Source: Periplaneta americana (lineage: Eukaryota > Arthropoda > Insecta > Blattodea > Blattidae). From it: a DNA stretch of 64,000 nt. This document shows, piece after piece, positions 1 through 64,000 of the stretch. A program made the position numbers and the translations under genes. Under the pieces are notes generated by a model. The model had not been told where the DNA came from and made no database searches. It saw only the letters and a program-made list of their open reading frames with translations. Numbering within the stretch: position 1 is the stretch's first letter; each line of letters begins with the position of its first letter. The stretch is from NCBI RefSeq assembly GCF_040183065.1, contig NW_027185502.1:943501-1007500 (forward strand). The letters run 5' to 3'.

Positions 1-700
1 TACATTTTTAGCATTTTTAAAATCATACTTGTCTGATTGAAAAATATGTGTAAATATTAATGGTATTCTTTCTAATGAGTTTTATATAAATATGGGAGTT
101 CCTCAGGGTTCTGTACTTGGACCTCTTATATTTTTACTTTACGTAAATGATTTGACTAATTATATAAAGGAAGGTAAAGTTTTATTATACGCAGACGATA
201 CTTCTATTACTGTTTATTCGGAGTCTTGTAATGATTTGATAAGTAAAGTTGGCTATATCTCAGTTCAAAACGTGGTGTGATTATAACAAATTAATTGTTA
301 ATATTAATAAGACTGTATGTTTAAAATTTGTTAATAGACCCATGAATATAAATTTTCCATGTCAGTTGGGGGATATATCGACCCGAAGCCAACACAGTAC
401 TAAATTTCTTGGCATAATTATGGATAACCTATTGACTTGGAATGAGCATTCTGATTTTATTGCTAAAAACCTTGTTCTGCTAATTTTGCTGTATTGCAAC
501 TGAGAGCTATACTAAACACCAAAATATTGATTTCAATTTACTATTCACTTGCTTGACAAGCATACTGAAGTATGCGGTATTGGTCTTCTTTAGGTTTTAT
601 TATGATACTCTCTCTGATATCGAAGAACGAAGATATTTCTTAATGAAGATTCTCCACGAGCATCAGGTATTTTAAATCAATAACATAATTAAGCAATTGC
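1..700 (+). mobile_element. Non-LTR retrotransposon RT fragment
   Basis: Positions 92-280 encode MGVPQGSVLGPLIFLLYVND and YADDTSITVYSES. These are the PQGS-LGP and catalytic YADD boxes of a LINE reverse transcriptase. The following thumb region (249-503) continues in another frame with WCDYNKLIVNINKT and KFLGIIMDN, so a frameshift separates the two pieces. Decayed sequence resembling the C-terminal part of such RTs (LRAILNTK, ISIYYSLA) carries on to about 600. The 5' part is off the left edge. No endonuclease is seen. Inactive copy. Confidence 0.8.
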
Positions 701-1425
701 GATCGTCTTCTTTTCTTTTCTAGCAGCAATACCAATTGTATTCCACTATGGTTTAACTTAACCGAGACTCTGTAATACAGCACGTAGAGTTAAACTCACG
801 GTTAGGTTTAACATAATCTTTATATTAACCATATTTATAAAACTGGGCCTTAAACAATCATCCCTATCAAAGGAGGTAAGCACAATAACACTCAGGCTGA
901 GATGCAAGCCATCAGACACTCCTCTGTGACAAAAAAATACAATGAAAATGGCTGTATTACAGATTATTAAAATTTAATTATATGCGAATTTGGCCTTCAC
1001 TCATTAAAAACATTTACTATTTACAGTATTTTCAGCATATTTATTACAGCCAATTTGATGGGACAAAAGCACAACGATGTTACAATGGCCTTCATGTTTC
1101 AAGCCATACTCTCCCATCAGATTTTCACTGTACTTGTTCCTCTAAGATATCCAGATACTCCAGCACCTCTCGCTCAGACTTGTTCTTCGAGTCCTATTAC
1201 TCAACACGTCTGCCTCCAGCTGTACCTGAGAATAACTTGTTCCATCCCTTTTCCATTTACCTCGTGTTTGCTTATTTGTTCTTCAGATACTGTTACGAAT
1301 TTTTTTTCACCTAACCATATTTGTTAATTTGTTATGCACACAGTCACTGGTGTTTATGTCAGTGGCAACTATAATGACAGCAATAGTGATGGTGGTAATG
1401 TGTACACACAAGCCTTCAAATCTAT
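701..1425. other. Intronic sequence, nothing recognised
   Basis: Two short open frames near 982-1327 have no recognisable domain. Part of it (850-960) may be repeat debris, but I cannot name it. Confidence 0.4.
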
Positions 1426-2171
1426 TGTGACGGCAGGCCGAATATTCTAGTCGTTCCTGGTCGCTTCGGGGAACTTCGTGCGCATCCGGCAGAAGGGAGG
1501 GGGCGCGAGGAGGCGGCGCGGCACATGGTGAAGGGAGAGGGGGAGAAAACCGACTGCGACGGACGTAAAGGAAGTCTGGAGTCTGAGTGATGGGGAGACC
1601 GAGAATCGCCCAGAAACAGAAACTTCCAGGGTCGAAGGTTCGCGAAGTGTGATTTAACTAATAAAAAGCAAGCAGCCTTCGAAGAGAGCCAGTTCAGTTT
1701 AGAACAGCGAGTCAGACTTGTGAGGCAGCAGTGAAGTCAAGGAAGCCAGCCTTCGAGACCTGGGTTCAACTTGAGGAGGACCGCAACTGTGACAGTGACC
1801 AGGGAGTGCGGCGTATCCAGAAGTCTTGAGTTCGAGTGCAGTGGACTGTCTCTGGAAGTCTTGGGTTCGATATACTGTGAACTTGAGTGAATGAGCTAGA
1901 AGAACTAGCTAAGGCAATGAACTGTGAACTGAGAACTGACAGTTTTGTGTTGTAAATAGTGCTTTGTGAACATTAGTTGAGATTAGCAGTACATTGTTGT
2001 TCTCAATAATCCAAGTGAATTGTCACTGTCGTCTGTGGAGTGCAATAACGAATACTGTGTGTGCTGTGTGGAGTGAAATACCCATTGTTGACGGGAGTGT
2101 TTAAATTCAGTTATAGAAAGTCATTATTGTTGTGAATAAAAGTTACATTATTGTTTGAATTAAAAGTCACA
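1426..2171. mobile_element. Solo LTR (746 bp) flanked by 4-bp target duplication CTAT
   Basis: The segment begins TGTGACGGCAGG and ends GTCACA, a short terminal inverted repeat (TGTGAC/GTCACA) typical of LTRs. It is flanked by CTAT at 1422-1425 and CTAT at 2172-2175. It is more GC-rich than its surroundings in the first third and holds AATAAA near 2135, a plausible polyadenylation signal. No gag or pol lies beside it, so it is a solo LTR left by recombination. Four-base duplication and the TG...CA ends suggest a Ty3/Gypsy-type element; orientation is unproven. It sits in the intron just downstream of the last visible POLR1A exon. Confidence 0.82.
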
Positions 2172-2223
2172 CTATTAATAAACGGAAGCTACAGTGTTTC
2201 AGAAATATCTCACTGAAACATAC

Positions 2224-2390
2224 CTGTTTATTTTATTTGTGTAGTCATCAAGCAAATTCTTATATGAGCCATCAATAATTGCTCTTCCTATGGCTTTGTC
2301 CTGATACACTTCATCCATTTTCTGATTCATCTCTTCTCGTGATGTCGTTTCTGGAAGGTTAAGTGCAGTTTTCACAGCAGTGTCACCTAT
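2224..2390 (-). CDS. POLR1A: POLR1A exon (last in window)
   Basis: After ttttcag the exon reads IGDTAVKTALNLPETTSREE in phase 0 and ends DDYTNKIN plus two bases before gtatgt. ALNLPE and the NKIN end match the human segments AALNLPEAAS and NEINKA. The next exon, which should carry the conserved SGAKGS element, is not in the remaining 2.2 kb and must lie left of the window. Confidence 0.93.
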
Positions 2391-2780
2391 CTGAAAATTG
2401 TGAGACATAAGTTCATTAAATAAAAATTATTTATATATAAAAAGATTATACAATCTTTGAAAAAAAATCTTTTATACTATAGCATCAAATGTAAGAGTGA
2501 AGGATTTTAACATTCATTTATGGAGACGACTTTGTACAAATTATAAAAATCCTAAAATATAAGAAAGATGAAACAAGAGGATGCAAGAAAACATCTTTAA
2601 AAAGCTATGTCAAATTTTATATTTACTATTTTAACTGTTATATTTGCAAAATTTTTCATATTTACATTATATAAAAAAAAGTTAATTTATAGCTCTACTG
2701 ATGAAATCTGACCCTTGTTTCTGCATCATTTTCCACTTTTAGTTGAAAGGAATACTGTCACAAAGTAAAGTAAAACTTAC

Positions 2781-2939
2781 ATTTCTAGCATCTCTAACGA
2801 TATTGGACCTCCACTTTTCTGCAGCATCCACAACAAGAATGTCTTCAACACCAAGTGAGAAACCTTCAATTTTTAGAAAAGCATTGAAAAGCTTTGCAAA
2901 CGAATTCAACAATGCACCAGAATATGTTCCACCATACAG
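2781..2939 (-). CDS. POLR1A: POLR1A exon, GVEDIL segment
   Basis: A 53-codon phase-0 exon after ttccag and before gtaagt. It encodes LYGGTYSGALLNSFAKLFNA then EGFSLGVEDILVVDAAEKWR and ends RDARN. GF-LGVEDIL matches the human Pol I segment exactly in spacing. Only 390 bases separate it from the next exon. Confidence 0.95.
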
Positions 2940-3323
2940 CTGGAAAACACAATGAAATATAAACAAGTTTCTATTAACAAAAATGATCAGTCAAATATAA
3001 AGCAAGAACAGTCATTTTTCACCATTCAAAAAGTTGTGAAGTGGCATTATACACCTAAGCTTGCTGTGTATCTTCAAATCTCCTCACAGCACAGTTTTTA
3101 TTAGCATGGCACCATTAACTTACTTGGATGTATTCAATACCGTTACTAGGTAATTAACTGATAGTTTTCGCCCTTCCTTCTGATTTGTAAAACGAATTCA
3201 GTCACTATTTTCATATTATTATTGCACAATTTGAAAATTAATTATATGATACAACAATTTGAATTGCATGCTTTTGTTGTAATTATACGAGGGTGGTTCG
3301 ATATGTAGTAGTAGTAGTATTAG

Positions 3324-3965
3324 TAGTATTTATTTATTTAACCTGGTAGAGATAAGGCCGTCAGGCCTTCTCTGCCCCTCTACCAGGGGATTACAACTAT
3401 AACATGAACAATAAGATTACAATTAATATTAAATTTACAATTACAATTACAACAAAAATTAAAGTACGACAAGAATACCTGATTAATGAAAGCTAGACAT
3501 TTTATCATAGAAGTTAAGAACAAAGAATATTTTTGTATTTACTAAATTACAAATTAAACCTACAATAACAAAATTCTATAGTGATGAAATTACCGGATAT
3601 TGAAATATTTTGTGATAGATTAAGAGAACTATTTACAAGAAACCATGTCTGAACGAGTCTCAATTACTGACCAAGTGCCTAGTAAGTTTGCGTTTGAATT
3701 CAATTTTATTTCGACAGTCCCTGATGCTAGCAGGTAATGAATTCCAGAGTCTTGACAGGGCTATTGTGAAAGAGGATGAGTATGAGGAGGTTCGATGGGA
3801 TGGTATTGTTAGTATTGTTTCATGGCGAGAGCATGTGTTCAGATTGTGGTGGGAAGAAAGGTAAGTGAAGCGAGACGACAGGTACGAAGGAATAGAAGAG
3901 TTCAAGGCACAGATCCGACTCATATCAACATATTTCACAAAATCTGGGGTGGGGAGAGGGGAAAT
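3324..3965 (-). mobile_element. 5'-truncated LINE, RT C-terminus and 3' UTR
   Basis: Read on the minus strand, the frame at about 3965-3660 gives ALNSSIPSYLSSRFTYLSSH and ALSRLWNSLPASIRDCRNKI, the C-terminal signature of non-LTR RTs. It is followed by a 3' UTR that ends at 3330-3400 with a stem-loop (CCTGGTAGAG...CTACCAGG) and a TAAATAAATA tail. The same 3' end occurs at 20820-20900. The copy lacks EN and most of the RT. Confidence 0.8.
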
Positions 3966-4087
3966 AAAACAAACATTCCACACAGTCACCATTAACATTG
4001 AAACAAGTTTAAACATTCCTTCACAGGGTTTTCCTGTCCAAGGAAAATTAAATAATGCAAAAGTCCAGTTTTCAATGTGTTTTAACC

Positions 4088-4760
4088 CTTAAATAATTTT
4101 CTGGATAAGAAGTTCTTGAATGGACCAAAGAGGTGAAAATCCGATGGTGCCAGATCAGGACTACGAGGTGGACGCTTTTGCCTGGTTTGATGCGAGGTAG
4201 TGCACCACCATGCAGAAATCTCTCACGAGCATGTAACCCTGGCTTATTCAATCAATATGTTGAGAGTGTCACAGTGTGTCACCACTGAAGGCCTTGAAAA
4301 TCCTAAAGTAATCACAGTTATTACTTTTTTTTTTTTTTTCAGATGACTGAACTTCAAATTTCTTACATCACTGAAGCGAACTCTAAACCCACGTTTCATC
4401 TCCCATAACGCTGCTTTCCAAAAAAGGATTCTCTTCCTCTCAGTAGAAATGGTAGAGATTTTGCAGTGATGCAACCTTTCTTTTGCTTTTTGTTCCTCAG
4501 TCAGCAATTTCAGAACCCAGCACGCGGATACTTTACATAAATTTAAGCCTGAGATTATTTCATGAAGAATGCTCTTTGGAATGTTCATCGTCGCTTCAAT
4601 TTCACGGACTTCAATTCTTCAAACGTCCCTTATCAAACCTTCGACAATAGCACACTTGTCCTGGCCTGCCCCTCTGTTGCTCTGGACCATCATTCAGTTT
4701 CATTTGATCATCTTGAAATTTGTTGCAAACACACACGTACTTACTTCTTTTCAACATAAA
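4088..4760 (-). pseudogene. Mariner-family transposase relic
   Basis: On the minus strand, 4588-4244 encodes SILHEIISGLNLCKVSACWV and LKLLTEEQKAKERLH, matching the mariner HTH-linker block (IHEDL...RKVSARWVPRLLT). About 4190-4088 encodes RPPRSPDLAPSDFHLFGPFK and ends LSRKLFKG then a stop; SPDLAPSDFHLF is the DD34D catalytic-domain hallmark. Upstream at about 4700-4660 a GRPGQ patch recalls the N-terminal GRP hinge. The central catalytic aspartates are lost in frameshifted sequence. It abuts the LINE 3' fragment on its left. Confidence 0.85.
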
Positions 4761-5930
4761 ATGTCTTACCCATAAAAATCACTAACCTGCGATGATATTA
4801 TAAATTTGTGTATAGATAGAGAGCAGCTGCTATGGTGAAAAATTTTCAGGGGCAGCAAATTTTTAAATAACAAATCTACGTCTTAAGTTGGAAGGCCACT
4901 ATTATTCGTTTCTTAATATATGTTGAATTAACGTGATATCTAGACTACAAGAAGACTTTCCAATAGTCGACTACGGAAACGTGTTTTTCGACAATTTTCA
5001 GTGCAAATAACACCTATTATTCATTTGTAGCACTATATGAACAGCGTGTAGTTATTCAATTACCTACAAAAATAAAATGTAGATGTGGGAATTTTCAGAT
5101 AATTTTAAGGTAACTGTAATTTGCAGATAACTGTGTTTATAAATGATAGTGGCAGCTGTTCTTTTGTACACTTGGGACAGTGGATAGTTGAACACTCACA
5201 CTAGGTCACATGTGGGAGAGATCAGACTGCGGCATGTTTACATCTTTCAGCTCTCCACTGCGCCAAGTGCTCAGCAGAGCACACCTTCTCACGGCTGAGA
5301 AGATAAAAAAATGATTTGCGCACAAACATAACTCAGAACTACCTCAACTCACTAGCTATCATCTCCATAGAGGACAACATTTTGGAGAAAATGAGCTTGT
5401 CCAAATTCAATGATCAGTTTGCTCAGCAGAAGATGTTAGAAAGCTGTATATTGTCATACAGAACTCATAGGGTTTGACACAGAATATGTCTTTCCCCGCA
5501 ATGGGTATGGGAACCTGTTCCAGTATCCATGGCGAAACAAAAAATGACAGAATTTAAAATGCTTCCTCTAACAAGATTATGTGCCACAGCCAAATGCTAA
5601 CGTTATTAGTAGTTAGGCCACGCAGCAATGTAACTTGTGTGATCACAACCAATGTTGCCATCTTCCCTTGTTACGAGCATGAGAGCATCGAAGTTGTGTG
5701 TAAAATTAAGTGCCACACAGTCTATCTCAACACTGAGGGCAGCTACAGATGTGTGCAACCGCTGGTTTGATTTGTAATTGCGAGTTCTGCAATATTAAAG
5801 TGATAATAGACATGTGCGATACACTTTGAGAGAACTACAGTGAAAAATTTGTTGTGAACTAGAACTAATTTCAGAATGTTTCCTTATATGAAGTGAAAAT
5901 ATATTGTCATTCAAATGCATAGATGTTTGG
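4761..5930. other. Intronic sequence, nothing recognised
   Basis: No coding exon, tail or inverted repeat could be supported here. A 62-codon open frame at 5579-5770 shows no family features. Confidence 0.4.
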
Positions 5931-5934
5931 CAAT

Positions 5935-6000
5935 GAAGCCCTTAGTCCTCTTGCACTCCAATATTTCTGAGGTATAGAATCTTCTTCTTGTATTGCACAA
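5935..6000 (-). mobile_element. LINE 3'-end fragment (RNase H LINE family)
   Basis: The words GAAGCCCTTAGTCCTCTTGC and CACTCCAATATTTCT match the 3' terminus of the RNase H-bearing LINE family at 19502, 53363 and 61478 (minus orientation). Only about 65 bases remain. Confidence 0.55.
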
Positions 6001-6249
6001 CATACAAAAGGGAGAGTGAAGCGAAAATACGTTGCTGCTTTACATTAATTACTTCTGTTATCATATCTTCCATTAGAAAACCGACACGAAAATAAAACAT
6101 TCAAACCAACACAACTGAGGTGAATAGACGCAAAGAGGTGTAAGTGACATTTTAAAAAAATGATTTACGTGCCTCCAGGGTAAACTAAAGCATTTAAAAT
6201 TTCAGTGGTAAAGGGATGTCTTTTATCCACATTGCACATTAACATTTAA

Positions 6250-6905
6250 AATTGTTGTTGTTGTTGTCTAGTGCCTTGCATTTGGCAATGAAGCCATTAG
6301 CAGTCGTGCTTTCCAATACTTTTGAACTGTAGTGTCTTCTGATCTTAATGCTTCACAGGTCTTCAAGTGGTCTTCATTCATTTCTGCTGGATCGTTACAC
6401 AGGACACATATTGGTGAAGCTGAGATACCTATTCTGTAGAGATGACTTGCTAGACAGTCATGATTTGTCAATAGTCTGAAGGCTGCAACTGCTGTTTTCC
6501 TTGGTCTCTGGGGGATTATAGTGTAATCCATTTTTTGTCTTTAGCATTTGATTCTATTTCTTGTAGGTATGAATGAGAAAATTTTGTAGTGATCAAGCGT
6601 TTTATTGAGGAATATGAGAAATTAAATTTAGACTTTTGTTTTATTGTCGTGCCTTTCTTGGCAAGTGTGTCTGCGGTTTCATTCCCCATGACTCCACAGT
6701 GTGCTGGAATCCATTGGAGATGGACAATCTTATTAACTTTTTGGAGTTGTGTTAACATTTTGTAGCATTCTCTTATTTTTGTTGACTTCTTTGTAGCATT
6801 TGAACATATTCCCTGAATTGCAGCTTTAGAATCTGAAAGAATTACTGTCTTGTTATATTTATTTAAGGGAAGATTTAATAATTGGCGGAGAGCAATTAAA
6901 GTTCA
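6250..6905 (-). mobile_element. LINE fragment: RNase H domain and zinc-knuckle C-terminus
   Basis: Minus-strand frames 6758-6516 and 6531-6268 encode HLQWIPAHCGVMGNETADTL (RNase H catalytic GNE-AD motif) and AAFRLLTNHDCLASHLYRIG with CVLCNDP...HLKTC, a C-terminal Cys/His knuckle. An overlap-type frameshift lies near 6520. The 3' end is a (CAA)n run, read as ttgttgttgttg at 6252. The copy is truncated at about 6905. It is a sister subfamily of the LINEs at 19502 and 53363. Confidence 0.85.
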
Positions 6906-6989
6906 CAGAATTTACGAAAGCTTAGTAACTTTTAATCACATTTCTAGAAAATAACGTAAGTGCACTTATACCCCTTTGCTTCTGATGCC

Positions 6990-7247
6990 TCAATTGTAAT
7001 TTCTTTCCAGATAATGGGCGACATATTCTGTGTGCTGGCATAACCCTGCCAACACAGTGGAGAAATTTTTTATTTCAACTTTTATCGAGGATGAAAGTGG
7101 AGGGGCAAATGTTAAGGAAAAATGGGCAGGATATTTTTGGGATCCTACAGGTAACAGAATTGTAAATTCGCCACTAATTGTCACTCTGATTTTATCATTC
7201 TGCTTGCTAAATCTGGTAACTTCAAACTTGAAACACTTTTCAGCCAT
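6990..7247 (-). CDS. Unrecognised 85-codon ORF
   Basis: The frame starts MAEKCFKFEVTRFSKQNDKI and runs 85 codons without a recognisable domain; it is basic and beta-rich in appearance. An overlapping plus-strand frame of 139 codons (7030-7449) also exists, so at most one is real. It lies next to LINE debris and may be part of a mobile element's ORF. I cannot assign a function. Confidence 0.15.
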   Translation of the reverse strand: MAEKCFKFEVTRFSKQNDKIRVTISGEFTILLPVGSQKYPAHFSLTFAPPLSSSIKVEIKNFSTVLAGLCQHTEYVAHYLERNYN

Positions 7248-7976
7248 ATTTACATGTAAAATTCAGACTAGTGGCTGGAAGACAACATTCGCGTGGTTAT
7301 TACCCCACTTGCTGGTAAATGCACAGGTAATTTATACCGTTTATATTGAATCAACTTTACAGGCTCTTTTCTATGCATGCACAGTGGCGGCCAATGCCAA
7401 AAACAATTTTCAATGCTGTACAAATACTGTGTTGGGAACAACTGGATAATACCCACGGCAGACCAATATCGATAGTCGACGCTACTCGCTGGCCACTAGT
7501 CACCGGGCCGTACCGAGCCGTATCAAACAAAATATAATCGAAATGGTGGTAGTCAAATTCGCGACTATATTCTTAAATAATTCACTGCATTAGTCAAGTT
7601 CAAGGTTTTATGTAGTACAATGGCGGTTTTTTGAATTCATTAAAGGAAAATGAAGATGTAATAAGATCAAATACTAGGTTATCACAAGGAAATTAACAGG
7701 AAAAAAGGTGTATTTCACGGAATACCATTAAAATGACGGAAAGTAAATTTCCGGTTAATGTTAGCCATAGCGTAAAGTATGTAATTATGACGGCGTTGCT
7801 GTTTTATTTCTGGCCTATAGAAAACTACCTAGCCTTTTACGAAAAAAAATTTTAGGGAACATGAAATTATCCACCACTTTCGTTACAGGCCTATTATTTT
7901 TTATCAATATTACGAATCAAAATCTGTCATATTATATAATTTTAACTACTACATGGACGAATGAAATCAAGCAAAG
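7248..7976. other. Intronic sequence, nothing recognised
   Basis: AT-rich unique-looking sequence between the unassigned ORF and the telomere-like repeats. No domain, tail or inverted repeat is supported. Confidence 0.35.
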
Positions 7977-8133
7977 CTAGCCTAACCTAACCTAACCAAA
8001 GCTAACTTAACCTAACCTAAGATAAGCTAAGCTAACCTAAGCTAACCTAACCAAAGCTAAGCTAACCTAAGCTAACCTAACCAAAGCTAACCTAACCAAA
8101 GCTAACCTAACCAAAGCTAACCTAACCTAACCT
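7977..8133. repeat. Interstitial telomere-like repeats (CCTAA / GCTAA)
   Basis: About 157 bases are built almost wholly of CCTAACC, AGCTAACC and CCAAAGCTAA units. CCTAA is the complement of TTAGG, the insect telomere repeat. Runs of perfect CCTAACCTAACC alternate with CCAAAGCTAA variants, giving a higher-order unit of 15 bases near the right end. Confidence 0.85.
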
Positions 8134-8262
8134 TCGTAAATGCAAGGTCTGTAACCGGAGCAAGAAGGGATCTCAATCATTTAATCTGCAATGTACACGT
8201 AAAAATAAATTCAAGTAAGGATCACGCTCCCACTGCATGAGAGGTCTGCGCATGCGCTGCAG

Positions 8263-8567
8263 AAAAACTGTTTGTCCCGAGCCTCTCATCTAAGACACTC
8301 GTCATAATTTACTCGCAATATTTACGCAAATACACATTATCGCTAACAGTGGTGCTATCTCTCAATAATGTTCAGAACGAAGGAGGTAGACAGAGAGAGA
8401 GAAAAAAAGAAATATAGCACAAAACTGTTTTGTCTCGAGACTCTCATCTAAGACACGTAATAAGTCACGTAATCTACTTGCAATATATTTGCGCAAACAC
8501 ACTTTGTAGCTAACACTGGTGCTATCTCTCAGTAATGTTCAGAACGAAGGAGGCAGAGAGAGAGAAA
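8263..8567. repeat. Two-copy tandem repeat, about 150 bp
   Basis: Copy 1 (8263-8402) and copy 2 (8421-8567) share AAAACTGTTT, CTCTCATCTAAGACAC, TGGTGCTATCTCTCA and AATGTTCAGAACGAAGGAGG, ending in (GA)n runs. They differ by scattered substitutions and small indels. No coding potential. Confidence 0.8.
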
Positions 8568-8761
8568 AAAATTTCTCCCGCCAACTAAGCCACACACCAA
8601 CGTCATGTTCTTATGTTGGTGACATTGTGTATTTACTTAAATTTGGTGGTAAACGTAACGGCACGGTTCAAAGCGACCGTGGTAATTCTCCAGTATAGCG
8701 CTGTGTTGTAGACTGGGTACTGCACTTACTCAGACAAGAAAAAAATACATAAATAATATTC

Positions 8762-8955
8762 CTGTGGAGTAACAGTTAGCCTTCTTGGCCATGAAACGAG
8801 CGGGCCTGGGTTCAAATTCTGGTTGGGACAAGTTACCTGGTTCGGATTTTTTTCCGAGGTTTTTCCTCAATCACTCGAAGCCGAACTGCTGGGTAACTTT
8901 CGACGTTGAACCTCGGACTCATTTCGCCTTCATTAGTATCATTTCACAGTTTACA
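8762..8955 (+). mobile_element. tRNA-derived SINE (family A)
   Basis: The head reads GGAGTAACAGTTAGCCTTCT and GCGGGCCTGGGTTCAAATTC, tRNA-like with a B box (GGTTCAAATTC). The body CAAGTTACCTGGTT...TTTTTCCGAGGTTTTTCCTC is shared with the minus copy at 50300-50505. A second segment (8950-9290) of unclear origin follows. Confidence 0.75.
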
Positions 8956-9512
8956 GGTCGACAAGGAGGACATGGCGGATGTGGTCCAGGATCTGCCTAT
9001 AGGAGGCATCTGTCTGCGGGAGCTGCACATATCCAGTGAAGCTACAGGGACTTGTAAGCGGACTGTGGGCAACTGGGGTAGTGTAGCACCCCTGGATAGA
9101 TGGCACCTTGGTAAGTCGTGGAATCGACTGCTACATGTTCCTCTGGTTAAGGATGTAACACATTCAAGTACATGAATTGCGAACAGATGCCATCGATCTG
9201 AGGAGACCGCAGGATAACATCACAGGAAGGCGGAGGATCAGTCTCCAGTCAGGACTGGATGCTGTGGATGAATCAATATGATGAACCATGCAGTGAATCA
9301 CACGTTTGAAAAGCGATCCTTAATGGATTCAACAATCATTCCAACATAAGGAGGCTGCTCAATAAGCCCAAGGCTGTGGTGCTTGCCCGCGGGCCCTCTT
9401 TCGAGGAAAAAAAAAAGTAATATTCCTAGCATATGAAAACATCATTCTGCCAATGATATGAAAAATCGGAGCAAGGTTCATAATTCAAAATAACACAGCA
9501 CAATTCTATCTA
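8956..9512. other. Repeat-like intronic sequence, unassigned
   Basis: Moderately GC-rich sequence beginning GACAAGGAGGACATGGCGG, with overlapping short open frames but no recognised domain. It may be a second part of the SINE or a separate repeat. Confidence 0.3.
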
Positions 9513-10686
9513 CACTGACTGGCCAAAAAAGTGGATCACTTAATTTTTTTTTAAGAACTACAATTTTATAGCTTATGCTTTATTTTTACTGCATCCTGAA
9601 AAAGGCATATTGTAAATTGAAGTAAATATGTATCCTGTGCACTTCAATTCCATCATCAAAATGTTTTTGTTATTTATTTTTAAGTTCGAAAGTGTTGTAA
9701 TTTATGCAAAATTTCAAATAATGCATTTCATTAAGTTAGAGGCAATGGCTCACATTATAACATATGGTTATGCCACTGTGCGCGCACCTTGTGTGTTGCA
9801 AGCTCTAGTGGTGATGACGTTCTCCATTCATAATGCGATGCTGACCACATTTCCTGATTGTTGAAAGCCCACTTCTCCAACAATGCTGCCTACGTTTCGT
9901 TCAGGGTGTGGAAGCTGCAACGTCGGACACTTTGGTCGAGCTTATTCCACAAGTGTTCAATAGGATCTAAGTCTTGATTGCGTGCTGACCAGTCCAGAGT
10001 TGGTATCCTGATGTCACGTAGTGAGGAGCATGGGAGTGGACACTGTCATGCATAAGAATGAAATTTTCGCCAGCGAAGAGAACAAAGGGGATTACATGGT
10101 CTATTAACACATCCATGAGCATTCAGAGTGCCTCCATCGATGAAAACAAGCTCTATTTGGGCCTCAAACTGATATTGCCCCATACCATGATTGAGCCGCA
10201 TACAAGCGCCGTTCTTTCGGGGAAGTTTCAAGGCGAATATCACTTCCCACACTTCCTCCATATTCTCTCTTTATCATCAGCTGACCAGAAGCAAAATCGC
10301 GATTCATTCATGAACAGAATCATTGACCACTGGTTCATAGTCTAGTTCCAGTAAACAGTAATCATGCTGCCTGGTGTTGGAGGGGGCTGTGGAGAAATTG
10401 CTGCTCTTCTTGAGCAGCATAGTAAAGCATTGAATAGAGTTAGCTCATTTTTATATTTTAATCTCACTTTTAGTCTCATATCATTACATCGTTCATAATA
10501 TTGTTCACATGTGATGACTTGCAAAAAAAAAAAATCCATGATAGTATAAGTATATTTTAAATGTTGACATTTGGGGTATCCACAATTGAACATTATAAAA
10601 CTATGCAAATCAAACTTTCAGATAAGCTCCCTGCATAATATATACGTCACTGTGTACATTAACAGAAAACCACAATTCCAAGTCAC

Positions 10687-10890
10687 ACAGAGTTTGTGTG
10701 CACTCGATGTGGGTCTCTGGCATTTCGTCAGCCCACGCGAGTTGTGTGGATATAAAGGGAAAAGTTGAGACGATGTCGGGTGGAGTTCCCGGGTAGCTCA
10801 GTTGGCAGAGTGCTGCTACGTTCAACCAGAGGTCCCGGGATCGATACCCGGCCCCGGAACAATTTTTCTCTTGAAATTATTCATTATAAA
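10687..10890 (+). mobile_element. tRNA-derived SINE (family B)
   Basis: The tRNA-like core at 10793-10860 has an A box (TAGCTCAGTTGGCAGAG) and B box (GGGATCGATACCC) and closes CCCCGGAAC. The anticodon arm is not tRNA-like, and the flanks GTCAGCCCAC...GTGGATATA...GGGAAAAGTTG (5') and AACAATTTTTCTC...GAAATTATTC (3') recur at 29645 and 30175, so this is a SINE, not a tRNA gene. Confidence 0.8.
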
Positions 10891-11007
10891 ACTAATTCAT
10901 ATAATTTTTAATAGGTTTTATACCCATATGATAGTAAACATGTATTGTATGTGTAGATTGTGTAGATAACACTGAGAGTATTGATATTGTAAAATGACAG
11001 AGTGTAT

Positions 11008-11037
11008 CTGATGATGTTGACATGCTCAACGAAAACG
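11008..11037 (+). other. Hammerhead-like hairpin, possibly Penelope-related
   Basis: CTGATGATGTTGACATGC is followed by TCAACGAAAACG. GTTGA pairs with TCAAC as a 5-bp stem between CTGATGA and GAAA, the layout of a hammerhead core, although one extra T follows CTGATGA. Similar words occur at the ends of Penelope-like elements. A second example is at 47895. Confidence 0.35.
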
Positions 11038-11780
11038 TTCATACATCACACAACTTATTATGTAAAGGTTAACACCTAACAAAATATATAAAGTAGTAAA
11101 GTCAACGACTGAAAAAATAAATTTCTGACATAGCTCTTCTTGAGGTCAAATTGGCTTCCTGGAGTCTTTGTCTAACATTATTCTCAATCACAATGACGAT
11201 GATTTCTGGCCTAGACCACAATCGTGCGGAGATGTCGCAAGACACAGAGAATCAGTAATCTGTTATCCCTGGTGGACGTAAACCTACTACAGCCTGATTC
11301 CAGTCGTCTATGGCAAGTACCCAGTTCACAGAAATGCCACAGGGCACGTTGAAAGACACACCGATAGCATTAGCTTCAAAACGAATGACTCATCTACCCA
11401 CAACCAAAGCAACAGATCCAGCAAAGTCTTTTCGAATAAGAGGCATCTTAACTTATCAAATTCGAAACAGTAACTAAAGAAAAATATTGACTTATGACAG
11501 AAAATGTGCCTGACACACAATGATAATTCATCAATAGGGGTTACTGCACCATTGTTTTATTGCTGGTCTCTGTTGTAAAACCATGAAGCACCAGTCTGGT
11601 AGAAAGTGGCTCATACCGAGACATCTTATCATCATATTCATCTCCAAAAATGTTGGATGCATCTTTCCTTACTCATAAAACATATTCAATTTAATAATAC
11701 TCTCTCTAAATTGGTGGTTTATTGACGATGAATCGGTTTTTACACAGTGATCCACTTTTTTTTGCCGGTATAAAACAGTG

Positions 11781-12030
11781 GACACTCAATCTGTAATGCA
11801 ACAGACTTCAAATAATGTTGTATCCAGTTCCTGAAATCGAAATGAGAAACAACATTCAGCCCTATTAATAAAATATCAGACAAGTGTTCAGTCCTTCACA
11901 GCACTCGATTGAATGCCTGTCCAGAGCAATAAGCTAACAGCTCGGGTTCGTTACAAGTTTACTCATTTTAGCCTCAGACTGGAGTTGGAGAAATGTTGTA
12001 AGACTTACACATTCTGATAATTTGGCTTAC
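11781..12030. other. Intronic sequence, nothing recognised
   Basis: No coding or repeat feature supported between the Tc1 remnant and the POLR1A donor. Confidence 0.4.
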
Positions 12031-12204
12031 CTCGAACATGCAGTGAATCAAACTGTACGGAGTGGCACCATAATGAGCTTTGTCCAGAACCCCACATAAA
12101 AGCTCACCATCTCGAATTATGACTTCTGCTTCTGACATTGTTTTCGGATCAGTAAACGGGGTTCCTCCAGCTTTCCACGATCGAGGTCTCTTCACTGCCC
12201 ATGC
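12031..12204 (-). CDS. POLR1A: POLR1A exon, DGELLCGVLDKAHYG segment
   Basis: A 58-codon phase-0 exon between a gatag acceptor and a gtaagc donor. It reads AWAVKRPRSWKAGGTPFTDP and later SEAEVIIRDGELLCGVLDKA with HYGATPYSLIHCMFE. The IRDGELLCGVLDKAHYG block is one of the best conserved parts of the subunit. Confidence 0.96.
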
Positions 12205-12429
12205 CTATCGTGAAATGAAAGTACAAAGATAATCTTTAATGGGGGAAAACTAATTACTCATATATGAAGCAATTTGTTTCTAATATCTTAAAAAAACACC
12301 CTCTGATTTAGGTCCTAGCTGATATGTACTTCTATTATCAGGCAGCACATCTCACGTGACGATATGTGTCAGAGAAAGAACAATTTATTTATATGAATCT
12401 GAAGTCTGATTAGTGTAATATGTATCTAG

Positions 12430-12575
12430 TCAGCGATGTATGCAATGGAAGGGAAAAGGAACTGACCACCCTACTCCATTATCTCCTGGCTTAGTTACCT
12501 CATGAGTGATGCTTTATTGGTGTCACTTGTGAGGTTCAAACCTGTCTTTGGGCAGCTGACTAAACAATAACATCT
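12430..12575 (+). mobile_element. SINE-like fragment
   Basis: GAGTGATGCTTTATTGGTGT followed by GAGGTTCAAACCTGTC contains a B-box-like GGTTCAAACC and ends GACTAAACAATAAC, resembling insect tRNA-derived SINEs. Boundaries uncertain; no target duplication found. Confidence 0.45.
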
Positions 12576-13586
12576 TAGAAACTCGTATACAAACTATTTA
12601 TTTTTTTACTTCTGTATTTTATTACTTAAAATTACTGTTCGTACAATATTAACATTTCAATAATTTATTAAACATTACATCAGCAGGAAGTTATATCTGC
12701 TCGCATAATTTGGGTCCCTGCATACTTTGCACACCTTAATTTTTTACAGATTATTTTGTTTTTGCTCTGCACTGATATTAAGTACGGTATGAGTTTTACT
12801 TTGTGTAAACATCGATTTTACTGTTTTTAATAGGTAGTTTGCCAGTTGCATGAAGGGTGCATCAATCAATTATCAATCGATTACCTACGGTGATCTAATT
12901 AATTATAGACTATTGAATTGATCATAGTTTATACATTACATTCACTATAATTACAATTAATTTAATTATTGCTAGACCAAGATTATGAAAACTTGTTATT
13001 GTTACAGAATTGAAATGACAGAACTTACCATACTCTCATACACTAGAATAAAAAAATTGAGATCAAGGCCTCCGAAAAAAAACGCGGATTTCAAAACATA
13101 ATCACGAGAATATGAAATTCATATAAGAGAAATATGTAATCAGTGATTTACTAGTTATCGTACCATTGGCTCCAAACTATATAGATTTGATTACGCCTGA
13201 GTTTAGTGGATTTATAGGCAAGATGGAGAGTATAATTATAGCAGATGAATAAAGGCGAATTTCTTTGCCCAGACTCGCTGGTACTACATTTAAACTCTTG
13301 GTAACAGATAACATGTCGCATTGGAGAGCACTCTACTAGAAAATGGGAACATATGAATTCATAATCTTGCTGTATAACGATTCTCTCGAACATACTACTT
13401 CGAGATCCTCAATTGAAAAAAAGTCAATCATATATAAACCAATCAACCATGAGAGAAGTATTGCCTATCAAAATCGTTTTCATAACAAAGACGCTATGAA
13501 GGAAACCGTAAGTACAGACTTCACAGACTGTACAAGAGACCTCAGCATGCGGAATTGGTAAGGTAATTTGACATACAAAACAAACC
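12576..13586. other. Intronic sequence, nothing recognised
   Basis: AT-rich sequence. Short antiparallel open frames at 13151-13618 have no domain features. Confidence 0.35.
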
Positions 13587-14940
13587 AGGGGATTCGAAAA
13601 GTAATGGCAACACCACATTTATTTAGGTTTTTTTGACATTACACACTTCAAATACAGTCCCCTGCAGGGGCGAATGCTAGTCATGAAAGTTAGGCTTGCT
13701 CTTTTATTCACACAGGAAGATCGGAGGATATAATAATTCATAATTAATAAAAATAATCAGACCCACATTAATAATTTATTTTATAATTATGAAATCATTA
13801 TGAGTCATGGATCATATTCGCTTATCAGATGTAGAAGTTCGATATGATATAACAAACATGGCCAACAAAACAGTTTCTTTAGTTTTTTTTCGACCCTGCC
13901 AACCAATGCATATTGTTGTGTTGAGCTGCACTGAACGAGTGCACATATTCTCTATAATGTCTGTCTTCTCTTGAATAGTCCTTTGGGAAAATGGATTTAA
14001 TAATAATGTTTCAATAACACACAATTCCGAACTCATTGCAATACTTCAAATTAATGTTTAAGAATTAATAATACATGCAGCAGCTAACACAATTACATTC
14101 CGCTCATACAATTACATTGCACAGCACATTCCCGCTGTCAATACTGCTCTGTGTAACGTTAAATAGTCGTTGGTCTAGCTCTCGGACCAGAGCTTCAAAC
14201 AACACACAACAGAAGCATGTGAGCCTAGGACGGACCAAGGAGGAAGGCACTTGCGCGTGCATCATATTCTCGCTATTTCCACGTCTTTCCTGTAGCTCCG
14301 AGAAACGAGCAAGCATTGCGATACTTGCGGTGTGCAACCTGCAGATGGCATTACGCCTATACAGTATTCCAAAAATCAAAATAAATTTTAATGTAAGTAA
14401 TCCCATTTTGAGAAATACACATTCTACGAAAATATTGGGCTTGCGCAGCAAGCATAGCATGCCCTGGAAATCGCCCCTGGTCCCCTGCCATGTTGCCAAA
14501 TCTTTGAAAGACAATGGATTTCATCTGCAGCATCATTTTGTGGAGCTCTCTCTCACTGATCGATCTAAAGCTCTTCGGATGTCAACTGTTGATTGAACGC
14601 GAATGCCTCACTTCCACCCAACTTGCAATAGTGCAGTGTGGTTGGACTACTCTCCCACAAGCTTCTTGTAATGCCATAAAGCGCTGAGTTGCATTTTTCC
14701 CTCTTGCAACTTATATTTTTATGATACATCTTTGTTCATATCTTATTGAACATTTTAGGACGATATTACTTAATACAAATCAGAAACAGTCCCTGTATTC
14801 ACAAAATATGGTTACTTAAAGACTTTTAATATTTCACATTTATATAACAATCGCTCCTCCATTATGCACTAAAAATTCCGATGCTCACTGCTAGGAGTGC
14901 TGATTTACAGTGTTGTTGCCATTACTTATTGAATGCCCTA
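13587..14940. mobile_element. Mariner-like MITE (about 530 bp) split by a hAT-like insert
   Basis: It starts GGGATTCGAAAAGTAATGGC and ends GTTGCCATTACTTATTGAAT GCCC, an inverted pair. Removing the nested element at 13665-14479 and its target duplicate leaves about 531 bases that match the 533-bp copy at 26819-27351 through words such as AATCAGAAACAGTCCCTGTA and TTCCGATGCTCACTGCTAGG. It has no transposase, so it is non-autonomous. Confidence 0.85.
13665..14479. mobile_element. Non-autonomous hAT-like element (815 bp) with 8-bp TSD
   Basis: Ends CAGGGGCGA and TCGCCCCTG are inverted, and both flanks carry GTCCCCTG (13657-13664 and 14480-14487). An 8-bp duplication and CAGGG-type ends are hAT hallmarks. 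Open frames inside (14075-14596 plus, 14104-14514 minus) show no transposase motif. It lies within the mariner-like MITE, so it inserted later. Confidence 0.85.
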
Positions 14941-14960
14941 GTATATTTCTTTCATGTATA

Positions 14961-16078
14961 TCTATACTAATAATAAATCTGTAGCAGAAATTTTTCTGGT
15001 AATTTTCGATTTTCCAAAAATAATTGGTCCTAACATATATAATTAACCACCCTGAAACCGAAAATCGCATTTTTGAAATTTTTGTTTGTATGTCTGTCTG
15101 TATGTTTGTTACCTTTTCGCGCGATAATGGCTGAACCGATTTATATGAAAATTGGAATATAAATTAAGTTCGTTGTAACTTAGATTTTAGGCTATATGGC
15201 ATTCAAAATACCTTATTTAAAAGGGGGGTTATAAGGGGGCCTGAATTAAATAAATCGAAATTTCTCGCTTTTTATTGATTTTTGTGAAAAATGTTACATA
15301 ACAAAAGTTTCTTTAAAAATGATTTCCGATAAGTTTTATTCTTTACAAAATTTTGATAGGACTGATATTTAATGAGATAAATGAGTTTTAAAATTAAAAT
15401 AACGCCATCTAAGACGGTGCAATGAATTAAGAACAAATGACTTCGTCTATAAGGGGCCTTGGACAACAACAATCGAAACAGGTGCTTGGACATCAACAAT
15501 CGAAAGCTATTAAACATAGCCTACAGAGAATGTTTCTGTGTTTGTATGAAGTAATATCAGAAGCTAAATTAACCGATTTGTAGCTATAATTAATTATTAT
15601 TTCATCATTGGAAAGTGTAGTTTCTCTAGATGGACATAATGCTATAATGTTGTTACAGTAACGTCTGAGTAAATCGAGGACAGGTAAGATTAAAATAGCT
15701 TCTTATGCACAGAAAATTTGATAGGCTATTTTGTACATTCATTTTCTGTATTTCTTAAAATAATATTTATGTATACTCATTTTAATCTCAGAGAATTAAC
15801 GAACAACGAGAGTGTATTGATTTAGTATGCAGTAATAGTACGTTAGCTTAGCAATCCATTATTTTATAATTCAAATTTTAACTATGCTCAATTGAATCGT
15901 GTTAAAATACGTAAAATATATATGAAATAAATGCAATGTAAAAAAAATTGGGTAATGAGCGAAGCAGATTATTGCGCTGTTGTAAAAGTTGTTCCCTGGA
16001 TCAAACTTCCTATTTTAATTATGTAATTACTTTATATTTATTTCTAACAGGTGCAGTGGAGCGCACGGGTACGGCTAG
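14961..16078 (+). mobile_element. Helitron-like non-autonomous element
   Basis: The segment starts TCTATACTAATAATAAATCT after an A and ends GCGCACGGGTACGGCTAG before a T. TC at the 5' end, CTAG at the 3' end and insertion between A and T are the Helitron rules, and the terminal CGCACGGGTACGGCTAG word resembles ends common in arthropod Helitrons. Text such as GCGCGATAATGGCTGAACCG is inside. No Rep/helicase frame is seen, so it needs a partner in trans. The short ORFs inside are not convincing. Confidence 0.75.
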
Positions 16079-17090
16079 TCTATAATATAAAACTACTTCA
16101 ATTATTTTACACTTTAGATTTAAATATTGTACATATATCGGTGGCGTGGTGTGAATATTATTACATGGTATTACTGGTGGACATTAATCAATACAATTTA
16201 ACCCCTAAGTACGATATTACTATAATTTTATTTAGTTACTGTGACATTATAGACTACTTGTATTGAAGTTCGATTCGACGATTTTTCTGTAAGAAGAGAT
16301 CTATGATAGGATCATTCAACATTGGCCCTTTCTTCGTGTTCAAGAAAAGAGATATTTCTACTGACTTCAAGTATAGCCCATAGTCTATTCTTCCCTTAGG
16401 TATTTCATTGGTAAGCATCTATGTACATGCAGCAGAGCACATGCCGAACCTCCTGCAGGATGGCAGTATCAACAATTAGAACAGAAGATCAATGTAATGA
16501 AGACTGGCCTGCTGCTACAATGTATGAAAATTTAAAATCATGAATTCACGAAGCTGATAAGAAGCCTCTGGAGCAGGAAGTGAGAAGTAAAAGAAATCTA
16601 ATTGGATGACATGGAAAATTCTAGAGGCAACAGAAACGTAACAATGAACCTGTAACTCAAAATGTGGAGCTGATCTGGGCTGTTGCAGGAAGTGTATTAA
16701 TTACTAAGGAATGGTAAAAACAAAGCCTTCAGGAAAATTATGTTACAAGACAGAACATACTGTGGGATTTGGAAAATCAAGACATGCCTGGAAAACAGTT
16801 ACAAGAATCTGTGTCCCCAAGTCATAACACCGAAAAGCAGAATTAAATAGGAAACCATTGCTCAGTGATCCAAAAAGACGAAAAAACCGGCAAAAATCAG
16901 AGAGGCAAAATTATTTACAAAAATCACTTCAAAACGATTTTTTAGAAAGAAGTGAAGAGTATTGCATGTTTTATAACCAATATAAACCATTTCATACTAG
17001 ACTACAAGTCCTGTAAATTATAGGCTAGTACCACATTTTATTAATTTCATATTATTATCTATATATTAGTATACATTATTTTCATATTGC
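16079..17090. other. Intronic sequence, nothing recognised
   Basis: No domain, tail or inverted repeat could be supported. Confidence 0.35.
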
Positions 17091-17179
17091 ATGTTGCAAT
17101 CCATTAACATACAGAGACTGCTTTTGGGTGGCTTAAACATTCCTTGCTATTTGAATAGATCAGTTTTCTCCGCTTCTGC

Positions 17180-17640
17180 ATTTTCTTCTTCCTCATCGTC
17201 CTCCTCCTCTGAAGATGGAAGTTCTGTTGCTATTCTAGGAGATTCTGGTGCATTCATAAGATTAACGACATCAGCAGAGAGTGATCCCATAATTTTCCTT
17301 GGAAAATGTCTGATAGAAGACATAAGGGGTCGGATGTTAGCAGAAGCCTTCGAAAAATATTCTGATTTGTAGCAGTTCTGGAAATTTTTCTGAAGTGATG
17401 TTCTTTGTATGATTTTATATTTTTGTTTGTTGCGTCTTGAGCTTCATTTATCATCTGATCAATTGGAAGAAGGGCAGCAAAAATGGCCGCTGATGCATGT
17501 ACAAGCACCTTGTGCAATGATGCTGGCATGTAATACCAGGGGTACTTCTCTACAAAAATGCGCGCAGTTTGTAAGGCACATTCTTCATAATCTCCCTCAT
17601 TGATATCACAGCCACATGGCAGGTTCTAAAATTTGTGGTA
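17180..17640 (-). pseudogene. Fragment of an arthropod repeat-associated protein
   Basis: The minus frame 17529-17254 reads MPASLHKVLVHASAAIFAAL, LPIDQMINEAQDATNKNIKS and YKEHHFRKISRTATNQNIFR, ending near LLTSDPLCLLSD. A protein with LHKVLVHG, EEAQEARNKD, YREHHTRK and SRTNED blocks recurs in many copies in insect genomes and looks mobile-element derived; I recall the pattern but not a family name. Upstream residues (YEECALQTA...YPWYY) continue to about 17600, so it is an internal piece without start or end. Confidence 0.45.
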
Positions 17641-18066
17641 AATCTTTCAATTGGGCACACAACAACCTGTGCAGCTCGATCTATACCGAGCTGTGTTCCC
17701 TCGTGACCCCAGACTTCAGATTGGTCCACAAGTAAGCCTAGTTCAACTCTTAATCCAACCTTTAATGTGGGTTTTTCCCGTTTTCTACATTATTTTCGTC
17801 TCCTTGCCATCTTATTTGCCACTTCCTAACATCAAGATGACAAATTAAGAATAGATTTACATTTAAAAAGTCTAATTCGCGCATTAAGTGTAGGCAGGCC
17901 GAATTAGAGCAGGTTGGCAGTTTTTGTTTTCATTTTCACCTATTTTTCCTAGTTATTCATTTGTCAAGGGTTGGCTCCACAGATGTAACCTGATTCTGTC
18001 AAAGAGGTATCGCTTATAGCACTGCAGGCCTTAACACTGATCATCGTCATAACAAGAATGTGTCTG

Positions 18067-18913
18067 AAGGTACAGTCACACGTCGCTACTTTTGTAGAGG
18101 TACAGTACAAAAAACTGCGCAATTCTCATACTGCGATGTGTGAACAACGGTGCAACCCGAAGAGTAGTGGCTGCCAAACCTACTGCTCGTTATTTTTTCA
18201 TGCTGTACATAGCTTAAAAGTAGCGACGTGTGAACAGGGTTCTCAGGGTTACAGCCACAGCATTTTTGATATCGGTTTTGTTGAAACTTTTGCAGCAGTT
18301 GCGACCAGTGTTGCCACCCAAATGTGCCAATGATACTTCTATTGTTTGGATATATTTTAATGTTAGATGTGATGAAAATAAATTATTTGTAACAGTTATT
18401 AAATGCACAACACAGTCAGAGTATATTTGCTGATGATATAATTAATTTTTTTCTTATTTTTCATAGCATAGTTTCAAACAAGAGGGTTGCCAATATTGAT
18501 TACGTGAATATGTTGGTTCTCATTTAAGTATATAGGCGTTTTTTAATAGCTTTATAGTAAAAATAATGCTAATTTCTGAATACTAGTTAGGACAGAAAAG
18601 CAAATAATAGATAAGTAAGCTATCGCATGAGTTTCATAATCCAAAACTCTAATGTGAACATACTCACAAAATGTATATTGAAAAGTCAACATGGATATGC
18701 AAAGCTGCAGCATGACTGCGGCTGAAAAAGTAGCGCCTTGTGTGTGAACAGACTCGCAACCTTCAGTTGCAACTTTTGCAGTATTCGGATTGCACAGCAT
18801 GAAAAGTAGCGTGCAGCGCACTACTTCTGGGTTACGTGTGAATACGACACGCAACTTTTGCAGCTGCAGTACAAAAGTTGCACAGCAAAAGTAGTGACGT
18901 GTGACTGTGCCTT
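18067..18913. mobile_element. TIR element, family T1 copy 1 (847 bp)
   Basis: The left end AAGGTACAGTCACACGTCGC and the right end, read in reverse AAGGCACAGTCACACGTCAC, form terminal inverted repeats of about 28 bases ending CTACTTTTG. Inside, ACGTGTGAAC and TACTTTTGCAGC words recur on both strands near the ends. It matches copy 2 at 22791-23605 throughout. No transposase and no clear target duplication. Confidence 0.85.
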
Positions 18914-19074
18914 AATATGGAGCTCTTGCCCTGTATTTTTAGTAACTATTGTTGACTACAGTGTAGATATCTGGTTTTCTGCCTAGGCCATTTCTTCTTC
19001 TAATCACAAATCAGTTGTTTCCTTTTCCTACTGCCATTCGATTATCCCCTTATTGTCTACCTGGTGCCACATCA

Positions 19075-19386
19075 TTATTTTAGTGCAAGTTCTTCTTTCT
19101 TCCTCGATCGCTTATTGACGTCATCCTTGCTTGCCGCTGCAGCTGTGCTGGTCGCTGGCCTCTCTTCCTGGTCGCTGTAATTCACGGACTGTTTCATTCC
19201 ATTGCTTGCTATTCTTTCCTGTGTGATGACCTCTCCATCTTCTAATTTTCCAAATAGTTCTCCCTTCGTATATTTTACTGCAATGCTCCTTATCTCCTCT
19301 TTCAGGTCTCTTTCTTTCATTTCATCAACATTTGTCCCTATCTCTGCATGGTTAAAATTTTCCAAACAGAATTCCACACTAAACAT
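19075..19386 (-). CDS. Unrecognised 103-codon ORF, probably repeat-derived
   Basis: The frame starts MFSVEFCLENFNHAEIGTNV and is rich in charged residues (KERDLKEEIRSIAVKYTKGE), ending in a lysine-rich tail. No motif identifies it. It has a good start and its own compositional character, yet lies among LINE copies, so an ORF1-type or truncated element protein is likely. Confidence 0.3.
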   Translation of the reverse strand: MFSVEFCLENFNHAEIGTNVDEMKERDLKEEIRSIAVKYTKGELFGKLEDGEVITQERIASNGMKQSVNYSDQEERPATSTAAAASKDDVNKRSRKKEELALK

Positions 19387-19501
19387 CTTCCTATTTATCT
19401 TTAAATTATATGCTATCTTGTATTTTAGTTTTTTGAATGAAGCTGCAATTTTGTGTGTTAGTATTGTGCAGCATATTAATTAAGCATATTAAAACAATAT
19501 G

Positions 19502-19992
19502 TTGTTGTTGTTACTGTTGTTTTCTAATGCCAGGCGTGTGACAAAGTCATTTGACCTCTTGCACTCCAATATTTTTCAAAGATATTATCATGGTCAGCCA
19601 CTGAAGCACAGATTTTGAGGTGTTCCGAATCTATTTCTTGGTTTGAGTTGCACAATGGGCAGTTAGGGGACTGATATATTCCAATTCTATGCAGGTGTTT
19701 GGCCAAACAATCATGGCCTGTTGCCAATCTAAATGCAGCTACAAACGATTTTCGTGGTAAATCGGGAATTAACTGTGGATTTTGATGCAGAGAGTTCCAT
19801 TTTTTCCCTTGGGATTGAGTTATCAAATTTTGTTTGTTGAAGTCTAAGTATGTAGATTTAATAAATCTCTTCACAGAGTAATACGTAGATTTAGTAACAG
19901 GTCTGTAAGTAGCAGTGCTGCCCTTCTTTGCTAATGCATCCACATTCTCGTTTCCCAGGATTCCACAATGGGATGGTATCCATTGGAATACA
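19502..19992 (-). mobile_element. 5'-truncated RNase H LINE copy with 16-bp TSD
   Basis: Flanked by ATATTAAAACAATATG at 19486-19501 and 19993-20008. The minus frame encodes DALAKKGSTATYRPVTKSTY, AAFRLATGHDCLAKHLHRIG and PNCPLCNSNQ...HLKIC, i.e. the end of the RNase H domain and the C-terminal Cys knuckle. The 3' end is a CAA-rich run. Only 491 bases were inserted. Confidence 0.9.
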
Positions 19993-20280
19993 ATATTAAA
20001 ACAATATGAAATCTACAAACACACAATAGCACATTACAACAAATACTTAATACGCAATTACAATTCAACAAACACACATTATTTGATCTAATAAATATAA
20101 ACAACCCCCACCATCATACGAACCACAAACGACAATGAACACTACAAAGCAAGACGAGCTAAAGTCTCAGACATGACACCAGTGTCCAAACGGTACCATC
20201 TGTCAATGAGATATATTATTAAAGTTTCAAGTTTTAAGAAAGTTTTATATTTTATTTTTTCGATAGTAAGTTAACATAGG

Positions 20281-21755
20281 TGCAACCATTTGAAATACAT
20301 TTCTGAAAAAGCCCGTAAAAGATTCTTCCTTCTAAAAAGACTAGCAGGAAAGGAATGGGGATGCTCTTGGAACACTTTGAACACTACATACAAAATGTTT
20401 ATACAGCCAGTGCTGACATACTGCAGAGAAATTTTAATTACTTCACCTTTCTTAAACGACATAGAATATGTTCAAAACCAAGCTCTCAGACTCATTACTG
20501 GTGGAATCAAAACAACTCAAATAGATTCTATGAGATTCCTCACTAACATTAACAGCATCAAAATGACAATAGAAGAAAAACCACTGATTCAATATGAAAA
20601 ACTTATCAGATTACCAGGAAACAATTGGCATTCATAGAGTCCTCTCTGTAGATTGAAAATTCAAAAAAGTTTCATATCCATGGTTCAAGAATTAAAACAG
20701 AAAATCAATATCCCGAATTTAAAAGAAATCTTAGAAATTAAACCAAACACTTTAACTCTATTAAATATAGAATATAATCTAAATTTAACACAAGAAATAC
20801 TGAAATCAGAAGTATTCTTTATATTGTAGTTGTAATCCCCTGGTAGAGGGGAAGAGAAGGCCTGATGGCCTTACATCTACCAGGTTAAATAAATAAATAA
20901 AAAAAATAAAAATAAAATAAACACTAAATTAATGAAACAATTGTCTTTAGAGACAATTAATATTAGGTACCCTCCACAAAACTGGCTTCATTTATACACC
21001 GACGGATCCTTGATCTCCAGGGAACAAGTTGCAGGTGCAGGTGTTACGTGCTGTCTCTTCTCACTTGGATATGGAACAACAAGTTTTGATGGTGAAATCA
21101 TTGCAATCAGTGAAAGTCTCAGGAATCTTCTATGCCACATCAATAAATTTAAGAATGCAGTTATATTGTCAGCTATTCTATCAATCGTCTCTAAACACAC
21201 ACCTTCATCTCAAACAGCAGAAATAACTAAAATGCTCTCTCAATTATTATCACTCAATAAAAGAATTGTATTCCAATGGATACCATTCCATTGTGAAATC
21301 CTGGGAAACGAGAATGCGGATGCTTTTGCAAAGAAGGGCAGCATTGCTACTTACAGACCTGTTACTAAATCTACATATTACTCTGTGAAGAGATTTATTA
21401 AATCTACATACTTAGACTTCAACAAACAAAATTTGATAACAAATCTCAAGGGAAAAAATGGAACTCTCTGCATCATAATCCACAGTTGATTCCCGATTTA
21501 CCACGAAAATCGTCTGTAGCTGCATTTAGATTGGCAACAGGCCATGATTGTTTGGCCAAATACTTGCATAGAATTGGAATATATCAGTCCCCTAACTGCC
21601 CATTGTGCAATTCAAACCAAGAAATGGATTCGGAACACCTCAAAATCTGTTCTTCAGTGGCTGGTCATGATAATATCTTTGAAAAATATTGGAGTGCAAG
21701 AGGTCAAATGACTTTATTGTCAAATGCCTGGCATTAGAAAACAACAACATATTTT
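20281..21755 (+). mobile_element. RNase H LINE copy interrupted by another LINE 3' end
   Basis: The plus strand encodes the RT thumb (ARKRFFLLKRLAGKEWGCSW, NTLNTTYKMFIQPVLTYC), then from 20932 MKQLSLETINIRYPPQNWLH with LYTDGS, the first RNase H block, FQWIPFHCEILGNENADAFA, and after a frameshift near 21480 the C-terminal AAFRLATGHDCLAKYLHRIG and YWSARGQM. A different LINE's 3' tail is lodged at about 20815-20922. The tail ends AAAACAACAACA. Start and EN are missing. Confidence 0.88.
20815..20922 (+). mobile_element. Nested LINE 3'-end fragment
   Basis: ATTGTAGTTGTAATCCCCTG, GTAGAGGGGAAGAGAAGGCC and CTACCAGGTTAAATAAATAA equal the 3' UTR of the LINE at 3324-3965. The uninterrupted RNase H LINE at 54200 shows where the host sequence resumes (gaagta / taaacact). 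The insert is thus about 108 bases, severely 5' truncated. Confidence 0.8.
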
Positions 21756-22169
21756 ATAATAAGTGTTAAAGTGAGCATCAGAGACAAACAAAAACTATAT
21801 CCGATGGAAATGGATGGATTGCAAAGGAGTTGCCTAGTTTCTGCATTACAATGAATTTGAAATTATGTAATGAGAGAAAAAATGAACCAAAAAGTATCAG
21901 TAGCTGAATGATTGGGAGGTAAAGCACTGCAGTAGTATCAAAGGATGCCAGAACGCAGATCTTGTCACGGTCACAGCAAGGATGCAGGAAAGACAAAGAC
22001 CTTGCATCAGCTGAAGAAAAAGAATTGCCAAGGCAATACGAGAGTGTAATCTGATGTGGCCAATGGAGTGACAGAAGCAATAAAAGGCAAACCTGGGAAC
22101 CAGGGGCAAGTACAGTAACCACTAGAACATGATGGTGCACTGAGCACTTACAATGGATAGTATACGTAC

Positions 22170-22362
22170 CTGGTCCGAGACTTTTGATGAGGAAGTGAGA
22201 GTCAGTGTGTGCTGCCCCTTAGGCACATTGTTTATAATTATTGTAGAAATTATTTGTTTCCCAGACCAAAGAGGAGCTGGTTTCAATATGGCTGGTGACA
22301 ACAGCTTGATCTCGCCCTTCTGATGCCCCAGTCCCTGGAAGACAAGCTGCTGGTACTCTTCT
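22170..22362 (-). CDS. POLR1A: POLR1A exon, LLSPAILKP segment
   Basis: One base completes the split lysine, followed by EEYQQLVFQGLGHQKGEIKL and LSPAILKPAPLWSGKQIIST. It ends SSSKVSDQ in phase 0 before gtacgt. LLSP-ILKP-PLW-GKQ is the funnel-side segment conserved in Pol I largest subunits. Confidence 0.95.
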
Positions 22363-22476
22363 CTGCAACACAGATTCAATGTTTGTATGTAATGTACATT
22401 CCGCCTGCTAGTCTGTAGGCTACGACTGTATTAATGTTGAACTTCTAAAATACATAACATCAATTTGTTCAAAGCA

Positions 22477-22488
22477 GGGGGGGGGGGG
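22477..22488. repeat. Poly-G run
   Basis: Twelve consecutive G in the intron upstream of a POLR1A exon. No associated element boundary is visible. Confidence 0.9.
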
Positions 22489-22790
22489 ATTATTTTCCGC
22501 ATTATACAAAATTTAAACACGTAACTATCTATTGTATCCAAAGAGTCACGCCAGACAACACTCTAGCAGTAAGTTTAACTGTTCTTAGGTTTACATTTAA
22601 TCTTTTGTGAAAATTACAACTGCCAAGCACTAATTTATATTACATGAACATTTTATCAATATGAGAATTAAACAGTATTCCACCATTAGCAAGAGAAATT
22701 GTGCATTGTAGAATGAAAGAAATTAGACCTTTACGAATATAGATGAAAAAATGAAAACGATGACATTTTAAGGAAGCAAAACTCCATGTA

Positions 22791-23605
22791 AAGGTACGGT
22801 CACACGACGCTACTTTTGCAGCGATGCAGTACAAAAAACTGCGCAACTCTCGTACTGCGACGTGTGAACAACGGTGCAACCCAAAAAGTAGCGGCTGCCG
22901 AACCTGCTGCTCGCTACTTTTCCATGCTGCGCAGCTTAGAAGTAGCGACGTGTGAACAGGGTTCTCAGGGTTGCTGCCGCAGCATTTTTGATATCGGTTT
23001 TGTTGAAACTTTTCCTGCGGTTGCGACCAGTGTTGCCACCCACTTTTATTGTTTGGATGTATTTTAATGTTGTATGTGATGAAAATAAATTACTTGTAAC
23101 AGTTATTAAATGCACAACACAGTCTGAGCATTTTGCTGACGATATAATTCATTTTTAAAATTTTCTGTAGTGTAGTTTCAAACAGGAGGGTTGCCAACAT
23201 TGATTATGTGAATATGTTGGTTATCATTTAAGTATATAGGTGTTTTTAAAAGCTTTATAGTAAAAATAATGCCAATGTCTGAATACTAGATACGACAGAA
23301 AAGCAAATAATAGATAAATAAGCTTTCGCATGAGTTTATTAATAATGCGAACATAACCACAAAATGTATATTGAGAAGTCAACATGGAGATGGAAACCTG
23401 CAGCATGACTGAGGCTGCAAAAGTAGCGCCTTGTGTGTGAACAGACTCGCAACCTCCAGTTGCAACTTTTGCAGCACTCGGGTTGCGCAGCACGAAAAGT
23501 AGCATGCAGTGCGCTACTTTTGGCTTATGTGTGAACACGACACGCAGCTTTTGCAGCTGCAGTACACAAGTTGCACAGCAAAAGTAGTGACATGTGACCG
23601 TACCT
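22791..23605. mobile_element. TIR element, family T1 copy 2 (815 bp)
   Basis: Ends AAGGTACGGTCACACGACGC and, reversed, AGGTACGGTCACATGTCACT. Same orientation as copy 1 and close in sequence, for example GATATCGGTTTTGTTGAAAC and GAACAGGGTTCTCAGGGTT. No coding capacity. Confidence 0.85.
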
Positions 23606-24250
23606 GAAGATAGAAAATAACATTACACAGCATGCATCAAATGTTCATCATCTGGTTTTTAATATATTACAGAACCTCAAACAAGATGTTAATATGGAAT
23701 TAATTATACATCAAAGAATATGTGGAACATATAAAGAATATATAAACACATTTTGAAAAGCACAAATGAGAATGTTATACCTATGCTGACTTGTGTGAGC
23801 TGCAACAAACACAAAGAACGGAAAAAGCTAAGTAGGTGATAGAATAGGCCTATAACGCTTTTATATATACAAAACAAACAGAATTGCGTATTTTCCATTT
23901 ACTTGAGTGTATATTAACAAACAGAAACAAGACTGGTACACACATATTTTAAAAATGTCAACAGAGAGATACACCAAAATATTACTAGATTTCAAACTCA
24001 TATCATACTGGCACCTTCTGGCCACATGGAAATTGAATTCTGTTCAAATAGGATACACGCTTAAACCTCTCTTGAAGGAAGAAACAGGCCTAAAGCTATG
24101 AAGTAAATAATGAATTATATGCACTGATAACATACTAGTCAAAGTAAGTTCAGGACAGTTTGACATCTTGAACAGTGACGAAGCATGCATGCACCATGCA
24201 ATTGTTTTAATTTCTCTCAAGAAAGTTGGCGTGATTAGACATTATTCCTT

Positions 24251-24251
24251 A

Positions 24252-24285
<34 letters not shown>

Positions 24286-24298
24286 ATTATTATTATTA
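24251..24298. repeat. (ATT)n microsatellite
   Basis: About 16 trinucleotide units with one TTAA interruption. Confidence 0.9.
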
Positions 24299-24398
24299 CA
24301 CAGCATAAAGTTCTATTCTTTAACTTCCAAAATGTAATTCTGTAGATTTACCAGTATATTTATATTTGAAATCCACCCGCTGTTAATTTAGGCACTAC

Positions 24399-24577
24399 GG
24401 GCCGTATTCATAGACATTTTTAGCGCGGGTTTCCAGTGGATGATCAGCGTTTTTCGTATTCATAAACCAGTGTTAGCGATAGGATATGATTTGAATTCTG
24501 TACTAGTAACCAGAGGATAGCAGGGGCTAGCTTAGTATGCTCGTAGCGTGTGCTGCGAAATGTCTATGAATAGCACT
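24399..24577. mobile_element. Short MITE with GGGCCGTATTCATAGACATT ends
   Basis: The left end reads GGGCCGTATTCATAGACATT and the right contains AAATGTCTATGAATA, its inverse. The right tip (GCACTC) has diverged. The 180-bp size and lack of ORF fit a MITE. A target duplication is not clear. Confidence 0.7.
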
Positions 24578-25183
24578 CTACTAGACTGTCCTGAGAAAAT
24601 AGGCTATAATTTGCTTTTCCTCAAAGTTCATATGTTGGAAAGGTTTCAATTTATGTTTTCCAATGTAACAACACCTTGTCACAGTCACCCGTGTTGACAT
24701 TAAACAAAACAACAAAATACAACTTTATCTTCTCGATGATCTGAACGAAACTTGAGCACTTGAACTGTCACGAAATCATGCTACACTGAAAGCTAAATTG
24801 TAAAAGGTGCGGATCTTTGAGTGGTGAATAAACTATGTCCATTTGCTATTATGCTGAAAAATATCACTGTCAGAATAACCATAAAAACGTAAGGTCAAGC
24901 AGGCAGAAAACTGTGTGTCAGTCCGTCACTGTCGTATAGCATGCAGATTTACACTCTGCCTTTACGGCATCCGAACTGACAGGTATTTCACCCTAACACA
25001 TTCTTTGTCTGCTCAGCGCTTGTATGAGATCTGTGAACAGTAATACACCCTGAGGCTTCTGAAGGCATTTTTGTCAAATGCTGGATATAGGCCATATAAA
25101 TTGTATGCAGTCTAACCTGATTAGATTTAAAGTGAATACAGCATTATTTAATATTTGCGCGGAAAATAAAACAAGAAAAATAA

Positions 25184-25185
<2 letters not shown>
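24578..25185. other. Intronic sequence, nothing recognised
   Basis: No feature supported between the MITE and the (AAT)n tract. Confidence 0.35.

Positions 25186-25220
<35 letters not shown>
25186..25220. repeat. (AAT)n microsatellite
   Basis: About 12 units of AAT. Confidence 0.9.
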
Positions 25221-25351
25221 TCGAATTATAGGTATTGTGTTTTTAAAAATAATAATAGGGCATGCTCTGAATATTTGCCACTGATCTTGAAATGAAAACG
25301 AGAAAAGTGATATGTTTCACACTGACTCTAGGAAATTATTAGTTTACTCAC

Positions 25352-25466
25352 TTTACAAAAAATCGTCCTCTAATAGACAGCAGTACTCCTGCCACAATAT
25401 GGTCTTGAATCAAGCCACTCAATGGCGTTCCATCTTTTGGAACCAGGTACTGATTATTTACACTCA
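25352..25466 (-). CDS. POLR1A: POLR1A exon, QYLVPKDG segment
   Basis: The acceptor tttcag is followed by two bases that complete a leucine with the previous exon, giving [20 protein letters not shown] then [17 protein letters not shown]. It ends with two bases before gtgagt. The PKDG...GLIQDH block is a signature of Rpb1-type subunits just after the catalytic loop. Confidence 0.95.
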
Positions 25467-26224
25467 CTGAAAATGAAACAAAATTCAGGAATGGAAGCCA
25501 AATGTATCTGTTTGGGACGAAAGAGCAGGTGCAATTCAAGCAAAATTTTAAGAACATAATTTTTTACAACCAGGGTCAGATTATTTACTGCGCACAAACT
25601 TTGCTTTTTTAATCTTTCAATTGACCATTACAAAATATACTAAACATGTTTCCTTGATTCATTCAAGGACATGCTACAGAGTCAATGGCATAGTATGGTG
25701 GTATCCAATATCGAACACTTGAGAAGTAGATCAATGAGTACTCTTGTCTGGTGTCATCTTAATTAACACAGTTTGTGTATCGGTATGCAGAAGGATGTGT
25801 ACTAATGAGATCTTAATCACTCTCACTCTTTCCTACAGTAAATCGTTAAGTTGTCATGGTGATACATGTTACCAAGAGTTGAGACTGAAGAATAATAGTA
25901 GAATTGGATACAGAATTTTGTCTTTATTCGTCATTATTTTTGAACAATTCAATCTCCAATATAAGTAAATCTATGAAATGGGACCAACAACTCTACTTTC
26001 TTAATCAATGGAAGTAACTATGTTTTGCAATTTTATCCACTTAAAAAACTACTATGTATGGGTTTGAACTTAGGATACATAGGTCCAAAGGTAATTCTGA
26101 TAACAAGAAAAGTGTTAAAATACATTTTATGATCAATTTCAATGAATACTTAGGTAATTAAATATAGAAAGTTTTAAAAAAATCTAATGTCACATACAGA
26201 CACAAGTAATGTAATGCATAACAC
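25467..26224. other. Intronic sequence, nothing recognised
   Basis: AT-rich sequence upstream of the QYLVPKDG exon, without detectable domain or repeat ends. Confidence 0.35.
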
Positions 26225-26478
26225 CCTAGATCATATATGTAACAGATAACTCATCGCTATGTTAAAATCGGTAGCACTTTGAAGAGAACAACCGCCAGGA
26301 TTGCCACCTGTCCGCCGTAAACGAACACGAGATGGCAGTACTGTTGCTAATGCAATTCAAATGGGAATTATGATGTGACTCCTTATGTAACAACTAGATG
26401 GCAGCGTAGTAAACCTGATAAAAGTTGTTAACGTCAAAGCCTATAAGGCCGACCTATCTGTTACATATATGATCTAGG
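26225..26478. mobile_element. MITE with perfect 24-bp TIR and 7-bp TSD
   Basis: The ends begin CCTAGATCATATATGTAACA followed by GATA, and the right end is the exact inverse. ATAACAC flanks both sides (26218-26224, 26479-26485). The 254-bp interior has no frame. A 7-bp duplication is uncommon; Tc1/mariner, hAT and Mutator predict 2, 8 and 9. Confidence 0.88.
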
Positions 26479-26818
26479 ATAACACGTAATATAAAATGAA
26501 TTTGTACAGATGTTGATTAGCACACAGGGAATGTTATTGCAAATTACTGTCAGTTCAAGCAAACATGCCCAATATACAAGTATTCAAGTATGTGACATGG
26601 CAGTGAACAGTTTAATAGCCTTCCTGTGGATATAAAAAAATCAAAACTTACGAATATTTAGGATCAAATTAAAGAGGTACCTAATTTCTCATACCTTCTA
26701 TTCTGTAGATGAATTCATGACATTCAACAATGCTGAACGTATATTTTTATCTTGTATTAAGTATCGATACTAACCCCTTGTGTTGTATTAGTATAATGTA
26801 AAACCCTTCTGTATATAC

Positions 26819-27351
26819 AAGGGCATTCGAAAAATAATGGCAACATAGTGTTTCTCCCTAAATTTATTCAGGTTGCTTTTGGCATTACATACTTCAAATA
26901 AAGACCCCTGCCAGTCAACAGTATATTGACAAACCCTTGGAAGATGATGGACTCCATCTGCAGCATCATTTCTGGATCTCTTTTTCACTGATCAATCTAA
27001 AGCTGTTCGGATGCCAACTTTTGATTGAAAGCAAATGCCTCGCTTCCACCCATTTTGCAACAGTTCGGTATGGTAGGACTTTTCTCCCACAAGTTTCTGA
27101 GTTGCATTTTTTTCCTCTTGTAACTTGTATTTTTATGATGCATCTTTGTTCATACCTTACTAACATTTCTAGGGCGTTATTACTTAATACAAATCAGAAA
27201 CAGTCCCTGTATTCACAAAATATGGTTACTTATAGATTTTTAATATTCCACATTTATGCAACAATCGCTCCTTTATTACATACTAAAAGATTCCGATGCT
27301 CACTGCTAGGAGTGCTGATTTACAGTATTGTTGCCATTACTGAATGCCTTA
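26819..27351. mobile_element. Mariner-like MITE, second copy (533 bp)
   Basis: Starts AAGGGCATTCGAAAAATAAT and ends TTGCCATTACTGAATGCCTT, inverted ends. It is colinear with 13587-14940 minus the hAT insert. No transposase. Short frames inside are shadows. Confidence 0.85.
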
Positions 27352-28185
27352 GTATTTCACTAGACTGTCACTATGGAGTAAGTCTTTGTAGTACTATCAC
27401 GACTTTTCTTTCGACATATTCCATATTCTAGCTGTGAAGCGATGGAATGTAAAAAAATACAATACAATTGTAACTATGCACCTGACAGCTTTGTGTAATG
27501 TAGACAGTGAGAGATCCGACGTTGTCACAATGACCACCATACAAGAGCAGAAGAGTCCTTTGCACAATTCTGATGCCTTACTATATAAGATGCTATTGCC
27601 TTTATGCAAAGGATTCTAGTCTGTGAGTCATCACTCTCTGAACAACATCTTTTTTTTTTGCAGGATTTCACAGCAGTGCTAGTAACAACATGAAGCAAAC
27701 TGACAACACAGCAGTGTTCAGCAGCAGTTGATAGAGTACGCTACATTCCTATTAGTGGAGAAGGCTACTGTGCAGTGTTCAATTTTTTCAGCGTGGGTAT
27801 ATTTTCGTGTTGATGTACTTATAAGCGAAGTCTGAATGTACATACTATAACATCATTATATTCCTTTATTTGTATTCAGTTCTACGTTATACGGTGTTAT
27901 ATTTTTTATTCATTTCGTATTATTACTGCTCCTTGATATATCAACGCTTTCGAAGTCGCACAAGTCAATGATTTTCAATATCAGTTCGATGTTCGATGTC
28001 GAAACAGCTGTGATTATCACGTGGAATGTCAGATAGTTATGATTTTTTTCGCCTAAAATTTTTTCCTGGCATATAATACTTATGCCTGGATTTTTAAACC
28101 AAGAATTATGGAAAAAAGTGCGTCTAATACACGAGGAAATATAGTAGTGGCTCTAATACTCAAATTATTGGCTATGGAAGATTCA
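27352..28185. other. Intronic sequence, nothing recognised
   Basis: No supported element ends or coding domain. Confidence 0.35.
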
Positions 28186-28830
28186 TATTATTTATTACTT
28201 ACTTACTAACTGGCTTTTAAGGAACCCGGAGGCTCATTGCTGCCCTCACATAAGCCCGCCATTGGTCCCTATCCTGAGCAAGATTAATCCAGTCTCTATC
28301 ATCATATCCCACCTCCCTCAAATCCATTTTAATATTATCTTCCCATCTACGTCTCGGCCTCCCCAAAGGTCTTTTCCCCTCTGGTCTCCCAACTAACACT
28401 CTGTATGTATTTCTGGATTCGCCCATACGTGCTACATGCCCTGCCCATCGCAAAGTCTGGATTTAATGTTTCTAATTATGTCAGGTGAAGAATACAATGC
28501 GTGCAGTTCTGCGTTGTATAACTTTCTCCATTCTCCTGTAACTTCATCCCTCTTAGCCCCAAATATTTTCCTAAGCACCTTATTCTCAAACACCCTTAAC
28601 CTATGTTCCTCTCTGAAAGTGAGAGTCCAAGCTTCACAACCATACAGAACAACCGGTAATATAACTGTTTTATAAATTCTAACTTTCAGATTTTTTGACA
28701 GCAGACTGGATGACAAAAGCTTCTCAACCTTATTGTTAGGTTTCGTAACTAGCTGTTTTTTACGGTGATGGGTTGTTAGCCCTTCGCCCAACCCCCAAGC
28801 TGGAGGACCACCCACGACTGCTTATTCAAT
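28186..28830 (-). mobile_element. LINE fragment, RT C-terminus, two frames
   Basis: Minus frames 28815-28432 (VRIYKTVILPVVLYGCEAWT, VFENKVLRKIFGAKRDEVTG) and 28453-28217 (MRWAGHVARMGESRNTYRVL, RPLGRPRRRWEDNIKMDLRE) join across a frameshift near 28445 in what should be one RT C-terminal frame. The 3' tail is a TAAG/TAAT run. The first 15 codons of the upstream frame are probably not element sequence. A partial copy of the family lies at 59711-60641. Confidence 0.85.
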
Positions 28831-29640
28831 ATATTCGCAGCTACCCTCCATATCCATATTATATATTACAAATAATAAATAAAGTGCTTGGAAAAATTAT
28901 TTGAATATATAAATAAAGTGTTTCGAAAAATTATCTGATTGTTTTCTTTTAAAATTAAATGCCAAATATACTTCTGGAATTTGTTTAATCTGTCTAAAGA
29001 ATGGGAAGCTATTGATTGATATGAGTCAAGTGAGGGGATGATAGAGGAAAGAAGAAGGAAAGAGAGGGAGAGGAATCCAGGGTTGGGATAATAGGAGAAT
29101 AAGTAGAGTGTAATGGAAGAAGTCTTGACGAGTGCAAGTCCAAGTGTAAGTTACGAAAGGGATTGAGATGAAGAGAAGAAAAAAGAAGTCGAGAATATAA
29201 GAGAGAAGAAGAGCGGAGATGATTCAAGTCCAGCGACCATAGGAGATACTGATAGGGTGCGAAAAACTAGAGGAAACTTGTAAAAACAGTTCAGCGAACA
29301 TAAGATAGTTAAAGAAACAGGGATGTGTGAAGTGTAATAAGTGAACTAGAGGAGAAATCTGACATAGTCTGAGGTATTGATGCCATCAAAGATGTGATGA
29401 TTAGATCAATTAGTGTAGCTGAAGTGGATCTGAGAATAAGATAGAGGAATAAGTAATGAAGTGTTAAGGAGAAAATGAATAGAATAAACAGCGAGAAGAA
29501 AAGTAATGACGGTAGTGAGGCTAATATGAGTTAGGAAAAAATAATACTGAGTGTTTCATGTAACTGAGAAAGGAAGAATGTGGGGAGTGGAGGAGGTAGA
29601 AAGTGAGCAAAAGTAGTGAGAGCGAACGGAAAAAGTTATC
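28831..29640. other. Purine-rich intronic sequence
   Basis: From about 29030 to 29600 the plus strand is strongly purine-biased (AGAGG, GGAAAG words), which creates a serine/leucine-rich shadow frame on the minus strand. No gene supported. Confidence 0.4.
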
Positions 29641-29840
29641 CAATAAAGGGGAAAAAAATGATTAATTTCGAGGGAAAAATTGTTCCAGGGCCGGGTATCG
29701 AACCCGGGATCTTTGGTTAAATGTACCAATGCTCTACCACATGCTCTACCAACTGAGCTACCTGGAAAATCTACCAGACACAGATCCAACTTTTCCCTCT
29801 ATATCCACAGACTTCAAAGTGGGCTCACAACCTCGAAATT
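29641..29840 (-). mobile_element. tRNA-derived SINE (family B), minus copy
   Basis: On the minus strand: GTCTGTGGATATAGAGGGAA, then CCAGGTAGCTCAGTTGGTAG, a duplicated GTAGAGCAT segment, and GATCCCGGGTTCGATACCCG ending CCTGGAACAATTTTTCCCTC. Same family as 10687 and 30175. The internal duplication of the D-arm distinguishes it. Confidence 0.82.
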
Positions 29841-29910
29841 ATTCAAATCAACTTTACAGGGAGTTATACCTGAAAGCTTGATTTGCATAATACACACCAC
29901 TGTTCGTTTA

Positions 29911-30168
29911 AGGGGAGGTTGTAAGCTGATTTGGATCAAAATTAACATTTTTTGGTTTTTAGCTGAACTAGGGCTATCCTCGCTGTGTTAAATTTAGCAA
30001 CTTCAGGTACACTTATCTCAGAAACTATTCAATCTACATCTATGAAAATTTGGACACCTTTAGTTGTGATCTTCCTTAACCTACCGACTTTTTCTTAATT
30101 TATTAGTTCAGCTAAAAACCAAAAAATGTTAATTTTGATCCAAATCAGCTTACAACCTCCCCTCCTCC
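29911..30168. repeat. Palindrome with about 60-bp arms
   Basis: AGGGGAGGTTGTAAGCTGAT...TTTTTAGCTGAACTA at 29911-29970 recurs inverted at 30109-30168, essentially perfect. The spacer is about 138 bases. It lies centrally between the two opposed SINEs, and the 58-bp word starting CTCGAAATTATTCAAATCAA occurs directly repeated outside (29836 and 30358). Confidence 0.85.
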
Positions 30169-30174
30169 TCACAC

Positions 30175-30418
30175 AGAGTTAGTGTGCACTCAGTGTTGGT
30201 TGCTTGACGGTTGTCAGCCCACTTTGAGGTCTGTGGATATAGACGGAAAAGTTGGATCGGTGTCTTGTAGAGTTCCTAGGTAGCTCAGTTGGTAGAGCAC
30301 TGGTACATTTAACCAAAGGTCCCGGGTTCGATACCCGGCCCCGGAACAATTTTTCCCTCGAAATTATTCAAATCAACTTTACAGGGAGTTATACCTGAAA
30401 GCTTGATTTGCGTAAAAA
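30175..30418 (+). mobile_element. tRNA-derived SINE (family B), plus copy
   Basis: Begins CACACAGAGTTAGTGTGCAC, as the copy at 10687 does, with GTCTGTGGATATAGACGGAA, the A box TAGCTCAGTTGGTAGAGC and B box GGGTTCGATACCC, ending CCCCGGAACAATTTTTCCCT and GAAATTATTCAAATCAAC. The anticodon region does not form a proper tRNA loop. Confidence 0.82.
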
Positions 30419-30899
30419 ATTATGTGCATTGAACAAGTAATAGTAAGGAAATAATATAAACAGTAGAACATCGGAACAATAAATGAAACAAATAATATAA
30501 TATGGTAATGTAGATGAGAATGTAGAAAAATTAGTGAATATTAGTCAGAGAAGAAAGGGTTTAAGATAAACAGAAAATTAGGGATAATAATAATGGAAGA
30601 TGACAATGATAATAGAGACGGATGAATAGAATGTTTGTGAACAAGAGTAAGGTAGACAGTGTTGCATAGTATTCAGGAATGGGACTGAGCAAGATAAAGA
30701 AGTGAAGAGTTGAAAATTACTGTACAGCATATCAGAAAGGGTGGAGGAAGAAAATAGACTGAAATAGAGTTGAACTGAAGGTAATGGAAGATGTGGAAAG
30801 ATATAGATGAGAGGAAAAATATTTTAGGATATATGATGGAATGTAATCAAGTGTAGTGGTGAACTGTATACAAAAATGTGAGGGAAACCACCACCTCTA

Positions 30900-31165
30900 A
30901 GTCGTATGATGATGATATAACTTGTTATACTGAGCATGACTGTCTAGCATCACATCTATATCGCATGGAAATTTATAACTCTGAACACTGCACCGTCTGC
31001 AAGGACCAGAGCACTAAAATGAATGGAGAACATCTCTTCAATGCCGAAAACTGGATCCCACTCTCCAGAAGACGAAGAACCTCTCAAAACTGTACTGGCA
31101 TGCCGAAGACTCATGGATTGGTTCCTTATGTCCCGCCAACATAGATAACAACAACACATTGCCTG
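30900..31165 (+). mobile_element. RNase H LINE C-terminal fragment
   Basis: Encodes EHDCLASHLYRMEIYNSEHC and TVCKDQ...MNGEHLF, the C-terminal Cys/His knuckle of the 6250-6905 LINE subfamily. It ends AGATAACAACAACACA. A frameshift follows the knuckle. Confidence 0.75.
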
Positions 31166-31653
31166 TACTTGCTTTTATGGAATTCGAGTGAATAATAACT
31201 CAGTAATCAGCCAAGCACAAAAAAATTAAATAAATAACAAAGACAAAATGTTCCGATATTCCGAAAAAATGTCACAAATAAGGTTCCATGTCACACATGT
31301 CTGCACTCATAGACGTCCACACATACCATGTGAGTCAAGGACAAGCACTTCTGTGTTCCGGAAAAAACTGACAGCTAATGGATCAGCTCAAACTGTTAGT
31401 GAACATCCAAATAAACGATTCCTATTATATTACTCATGCCTGCATGTGACTCAAGAAAGCTGTGTTTCTTAGATAACATATTATTTTAAATTTGAGTGGA
31501 GTTATTTGGAGCACAAAGAAAATTTCCTGCATTAAAGAGTGGCATCTTTTGACAGGCAGTAGCAAGTGTTAAATCTATAACAGAATGCTACAGTGCTATT
31601 TAAAATTAATGAAGAGGAAAGCTGTAATTAATCATGAGATTATTAATACATAC

Positions 31654-31876
31654 AAATATTGTAGGCTTCACTGCGAGCAACTTCGTTCTGGGGAAAATGA
31701 GCATTCATTTCATCGCCATCAAAATCAGCGTTGTAAGCTTTGCAGTTTGCATAGTGCAACCGTATAGTTTTCTCTCCTTTCAGGATTCGTGCAGTATGGG
31801 CCATGATGCTGGGTCTATGTAGAGTAGGCTGCCTGTTTAGAAGTAACACGTCTCCATTGCACAGATGTCTGTGAAC
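31654..31876 (-). CDS. POLR1A: POLR1A exon with catalytic [10 protein letters not shown] loop
   Basis: A phase-0 exon after a ctgtag acceptor, ending with one base before gtatgt. It encodes the double-psi barrel core: [17 protein letters not shown], then [20 protein letters not shown] followed by [15 protein letters not shown]. The three aspartates of the DFDGD motif bind the catalytic magnesium in all multisubunit RNA polymerases. This is the strongest evidence for the gene call. It is intact here. Confidence 0.97.
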
Positions 31877-31924
31877 CTACAGAAAAACAATGTAATAGAT
31901 TATATAGTTCAAACAAATGCTATA

Positions 31925-32878
31925 GAACACACAAAAGTATTTTAGATTCAAACACCTCATGTCATTATTAAACACATTATTATCAGGAAACGAGAGTAAG
32001 ATCAATGTTAAAAATAGCCTATATTATACAGAGCATTCGCCTACGGATGAGGCCAGGAAAGCGGCATGTACTGATACGCCGCTTTGTGCACGCAGTTGTT
32101 GAGACACGCTCGACAATCAAGGACATCAAGGTCGACAAGTTATCAGTTGTGAGCCAGATGTTGCAGTATTTAACACGTACAGTGCAGTTTCTTGACACAG
32201 TTGCTTAAATATTCAGCATTGTGTAAAATTTCTTAACAATGCAAAACGCAAAATTAACGCTTGAACAAAGAGTTTTTATGTATGATGCATATGTGAAAAC
32301 AGAGTCATGTAGAGAGGTGCGTAGGCAATTTGAAGTGAAATATCCGGGTGCTCCAGTTCAGGGTAGAGAAACTGTTAGACGTCTTGTTAACAAATGAAGG
32401 ACAACAGGGTCGATAAATGCTACAATTCCTAAGCGAAAACAAAGAGTACTGACGGGAGAAAAAAATTGATGAAATCAGTGCATAATTTACACGCTCTCCT
32501 AATAAATCTCTAAGATGTGTTTCACAGGAAGTTAGTGTTTCAAAAACATCAGTCTTTACTGCTGCTAAACTTTTAAAATTAAAACCCTACAGACTATAAT
32601 ATAGAAAGCGGAAGCTTACGGATAGACGATTCCAACAAGCGACACCGCAGGCAGGCCGCTTTCCTGGCCCCACCCGTAGGTAAACGCTCTGTATATTACC
32701 AATCTGTTTCAATTTTTGTATTTGGAACATGCACACATAAGTATTTTTGATCCAAACACCTCATGTGATAATTTAACACATTATTATCAGGAAACAAGAG
32801 TAAGATCAATGTTAAAAATAGCCTATATTATATATTACCAACCTGTTTCAATTTTTGTATTTGGAACATACCTACTTA
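31925..32878. repeat. Tandem duplication (about 140 bp), first copy split by a transposon
   Basis: Copy 1 is 31925-32028 plus 32692-32735; copy 2 is 32736-32878. Shared words include CAAACACCTCATGT, AACACATTATTATCAGGAAA, GATCAATGTTAAAAATAGCC and CTGTTTCAATTTTTGTATTT. Copy 2 retains the uninterrupted sequence where the element at 32029-32691 sits in copy 1. Confidence 0.85.
32029..32691 (+). mobile_element. Tc1/mariner-superfamily element with DUF4817-like HTH relic
   Basis: Ends CAGAGCATTCGCCTACGGAT and, reversed, CAGAGCGTTTACCTACGGGT extend as inverted repeats of about 38 bases to GGCCAGGAAAGCGGC. It is flanked by TA, and the paralogous empty site at about 32834 has a single TA. From 32239 the plus strand encodes MQNAKLTLEQRVFMYDAYVK and REVRRQFEVKYPGAPVQGRE, an insect transposon HTH resembling DUF4817, then a stop (32395) and further stops. 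No catalytic domain remains. Confidence 0.85.
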
Positions 32879-33092
32879 ATTTTATTCCCTGAACTTCTTC
32901 AAACATTATGAAACACTTCACAGAACGAGAAAAAGAAATATTCTGAAAAAACAAATTCATATTGTTTGCTTTTATTTTTGTGAAATAAGTCATAAAATCA
33001 GTAATTAGAAATCTATAAAGTAAACGAGTCTCATTGTAAGCCAAACATACTTTGGTTCAAACCAGTAATTACAACAATTAAAATTATTATTA

Positions 33093-33361
33093 GGTAAAAA
33101 GGTAAAGGTATCCCCTTCGTATGTCAGTCATGAAGTTACTTGGGGCGTGTCGAGATGCTTTCATGACCTTGGTACTGGAATGAGGTGGTGTGATCAGAAT
33201 CATGCTCCAACTGCCTTCACTTTTGGAAAAAATCTTGTACTCAATTTGATAGAAGGGTGAATGAACCTCAGGACTGATCTGCAAGTTTAGGCAACGAGAA
33301 AAATCTCGCCACCACTTGGAATTGGACCTAGAACTTTCCAGTCCATAGTCAGTTGCAAAAG
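33093..33361 (-). mobile_element. SINE family C, 5'-truncated, with 8-bp TSD
   Basis: Flanked by TATTATTA (33085-33092, 33362-33369). Minus strand from 33361: ACTGGAAAGTTCTAGGTCCA AT then CAAACTTGCAGATCAGTCCTG. It matches 36407-36693 but lacks the A-box end of the tRNA head. Confidence 0.78.
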
Positions 33362-33651
33362 TATTATTAAGATCTATTAAATAAAGGACCAAATGTATAC
33401 AATTAAGAAATTTTTCATAACCTGACACAGTAAAACTTCATTTATACATTTTTATGGGGTCTGGAGAAAAAAAAATGTATGTGAGGAAAACATATAATTA
33501 AAATGACATTCAATAACATATGAAATAACATTTAAAGATTTTATGGGAAAAACAAGTTAAGCCAATTCAGTAAAATTTCCATAAAAGAAATTTAGAACTT
33601 CACAATTAAGCCATCTTAGTCTAAAAGAAGAATCTTATTCAGAGGCTTGTA

Positions 33652-34399
33652 ATGCCCCATTTTGATTATTGCGATTCCTTGCTAACTAATGTAAGTTCAC
33701 TCTTAGCTGAGAGACTACAACGTGTTCATAATGTGTGCATACGATTCATCTGCAATACTCGTAAATTTGACCATATAACACCTTCCCTCCAGTTACTTTC
33801 ATGGGTGCGTCTGAAGGAACGAAGAACAATACATTCCCTGTCTCTTCTGTTTAGAATCATGCATACTTCTACTCTGAATTATCTGTTATCATGCTTTCAT
33901 TGTCTTACAACTCTTCGAAACCGACATCAAGCACTTCTTTCTATCCCTCATCATAGAAAGTCTTTATATACATCTTCCTATACTGTAGAAATACCTCGCC
34001 TCTGGAATTCGTTACCTAATGACGTCAGGGACTGCCGGACTTTATCACAATTCAAAATTAAATTGGAAAATTTTGTCTTAGTTAATGTTTTTTAGGTATT
34101 GCTAGAAGTATTGATTTGTGTTTTTTTTTTTTTCCTTTTCTTTTTTAACCTAGATTAAAATTGCAAGTTTCTTGTGTATGTTAGTTAATTAGTTAGGATA
34201 CAATTTATTATGATACTTAATCACTCATTTAAAGTTTGTGTGACTGCAACCTGTGTATATTTTTGTGTGGCTTTACTTTGTTTATAGTGTTTTTTTTTCT
34301 CTCTCTATTTCTTGTGTAGCTTTACTTTGTATATAGTGTATTTTTTTACTACACCAGAATAAATAAATAAATAAATAAACAAACAAATAAATAAATACA

Positions 34400-34486
<87 letters not shown>

Positions 34487-34490
34487 ATCT
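33652..34490 (+). mobile_element. 5'-truncated LINE with (AAAT)n tail
   Basis: Codons 33652-34095 give MPHFDYCDSLLTNVSSLLAE, RLQRVHNVCIRFICNTRKFD and IPRLWNSLPNDVRDCRTLSQ, the RT C-terminus of a non-LTR element. A 3' UTR of about 260 bases follows, then (AAAT)n from 34357. One intact frame in this part; EN and palm missing. Confidence 0.87.
34357..34488. repeat. (AAAT)n tract, LINE tail expansion
   Basis: About 32 near-perfect AAAT units directly after the LINE 3' UTR. Confidence 0.92.
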
Positions 34491-35987
34491 TTGAGTCTAT
34501 AATACGATCCTCAAATTTATAACACGATTCTCGAATAATATAAATTTATTTGTAGGAAATCTTAGTTGCTCAGAGCCACAACTCCAATCCAGGCAATTTT
34601 ACAATACTGACTTACCTCGTTCTTCCAGTGTGATCTCCATTTAATAACATGTGATTATTTTACAAACACGTCAATCATTTTGGATTGCTAGCTCCTAAAG
34701 AACAAACCATATCCTCAAATTTTGATAACTGTTCCATAATTTGTTCAATTACATCATGGTGTTCACAAAATATTTCACTGTTTCAAAAGCAGTAACATAG
34801 GTGCACAAGACTGGGGGAGGAAAGCATGGGCAGTTTCGAATTTCTGCATCTTAACAATGAACACACACTGTATTTTTATGGCAAACCTAATTTCGAACAA
34901 AATTCATTTAGAATGTTTAAATGATGTTCATTATCTTCTGGGGTTTAAAATGCGATTAAGTTGTATAAAGATTCGTTCCAACAACAGTCAGTAACCATCC
35001 GTAACTATTGTAAGCATGCGCAGTACAGAAAAGACATTCCAACCCACTCCAAACCAATTCTGAACAGGAAACATGTACTTCAGTTGAACATTCCAACAAA
35101 CTTTTGACACGGATCTGGAGCGATCAGAAGTAGTTGGTGCACTGAGGCATGTACTGTCTTGGACATGTGCACATGCTCACTAAGTCTCCTGGATACTGAA
35201 GAAAGACAAGATCGACTGTTTATATCTTTCGCATCACAACTTAAAGGTTAAGATGGAAAATGAACTGCAAACAAATAATAAAAATTAAAGACTTAATTTA
35301 AATTTTCACCAAAAAGAAAGAGAATGAAAATTATTTGGGTAATGAAATAGCTAATTACATTTTCAACATGCAACTTTGATTTAAAATATAATAAATAAAG
35401 TACACAAATGAATAATTGGGAAAATAAAAACTATTTTTTCTTTTAGATGAAAGAGTCTCCCAGTACAATTTGCGGAATTCTTATCTTCCATACTTTTTGT
35501 TATCTTTTTATATAAAATTATCGAAATTTTATTTTTTGCAATTTGAATTAGCTGCAACACGATAATAATTAGGCAGCCCATTCTCAGGCAAAAGTTACAG
35601 AAGCTCTGGTTTTAGTATGTGATGATCTGAAAAAGTGTTTCAACATCATTCATTTCTATTTCAATCCCATAGTAGGTACCTAACCAGCACACGTGCATAA
35701 GGTGATACAAGGTTCGTACATGAATTGATACATAAACTACTTGTTGGAACGAACTTTAAGTGTAAAAACTGTATAAAAGAAATGTGTAACCAAAATAAAT
35801 TAACGTGAAAAGTATAGGAATTTTGCTGGGACTTGAGGAATAAAAAACATTTGAGTATGAAAAGTATAAAAGAGTTTTCCTGTACAATTTAGTGTTTATA
35901 AATTGGATTTAATGAATTTCGTGCAACCACAAGTGACATTTCTAAAGTGTGAGAAGAGGTAAATTTGCTCCAGAACACTATACACAC
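34491..35987. other. Intronic sequence, nothing recognised
   Basis: No domain or repeat boundary supported over 1.5 kb. Confidence 0.35.
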
Positions 35988-36120
35988 CACTTTCAACCTC
36001 TGGGAGTTGTGAGTTGAATCACTCGGCGTCAAGAGGCGTTTTGCAACACTTTCTCGCTGGTTAGAGTTGAAAGCAGACAATCTTATCACAGAACCATCTT
36101 CATTTTGGACCATCACAGCT
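35988..36120 (-). CDS. POLR1A: POLR1A exon, NEDGS segment
   Basis: The exon starts with one base that completes the glycine codon of the damaged exon, then reads AVMVQNEDGSVIRLSAFNSN and QRESVAKRLLTP. The donor that keeps the frame is GTG/gtgtgt after the lysine of RLKV; joined to the next exon it gives [11 protein letters not shown], matching the human segment KIVCRHVKNGD in length. The frame is open throughout. Confidence 0.92.
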
Positions 36121-36234
36121 CTAAAAAGGAGCATCATGTAAGGCACTCTTTCATAATTACACTGAGTTAATTATATGTATTTCAATTTGCTTCACAACAG
36201 ATTTTCCACAAACTCATTACTTTATTAAGAAAAA

Positions 36235-36300
36235 GTAAGTAAACTCAAGAATCTCCAAAAAGAAATATTATTTCAATGGATACCTAGCTACTGTGGTAAG
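36235..36300 (+). mobile_element. RNase H LINE micro-fragment
   Basis: Encodes KEILFQWIPSYCGK, the RNase H WIP-HCG block, with LINE-like flanks for only about 60 bases inside the 679-bp intron. Confidence 0.5.
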
Positions 36301-36406
36301 TTGATAAAACTGCATAACATGCAATGCATTTGTAGCCAAGACCTTTGCGAACAGTACCTTTATCCAGTATCTTTACTTCAATCGACTCTCATTTTATAAA
36401 TGTATG

Positions 36407-36693
36407 GTAAAGGTAATGGTATCCCTGTAACATGCCATGAAGGCACTTGGGGGGCATGGAGGTAGAGCCCCATGCTTTCCATGACCTCAGCACTAGAATG
36501 AGGTGGTGTGGTCGGCACCACGCTCTGACCGCCTTTTACCCCCAGGAAAGACCCGGTACTCAATTTTATAGGAGGGTGAGTGAACCTCGGGGCCGTTCTG
36601 AAAGTTTGGCAACGAGAAAAAATCCTGTCACCACCTGGGATTGAACCCCGGACCTTTCAGTTCGTAGCCAGCTGCTCTACCAACTGAGCCGCC
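36407..36693 (-). mobile_element. tRNA-derived SINE family C, full length, 11-bp TSD
   Basis: Flanked by ATAAATGTATG (36396-36406, 36694-36704). Minus strand: GGCGGCTCAGTTGGTAGAGC (A box), GGTCCGGGGTTCAATCCCAG (B box), then a 200-bp body and a TACC/TTTACC-rich tail. It inserted in the short intron next to the damaged POLR1A exon. Confidence 0.88.
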
Positions 36694-36799
36694 ATAAATG
36701 TATGAAACAATAATAAAATTGGTTCTCTTCTAACAAAGACAAAATTTTGAAGGCCATACAAAAGAAACAAAATTACCTGTGACATGTTATTTATCTTAC

Positions 36800-37019
36800 C
36801 CTGGATGCTTATTTGGCCCATTCAGCACCATGTTCTGCAACTCTGCAACATTCCATCCTGTTACAGGCACAGGATGTCAGACATTTAGCAAATTCCTCGG
36901 GGAGACCAATTTTATCAATGTTTAAACATGGATCTGGAGTTATAACAGAGCGAGCCGCATAATTTACTCACTTCCCCATCATATGCATACGAATAATACC
37001 TTCTTTTTTTCTCAATAAT
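36800..37019 (-). pseudogene. POLR1A: POLR1A exon with three disabling lesions (EKKEG-GK-NYAARSV-LT-PVTGWNV)
   Basis: Splice sites and outer phases fit: a tatacag acceptor in phase 0, and a gtaaga donor after two bases that complete a glycine with the next exon. Inside, three frames are needed. The series is IIEK, then KEGIIRMHMMGK, a stop, VNYAARSVITPDPCLNIDKI, then PVPVTGWNVAELQNMVLNGP. A run of seven A (T at 37004-37010) where six keep the frame gives +1. TGA (36968-36970) replaces the arginine codon of the near-invariant GKRV. Two bases are missing at the tyrosine codon near 36874. The exon is 220 bases; intact phase requires 221. Read straight through, translation stops at about 36915. 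An aspartate normally following the valine is asparagine. The other twelve exons are open. Confidence 0.85.
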
Positions 37020-37444
37020 CTGTATAAAAAAAGAAACAACATACCTGTATAACACTTTATTTTGAATTGATGTGTTAGAAAAAAACACACGCACACCTGC
37101 CCACACACAAAAATTGAAGTTTCTCTCTTGATTTCGCCACCTCATAGTCAACAGTTTTTTGAATGTCCCATAAATGCTAACTGTCTAAGCCCGACTAACA
37201 GACACAATAAGCACTTCTGACACTTTCATAAAGTCATCATTCACATAGCAAATTCATCCATGAAAACTGTCATCATCGATGGAGATATTAGCAGCAGCAA
37301 CAGGAGTAGTAGCATTTTACTTAACGATACTTCCAATTCCAGAGACTATTCAGCATTAAAGTTCAACTGAGAGAGAAATAGCCTATAAATTTTGCCAGAA
37401 CCCTGTATTAGGGAAAGAATTTTCTTGTATGTTGTACGTAAATC

Positions 37445-37605
37445 TATGACATAGTCCATTTCCTCTAGGAGGAAGCTGCACTAAGGATTTTATTGCCTTT
37501 TAAAATCCATTGCCCTTGGCTGGATTAGAACCTACGAATCTTGGATCCAACTACTACTATGGTAATTGCAAAACCACTAAGGACGACGAAATTTATGTTT
37601 TATTT
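37445..37605 (-). mobile_element. SINE-like element
   Basis: Minus strand: TCCTTAGTGGTTTTGCAATT then GTAGGTTCTAATCCAGCCAA, a B-box-like core, followed by AATAAAATCCTTAGTGCAGC. Typical tRNA-derived SINE organisation with a decayed A box. Borders not defined. Confidence 0.55.
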
Positions 37606-38009
37606 ATCTGGATCAAAGACGTTGCAGTTATGTATCTAGACACACAATTGCTGGTGTCATTACAAATCTGAAACCTCTCACGCAGGTTTGTGCGACGTCA
37701 TGTTTTGGGGGCAGAAGCACTTTGTCAAGCATCAACATATGGAGATTCACGTGTTCATTTATGTTGTTTACTTTCAATAGAGTGTTGATTTGTGTTGTCT
37801 ACTTTTAATAGTGCATTAAAGTTAAAGTTAATTGGAAGTTTAGTCTTTAGCATTGATGGAGTACATTAATAGTCGTTTCTCATAATAAAATTAGTGTATT
37901 TCAAAAATGCGTAATATCTTCGAAGTATGAATGTGTTCCTACAAGTTAGAGATACGCATTGCTAATGTGTAGGTTTGTTATTATTTAATAAGTACTATGC
38001 CTAAGTAGT

Positions 38010-38154
38010 AAATTTAATTGAATGATTGATGCCATTCACCATGGTGAATTCGTGTGCAAATTTAATTGAATGATTGATGCCATTCACCATGGTGAATTCG
38101 TGTGCAAATTTAATTGAATGATTGATGCCATTCACCATGGTGAATTCGTGTGCA
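38010..38154. repeat. Three tandem copies of a 48-bp repeat with a 16-bp palindrome
   Basis: AAATTTAATTGAATGATTGA followed by TGCCATTCACCATGGTGAAT and TCGTGTGC repeats three times without substitutions (starts near 38010, 38058, 38106). Each copy holds the perfect palindrome ATTCACCATGGTGAAT and an ATG that begins MVNSCA. Only the third is joined to the THAP exon. Confidence 0.92.
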
Positions 38155-38207
38155 GTGTTTAATTGTATATACACATACAAGAAAGGATCTGGAATTTCTC
38201 TGCAGAA
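38137..38207 (+). pseudogene. P-like transposase exon 1 (THAP N-terminus)
   Basis: Reads MVNSCAVFNCIYTYKKGSGI then SLQ and two bases before gtaagt. The C-x3-C spacing and following basic/glycine residues fit the start of a THAP zinc domain. The next exon at 38398 completes the lysine and continues FPLNKIDFLAKW. The start is chosen because the upstream repeat copies stop after MVNSCANLIE. Confidence 0.75.
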
Positions 38208-38397
38208 GTAAGTACAATACTATAATTACTGTACAACTTCTTTCTTGCTTGCTTAGTCTAGTTAGAGATGTACCGAAATAATATCTGTAGACGAAGACGA
38301 ATATCTAACATAAAAAAGTGTTGTTCTCCAATATTAGGTTTTCAAAATACTGCTAATAAACTTGTTTAAACTTATAACTTAATGCTATTAATCACAG

Positions 38398-38591
38398 GTT
38401 CCCATTAAATAAGATAGATTTTCTGGCTAAGTGGCCGACAACAATTAAACAGGATAAATTCGTGCCAACTCGGAACCACAAATTGTGTTCTGCCCATTTT
38501 GAAGTCTTGTTTCTGGATATCCTTAGGAAATCAAATTTTGAAAGATGACGTAGTTCCGTCTCTGTTTAACTTCCCAAGCCATCTACAAAAG
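38398..38591 (+). pseudogene. P-like transposase exon 2 (THAP C-terminus), frameshifted
   Basis: After atcacag it encodes FPLNKIDFLAKWPTTIKQDK and TRNHKLCSAHF, the THAP C-x2-H half, then loses frame; SLGNQILKDDVVPSLFNFPS HLQK resumes in another frame before gtaaac. A one- or two-base shift near 38520 disables it. Confidence 0.78.
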
Positions 38592-38599
38592 GTAAACTG

Positions 38600-39412
38600 C
38601 TGAACACTGTTATATTAATAGCTTACAGAAAACGGATGTAGGTAAATTCTCATTTTTAAATAGAACTATAAATGATTGGAATGACCTACCTGCAGCGGTC
38701 TTTGAGGGCTGTCCTTCCTTAAGGAGATTCAAGAATAATTTAAAAAGTTGTATATAAAGTGAAAATTAAAATTAAGGTGGCATTCAACATTTAATTTTTT
38801 AAGGTGACATGTATTTATCTAGGCTGACGAGTTTACTTCCTTGGTTTGAATTGTAAATTATTTAAAACTAGGGCCTTAGACTAGAAATGTTTAGTTTAAA
38901 TGTAGTTCTGTTTATAAGTATGCATAAGGGTGTAATTATTTGACTTATTTGAACTGTTGTATCAGTGAAGTGAGGTGAGTCAGTGAAGTTATGGTTTTAC
39001 AGTGCAGTGAACAGTTCCGATCAGTGATAATTTATAGCGTCAATGAAATGTGTTCTATAGTGTCAGTGAAATGTGTGCTAAAGTGTCAGTGAAATGCGTC
39101 ATAGTGCCACTACAGGGAATGAGATGAGAGTAAAGTGAAAGACTATTGAAACTTATGTAGGACCTATAGATAATTACGTAGGTTGTATTGTAAAATGAGG
39201 TATTTTATTTTATGTTTTATTATTATTGTGTTAAATTGTATTATGTATTATTATTGTATTGTGTGTAAAATTGTATACGTGTTGTAAAATTGTATTGTAT
39301 ATTGTAAATTTTATTATGTATTGGTTATCATTTTATTGTGTATTGTTAATATTGTATATACCACTGCCACCGGGTGCTTGCCCACTTGCAGTGTAAATAA
39401 ATACATACATGT
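38600..39412 (+). mobile_element. 5'-truncated LINE inside the P-like element
   Basis: Codons near 38622-38757 give SLQKTDVGKFSFLNRTINDW and NDLPAAVFEGCPSLRRFKNN, a non-LTR RT C-terminus. A long AT-rich 3' UTR follows, ending CCACTGCCACCGGGTGCTTG and AAATAAATACATACAT. It lies in the intron of the THAP transposase. Confidence 0.8.
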
Positions 39413-39513
39413 ACATTTCTAATCTATAATTTAATAACTTTGCTTTATAATATGAATAAATGATTTTCGCTTTTTATAAATTCTTAATAGACTTAGTATA
39501 ATATTATTCTAGC

Positions 39514-40926
39514 AGATTGAAAAAGCATCTCGGAGAGTTCTGAAAAGAAAAATGGAAGCAACAATTCCACATGAAACAAATAAATTGATCCCGACAGTAA
39601 TTCTTTTAAACATATGATGATGTATATTTGGAGCACAATTATAGCATTATCGAGTCTTAGAAAACGTATTAAATCACTTGAAAATATGTTAGAAAAGAAG
39701 AATGAACAGTTACGAGCATTGAAAAAGAAAAATATTAACTGCAAGAGAAAATGTGACAGGCAAAGTGAAGTGATATCCACCCTTAAAACCTTTATCAAAG
39801 ATCTAAAGAAAAAGAATCTAATTAATGACCATACACAAGGGGTTCTACAGAACAATTTTTCTGAAAGTTTGATTTAATTAAGAGATCTGGGGCGAAAAAA
39901 AAATGGAGAACATTCAGATACTTCAAAAAAATTTGTATTAACACTTAATTTCTATTCACCAGCTGCAAACGAATATGTTAGACAGCTTAAATAGGGCTCT
40001 ACCCTATGTTAACACACTAAGAAATTGGCGGAACACAATAGATGAAAATCCTGGATTTACACCTGAAGCCTTCTTAGCTTTAGAAGATCGAGTAGCACTT
40101 TCATCTCACCCTCTTTATGTAGCACTTAATTTTGAAGAGATGTCTACTCGAAAATGCATTGAATAGAATGGTAGTGCATTTACAGGCTATGTTGATTTAG
40201 GCAATGGTGTATGTCTAAGTGAAATGAAAGAGGCAAAAGAGGTTTTTGTAATAATGGTAGTGGGAATTAATGTAGCCTGGAAAATTCCTGTGGGCTATTT
40301 TTTAATTAATGGTCTAACAGCAGATTTGACAGCCAATTTAATTAAAAAGTGCGTAAGTCGCTTGCAAAGTATCAAACTAACTGCTGTTTCAGTGACCTGT
40401 GATGATATTGTTATGGGAAACAAGTTAGGTTGCAATTTCAATGCAGAAGACCTAGACACATCTTTCAACATAGGTGGCTACGGTATACAACTGGTGTTAG
40501 ATGCATGTCATATGATTAAATTAATGAAGAATTTGTTTGGCGACATGAAAGTTTTAAAAGTTCTAAATGACAATGTTATTGAGTGGAAGTTTATAGACAA
40601 ATTAGAACAAATACAAACAAATGAAACCATTACTATTGCAAATAAACTTTCAAAGTGTCACGTCCATTTCAAAAACCAAAAAATGAAACTGAAATTAGCA
40701 GTACAAGTGCCAGGTGCATCTGTTGGAAATGCTCTGCTACTCCTATGTTCAGACTTAAAACTAAAGAATTTCAGGGGACAAGCAACAGTAGAATTCTGTT
40801 TGTTCTTTGACAAGCTATTTGATGTCCTTAATTCAAAAAATCCTTTGGCAAAGGGATATAAGAGTGTACTGTCTGCAAGGAATGAAAATCTAATATTCAG
40901 TTTTATAGACTTGAGGTCTTGTTATT
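39514..40926 (+). pseudogene. P-element-like (THAP9-type) transposase relic
   Basis: Begins after ttctagcag with IEKASRRVLKRKMEATIPHE. Residues from 39614 form a leucine/lysine coiled coil (LRKRIKSLENMLEKKNEQLR). Then KFVLTLNFYSPAANEYVRQL, LPYVNTLRNWRNTIDENPGF and MSTRKCIE-stop-NGSAFTGYVDLGNGV match the P transposase leucine zipper, HTH-adjacent and RNase H-like regions. The 40224-40926 frame continues VTCDDIVMGNKLGC, DACHMIKLMKNLFGD, the insertion domain. Damage: frameshift near 39990 and TAG at 40164 in place of a tryptophan. It ends early against a Penelope-like fragment; the last catalytic residues are missing. Confidence 0.85.
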
Positions 40927-41340
40927 GAATGGGTTGCTGATGTGGGTTTTCTGTATATATCAAACGTTATATAAGGGGGAGTCAATGTCATTTTTAAATC
41001 CAAAAAGTTTAGTGTGTCATCTATACCAGCGTCATGTGTGAATTTTATGTTCAGACGTAATTTATTATATTCGTTGGTAATGGATTCGGTAAAGTGCGTG
41101 TTATTTTCATATATTATAAGGGTGTCGTCTACATATAGGACGTAGGTAGAAATATTGAATTTATTGGATAGAGAACTAATATGTATTTTTTCAAGATTCT
41201 GTAAGAATATATCTGCCAGTAAGCCTGATAGAGGGTCTCCCATGGCTAGGTCTTTTTGTTGTGAGTAAATCTTGTTATTAAATTTGAAATAATTCTGTTG
41301 TTGGTAGGTACCTAATGCTCTTCATTTAAATAGATTTGCG
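40900..41340 (-). mobile_element. Penelope-like reverse transcriptase fragment
   Basis: The minus strand encodes NKIYSQQKDLAMGDPLSGLL, ADIFLQNLEKIHISSLSNKF, STYVLYVDDTLIIYENN and TFDIYRKPTSATHSI. GDPLSGLLA-IFL, YVDDT and YRKPT are features of Penelope-like RTs (motifs B, C and the thumb). It is tail-to-tail with the P-like relic and overlaps its last 27 bases as annotated, so the exact junction is unclear. GIY-YIG endonuclease not seen. Confidence 0.8.
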
Positions 41341-41980
41341 TCCCAGTAATTAGGCTACCATTTTGTTGAACAGTGTGTTAAATGGTTCATATCCATTTCT
41401 TCTTCTTGAGAACACAACAAACAATTTGAAGCAGACAGGATTCCAATTCAAATGTTGAAATAGTACTACAACTTTCTCATATAACGTTTCTCTGCTATAA
41501 GGTATGAGAAAACCTGCTCAAAATTCAGGCAATTCCACATTGGTTCATCCCAGAACTCTGTTTCAAGCACTGTTCTGTTTAATGTGGTGGCAAATTACTT
41601 TCCAGTAAAATTCAAGAAATCCCATACATATGGAGAGCGGAATTCACCACCACAAAACCACCTCAACAATCTAAATACAAAAGTAAATACAGTAATTCAA
41701 CTACCAGACTCTAACCCTTAACCAGCCTACCCACTTAAACTGTTATCTCGAGTATGCGAATTCCGATTTCAAAAATGTTCACGGTTACTGTTGCCTTACC
41801 AATTCCAATAAAGGTGCTGAAAGTTTCAGAAGTACAGGCTTACAGAATATATAGTTACGAGCTCCGTAATATCTGCCTGGGTGTTCATGACTGGGGTGTA
41901 CGGGTTAACACTATGTTGTAACAAGCCACCTGAGATCACACTAAAAATTGGCTAGAATGTAATAAGTATGAAATATCCAT
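41341..41980. other. Intronic sequence, possibly decayed PLE
   Basis: No clear frame. It may continue the Penelope-like element upstream, but nothing specific is visible. Confidence 0.3.
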
Positions 41981-42725
41981 TTTGATAGGGAACTCGGCTG
42001 CAACCAGCACGTTAAAGTTATCACTGACAAGGCAAAGATAAGACCCACAATGCTTAAAAGATTAGCGAGCATCAAGTGGGGTAGCTCCGGAAGTACACTC
42101 AATGTAACCTACAAAACATTTATTAAATCCATCTCACTGTACAACTGTGGGATTTTGTTAACTGCATCTCAGCAGATTATCAACTGGACAGAATAGTGCA
42201 AAATGAAGCACTGGGACTCTTAGTATGAGCAATAAAACCCACTGGAAGGTGACACCTTCACATTGTGGGATCAATGGAAATGAACAGGCTAAAAAGGAAC
42301 AGAAATCTGTCAGTTATCAAATGCTAAACTTTCGTACGTATCTTTCAAATTGATAAGAATTATATAAAATAAGAAATCAGGCAACATCTAAATGTCAACA
42401 GTGTGGAAAAACAGTGGGGGGGGCGCCATAAAGCAACAAGTTTCCACCAGACTTCCGAAGATCACAAGCAGTGACTTTCTTCAGGTTACATACAGGTAAT
42501 ATCTATCATGCAAAACATTTACAAAGGCTATCCATCTATTCATCTGACTGCATCGATGTAAAGAACCAATCAGTACCATACAATGGATAAAAAATATCCC
42601 TTCCAATATCCAGCCATGAAGAAGACAGAAGGAAGCAGCTATCAACAATTGACAACACACTATTGGGATGCAAGAAGGCAGCCCAGCTGCTGAGCTCACA
42701 TACATTTCATTCCGTACTTTTACAA
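41981..42725 (+). mobile_element. Highly decayed RNase H LINE fragment
   Basis: Out-of-frame patches keep family order: KIRPTMLKRLASIKWGSSGS and TLNVTYKTFIKS (RT thumb), SHCGINGNEQAKK (RNase H), FRLHTGNIYHAKHLQRLSIY (C-terminal block) and YWDARRQ. Many stops and shifts. Older than the copies at 20281 and 53363. Confidence 0.75.
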
Positions 42726-42827
42726 CAAATTTATTTATTTTTCCTTTGATGGAAGTCAAGTCGCACTTAAAAGAATTTTTCTGCCTAAAGCTCTATGGCC
42801 CTCAACTGATATTTAATAAATGTACAG

Positions 42828-43060
42828 CTGTCAAAAGAAAAAGTGGCCGCTCTCCTGGAACAAAGTTCCCTTCGGGTATTTTCGCTACAATTCAGAGACA
42901 GGCGATGTTACATGTTGTTGGACCACGTTGCCTGATATCTACAGTTATAATTGAAGTATTCTGTGTGTTATCGATAGCATAATGGTAGCGTTCAGGCCTC
43001 TTATTCATGAGGTCCTGCATTCGACTACAACCACGTGCTTTTTATGTTCTTTTTTGTTCT
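42828..43060 (+). mobile_element. SINE family D copy 1
   Basis: Begins TACAGCTGTCAAAAGAAAAA GTGGCC and has a tRNA-like core near 42970-43030 (GATAGCATAATGGTAGCGTT, GTCCTGCATTCGACTAC), then a T-rich tail. The same head occurs inverted at 45690, showing these belong together. Confidence 0.6.
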
Positions 43061-43439
43061 GTTTTTGAGAGAGACAAACTATACATAATGGCTCCTTTTT
43101 CTTTTACGATTATTTTAGTAATTAACATCAGGTTCATTAATATATTATGCCATGACTTTATCATTATGATATTGTGGCTGCAAATGGAAAGAAAAAAGAT
43201 TTTATTCTCAATAAAAATATCTTTCGTGGCATAAACATAACAAATTTACTGGTGTCGGCCTTAAAACATTCAAACAATTAAGCGTTCAAAAAACAAAACA
43301 AAAAGCCACAATTCAATATTTAGTCTATCTTCCTCTTATCTCGATCATCTTGCAGTCGAGTGGGCATGGAATTGACTAGTCTATGCAAATAGCGACTGTT
43401 TTTAGACACGATATTCCAGGCATTCTGAACATACATACA

Positions 43440-43890
43440 TAAGTGTTCTGTCCATGGGCAGGTCTTTCATTGCAAACCCAGCAATCTCCAATCTTTCCTA
43501 TTTTCTGCCTTCCTCTTGGTCTCCGCATATGATCCACATATCCTAATGTCGTCTATTATTCTTTTCAACCAGAGACCCAACCAGTTACTTTTTATCTTTC
43601 TAATCAGTTTCAGCATCATTCTTTCTTCACTCACTTTTTCAAACACAATTTTATTTCTTATTCTATCTGTCCACTTCACATGTACCGTTCTTCTCCACAT
43701 CCGCATTTCAAATGCTTCAATTCGTTTCTCTTCATTTCGTCGTAATGTCCATGTTCCTTCCCCATACAATGCCACACTCCACACAAAGCACTTCACTAGT
43801 CTCTTCCTTAGTTCTTTTTCCAGAGGTCCGCAGAAGATGCTTCTTCTTCTATTTAAAGCTTCCTTTGTTCATGTTTGCAGTTTTTCTTGG
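43440..43890 (-). mobile_element. LINE fragment, RT C-terminus (KWTDRIRN family), internally deleted
   Basis: Minus frame 43796-43467 reads MKCFVWSVALYGEGTWTLRR, EAFEMRMWRRTVHVKWTDRI and ETKRKAENRKDWRLLGLQ. Compared with 50640-51042 it lacks the RRYQMTDD-preceding block, an in-frame-like deletion. LINE 3' end lies near 43440. Confidence 0.85.
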
Positions 43891-44199
43891 GAAGGATAGG
43901 CCTAAATGCGGTAACATCCCGTTGCTTTCCGCACACCACTATCTCTTTCGCATCTTATTAACTTCCAGGGGACCCAAGCGTGGAGATGAGGAGAGTGGAT
44001 TTGACTAATTGGGCCCTCCGGACTTCACCGAAAGTCACGGCAAGGGTTAAATATTAATTCTATCAGGATGTTTGACCCTATCAGAGATCGGGAAATCTCA
44101 ATTAGCCTTTGCCCCCCGCATCCTGGACTAGCTTCTACGAATCATCAGAAAATCTTAGAGTGTGATTGGGCCAATTTTTCCGAAAATGTTTCCACACTT

Positions 44200-44300
44200 T
44201 TGCCCTCGTAGCTCAGCGGACGAACATCGGAATTTAGATGTCAACATCTCAGGTTCAATTCCTCGTTACTCCTTTTCATTTTATTGTGGTTCAAGATAGT
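44200..44300 (+). mobile_element. tRNA-like SINE fragment
   Basis: CTCGTAGCTCAGCGGACGAA is A-box-like and CAGGTTCAATTCCTCG is B-box-like, followed by a T-rich tail. The acceptor stem does not pair well, so not a tRNA gene. Confidence 0.55.
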
Positions 44301-44379
44301 ATAATGTAATAATACAAAAAGAAAAACTAATAGCAGTATTATGCAACTGGATTTTTCCAAACCTAATATTAAATTTATG

Positions 44380-45475
44380 TTATTTATATCGCTAAAGAAC
44401 GATTACAATATAAATAACTTGAATATTATTTATACAGTATCACTAAAGAGCGATAACACAATATAAATGATAAATATCGGTTTGTTTAATTAATATAAGA
44501 TATTATATAATACGTGTTTAATTATCTAAATAAAGTAACCTATTTTACAAAGAAAGATGTTTGTGTTATAATAATTACCTACATAAAATACAGATTATTT
44601 ATATTGCGAAAGGACAATAACAATATAAATAACTTGAATATTATTTTATAATGCTAATGAAGGAAAACAGAATATAGGGTAAATAACTTGAATATTGTTT
44701 ATATCGCTAAAGAATGATAACAATATAAAAAACGTGAATATTATTCATATCGGAATTTCACAGATTTATTACAGATGTATTTAAGAAATTGTAGAAGAAT
44801 AGTAATTAGTAACAGTGTCCTATTTATTCTTCTTGGAGCCAAATTTGTAACTTTTAAAAGTGTGGTTACTATGTTGAAGTGTATGTGTTGCAACGGATGC
44901 TTGATTTGTTATGTATGTGAGTCAGTTATGGGATGCTTGATGTCGTCGCAATGTCGTAATTATAGTTTGATTGTGTTTGTGTGACTATTGTGTATTAATT
45001 TATGATGTATGGTATGGAAAGCTGCATATTTGTGTTATAGAAGTGTTACGTATGTGTGTTGTTAATGTTTTTGTATGTTTCAAATTGATAACTGATATTT
45101 GTTTTGCAATCGCAATGCCTAATTTACAGATTGTTTATGTTTTGTTTACATCGCGTAAGCTAATTTAATTTTCTTTTCCATTTCTCTTTATGCTTATCTG
45201 TTTTGTGTATAAAACTATAGCCCTAACATACATATGTAAAATAGGGCTAACCCCCACTGGAGATACAATAATAATAATTATTATTATTATTAATATTCAC
45301 ATCGTTATAAAACGATAACAGAATACAAATGATGACTTGAATTTTATTCATATCCCTAAAGAACGATAACAAAATATAAATAACGTGATATCCATCAAGA
45401 ACGATAACTGGATATAAATGATAATTTGAATATCATTTACATCGCTAAAGAACGATTAAAAAATAAAATGAAAAC
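44380..45475. repeat. Diverged satellite-like tandem repeats, interrupted
   Basis: Units of about 70 bases containing ATATCGCTAAAGAACGATAA and CAATATAAATAACTTGAATA recur at 44385-44500, 44600-44760 and 45295-45470 with substitutions and indels. About 530 bases of other sequence (44765-45292) interrupt them. Confidence 0.75.
44765..45292 (+). mobile_element. Insertion with LINE-like 3' end in the satellite
   Basis: The segment ends GGGCTAACCCCCACTGGAGA TACAATAATAATAATTATTA, the type of 3' UTR plus (AAT)n tail found on non-LTR elements. No RT frame; short ORFs are cysteine-rich shadows. Identity is inferred only from the tail and position. Confidence 0.45.
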
Positions 45476-45477
45476 TT

Positions 45478-45692
45478 GAAGAAGGCGCGAACCCACAACC
45501 TTTGAATCATTAAACAAGCACTCTACCGCTGGTCTGCGAGGAGCAGATATGGAACACTTCCATAGTTCCGGAACTGCTTGTACAAGCACATGCATCGTGT
45601 AACATTGCCGCGACCCAAAGTAGACTTTGAAAATATTCGCTGTTCACGAGTGTGGCCACTTTTTTTTTTGACAGCTGTACCTTGGATTATGT
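45478..45692 (-). mobile_element. SINE family D copy 2
   Basis: Minus strand begins TACAGCTGTCAAAAAAAAAA GTGGCCACACTCG and later AGACCAGCGGTAGAGTGCTT with GGTTGTGGGTTCGCGCCTTC, A- and B-box-like. It ends in an AT-rich tail entering the satellite. Confidence 0.65.
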
Positions 45693-46351
45693 GCAAATCC
45701 AGTGAGCACTCTATCACCAGAGTCAATTATTTGTTAATGAAAATATTTATACTTAAAAGACTCTATTAGTCAATGGAGAACTACAATAAATGACTAAATT
45801 TACAATACTAACATCAACAATAAGCTGTGCTATCTAAAATAAAGCAATCAAACATATGATAAAAGCACCCCACAACAAAAGAAAATGAAATGTGTCATGC
45901 AAAAGAGGCTTACAAGAAAAGGATTACAAATATGATTTCAATTAAGATAAAATAACTGAAAAATCTAAATAACAACAACTTACAGCCAGCAACAGCAATG
46001 AACTGATGGAGTCATAACAGTTCTTGTCAATTAATTAATAATTCTGTGCCTCAAAGGCAAAATGTGATGTAAGGCAAAATGTGATGCAGGTATCATTTCT
46101 TGCAGTTCTTCAGGAGCGAGCATTTAAAGTTTGAACAACTGCATGAAATCATTGTAATCGTGTTTCATAACAAAGAGTTACAAAGAAAAATAATAGATAT
46201 ATGCATACCATCTTCTGTCACAATAAAGTTATCGTCAGGATGCACAACATATCGTAAAATATCATTTTCGTCAAAAATTAACATATTTGCCTTGGAACCA
46301 CAGAATTGTGGGTGTGGGCATAATAAAAGCAAACTTGTTGTAATGTTTTAC

Positions 46352-46498
46352 CTGTTTTAAACCAGGAGGAATTTTCAATCTATTTGCTGCCTTATCCATG
46401 TCATTATCCATAAGATTGTTCACATCAATTTGCAAGACATCCCAAGCAAAATGCAGCTTCTCTTGCAAGGTGGTGCCACAGAGATCTTCCACTACGCT
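46352..46498 (-). CDS. POLR1A: POLR1A exon, pre-lid helices
   Basis: A 49-codon phase-0 exon. Two AG sites overlap at the acceptor; the outer one (46499-46500) keeps the frame and gives SVVEDLCGTTLQEKLHFAWD at the start, while the other would shift it. It ends RLKIPPGLKQ before gtaaaa, matching the MDK...PGIRQ region of the human protein, and should join directly to an exon starting with ILEKKEG-type sequence. Confidence 0.9.
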
Positions 46499-46665
46499 CT
46501 GATCAAGTATTGAGTCAAATCAAACAGAATATCAGTAAAAAAAAAAAAAAAAAACACAATTACATTCGATAAAATGTACTGTATATCTGAAGAAGTGCAA
46601 TATAAAAATACGAAAAATGATCCATTTTGAATCTTGCGTATACTACTTTTAACACCTGCATATAA

Positions 46666-46785
46666 GTAATTGATTAACTAGTGGAACTTACTCATGTAAG
46701 ATGGTGTGATGATACACTGAAACAGCTGTAAGCCGCACAGACTTCCATAATTAACACGAGTAAGTTCCACTAGTTAATCAATTAC
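46666..46785. mobile_element. 120-bp foldback MITE, perfect 28-bp arms
   Basis: GTAATTGATTAACTAGTGGA ACTTACTC at 46666-46693 is exactly inverted at 46758-46785, with a 64-bp loop. No frame, no clear target duplicate. It lies 170 bases upstream of a POLR1A acceptor, in the 636-bp intron. Confidence 0.85.
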
Positions 46786-47134
46786 GAAAAATGAATTTTA
46801 AAGTGTGATATAGAGAAAATCAGATTCAGAAGAACTCTGCCTAACAGAATGCGAAGTGAATATTCAGCTACCAAGTGGCTTCTATGTTGGAATTGTTTGT
46901 GATCAGTCAATGCCATGTGGATAAACTCAATGGTACATGACTCCAAAAAAATTTTATAAAAAAACTTGACACATAACAAACGTGGCGGTGGGGGTGGTGC
47001 TGGGAGCAGACAGGGTAGTAAAATAAGAAGGAAACAGCAGGAATAGAAAAAGGAATTGAGTGAAGGAGGAAGGAGGCAGGGAAAAAAAAAGAGAAAAACA
47101 GTAGCAAAACAAAAGGAGAAAAAAGAGCTTTTAC

Positions 47135-47275
47135 CTGTCCTTCTCCTGTTAAGTTTTCTGTGTTGCCATCTCGCACTGCCTTCATCACATGTTGGACAAT
47201 TATGGAATCTTGAAGAATGGCTTTAAGCGTCTTACTTTGTGGATGTTCTATTATCTTATCGTTAATAAAATTCAC
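47135..47275 (-). CDS. POLR1A: POLR1A exon, segment after the RP turn
   Basis: A 47-codon phase-0 exon with a gtccag acceptor and gtaaaa donor. It reads VNFINDKIIEHPQSKTLKAI and ends NLTGEGQ. It aligns with the family stretch of helices between the MRP/YRPVS turn and the segment leading into the clamp coil. Only 636 bases of intron separate it from the next exon. Confidence 0.87.
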
Positions 47276-47894
47276 CTGGACACAAAATTGGATTTCAGCA
47301 ATATTTTGTTTAAATGTCTCTCTACCATTGCTGGAAAAAGGCTTTTTAATACATATTACAGCAGCTAATATAATTTCTTTCAAAAAACGAACATAAAATA
47401 ATAACCTGAGATTTTCTGAACACTGTTTTGTGCAGCCTTACGTTAATTAGACATCGTGTGTTTAGAGGCTGAAACAGGTTTCACTTAAAAATGTCAAATG
47501 AGGAGGAAAAAAAAAAGCATTACAATTTTACAACCTTCTACAGCACACAATATTAGTGCCAGCGAATTTTAAAGCTATTAATAACTAGTTAATTTTTATT
47601 TCCATAGGTTGAATTTTATTGTAGGAGGAACATGCTGAAAGTAACAAGTAAGAACCTTTTATTTTTGAAGCAGCAAATACAACAGAATCGGTAACCTGTA
47701 GAAAATTAAATAAATTATTTTTTATTTAAAACAGATTTGATTATTAAAAATGTTCTGGCACTTTTCTAATGAAGTTAACATATGCATTAGGTAGTACATA
47801 TCCCTATATTTCTAAATGTGCTATTTTAAATACTAACAACGTTCATTGTTTTTTATCATTCACTTTAACACTTGAATAAAACAGTGTCAGGACA

Positions 47895-47934
47895 CTGATG
47901 ATGACACCACACCGGTGTTGAAATGGGGCCTGTC
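47895..47934 (+). other. Hammerhead-like hairpin, possibly Penelope-related
   Basis: CTGATGATGACACCACACCG then GTGTTGAAATG. ACACC pairs with GGTGT between CTGATGA and GAAA. As at 11008 there is an extra T before the stem, so catalysis is unproven. Confidence 0.35.
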
Positions 47935-48189
47935 TGTCATAGGTACATTACCTTTTAAAAAATTTGTAACAGTTTTAACGTTTTAACTCTAGAAAGTTTC
48001 ATAGACTAATAACATTGCTTAAAATATGTCTTCATTATGTTGATATACAATTAAAGGTAAAGGAAAAGTTACAGCAATAATAAACTATCCTCAATACATT
48101 AATACTTGTATCACATTATTAACTTAGCTCTGAGCAAGATATTATCTAAAGTTAAATTGTTATTCTATAAAAAAAATTAAACTATTTAG

Positions 48190-48199
48190 ATTATTATTA

Positions 48200-48242
<43 letters not shown>

Positions 48243-48270
48243 TACTACTACTATTATTATTACTACTATT
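48190..48270. repeat. (ATT)n/(ACT)n microsatellite
   Basis: About 25 trinucleotide units with ACT variants towards the right. Confidence 0.9.
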
Positions 48271-48407
48271 GCAAAAAAATTAATCAATCTAAAGAGCTTA
48301 TCACATTGTGTATAACATTTCCTTAGAAATACCAATCTGAATGCTTTTTCTGTCCTTAATTTAGGCCTAGTTTAAGTTTTGAGTGCACTATTCAAAATGC
48401 CGTAAAA

Positions 48408-49090
48408 TTCTTTACGCTCGACCATGCCGAAATGTAGTAATTATACACCTGGTAGCAGCCCTTTAATGGACCTCATTAAAGTACACCTATTCATTAAAGT
48501 TCAGGTGTTCCACCAATCAAAAAACACCATTGTAGCAATATGAAAGTGCAAGTATCGATTATTCTCGGATATGCAATCGAAAGACAACTAGTGAAACATC
48601 ACGGAGGCTGGAAATCCAATACTGTCGCAGAAGGTTATGTTCTGTTACTATAATAATTAGCGTTAATCGTAAATAATATTCAAATAAATTCAATTTGTCA
48701 TCTCGTTTTTCAATGTCCAAATCAATTTCAAGGTTATATCAAGATTAATATTCATTTTACTCTCTAGATTATACCAAGGTCAATGACATTTGTTCCTCGG
48801 AAAAAATCAATACTTTCACGTCTGCGCACATCTCACAATTTACGAGATATTGCACAAGGTCAGTTCTGCTCCCCAGTCAGATAAGAATAACATGAATACT
48901 TATGAATAATTTCAAGTTAGAAATATGGTCGAGTATAAAAAGTCGTACGAAACTTGCTTATAATGGTAATTAAGACGCTCGTTTCATAAACATACTCGCG
49001 TCTTAATTACTACCATTATAGGCGCGTTGCATAGTGTACTATTCCACACTGTTGATGCAATGATTGTTACTAAATAAAATTGAAAAACTA
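48408..49090 (+). mobile_element. Foldback-type element, family F copy 1
   Basis: TTTACGCTCGACCATGCCGA AATG at 48411 and GAAATATGGTCGAGTATAAA at 48925 are inverted borders. A second hairpin follows (TATAATGGTAATTAAGACGC inverted at about 48995). The sequence is the reverse of 55015-55700, about 600 bp shared, e.g. TTGTCATCTCGTTTTTCAAT. Right outer arm missing. Confidence 0.75.
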
Positions 49091-49362
49091 CATATTTTTC
49101 AGATTGTTCTCTCACATTGGTGAATATAGTGAAAAATAAGTTCCACCACTCATAAACACTCAATGCTATGTGGCTCCTTGAAAAGTAGTAGGTTGGCTTG
49201 AAAGTTTAAAATCAAATTGAAAATTTGAGAGCCAAAATTACCTTACACTAATTCCTGTCCTTGGTTTTTTTCCTGTAAGGTATAATTTACTGGATTCTTT
49301 GCTATCAACAGGGAGGAACTTATCGGTATTAAGCAAGCAGCCAAATGGACATCAACTATAGT

Positions 49363-49872
<510 letters not shown>

Positions 49873-50299
49873 GTTATAGCTGAGTCATCCTAGAATTATA
49901 TTTCCTCACAACTTCAGAATAACTGAGTGTTCCCAATTTATCAACAAGTGTTTTCCAAATAAGTACACAAAGTAAAAAAAGGCAATTGATGACCATGAAC
50001 AATTTACGCCAAAAATGGAAAAATAGGGAATATAACACTTATAGCCGATTTCATCAAGCTTTACTATGTTTTTAGTGATTCATTAATTTATTTATTGGTT
50101 CATTAAATTATTTTTATAGCTCACCAAGCATCTTTAGCCCTAAAGAACCAGTAAAGCTATCGCATCAGTTTAGTGATAGAAATTGTATGTATGTATGTAT
50201 GTATCCAATGCCTACCCACTTCACTTTACGTGATTCGGGTTCTGCATAAGTACACAAAGTAAAAAGGCAATTGATGATTTTATCAGCATCTTTGGTTAT

Positions 50300-50505
50300 T
50301 TAGCATCTGAATGAGATGAAGATGATAATGCCGATGAAATGAGCCCAGGGTCCATCACAGAAAGTTACCCAGCATTTGCTCATATTGGGTTGAGGGAAAA
50401 CCCCGGAAAAAACCTCAACCAGGTAACTTGCCCCGACTTGGAATCGAACCCGGGCCACCTGGTTTTGCGGCCAAACACGCTAACCGTTACTCCACAGGTG
50501 TGGAC
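50300..50505 (-). mobile_element. tRNA-derived SINE (family A), minus copy
   Basis: Minus strand: GGAGTAACGGTTAGCGTGTT TGGCCGC, CCCGGGTTCGATTCCAAGTC, CAAGTTACCTGGTTGAGG and GGGGTTTTCCCTCAACCCAA. It is better preserved than the plus copy at 8762. A 30-bp direct repeat AAGTACACAAAGTAAAAA at 49960 and 50248 lies nearby. Confidence 0.82.
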
Positions 50506-50639
50506 ATGAAGATCATGGTATCGGTACTCAAAATTTTAGAAGAAACTGATCATAGGTTAGAATATCATCAGAATGACTGAGACAAAGCTGAAACTAGTCA
50601 ATTAGGTAACATACAATTTAATTTTTATTTCAACACATG

Positions 50640-51042
50640 AAAGTGGTTATTATAACTACGTCATTCATTTAGTGTTCTGTGCAAGGGCAGGTCTTTCACT
50701 GCAAACCCAGCTTTCTCCAATCTTTCCTATTTTCTGCATTCCTCTTTGTAAATTCATATGATCCATATAGTTTAATGTCGTCTGTCATCTGATATCTTCT
50801 TCTGCCCAGAACTATTCTCCCATTCACCATTCCTCCCAGTGCATCCTTCAGTAGGCTGTTTTTTCTCAGCCAATGACCCAACCAATTCCTTTTCCTCTTC
50901 CTGATCAGTTTCAGCATCATTCTTTCTCCACCCACTCTTTCCCACACAGCTTCATTTCTTATTCTGTCTGTCCACTTCACATGTTCCATTCTTTTCCATA
51001 TCCCCATTTCAAATGCGTCTAGTCGCTTCTCTTCACTTCGTC
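50640..51042 (-). mobile_element. LINE fragment, RT C-terminus (KWTDRIRN family)
   Basis: Minus frame 51007-50696: MGIWKRMEHVKWTDRIRNEA, ERMMLKLIRKRKRNWLGHWL, RRRYQMTDDIKLYGSYEFTK and NRKDWRKLGLQ. One open frame, 5' truncated at 51042. Confidence 0.87.
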
Positions 51043-51835
51043 GTAATAAATATTAGTAAATTAATACACAATGTACATTCAAACATAACAAAACTTAATT
51101 GGTATAGTAACTTCCATTTATTAGAATTAAATTTACGCACACAGGTTCTTGACCCTACTATCCGTTTCGAAAGGAACCTAAATCAGGCCACCGAAGTTGA
51201 TATTGAGAAGAAGTCTATATATGAACCTTGTCTGCCTTATCTTTCTCAAAAGTACAACGTCCCTCTTAAACAATGGTCTGTCATTGGTTTGCTCTTTGGC
51301 AGTAGAGGTTCTATTACAAAATTCACATGGAATTATCTTAAGGAACTTCACATTCCTTTTGATTATTAATGTCTATTCTTATAAATATTATCAAGGATTC
51401 TCTTCAAATATTACATCATCATCTCTATTTCAATTAATCCACTTATATATTTCCCTTCAACAATTAACTTTCTTTTTTCTTAATGTTTCAAATCACATTA
51501 TGTTGTGCACGTTTATTGTATTCAGGATCCTTATGGTCACTCAAATTCTTTGAGCTGATTTCTCCAATGAATATATAAAATAAATACAGCATATTATGTA
51601 GGCATTAAGTTTCTACTTTCTTTTTCTACTTTCTTTCAGCTTTGCAACTGTACTTCATACTACAATAAATGCATGAGTCTCTAATTTTTTTTCATTTTGG
51701 ACAATAGATTTCAAGAATATTATCTATACCTAATTGAGTTCATATAGTATGTATCATTCCTCCCTCAAATGATGCGACCACTGGAATCAGGAATGCAACA
51801 ATTACAACAGCTATAACAACAGCAGCAGGAGTATT
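51043..51835. other. Intronic sequence, nothing recognised
   Basis: A 118-codon plus frame (51013-51369) shows no domain and begins within the neighbouring LINE sequence, so it is not called. Confidence 0.3.
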
Positions 51836-51976
51836 AATAATAATAATAATAATAATGATGATAATAATTATAATAATAATAATGATAATATAATAATAAT
51901 AATTATAATAATGATAATAGTGATAATGATGATAATGATAATAATGATAATATTAATAACAATAATAAAAACAAAG

Positions 51977-52028
<52 letters not shown>

Positions 52029-52125
52029 TAATCATAATAATAATAATAACAATCATAATAATAATAACAATAATAACAACAATAATAAAAATAAAAATAA
52101 TAATTATTATTATTTATTTACTAAT
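51836..52125. repeat. Long (AAT)n microsatellite with GAT/AAC variants
   Basis: About 290 bases of AAT, GAT and AAC units; the isoleucine-rich frames on both strands are artefacts. It forms the tail of the LINE on its right. Confidence 0.92.
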
Positions 52126-53145
52126 ATTTAATGTGCTGTACAACAGCCAGGGGCCAATAACAGTTCAGCACATGATAATATCACTACAAGAACATTAATA
52201 ATGACAGAAATTACGACAAAAGTACATAGGAATAATTATTAAAATAATGACAATTTAAAATATGACAACTGAAAATAAAAGATGGAATCTTATATATGAA
52301 TATATATTTTTTTTATCCAATGCCACCAGGTTGTCTTTTCGACATTTCTGGTCTTCTCTCCTGGCCGTGGCTTAGTTGTAACCCACTTCTGAGGTTGGGG
52401 CACCTGGAAGGCGGAGTTACATTGCCCCGATGATGTGATAGGATGATTATGATAATGTGGTGCCAGGAGAGGTCTTAAATCTAAACTTAACCTAAATTCC
52501 AGACCATGGACGAACACAGGAATAATCCCCTTTAAGGAAAAATTCCTGTGCTCTAACCGGGAATCGAACCCGGGACCTCATGAACTATAGCAAGAAGCTC
52601 TGACCACTAGACTATGAGGCTGGTCATATATGAATATAATACGAATGATAAGAAATATAACGAGAATAATACCCATAATACAATACATATCAAATAAAAG
52701 ACATAAATTAATAACAACTGCCATAAAACTCCAAAAGTATATGCTACACATGAAATGGATCCAAGTTTAATCCATGCAAATTAGCATATTTTATACAACT
52801 GCTGACCAGAGAGAGAGATTTAGAATTTCTATTGCAAAAAATTTTAGCAGGAATATGAAGACTGATATTGCTGAAGAAGGATTCAAATCAATACCATCCT
52901 TAATGATTTTACAAAAAAATAAATAATCAAGATCTTGATGTCTGACAAACTATAGCAATTACAATATTTGCAGTTAATCTCATATTTATAATCACTGGAA
53001 CTGGGTACAAATCTATAAGAACACAAAGAAATAAATTTTCTTTGGATATTCTCCAATTTATCCGAGTCAGTAGAAGTAATGGAGTTCCATATTACAGATG
53101 CATATTCAAGCTTGGATCTAACCAATATGTACTATAAAATTAATA
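52126..53145 (-). mobile_element. LINE 3' part, split by a SINE
   Basis: Minus frame 53125-52883 encodes MVRSKLEYASVIWNSITSTD and KLENIQRKFISLCSYRF, an RT thumb/C-terminal block. Its 3' UTR runs to 52126 (GGCCCCTGGCTGTTGTACAG CAC...) and ends in the AAT tract. The SINE at 52305-52625 splits it. Confidence 0.78.
52305..52625 (-). mobile_element. tRNA-derived SINE family E with 13-bp TSD
   Basis: Flanked by ATATATGAATATA (52292-52304, 52626-52638). Minus strand: CCTCATAGTCTAGTGGTCAG AGC (A box), GGTCCCGGGTTCGATTCCCG (B box), a 230-bp body and an A-rich tail. Nested in the LINE. Confidence 0.88.
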
Positions 53146-53192
53146 CACACATAGCAGCAGAAAAAAAAATAAGTTATGAATCCAATTAGATC

Positions 53193-53244
<52 letters not shown>
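53193..53244. repeat. (AAT)n microsatellite
   Basis: About 17 AAT units. Confidence 0.9.
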
Positions 53245-53247
<3 letters not shown>

Positions 53248-53362
53248 TTTTCTCCATATTCTATATTTTATAACTGTGTTGCTTCATTGTTGGCTCATAT
53301 GCAAATGATATAGCAGGTAACAATTTTCAACATAGTAGGTTGTGGTTTCATGAAAATGTTGT

Positions 53363-54551
53363 TGTTTTCTAATGCCAGGCGTTTGACAATAAAGTCATTT
53401 GATCTCTTGCACTCCAATATTTTTCAAAGATATTATCATGGCCAGCCACTGAACCACAGATTTTGAGGTGTTCCGAATCCATTTCTTGGTTTGAGTTGCA
53501 CAATGGGCAGTTAGGGGACTGATATATTCCAATTCTATGCAGGTGTTTGGCCAAACAGTCATGGCCTGCTGACAATCTAAATGCAGCTACAGACGATTTT
53601 CGTGGTAAATCGGGAATTAACTGTGGATTATGATGCAGAGAGTTCCATTTTTTCCCTTGAGATTGTGTTATCAAATTTGTTTGTTGAAGTCTAGGTATGT
53701 AGATTTAATAAATCTTTTCACATAGTAATACGTAGATTTAGTAACAGGTCTGTAAGTAGCAGTGCTGCCCTTCTTTGCTAAAGCATCCGCATTCTCGTTT
53801 CCCAGGATTCCACAATGGGATGGTATCCATTGGAATACAATTCTTTTATTCAGTGATATAAATTGAGAGAGCATTTTAGTTATTTCTGCTGTTTGAGATG
53901 AAGGTGTGTGTCTAGAGACTATTGATAGAATACCTGCTTTGGAGTCTGACAATATACCTGCATTCTTAAATTTATTGATGTGGCATAGAAGATTCCTGAG
54001 ACTTTCACTGTTTGCAATGTTTTCTCCATCAAAACTTGTTGTTCCATATCCAAGAGATCTATAAAGTGAGAAGAGACAGCACGTAACACCTGCACCGGCA
54101 CCTTGTTCTCTGGAGATCAAGGATCTGTCAGTGTATAAATGAAGCCAGTTTTGTGGAGGGTACCTAATATTAATTGTCTCTAAAGACAATTGTTTCATTA
54201 TTTCAGTGTTTACTTCTGATTTCAGTATTTCTTCTGTTAAATTTAGATTATAGTCTAAAATAGTCCCCCAATCGGATCTCCGGGCGGGGACTACTCTAAT
54301 GGTACAGAATCAACTAAACATCTTACAATGGAATGCTGACGCCATAACATCAGCTAAGAAGACTGAACTAGCCAATATACTCTCAGATATTAATGTAGAT
54401 ATCTTCCTTATTCAAGAAGCAAACCTTAATGCTGACCAATTAAAATATTTTGATTTTAAAGGTTTTAGTATGAAACTGTTGCCCAAAAGTAGACAGATCA
54501 GTAGTGGAATTCTCGCAGGCATATCAAAGAAATTAATTACAAATTTTCAAA
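53363..54551 (-). mobile_element. RNase H LINE insertion with 5' inversion (twin priming)
   Basis: Flanked by TCATGAAAATGTTGT at 53348-53362 and 54552-54566. The main part (minus) encodes MKQLSLETINIRYPPQNWLH, FQWIPSHCGILGNENADALA and, after a frameshift near 53670, the C-terminal AAFRLSAGHDCLAKHLHRIG. The part from about 54265 up is in plus orientation and encodes the start of an APE-type endonuclease: MVQNQLNILQWNADAITSAK then DIFLIQEANLNADQL. One target duplication around both parts means one integration event. Confidence 0.93.
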
Positions 54552-54969
54552 TCATGAAAATGTTGTGATATTTGTACTTATGAAATATTCACTGAACCCA
54601 CTTATTTATTTGTAATGAAGCATTACTTACTATTCATTAAATGTTAAATAAATCTGGTTGGTGAACAGCTCGCATTTTAGTGAATTGTTTATATTTTAAT
54701 TTTCACTAGTTAATATTTCATTTGGATTGATTTATTGAAGCTTCGTGAAATGGGGCATTAGGGTACTTAATATTTAAATAATGCATACATATTAGATTTT
54801 CAAAACGTCAGTTCATATAAAACAGGCACTTGCCTGAACATCCAATGTCTACTGCTAAAACATAAGCAATTTTCACACTGATTGGCAGCAAACAATCCAC
54901 TTTCTTTGTGCGTGCGTCCATACTAGGATATAAATCTAATAATTGTTAAGAAATTAAAACATGTGACAG

Positions 54970-55850
54970 TGCAAAGCATAATTTTTCAGGAGGAAGGAAA
55001 TACTACATTATGCAACGAGCCTATAATGATAGTAATTAAGAATCGAGTATGGATATTTATGAAACGAGCGCAAGCGAGTTTCATAATTTTCATACGAGCT
55101 TCTTAATTACCATTATAGGCGAGTTTCATATGACTTTTTATGCTCGACCATATTTCTAACTTGAAATTACCGGTATTCAGATGTATACATTTTATTTGTA
55201 TCTGACAAGATCGGAAGTGACCTTGTTCTAGGTCGTGAATTGTGAGATGTGCGCAGACGCGAAAGTATTGATTTTTTCCGAGAAACAATAATGTCATTGA
55301 CCTTGACGTAGTCCCGTTTAACTTGATAATATTATAATATTATAACCTTGATTATTGAATTCGACATTGAAAAACGAGATGACAAATTGAATTTATTTGA
55401 ATATTATTTACAATTAACGCTAATTATTATAGTAACAGAACATAACCTTGTGCGACAGTATTGGATATCCAGCCTCCATGACTTTTCGCTAATTCTCTTT
55501 CGATTGCATATCCGAGAATAATCGATAATTGCTGTTTTATAACGGTACAAAGCTGACTTGTCATTGGCTGAACACATGTAAGCTGAGTTATCATTGGCTG
55601 AAGACCTGTACTTTAATGAGTAGGTGTACTTTAATGACATGCATTAAAGGACTGCTACCAGGTGTATAATTAGTACATTTCCACATGGTCGAGCATAAAA
55701 GTAATTAAATATCAATAGCCCTACGCTGATCCTCGATGCAGTCATCGTATTCACCAATGTTTTCTACCGAATTATATAATATTCTTCTGTAGACCTATTG
55801 ATATTTAATTACTTTTTCCTTCCTCCTGAAAAGATTATGCTCTGTACAGT
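54970..55850. mobile_element. Foldback-type element, family F copy 2 (about 880 bp)
   Basis: Outer ends AGCATAATTTTTCAGGAGGA and, reversed, AGCATAATCTTTTCAGGAGG. Inside each end is a further hairpin (TATAATGATAGTAATTAAG inverted at 55110; AAGTAATTAAATATCAATAG inverted at 55798), and then TTTTATGCTCGACCAT borders. The core equals the reverse of 48408-49015. No transposase. Confidence 0.82.
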
Positions 55851-56004
55851 GGATACAGGTAGTTACATAAAATTAAGAACGATATAATACAGTATTCAAA
55901 CAGCAAATGACTTCCAAGAGCAGCTTACTGTTAGAAGGTGCTATCAGTTTTTATGAAAGAGGTTAAGTAAAATTCTTCTGACACAAGTACAATTCTTTAC
56001 TTAC

Positions 56005-56146
56005 TGGTCTCATTTTGGGTGGTGGAACAGGAATAACTGTGAGGAACAAGGCATCAGTTGGATACTGTGTATCACAGTATTCCAATACTGGCAACAGAGC
56101 ACACATGAAATTCTTCTCATTCTGCCACAGCTTGCGCAAATGTGTT
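56005..56146 (-). CDS. POLR1A: POLR1A exon, clamp head region
   Basis: The exon follows a ttttag acceptor and ends before gtaagt in phase 0. It encodes THLRKLWQNEKNFMCALLP and continues to PVPPPKMRP. The helix ending LWQNE and the VPPPKMRP turn correspond to the human segment ending VVPPSRYRPVS, a conserved landmark of Rpb1-type subunits just before the lid and rudder region. Confidence 0.9.
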
Positions 56147-57584
56147 CTAAAATGAAACAATCACCATTTACATAAAAATTAATTAATTCTTGAATATATT
56201 CCAACCCTGACCAACTCAAGAGGTTTACTCAGGGAGGGGCACGAGGAATGGCAAAATTTTCCCATAAAAAAAATAATCCTAGAAAATTACAAAATACAGT
56301 AAAAATATTAAAGTTTCTCGTTCCTGAAAACTGTAGAATTTATTATAGGAAGCAATAATCACTACACTATTCATACAGTCAATTATGTTCTAATCTGTAT
56401 GCTAGTTATATTCAAGTGTTCATAAGTTTTTCTGCATGCTTACTTTGCATTGTAAAACCGAACCAAATCACTATCTCAAATGGACAGTAGAACATTTTAA
56501 ATGTACCAGGCAAATATAAATCTTCAGTTCTTCACCATCATTATTTGACACAGTTTACTTTCTAATTATACGGAGTACAGTGAGCAAAAAATCGATTTCG
56601 AGATTTTATTTGATCTCTTTTCCAGCATCTGAGATACCGAAAAATTAATTCTGGATATGTCATCTATCTGTCTGTGTGCAATCATTTTTTCTGAATTTGA
56701 GGACAAACTTTGTCCATATTCTGTACACATGAGTAGGCTTATCCAAAAATGATGCATATGAAATACAATAATTTTCAATAAAAATTTGTTTAAAATCAAC
56801 AATATAAGTTCTACAGACCAGATTTCTGGTTTGGTCGTTTGTGCATTGATAACTTATTTACACTACAAGAAAAAGAAAAAAGAACCGATTTGTAAAGATA
56901 CTTATTGTGCATTTATTGACCTTGCATGCAATGTTCCCAAATCGAGATATGATTTGTCTTGGAAAAATAGCCCATAGCACGTTCATGAAAATGAAGGAAA
57001 TATGGGATAATGCAGAACATATTATTCTGCATTCTTTGGTAATTCATTTCGGGAGCACATCTCCCTGCTCTGCTGTGTTCATTCTCGAAGGAAGTAAGGC
57101 CTAATAATGGTAGATGATGTTAAACCACACCAAACTGTAACTTCTACAAAATGAAAGAGAACCTTCTGCACTTCACGAAGATTTCCTTTTCTAACGAAAA
57201 TCCTGCCTGTTGACAAGTCCAAAAAAATGAAAGTGTGTTTTATCAGACAATCCTGTTTTACTGAGTATGTCTGATTAGTCTGGTTTAACCCTACAGAACT
57301 CCGTGCAACTCCTTAAACTGCACTCTGCTAGTCAAAGTGATAATGCATGTCGTGCACAGATTACACTTTGTGTATTTTCAGACGTTGTTATGTTCCTCCA
57401 ATGAGAAACACAACACTTGTCTCATACTGAGTGTGTTAAATGCCATTTTCTGACCCAATGTAGCATGGTATTGCGATCAGGAGCTTACTGTATCGAAATA
57501 TAAGCTTCAAGCACGTGTCTGTAGCCCTTCCTAGTGGCTACAGAACATAGAGCCTCTTTATGGCATCTAAAACGCGACATTAAT
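56147..57584. other. Intronic sequence, nothing recognised
   Basis: No domain or repeat end supported; short frames only. Confidence 0.35.
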
Positions 57585-57935
57585 TGCAGTAAAACCTCGT
57601 TAATCTGAACTTCGCTTAATCCAGATAGGCAAAAAACAGATAAGTTTGAAAAAATTGAAGAATCTTGTTTTAAAACTTACTTTTATACATTAGAACTGTG
57701 GAACTACAATAATGTACTACATTGTATGTATTGCTTTACATTTTGCTGTATTGTATAGTGTATTTAGCCCTAAACCCTTTAAATACACTATAATAAACAT
57801 GTTTTTTGCTATAAACGGAGTTTTAATACACTTTCTACTGTTCTTTTAGGTTATTTCAGTTAATCTGGACCTTCGTTAAATCTGTCAACTTGCCCCACCC
57901 CACCAATTAGTCCGGATTAACGAGGTTTTACTGCA
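57585..57935. mobile_element. Pogo/Tigger-like MITE (351 bp)
   Basis: TGCAGTAAAACCTCGTTAAT and its inverse bound the element. CAGT-AACCTCG-TTAATC-G ends resemble pogo/Tigger-type termini. No DDE frame. The expected TA duplication is not clear. Confidence 0.75.
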
Positions 57936-58690
57936 GTTCCCTGTCTGAAAACACACCTGTTGGTAAACTTGCTGGTTTTTTAAACACGAAACATTATATT
58001 TCAAGTAGTTTGAAAACTAATTAAGACTGTCAAGAAAGAATGTGATTTGTAAATGGGGTCGATCACAGACTGTTGCAATGAGACATGATAACATAACAAA
58101 GAGGTTGTGTAAGGTGCATCATCACTCAAAACACTAACCCAAACAGAGTAATGGAAATGGTGGCCAATCAATCAGTTTCTGTTACTGTATTATAATGCTG
58201 TATCAGTGATGTGCTGTGTTGTTGCTGGGAATTCAGGCCTAAAATGTCATAAGGTCAACAGGGGATACCCGTTCATAATTTAATACATTCTTGTAAAAAT
58301 TCTACATGCATTCTATGCTTTATGTTAAGTTATTAGCTTAAAATAATTTCTATTATGTCATGTGTCAGTCAGTGTAAATACATGCCTCATTTTCCAGCAC
58401 AAACATAGAACCAATCAGAAGTTGGGGAGCTGGAAGATTTTGTGGTATGTTTGTTGATATGCAGAGTCTTTTTGTACAGAATGAGGATTATGTTAAATTT
58501 CTTTAATACAGTTATTCTGCATAAAGAACTCGACACAAACTTCTAAATTGTCAAACATTTTGAAACTGACTAAGCAGCCATCCCTTTTGACCTTGCAAAC
58601 TGATGAAAGCAAGAAAATCTAAAATTACTGAAATTACGGTAATTTCAAATGTATCACAACTGTCCGTAGTATCCTATAATATTATATCAT

Positions 58691-58942
58691 CGCCTGAATG
58701 CAAGAACTAGGTAACTTGATTTTTCATATTTTGTGACATTGCCTATTTACTTATTTATTGCACTAAGGAATATGTCTCGTTTTCTTTTACCTATTTGTTA
58801 CATTGGAAAATAGATGTCGCTGGTATCGTTCAATCAGTTACCTAGGTCCTGGATTACATTTTGTGCGATTTTTGCTATGCTATAAAAGAGGTAACTAAAA
58901 ACCGCAAATTTCGAGTTACCTAGTTCTTGCATTCAAGCGGCG
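58691..58942. mobile_element. MITE with GAATGCAAGAACTAGGTAAC ends
   Basis: CGCCTGAATGCAAGAACTAG GTAACTT at the left is inverted at the right with a three-base insertion near the tip. 252 bp; no frame. Confidence 0.8.
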
Positions 58943-59095
58943 ATATGAAAGTACAGCCACAAAAATAATGATTCGAACATTTTAAAAACATAAAAATTCA
59001 GCACCATCATAGGATATATTACTCTGTTTAAGATTTGGGAGGGAAAAAAACAAAGTGATAACAGAAGAAAATTAAATCTTATAATTTATGTATAC
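58943..59095. other. Short intronic stretch
   Basis: Nothing recognised before the 69-bp POLR1A exon. Confidence 0.4.
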
Positions 59096-59164
59096 CTTGA
59101 TTCATCTGGTAGAATTACAGTTGTAACGAACTTCCCCCTATTTATTCCACTAGATGCTTGGTTC
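59096..59164 (-). CDS. POLR1A: POLR1A exon, 69 bp
   Basis: This small exon lies between a tttcag acceptor and a gtatac donor. Its first base completes the arginine codon split by the previous exon, then it reads NQASSGINRGKFVTTVILPDES. It falls where the family has a weakly conserved stretch before the SAREHL-type helix, so identity rests mainly on phase, splice sites and the next exon continuing in frame. Confidence 0.75.
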
Positions 59165-59710
59165 CTGAAACAAAAACACCATCATATAATCTAAGAGGAA
59201 TCAAAATTTATTTTTCTGGATGAAAAGTAAAAACGTTATTGATATCACACGATCAAAACATATAAGGATGTTTACATTAGATTGAAAGGATTATAACAAC
59301 CCAAAAATATCACTAATCATTCTCATCAATATCTTAATCCCTGAACCAGGGAACTTACAGAGAAAGTAAATACGAGAAACCACTGACACAAGAAGTCAGG
59401 CTGTGTACCCAAGGAAAAGTTCAACTGTATCATTAGTCACACGAGAAACACAATTACCTGCTTGAATGTACAAAAAGATGCTCTTACCTACCTATAACTA
59501 CTCAATTAGTATAACAATACAATCAAAATTTTCAGTACCAGCTAGCCTTTAAAATGAACTTGTAACAGAAGCTGCATGGAATATAGAAACTAACCAGCAA
59601 CTGTAACAGAAAGACAGTTGACTACACATTCAGATACTCTAAATTTTCTTCATCAATGATTATTAGCTCCGAAAAAAAATCATTTGACAGAAGACACACA
59701 TAAAAACAAG

Positions 59711-60641
59711 CCACTAGATGGCTTTTAGAGAACCCAGAGGTTCCATGGACAAATATATAATAGGATGCGAAACTGTGGTCAGCACCATCTGGCAATGGGG
59801 GGCTGAAATAAGATGATCAGCGACCAACGTCGTAGGTGGTGAACATTAGAACTATGTGTTGGGTACATTACCCAGAGTTCTCTATTTATCCATTCGAGAT
59901 ATTGCTCGAGGAGACAAGATGGCAGACAGAAACTTGCTAATAAGTGAACATAAAGTGATACGTGTGTGTATAAGCAGTGCATGTTAAACAGTGATGTTTA
60001 TGGACATTGTAAAAATAGTGCTGTTGAATGTATTGTAAAGTAATAGTAATATATAAATTGAACTATCTAAGTAGTTCTCGCAGACTTTTCCATTGTGCTG
60101 TACAATAAATACCCAAAGAATACAATCCCAATTATCTAACCTTTTGCTTTATTTTTTTGTTTGTGTCTGGTTATATTTTAATTGGGTAGTGTAAAATAGA
60201 TAGTCTCTTTTATCTTCCTATTGGCTCCGGTAAGAATTTTCAGTAGAAGATGCTGTGAGGAATAAAAATGTAAATGTTTTATTTTAAATTGGGTTAGTTT
60301 CGAATATCGATGAGGGTGGGAGGGAATACTTTCTGCACAGTTTAACATTTTCGTCACCAGGTGCACTGCTAAATGCATGGAGTAATTAGTTACTCTTTTC
60401 GCTACTTGGTGCGCTGCTAGATGTAATAACGCCCCTCCCTCTAACAGGTGGCAGCAAGATCATTTTCTACAACAGCACCTCTAGTATGTGTTACGGGAAA
60501 CGCTGTAAGTTTCGCATCCTATTATATATTCATCCATGGAGGTTCATTGCCACCCTCATATAAGCCTGCCATCAGTCCCTATCCTGAGCAAGATTAATCC
60601 AGTCCCAATCATATCTCACATCCCTCAAATCCATTTTAATA
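59711..60641 (-). mobile_element. LINE 3' fragment (28186 family) split by a TIR element
   Basis: ATGGCTTTTAGAGAACCCAG AGG (59718-59743) and GGTTCATTGCCACCCTCATA (60541 on) are adjacent in the intact copy at 28215-28260. The remainder to 60641 matches 28230-28333 (CTATCCTGAGCAAGATTAAT CC). The element at 59744-60538 separates them. Confidence 0.82.
59744..60538. mobile_element. Non-autonomous TIR element (795 bp), 7-bp TSD
   Basis: Ends CATGGACAAATATATAATAG GATGCGAAACT and an inverse copy with two mismatches. GAGGTTC flanks both sides (59737-59743, 60539-60545), and the intact LINE at 28186 shows the pre-insertion sequence. No transposase frame. Confidence 0.87.
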
Positions 60642-60811
60642 CAGTGCAATCGAAAAGTCCCTCCGCAGCTCTGTTAATTCTAGTAACCCTGTAGACAATT
60701 GGCATTCCCCCACTCATTCCAGTTCGACAGCCTCACCCCCCAGTCCATCGTGTGCTGCATGATAGCACCACGGGCTACACAGCATTGCAGAGAGACTTCT
60801 CGACTGCACTG
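60642..60811. mobile_element. Short MITE, CAGTGCAATCGAAAAGTCCC ends
   Basis: The left end and the reversed right end (CAGTGCAGTCGAGAAGTCTC) match over about 25 bases. 170 bp; a TA at the left only. Confidence 0.72.
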
Positions 60812-61477
60812 TGTTATCCCACTAGATGTAATGAATAACAATGTTACAAAATACACTCGACAAAACGGTAACAGACAACAGAAATATTTATCCCATAACA
60901 CTACTAATTTAACCACAAAGAAAAGCCATACTACAAATATAAACTTGACCACTAGAAAACATATACAGTAAGTCAAATTACATTGGGTCTGAGAAATAAA
61001 AACGGACAAAAAGAAATTCATGTGAACTGTCCGAATACAACACAGGAAAAGACAGGATGCTGTAACTGCTATAGCAGTGCCAGTTAAAAGAAACTTGCAA
61101 TCAACATAAACTTGTCAAACCAACAAATTCAAGCAAATGTGAAAACAGATATAGTAAATATTTATCTACTCTAATGAAAATTTCAATTCTAAATACTCTT
61201 CTCTAGCATTAGAAATTTCAAAACTGCTATCTATTAAATTAAATGCCTTGTCAATGAAGTGTAGAATATTCATTCTTAATGAAAATTTATCCATGATGTG
61301 TAGTTACGTCACAATTAAGGAGAAAGATCATGATGATGATTATGATTAATAATAAGACAAAAGAAAGGAAGGAAAAGATGAGGAGGAGGGAGAGAAATAA
61401 GACGAGTGGAAAAGAAAACGATGAGGGATACTCCAACAAATAAATTGAAATTGCAGTAAAATCTGATTTTAACATTC
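60812..61477. other. Intronic sequence, nothing recognised
   Basis: AT-rich; no element ends or domain seen. Confidence 0.35.
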
Positions 61478-61555
61478 TTTGAAAAATATTGGAGTGCAAG
61501 AGGTCAAATGACTTTATTATCAAACGCCTGGCATTTGAAAACAGCAACAACAACA
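61478..61555 (+). mobile_element. RNase H LINE 3'-terminal fragment (78 bp)
   Basis: TTTGAAAAATATTGGAGTGC, AAGAGGTCAAATGACTTTAT and ACGCCTGGCATTTGAAAACA equal the last codons and tail of the family at 20281 and 53363, ending in CAACAACAACA. Possible short flanking repeat ACATTC. Confidence 0.8.
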
Positions 61556-61882
61556 TTCCAGTTTTCAAAGAATAATCTGGTAAGTTCCAGTCAAATTACC
61601 ATAAAAATAAAGTAATAATGTAATTGATTCTCCTTTTAAGAAAACCCGATTTAAGGGAAATCCTGCTTTTCGGGAATATTTTTCAAGTGGATTTTATGAA
61701 AACGAAGCACAAAATATCGACCTGACTTTCAATAATCAATAGTACCAGCTTAGCTAGTCTCAATTTATGGCAATGCAGTGCCATGTGGCAGCATTATTCT
61801 TTATCATTGCTTACGGTCTTGCTTTGTGTTGCTTTCACAGAGTGGTTGCTTTGCTTGCTTTGTTCTCGCGAGTTGTGTGGAT

Positions 61883-62105
61883 GTTATGTTTTTGTTTAAC
61901 GACGCTCGCAACTGCAGAGGTTATATCAGCGTCGCCGGATGTGCCGGAATTTTGTCCCGCAGGAGTTCTTTTACATGCCAGTAAATCTACTGACATGAGC
62001 CTGCCGCATTTAAGCACACTTAAATGCCATCGACCTGACCCAGGATCGAACCCGCAACCTTGGGCATAGAAGGCCAGCGCTATACCAACTCGCCAACCAG
62101 GTCGA
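61883..62105 (-). mobile_element. tRNA-derived SINE family G with 14-bp TSD
   Basis: Flanked by CGAGTTGTGTGGAT (61869-61882, 62106-62119). Minus strand: GTCGACCTGGTTGGCGAGTT GGTATAGCGC (A box), GGTTGCGGGTTCGATCCTGG (B box), a body with ACATCCGGCGACGCTGATAT, and a 3' end GTCGTTAAACAAAAACATAA. The short frames across it are artefacts. Confidence 0.9.
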
Positions 62106-62119
62106 CGAGTTGTGTGGAT

Positions 62120-62625
62120 CCTGTTTCCAAGTTCTTCTGTTAGTTTATGCATCATTATAATGACAACTAACTGGAAGAAATTAACTATCGGACAGAAAGT
62201 GAAAATAATAAGGGATGTCGAGGACAATCCTCAAATAACACTATAGCATATGGAAAAAGGCATGGTTTCCCGATTACTTCATTATGGGGAACAATGAAGA
62301 AGAAGAAGAAGAAGAAGAAAAAAGACATTTTTCAATGCTTATTTTCAGTATGGTTCAGGTTCAACCAAGTGAAAAAACATTTGTGCCTACCACTTGAAGA
62401 GTTACAAAAATATAATAATGAAGTGTACTGTAAATAAAATTGTAGGCCTAATTAAATGATTATAATGTTTGGCACACAACACACATGTCAGTACTAGTTA
62501 TTTTAGCCTTTCCTTTCCATTTTATGTAAGTCCCTTTTAACAAAAACTCCTACTTAAGGACAAGATTCGTTAAAAAGGGGTTGCTTGCTTTCAAACTGTA
62601 TTAGTAATTATAAATCCATTCTTAC
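62120..62625. other. Intronic sequence with a short (GAA)n
   Basis: A (GAA)n stretch at 62296-62320 and nothing else recognised. Confidence 0.4.
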
Positions 62626-62804
62626 CTTTCTGTTTCTGTCGAAGCTTTCTGGACTTTGATCATCAACTTGTTTCGGTACATTGAGATTTTCTTCATAGGC
62701 GCCTTACAATTTGGGCAAGCCTTCAATTCATTTACAGACTTCTCTACTGCATTAACAAGATCATTTATTATGAACTCCACAAACTTTGTACGTGAACGTG
62801 GTTT
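62626..62804 (-). CDS. POLR1A: POLR1A exon (first in window), clamp zinc-site region
   Basis: The exon begins after a tttag acceptor in phase 0 and ends ...ACAGAAAG before gtaaga, leaving two bases. It encodes about 59 residues starting KPRSRTKFVEF and containing KACPNCKAP. The CPNC pair matches the second half of the zinc-binding clamp-core region of the Pol I largest subunit. The remaining joins are given with the next exon down. Confidence 0.88.
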
Positions 62805-63397
62805 CTAAACATTTTTTTCTGAAAATGAATAAGCTACCTTTATGAGACATACATATACTCATACATAAAGGTAAAAAAACATGCCTGATGTTCATGGATA
62901 TGATTTCACTGCATCAAAATTCAACATTGTTATTTCAAAGAAAGGAAGAAAGGGTTAGAAAAGAAAAAATAAGAGGAAATAAATATAGAAAAAAAGAAAG
63001 AGAGAGAGAGATTAATCACAATTCTTCAGATTATTACAAAACAACTAGTTCATTTTGACAATTTATTCAAGCATTGCTCCTCCTCTGGTGTTATGGTTTC
63101 AAGATTGACCCCAAGTTAATTTTTATCATCCTTATCTCTCAGTCGGCCACTTCACAAGGATATTGAAAGCACAGATAGAATTTGTTTCAGAGGTCAATAT
63201 TTCGATGCTTTAACACTGTTACTGTTATTACTCACAATCATGAATTTTGATACTTTATTTGAACGTATTAGTTAAAGAAGTGTAGAAATATAAATGCATG
63301 CACTGTAACATACATAACGCACACCATTTATTCTCTTGTGCTCAGTTCAAATTCAGAACAGATGTGAAATATTACATCAATATATAAAATACCATTG
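62805..63397. other. Intronic sequence upstream of the first visible exon
   Basis: No POLR1A N-terminal exon or other feature is recognisable here or in 63622-64000. Confidence 0.45.
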
Positions 63398-63621
63398 CTG
63401 CACCTCCAAAATCCACTATATACATTTAAACAGATTTTTCAGGAGAGAGAAAAAATAAACATGATCACTTTTAATCACCTTGATTTTCAAAGCTACTTTC
63501 GGTACGGTACAGTTTCATCATTTTTCATGTAATGATTGAATGTAGCTTTGAAATTCAAGGGAACTGAAATTGACAATGTTTTTCTTTCTCTTGAAAAATA
63601 TAGTGAGTTTTGGAGGCACAG
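63398..63621. mobile_element. Foldback element, imperfect arms of about 100 bp
   Basis: CACCTCCAAAATCCACTATA at the left mirrors TATAGTGAGTTTTGGAGG at the right; TTTTTCAGGAGAGAGAAAAA mirrors TTTTTCTTTCTCTTGAAAAA; and CTTGATTTTCAAAGCTAC mirrors GTAGCTTTGAAATTCAAG. The loop is about 40 bases. A MITE-type foldback is likely. Confidence 0.75.
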
Positions 63622-64000
63622 AGACGATATGCATTCTCTGCTCCAACTCCATATTTCTCTAACTCAACCAACAGTATCTTCTACGACTTTCTCTTCAAAC
63701 AAGAAGTAACATCTCAAGCAAGCACAATTCAAAAACAAATTTTCATATCTTTGCTTTATGCGAACTAAAACTTTAAAATTCACTTAAGAAACACAGAATA
63801 AAAATATTTCGAATCAAAGTTTTAACAATTTCAACTATACAATAATATAGTTGTTTATTTATACAATAAATTAAAAATTGAAATAAGTTACTTTAACATA
63901 ACAAATTTTTCGATAACACACGATTTGATACAATTTATTTAACACCTAGAATCACAACTGTACTTTGCTTACCGTCACTGTGCCTTACACACTACTGTGC

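Follow-up and report, generated by a model that had tools for sequence, protein, structure and literature searches.

The insertion and its target site duplication

A LINE insertion made up of two pieces in opposite orientation lies in the 64,000-nucleotide stretch of Periplaneta americana DNA analysed here (the window, C21:943501-1007500), and its features are listed in Table 1 together with two further copies of the same family and the duplicated segment that contains it. Between the two copies of the target site duplication (TSD), the minus strand encodes an RNase H domain (PF00075, E 6e-10) that is followed by a weak zf-RVT match under the Pfam cut-off (E 0.0011). The start of an endonuclease (EN) domain on the plus strand is weak when taken alone (PF03372, E 0.0016, 18.6 bits versus a cut-off of 24.5). 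The inverted 5' piece contains the 43 nt that immediately precede ORF2 and then 84 codons from the start of the endonuclease, with the ATG at 54299, and its polarity places element position 633 at the inner junction and position 928 at the TSD. The final 9 positions of its match to L065, a longer ordinary copy of the family, fall inside the TSD.

Table 1. Coordinates of the LINE insertion, of related copies and of the repeated segment in the window.
Feature	Position	Strand	Evidence and remarks
Left TSD copy TCATGAAAATGTTGT	53348..53362	+	Exact match; last six bases TGTTGT able to pair with the ACA repeats at the 3' end of the LINE RNA
LINE 3' piece: RNase H, zinc-like motif, 3' end	53363..54257	sense on -	Element positions ~3462-4360; Pfam; 95% to L065 4265-5163
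Inversion junction, TA compatible with both native sides	54256..54257		L045-L064 (EN side), L066-L080 (RNase H side), L065 alignment
Inverted 5' piece	54256..54551	+	Element positions 633-928; 95% to L065 1436-1740
Right TSD copy TCATGAAAATGTTGT	54552..54566	+	Exact match; first four bases TCAT also native LINE sequence at the priming site
Ordinary same-family copy, RT thumb to RNase H to 3' end	20257..21755	+	92-96% to L065 3756-5172
Simple 5'-truncated same-family copy	19502..19993	-	16-bp TSD ATATTAAAACAATATG
Part of the window repeated along with the insertion elsewhere	30400..63913		Covered by a probe at 30.4-30.9 kb and by flank comparison from 49.1 to 58.7 kb and, in three loci, to 62.6-63.9 kb

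The 15-mer TCATGAAAATGTTGT is present in the window as two exact copies, and the sole other match within 2 mismatches has 2 mismatches; a repeat search of the window gives the same pair. In a rough control with simple repeats kept in, 200,000 pairs of 35-nt segments were drawn at random ~1.2 kb apart in the window, and 48 of them had an exact repeat of 15 nt or longer in common. One TSD surrounds both opposite-strand pieces, and two paralogous empty sites carry the 15-mer once. The original prediction, which had described a LINE insertion bounded by one 15-bp TSD with the RNase H/3' part on the minus strand and the endonuclease/5' part on the plus strand, agrees with the exact TSD copies at both outer sides, with the Pfam matches and with the L065 alignment.

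The LINE family and its native order

The P. americana genome searched comprises 3,231,669,367 bases in 91 contigs. A search with the EN piece gave 883 first-look candidates, of which the best 40 were scored; 12 of the 40 are loci with the window's insertion (window included), 20 ordinary copies (L045-L064) were examined and 8 others were left out. All 20 copies read natively across both ends of the inverted piece. Downstream of it the native copies have TTTTCAAATCATAAAA versus TTTTCAAATCATGAAAATGTTGT in the window, and upstream they run on into the leader, while native LINE copies read TCATAAAA at the position of the right TSD. One of the 20 (L060) features an internal deletion a little downstream. 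The sample for the RNase H side consisted of 15 loci (L066-L080) out of 25 matches, nine others being insertion loci and one being left out.

In L065, EN, reverse transcriptase (RT), RNase H and a zf-RVT-like motif are collinear in a single orientation, spread over three reading frames. The endonuclease matches PF14529 (1.2e-16) in the same endonuclease region as in the window piece, RNase H matches PF00075 (6e-13), and the larger of two RT pieces matches PF00078 (8.9e-22). The smaller RT piece is under the cut-off, one stop is found in the RT piece, and the zf-RVT match is sub-threshold. Because this ordinary copy from the same genome has a collinear EN-RT-RNase H order, the arrangement in the window is derived.

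Five longer copies (L081-L085) have a common sequence that starts ~640 nt upstream of 54264. No ATG-started ORF of more than 36 aa was found in these ~640 nt in the five copies, which are presumably of full length. The common start probably marks the 5' end of the element, and with this reading the element is therefore ~4.4 kb long and the window holds positions 633-928 and ~3462-4360, so that ~632 nt of 5' sequence and 2,533 nt (~2.5 kb) of internal sequence are absent from the window copy. The earlier placement of the element's 5' UTR at the internal junction thus applies to the final 43 nt before ORF2, which are the end of the leader, and not to the 5' end of the element, as ~640 nt more lie upstream. 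L1 elements have no RNase H domain and carry a poly(A) tail, whereas the cockroach LINE encodes RNase H and its 3' end runs into TGTTGT/ACA repeats. Pattern matches in IMG/VR numbered 5 for the RNase H piece and 16 for the EN piece, and none was confirmed as a relative.

The ordinary plus-strand copy in the window is interrupted by ~100 bp of foreign sequence near 20815-20914. An 87-bp repeat at 20813-20899, which interrupts this LINE copy, is 91% alike to 3327-3413 in the opposite orientation. For a further window copy at 61476-61549, the automatic TSD search found nothing beyond 7 nt.

Junctions of the insertion

At the outer junction, the TCAT with which the TSD starts is native LINE sequence, and it is followed by one mismatch and then by AAA. 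For the priming site of the window insertion, 29 of 4340 element positions show a terminal match run of at least 4, and 9 of 4340 show at least 10 matches out of 15. On the EN side of the inversion junction, native sequence starts with TAAAATAG in 19 of 20 copies, with one base different in L055, and on the RNase H side it extends up to TCTA. Both sides fit the TA at 54256-54257, and the junction therefore has a 2-nt overlap; this moves it from the position of about 54265 given previously. The T of the junction TA differs in two of the 15 RNase H-side copies (L077 and L080), and the overlap would be 1 nt if the source copy resembled these. The LINE tail is often preceded in the flank by ATG or ATGT, for example AATATG/TTGTTG (window 19502, 53357 and 61552; L031, L033 and L039), which suggests a preferred nick site.

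These junctions bear on whether the two pieces arose as independent insertions of two family members that point in opposite directions, adjacent or nested. The family is abundant, with 645 first-look candidates for its 3' end, but a single TSD encloses both pieces and occurs once at the empty sites. Additionally, the EN piece has no separate 3' end, and LINE overlaps LINE by 2 nt at the inner junction, where neither a second TSD nor a 3' tail is present. Two insertions are thus exceedingly improbable.

Duplication of the insertion-bearing segment

The 15-mer has 48 matches in the genome, which consist of 8 pairs ~1.2 kb apart (16 matches) and 32 single matches, all of them examined with their flanks. 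The window's insertion is carried by 8 of 8 pairs and by six of the 32 single matches (L021, L022, L030, L037, L039 and L040), in which the other TSD copy is altered. The inversion junction is common to all 14 loci, except for a substitution or a one-base deletion, and since the junction is the same in 14 of 14 these loci go back to one event. Divergence of the insert is 0-2.3% among the eight paired loci and up to 5.9% among the 14. The paralogous empty sites are L041 (a longer stretch of L007) and L028, where the flanks match and one 15-mer is found with no insert. The left-flank match of the empty sites is short (30 bp in L041 and 76 bp in L028), and the right flank of L028 holds ~700 bp of other sequence. 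The occurrence of TCATGAAAA beside the LINE tail in L003, L031 and L033 was considered as the same event and rejected, as these loci have different flanks and represent distinct insertions.

The other seven paired loci are 97-99% identical to the window from 52.6 to 58.7 kb. To the right, the three loci checked remain homologous as far as 62.6-63.9 kb, interrupted in places by gaps and insertions. To the left of 52.6 kb, where flanks were compared from 49.1 kb, the loci diverge more: most of them align piecewise with insertions, and 49.1-51.8 kb of the window is without a counterpart in the examined stretch of L013. A probe from 30.4-30.9 kb of the window was found at 16 or more loci at 91% or more (best 40 of 840 candidates scored), and 13 of the 14 insertion loci have it at a distance of 16-34 kb with side and strand as expected, with none at L039. 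From the shared flanks and this probe, it follows that the insertion rode on a duplicated segment over ~33 kb of the window. The window copy, which had been pictured as a stand-alone insertion, belongs to a set of at least 14 duplicates that descend from a single ancestral insertion, and it was a mere passenger when the segment was duplicated later. Among the near-identical copies on unplaced contigs, some might be haplotypes left unmerged.

The presence of an identical structure and TSD at 14 loci might also be read as a self-propagating family for which the inverted order is the native layout. The 14 loci, however, share flanking DNA as well as the TSD and are duplicates of one insertion: the eight long-flank loci agree at 97-99% over 52.6-58.7 kb, and the probe accompanies 13 of 14 at a distance of 16-34 kb. 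Among the loci examined, 20 for the EN side and 15 for the RNase H side, none had the inverted junction at an unrelated target with another TSD, which leaves a native inverted family with next to no credibility.

At three further places (C15:170541245, C28:848459 and C29:468609) the 30.4-30.9 kb part is present at 94% with no known insertion copy; these may be further empty sites or sites with altered TSDs. The insertion is also surrounded by inverted arms at 48411-49043 and 54999-55700, which are ~700 bp long and 77% alike, and related arms are found beside L041 and L028. Amplification as a transposon bounded by these arms was rejected, because the homology between loci extends past the right arm and because the 30.4-30.9 kb probe, from a position well outside the left arm, travels with the insertion.

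Inversions in other copies of the family

The best 40 of the 645 candidates for the 3' end were scored, seven of which are the window's insertion (window included) and were removed, leaving 33 surveyed copies (L086-L118). Three of the 33 are inverted (L093, L094 and L117), and their breakpoints differ from those of the window copy; 3/33 is a rough rate, because the sample consists of the best-matching 3' ends. L093 features an exact 15-bp TSD, a body at 2756-3721 with an internal deletion and an inverted piece at 2468-2701. Its priming site has a 4-nt terminal match and 8/15 matches overall, a level reached at 103 of 4340 positions, and its inversion junction has 5 extra nt. L117 consists of a body at 3592-3722 and an inverted leader at 320-618, with a TSD of 11 bp by script and 14 bp by eye. 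At its priming site 12 of 14 bases match, the best of 4342 positions, with a terminal run of 2 nt (238 of 4342 positions), and the inversion junction has 2 extra nt. L094 has a body at 2647-3728, an inverted leader from 99 onward and a 2-nt junction overlap; its far end is outside the examined stretch.

The other 30 surveyed copies comprise 4 same-strand leader-plus-tail composites, 5 short tails, 3 copies of more than 1.2 kb with no visible 5' end and 18 that are otherwise truncated or interrupted. The automatic search found no TSD for several of the 33 copies. The four composites (L091, L098, L102 and L108) have the leader (to 588-640) joined on the same strand to the last 110-140 nt (body from 3592-3616) with varying junctions, and are internally deleted derivatives that perhaps arose via template jumping.

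Several ordinary copies have near-identical ends, at body 2820-2827 (L068, L069, L075 and L076) and at 3611-3617 (L086, L087, L100 and L101), as if the reverse transcriptase had preferred stop sites. The first cDNA end of the window copy is at body 2822, near the four ordinary copies that end at 2820-2827 (15 loci, one search), and the first cDNA end of L117 is at 3592, near breaks at 3589-3595 in L091, L108 and L114. A tentative possibility, somewhat doubtful on these hints, is that this LINE undergoes twin priming regularly, in about one copy in ten, and that the process is triggered when the first-strand RT halts at preferred stops and frees the second target end to prime at another site on the RNA. 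The loci behind the RT-stop hints were chosen by single searches, and the sample may be biased.

Proposed mechanism

The window insertion very probably arose by twin priming in one retrotransposition event and was later duplicated with its segment. The original prediction of twin priming is well supported by the empty sites, the microhomology at the priming site and the single TSD. The event would be one retrotransposition of a LINE ~4.4 kb long that codes for EN, RT and RNase H. At a first nick, the strand end ...GAAAATGTTGT-3' would have paired with the ACA repeats in the tail of the RNA and served as primer for the first cDNA, whose synthesis would have stopped at ~3462. At a second nick 15 bp off, the end of the other strand, ...CATTTTCATGA-3', may have annealed within the RNA beside position 928 through 4 terminal base pairs, a mismatch and 3 more pairs, and the second cDNA would stop at 633. 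The cDNA ends would then have been joined via 2 nt (TA), giving the inverted 5' piece with ~2.5 kb absent between the pieces. Afterwards, the segment bearing the insertion was duplicated to at least 14 loci. The structure, the TSD, the empty sites, the native order, the microhomologies and the common junction and flanks are observed, whereas the nick order, the use of a single RNA template, the joining step and the way in which the segment was copied are inferred.

The polarity of the EN piece counts for twin priming, as its downstream end is at the TSD and its upstream end is at the internal junction, which is what the model predicts. Some features count against it. The ~2.5-kb gap and the ~632-nt loss at the 5' end go beyond what the model requires, and both cDNAs must have ended prematurely. 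Four matching nucleotides at the priming site are few, the priming-site match of L093 past its first four bases is equalled at many positions, and the terminal run in L117 is just 2 nt long. In addition, the junctions of L093 and L117 have extra nucleotides (5 and 2, respectively) instead of an overlap.

The gap is also a reason to consider twin priming with more than one template, in which the second target end was primed on another RNA or on an internally deleted RNA. Internally deleted copies do exist (L060 and the leader-plus-tail copies L091, L098, L102 and L108). One RNA is enough, however, and a deletion that connects 928 to 3462 was seen in none of the copies. The gap between the primed pieces of L093 is also small (body 2701 to 2756), so that a large gap is atypical of the inversions of this family, and a second or deleted template is unlikely. 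Even less probable is the inversion of an ordinary, internally deleted copy after integration, via recombination or repair. A later rearrangement is always conceivable, and the ~700-bp inverted arms flank the region, but they lie kilobases outside the insertion. One breakpoint is exactly at the TSD edge with microhomology between target and LINE, all 14 loci are inverted and none is forward, and other copies of the family were inverted independently.

Comparison with other LINEs

Twin priming is a known mechanism, found here in a kind of element with little found on record. R1 and R2 of Drosophila, which are arthropod LINEs as well, integrate through target-primed reverse transcription. In a paper on R1 and R2 in Drosophila (PMC2718515), the terms 'twin priming' and 'inversion' are found only in the title of a cited reference. 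Among the open-literature matches listed for twin priming, subscription papers being outside this scope, no title was on inversion in an insect LINE.

For human and chimpanzee L1, PMC2912911 gives 639 of 2068 insertions (~31%) as 5'-inverted, and ~70% of these feature 2-5 bp of microhomology at the 5' junction. According to PMC4245944, the TSDs of L1 inversions in human cells are mostly between 10 and 20 bp long and peak at around 15 bp; the only other inversion described there is one insert of zebrafish Nimb-2_DR in chicken DT40 cells. The window copy resembles the 5'-inverted L1 insertions of PMC2912911 in its inverted 5' piece, its one TSD around both pieces, its microhomology on the TSD side and its shorter microhomology at the inversion junction, and with its 15-bp TSD, 4 nt and 2 nt it fits the L1 inversion pattern. 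Inversion appears in 3 of 33 sampled copies of the cockroach LINE, unlike the ~31% given for L1 (PMC2912911). Nimb-2_DR is described in PMC4245944 as an I-group LINE with ORF1 upstream of ORF2, TSDs of 10-15 bp and one inverted insert; the cockroach LINE is classed here by its domains. The Nimb-2_DR case is a single cell-culture event of a vertebrate element, in contrast to natural insertions in an insect genome (PMC4245944).

Twin priming in this RNase H-bearing insect LINE is well supported. The natural insertions indicate that the process is not peculiar to mammalian L1, as it is seen more than once in an RNase H LINE with another 3' tail and with similar junction signatures. The genome has both inverted and simple copies of the family, and therefore the dependence of inversion on TSD length, target-RNA complementarity and RT stops can be asked. 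The window copy itself is an old insertion, multiplied afterwards when the surrounding DNA was duplicated.

Other features of the window

An ORF at 40167-40925 features TNP-like GTP-binding and RNase H domains (PF21788, 3.8e-37; PF21787, 1.9e-24). Such domains are found in P-element-like transposases. A short array of AACCTAACC-like units at 7969-8133 resembles the P. americana telomere repeat, which is reported as AACCTAACCT in PMC12774602.
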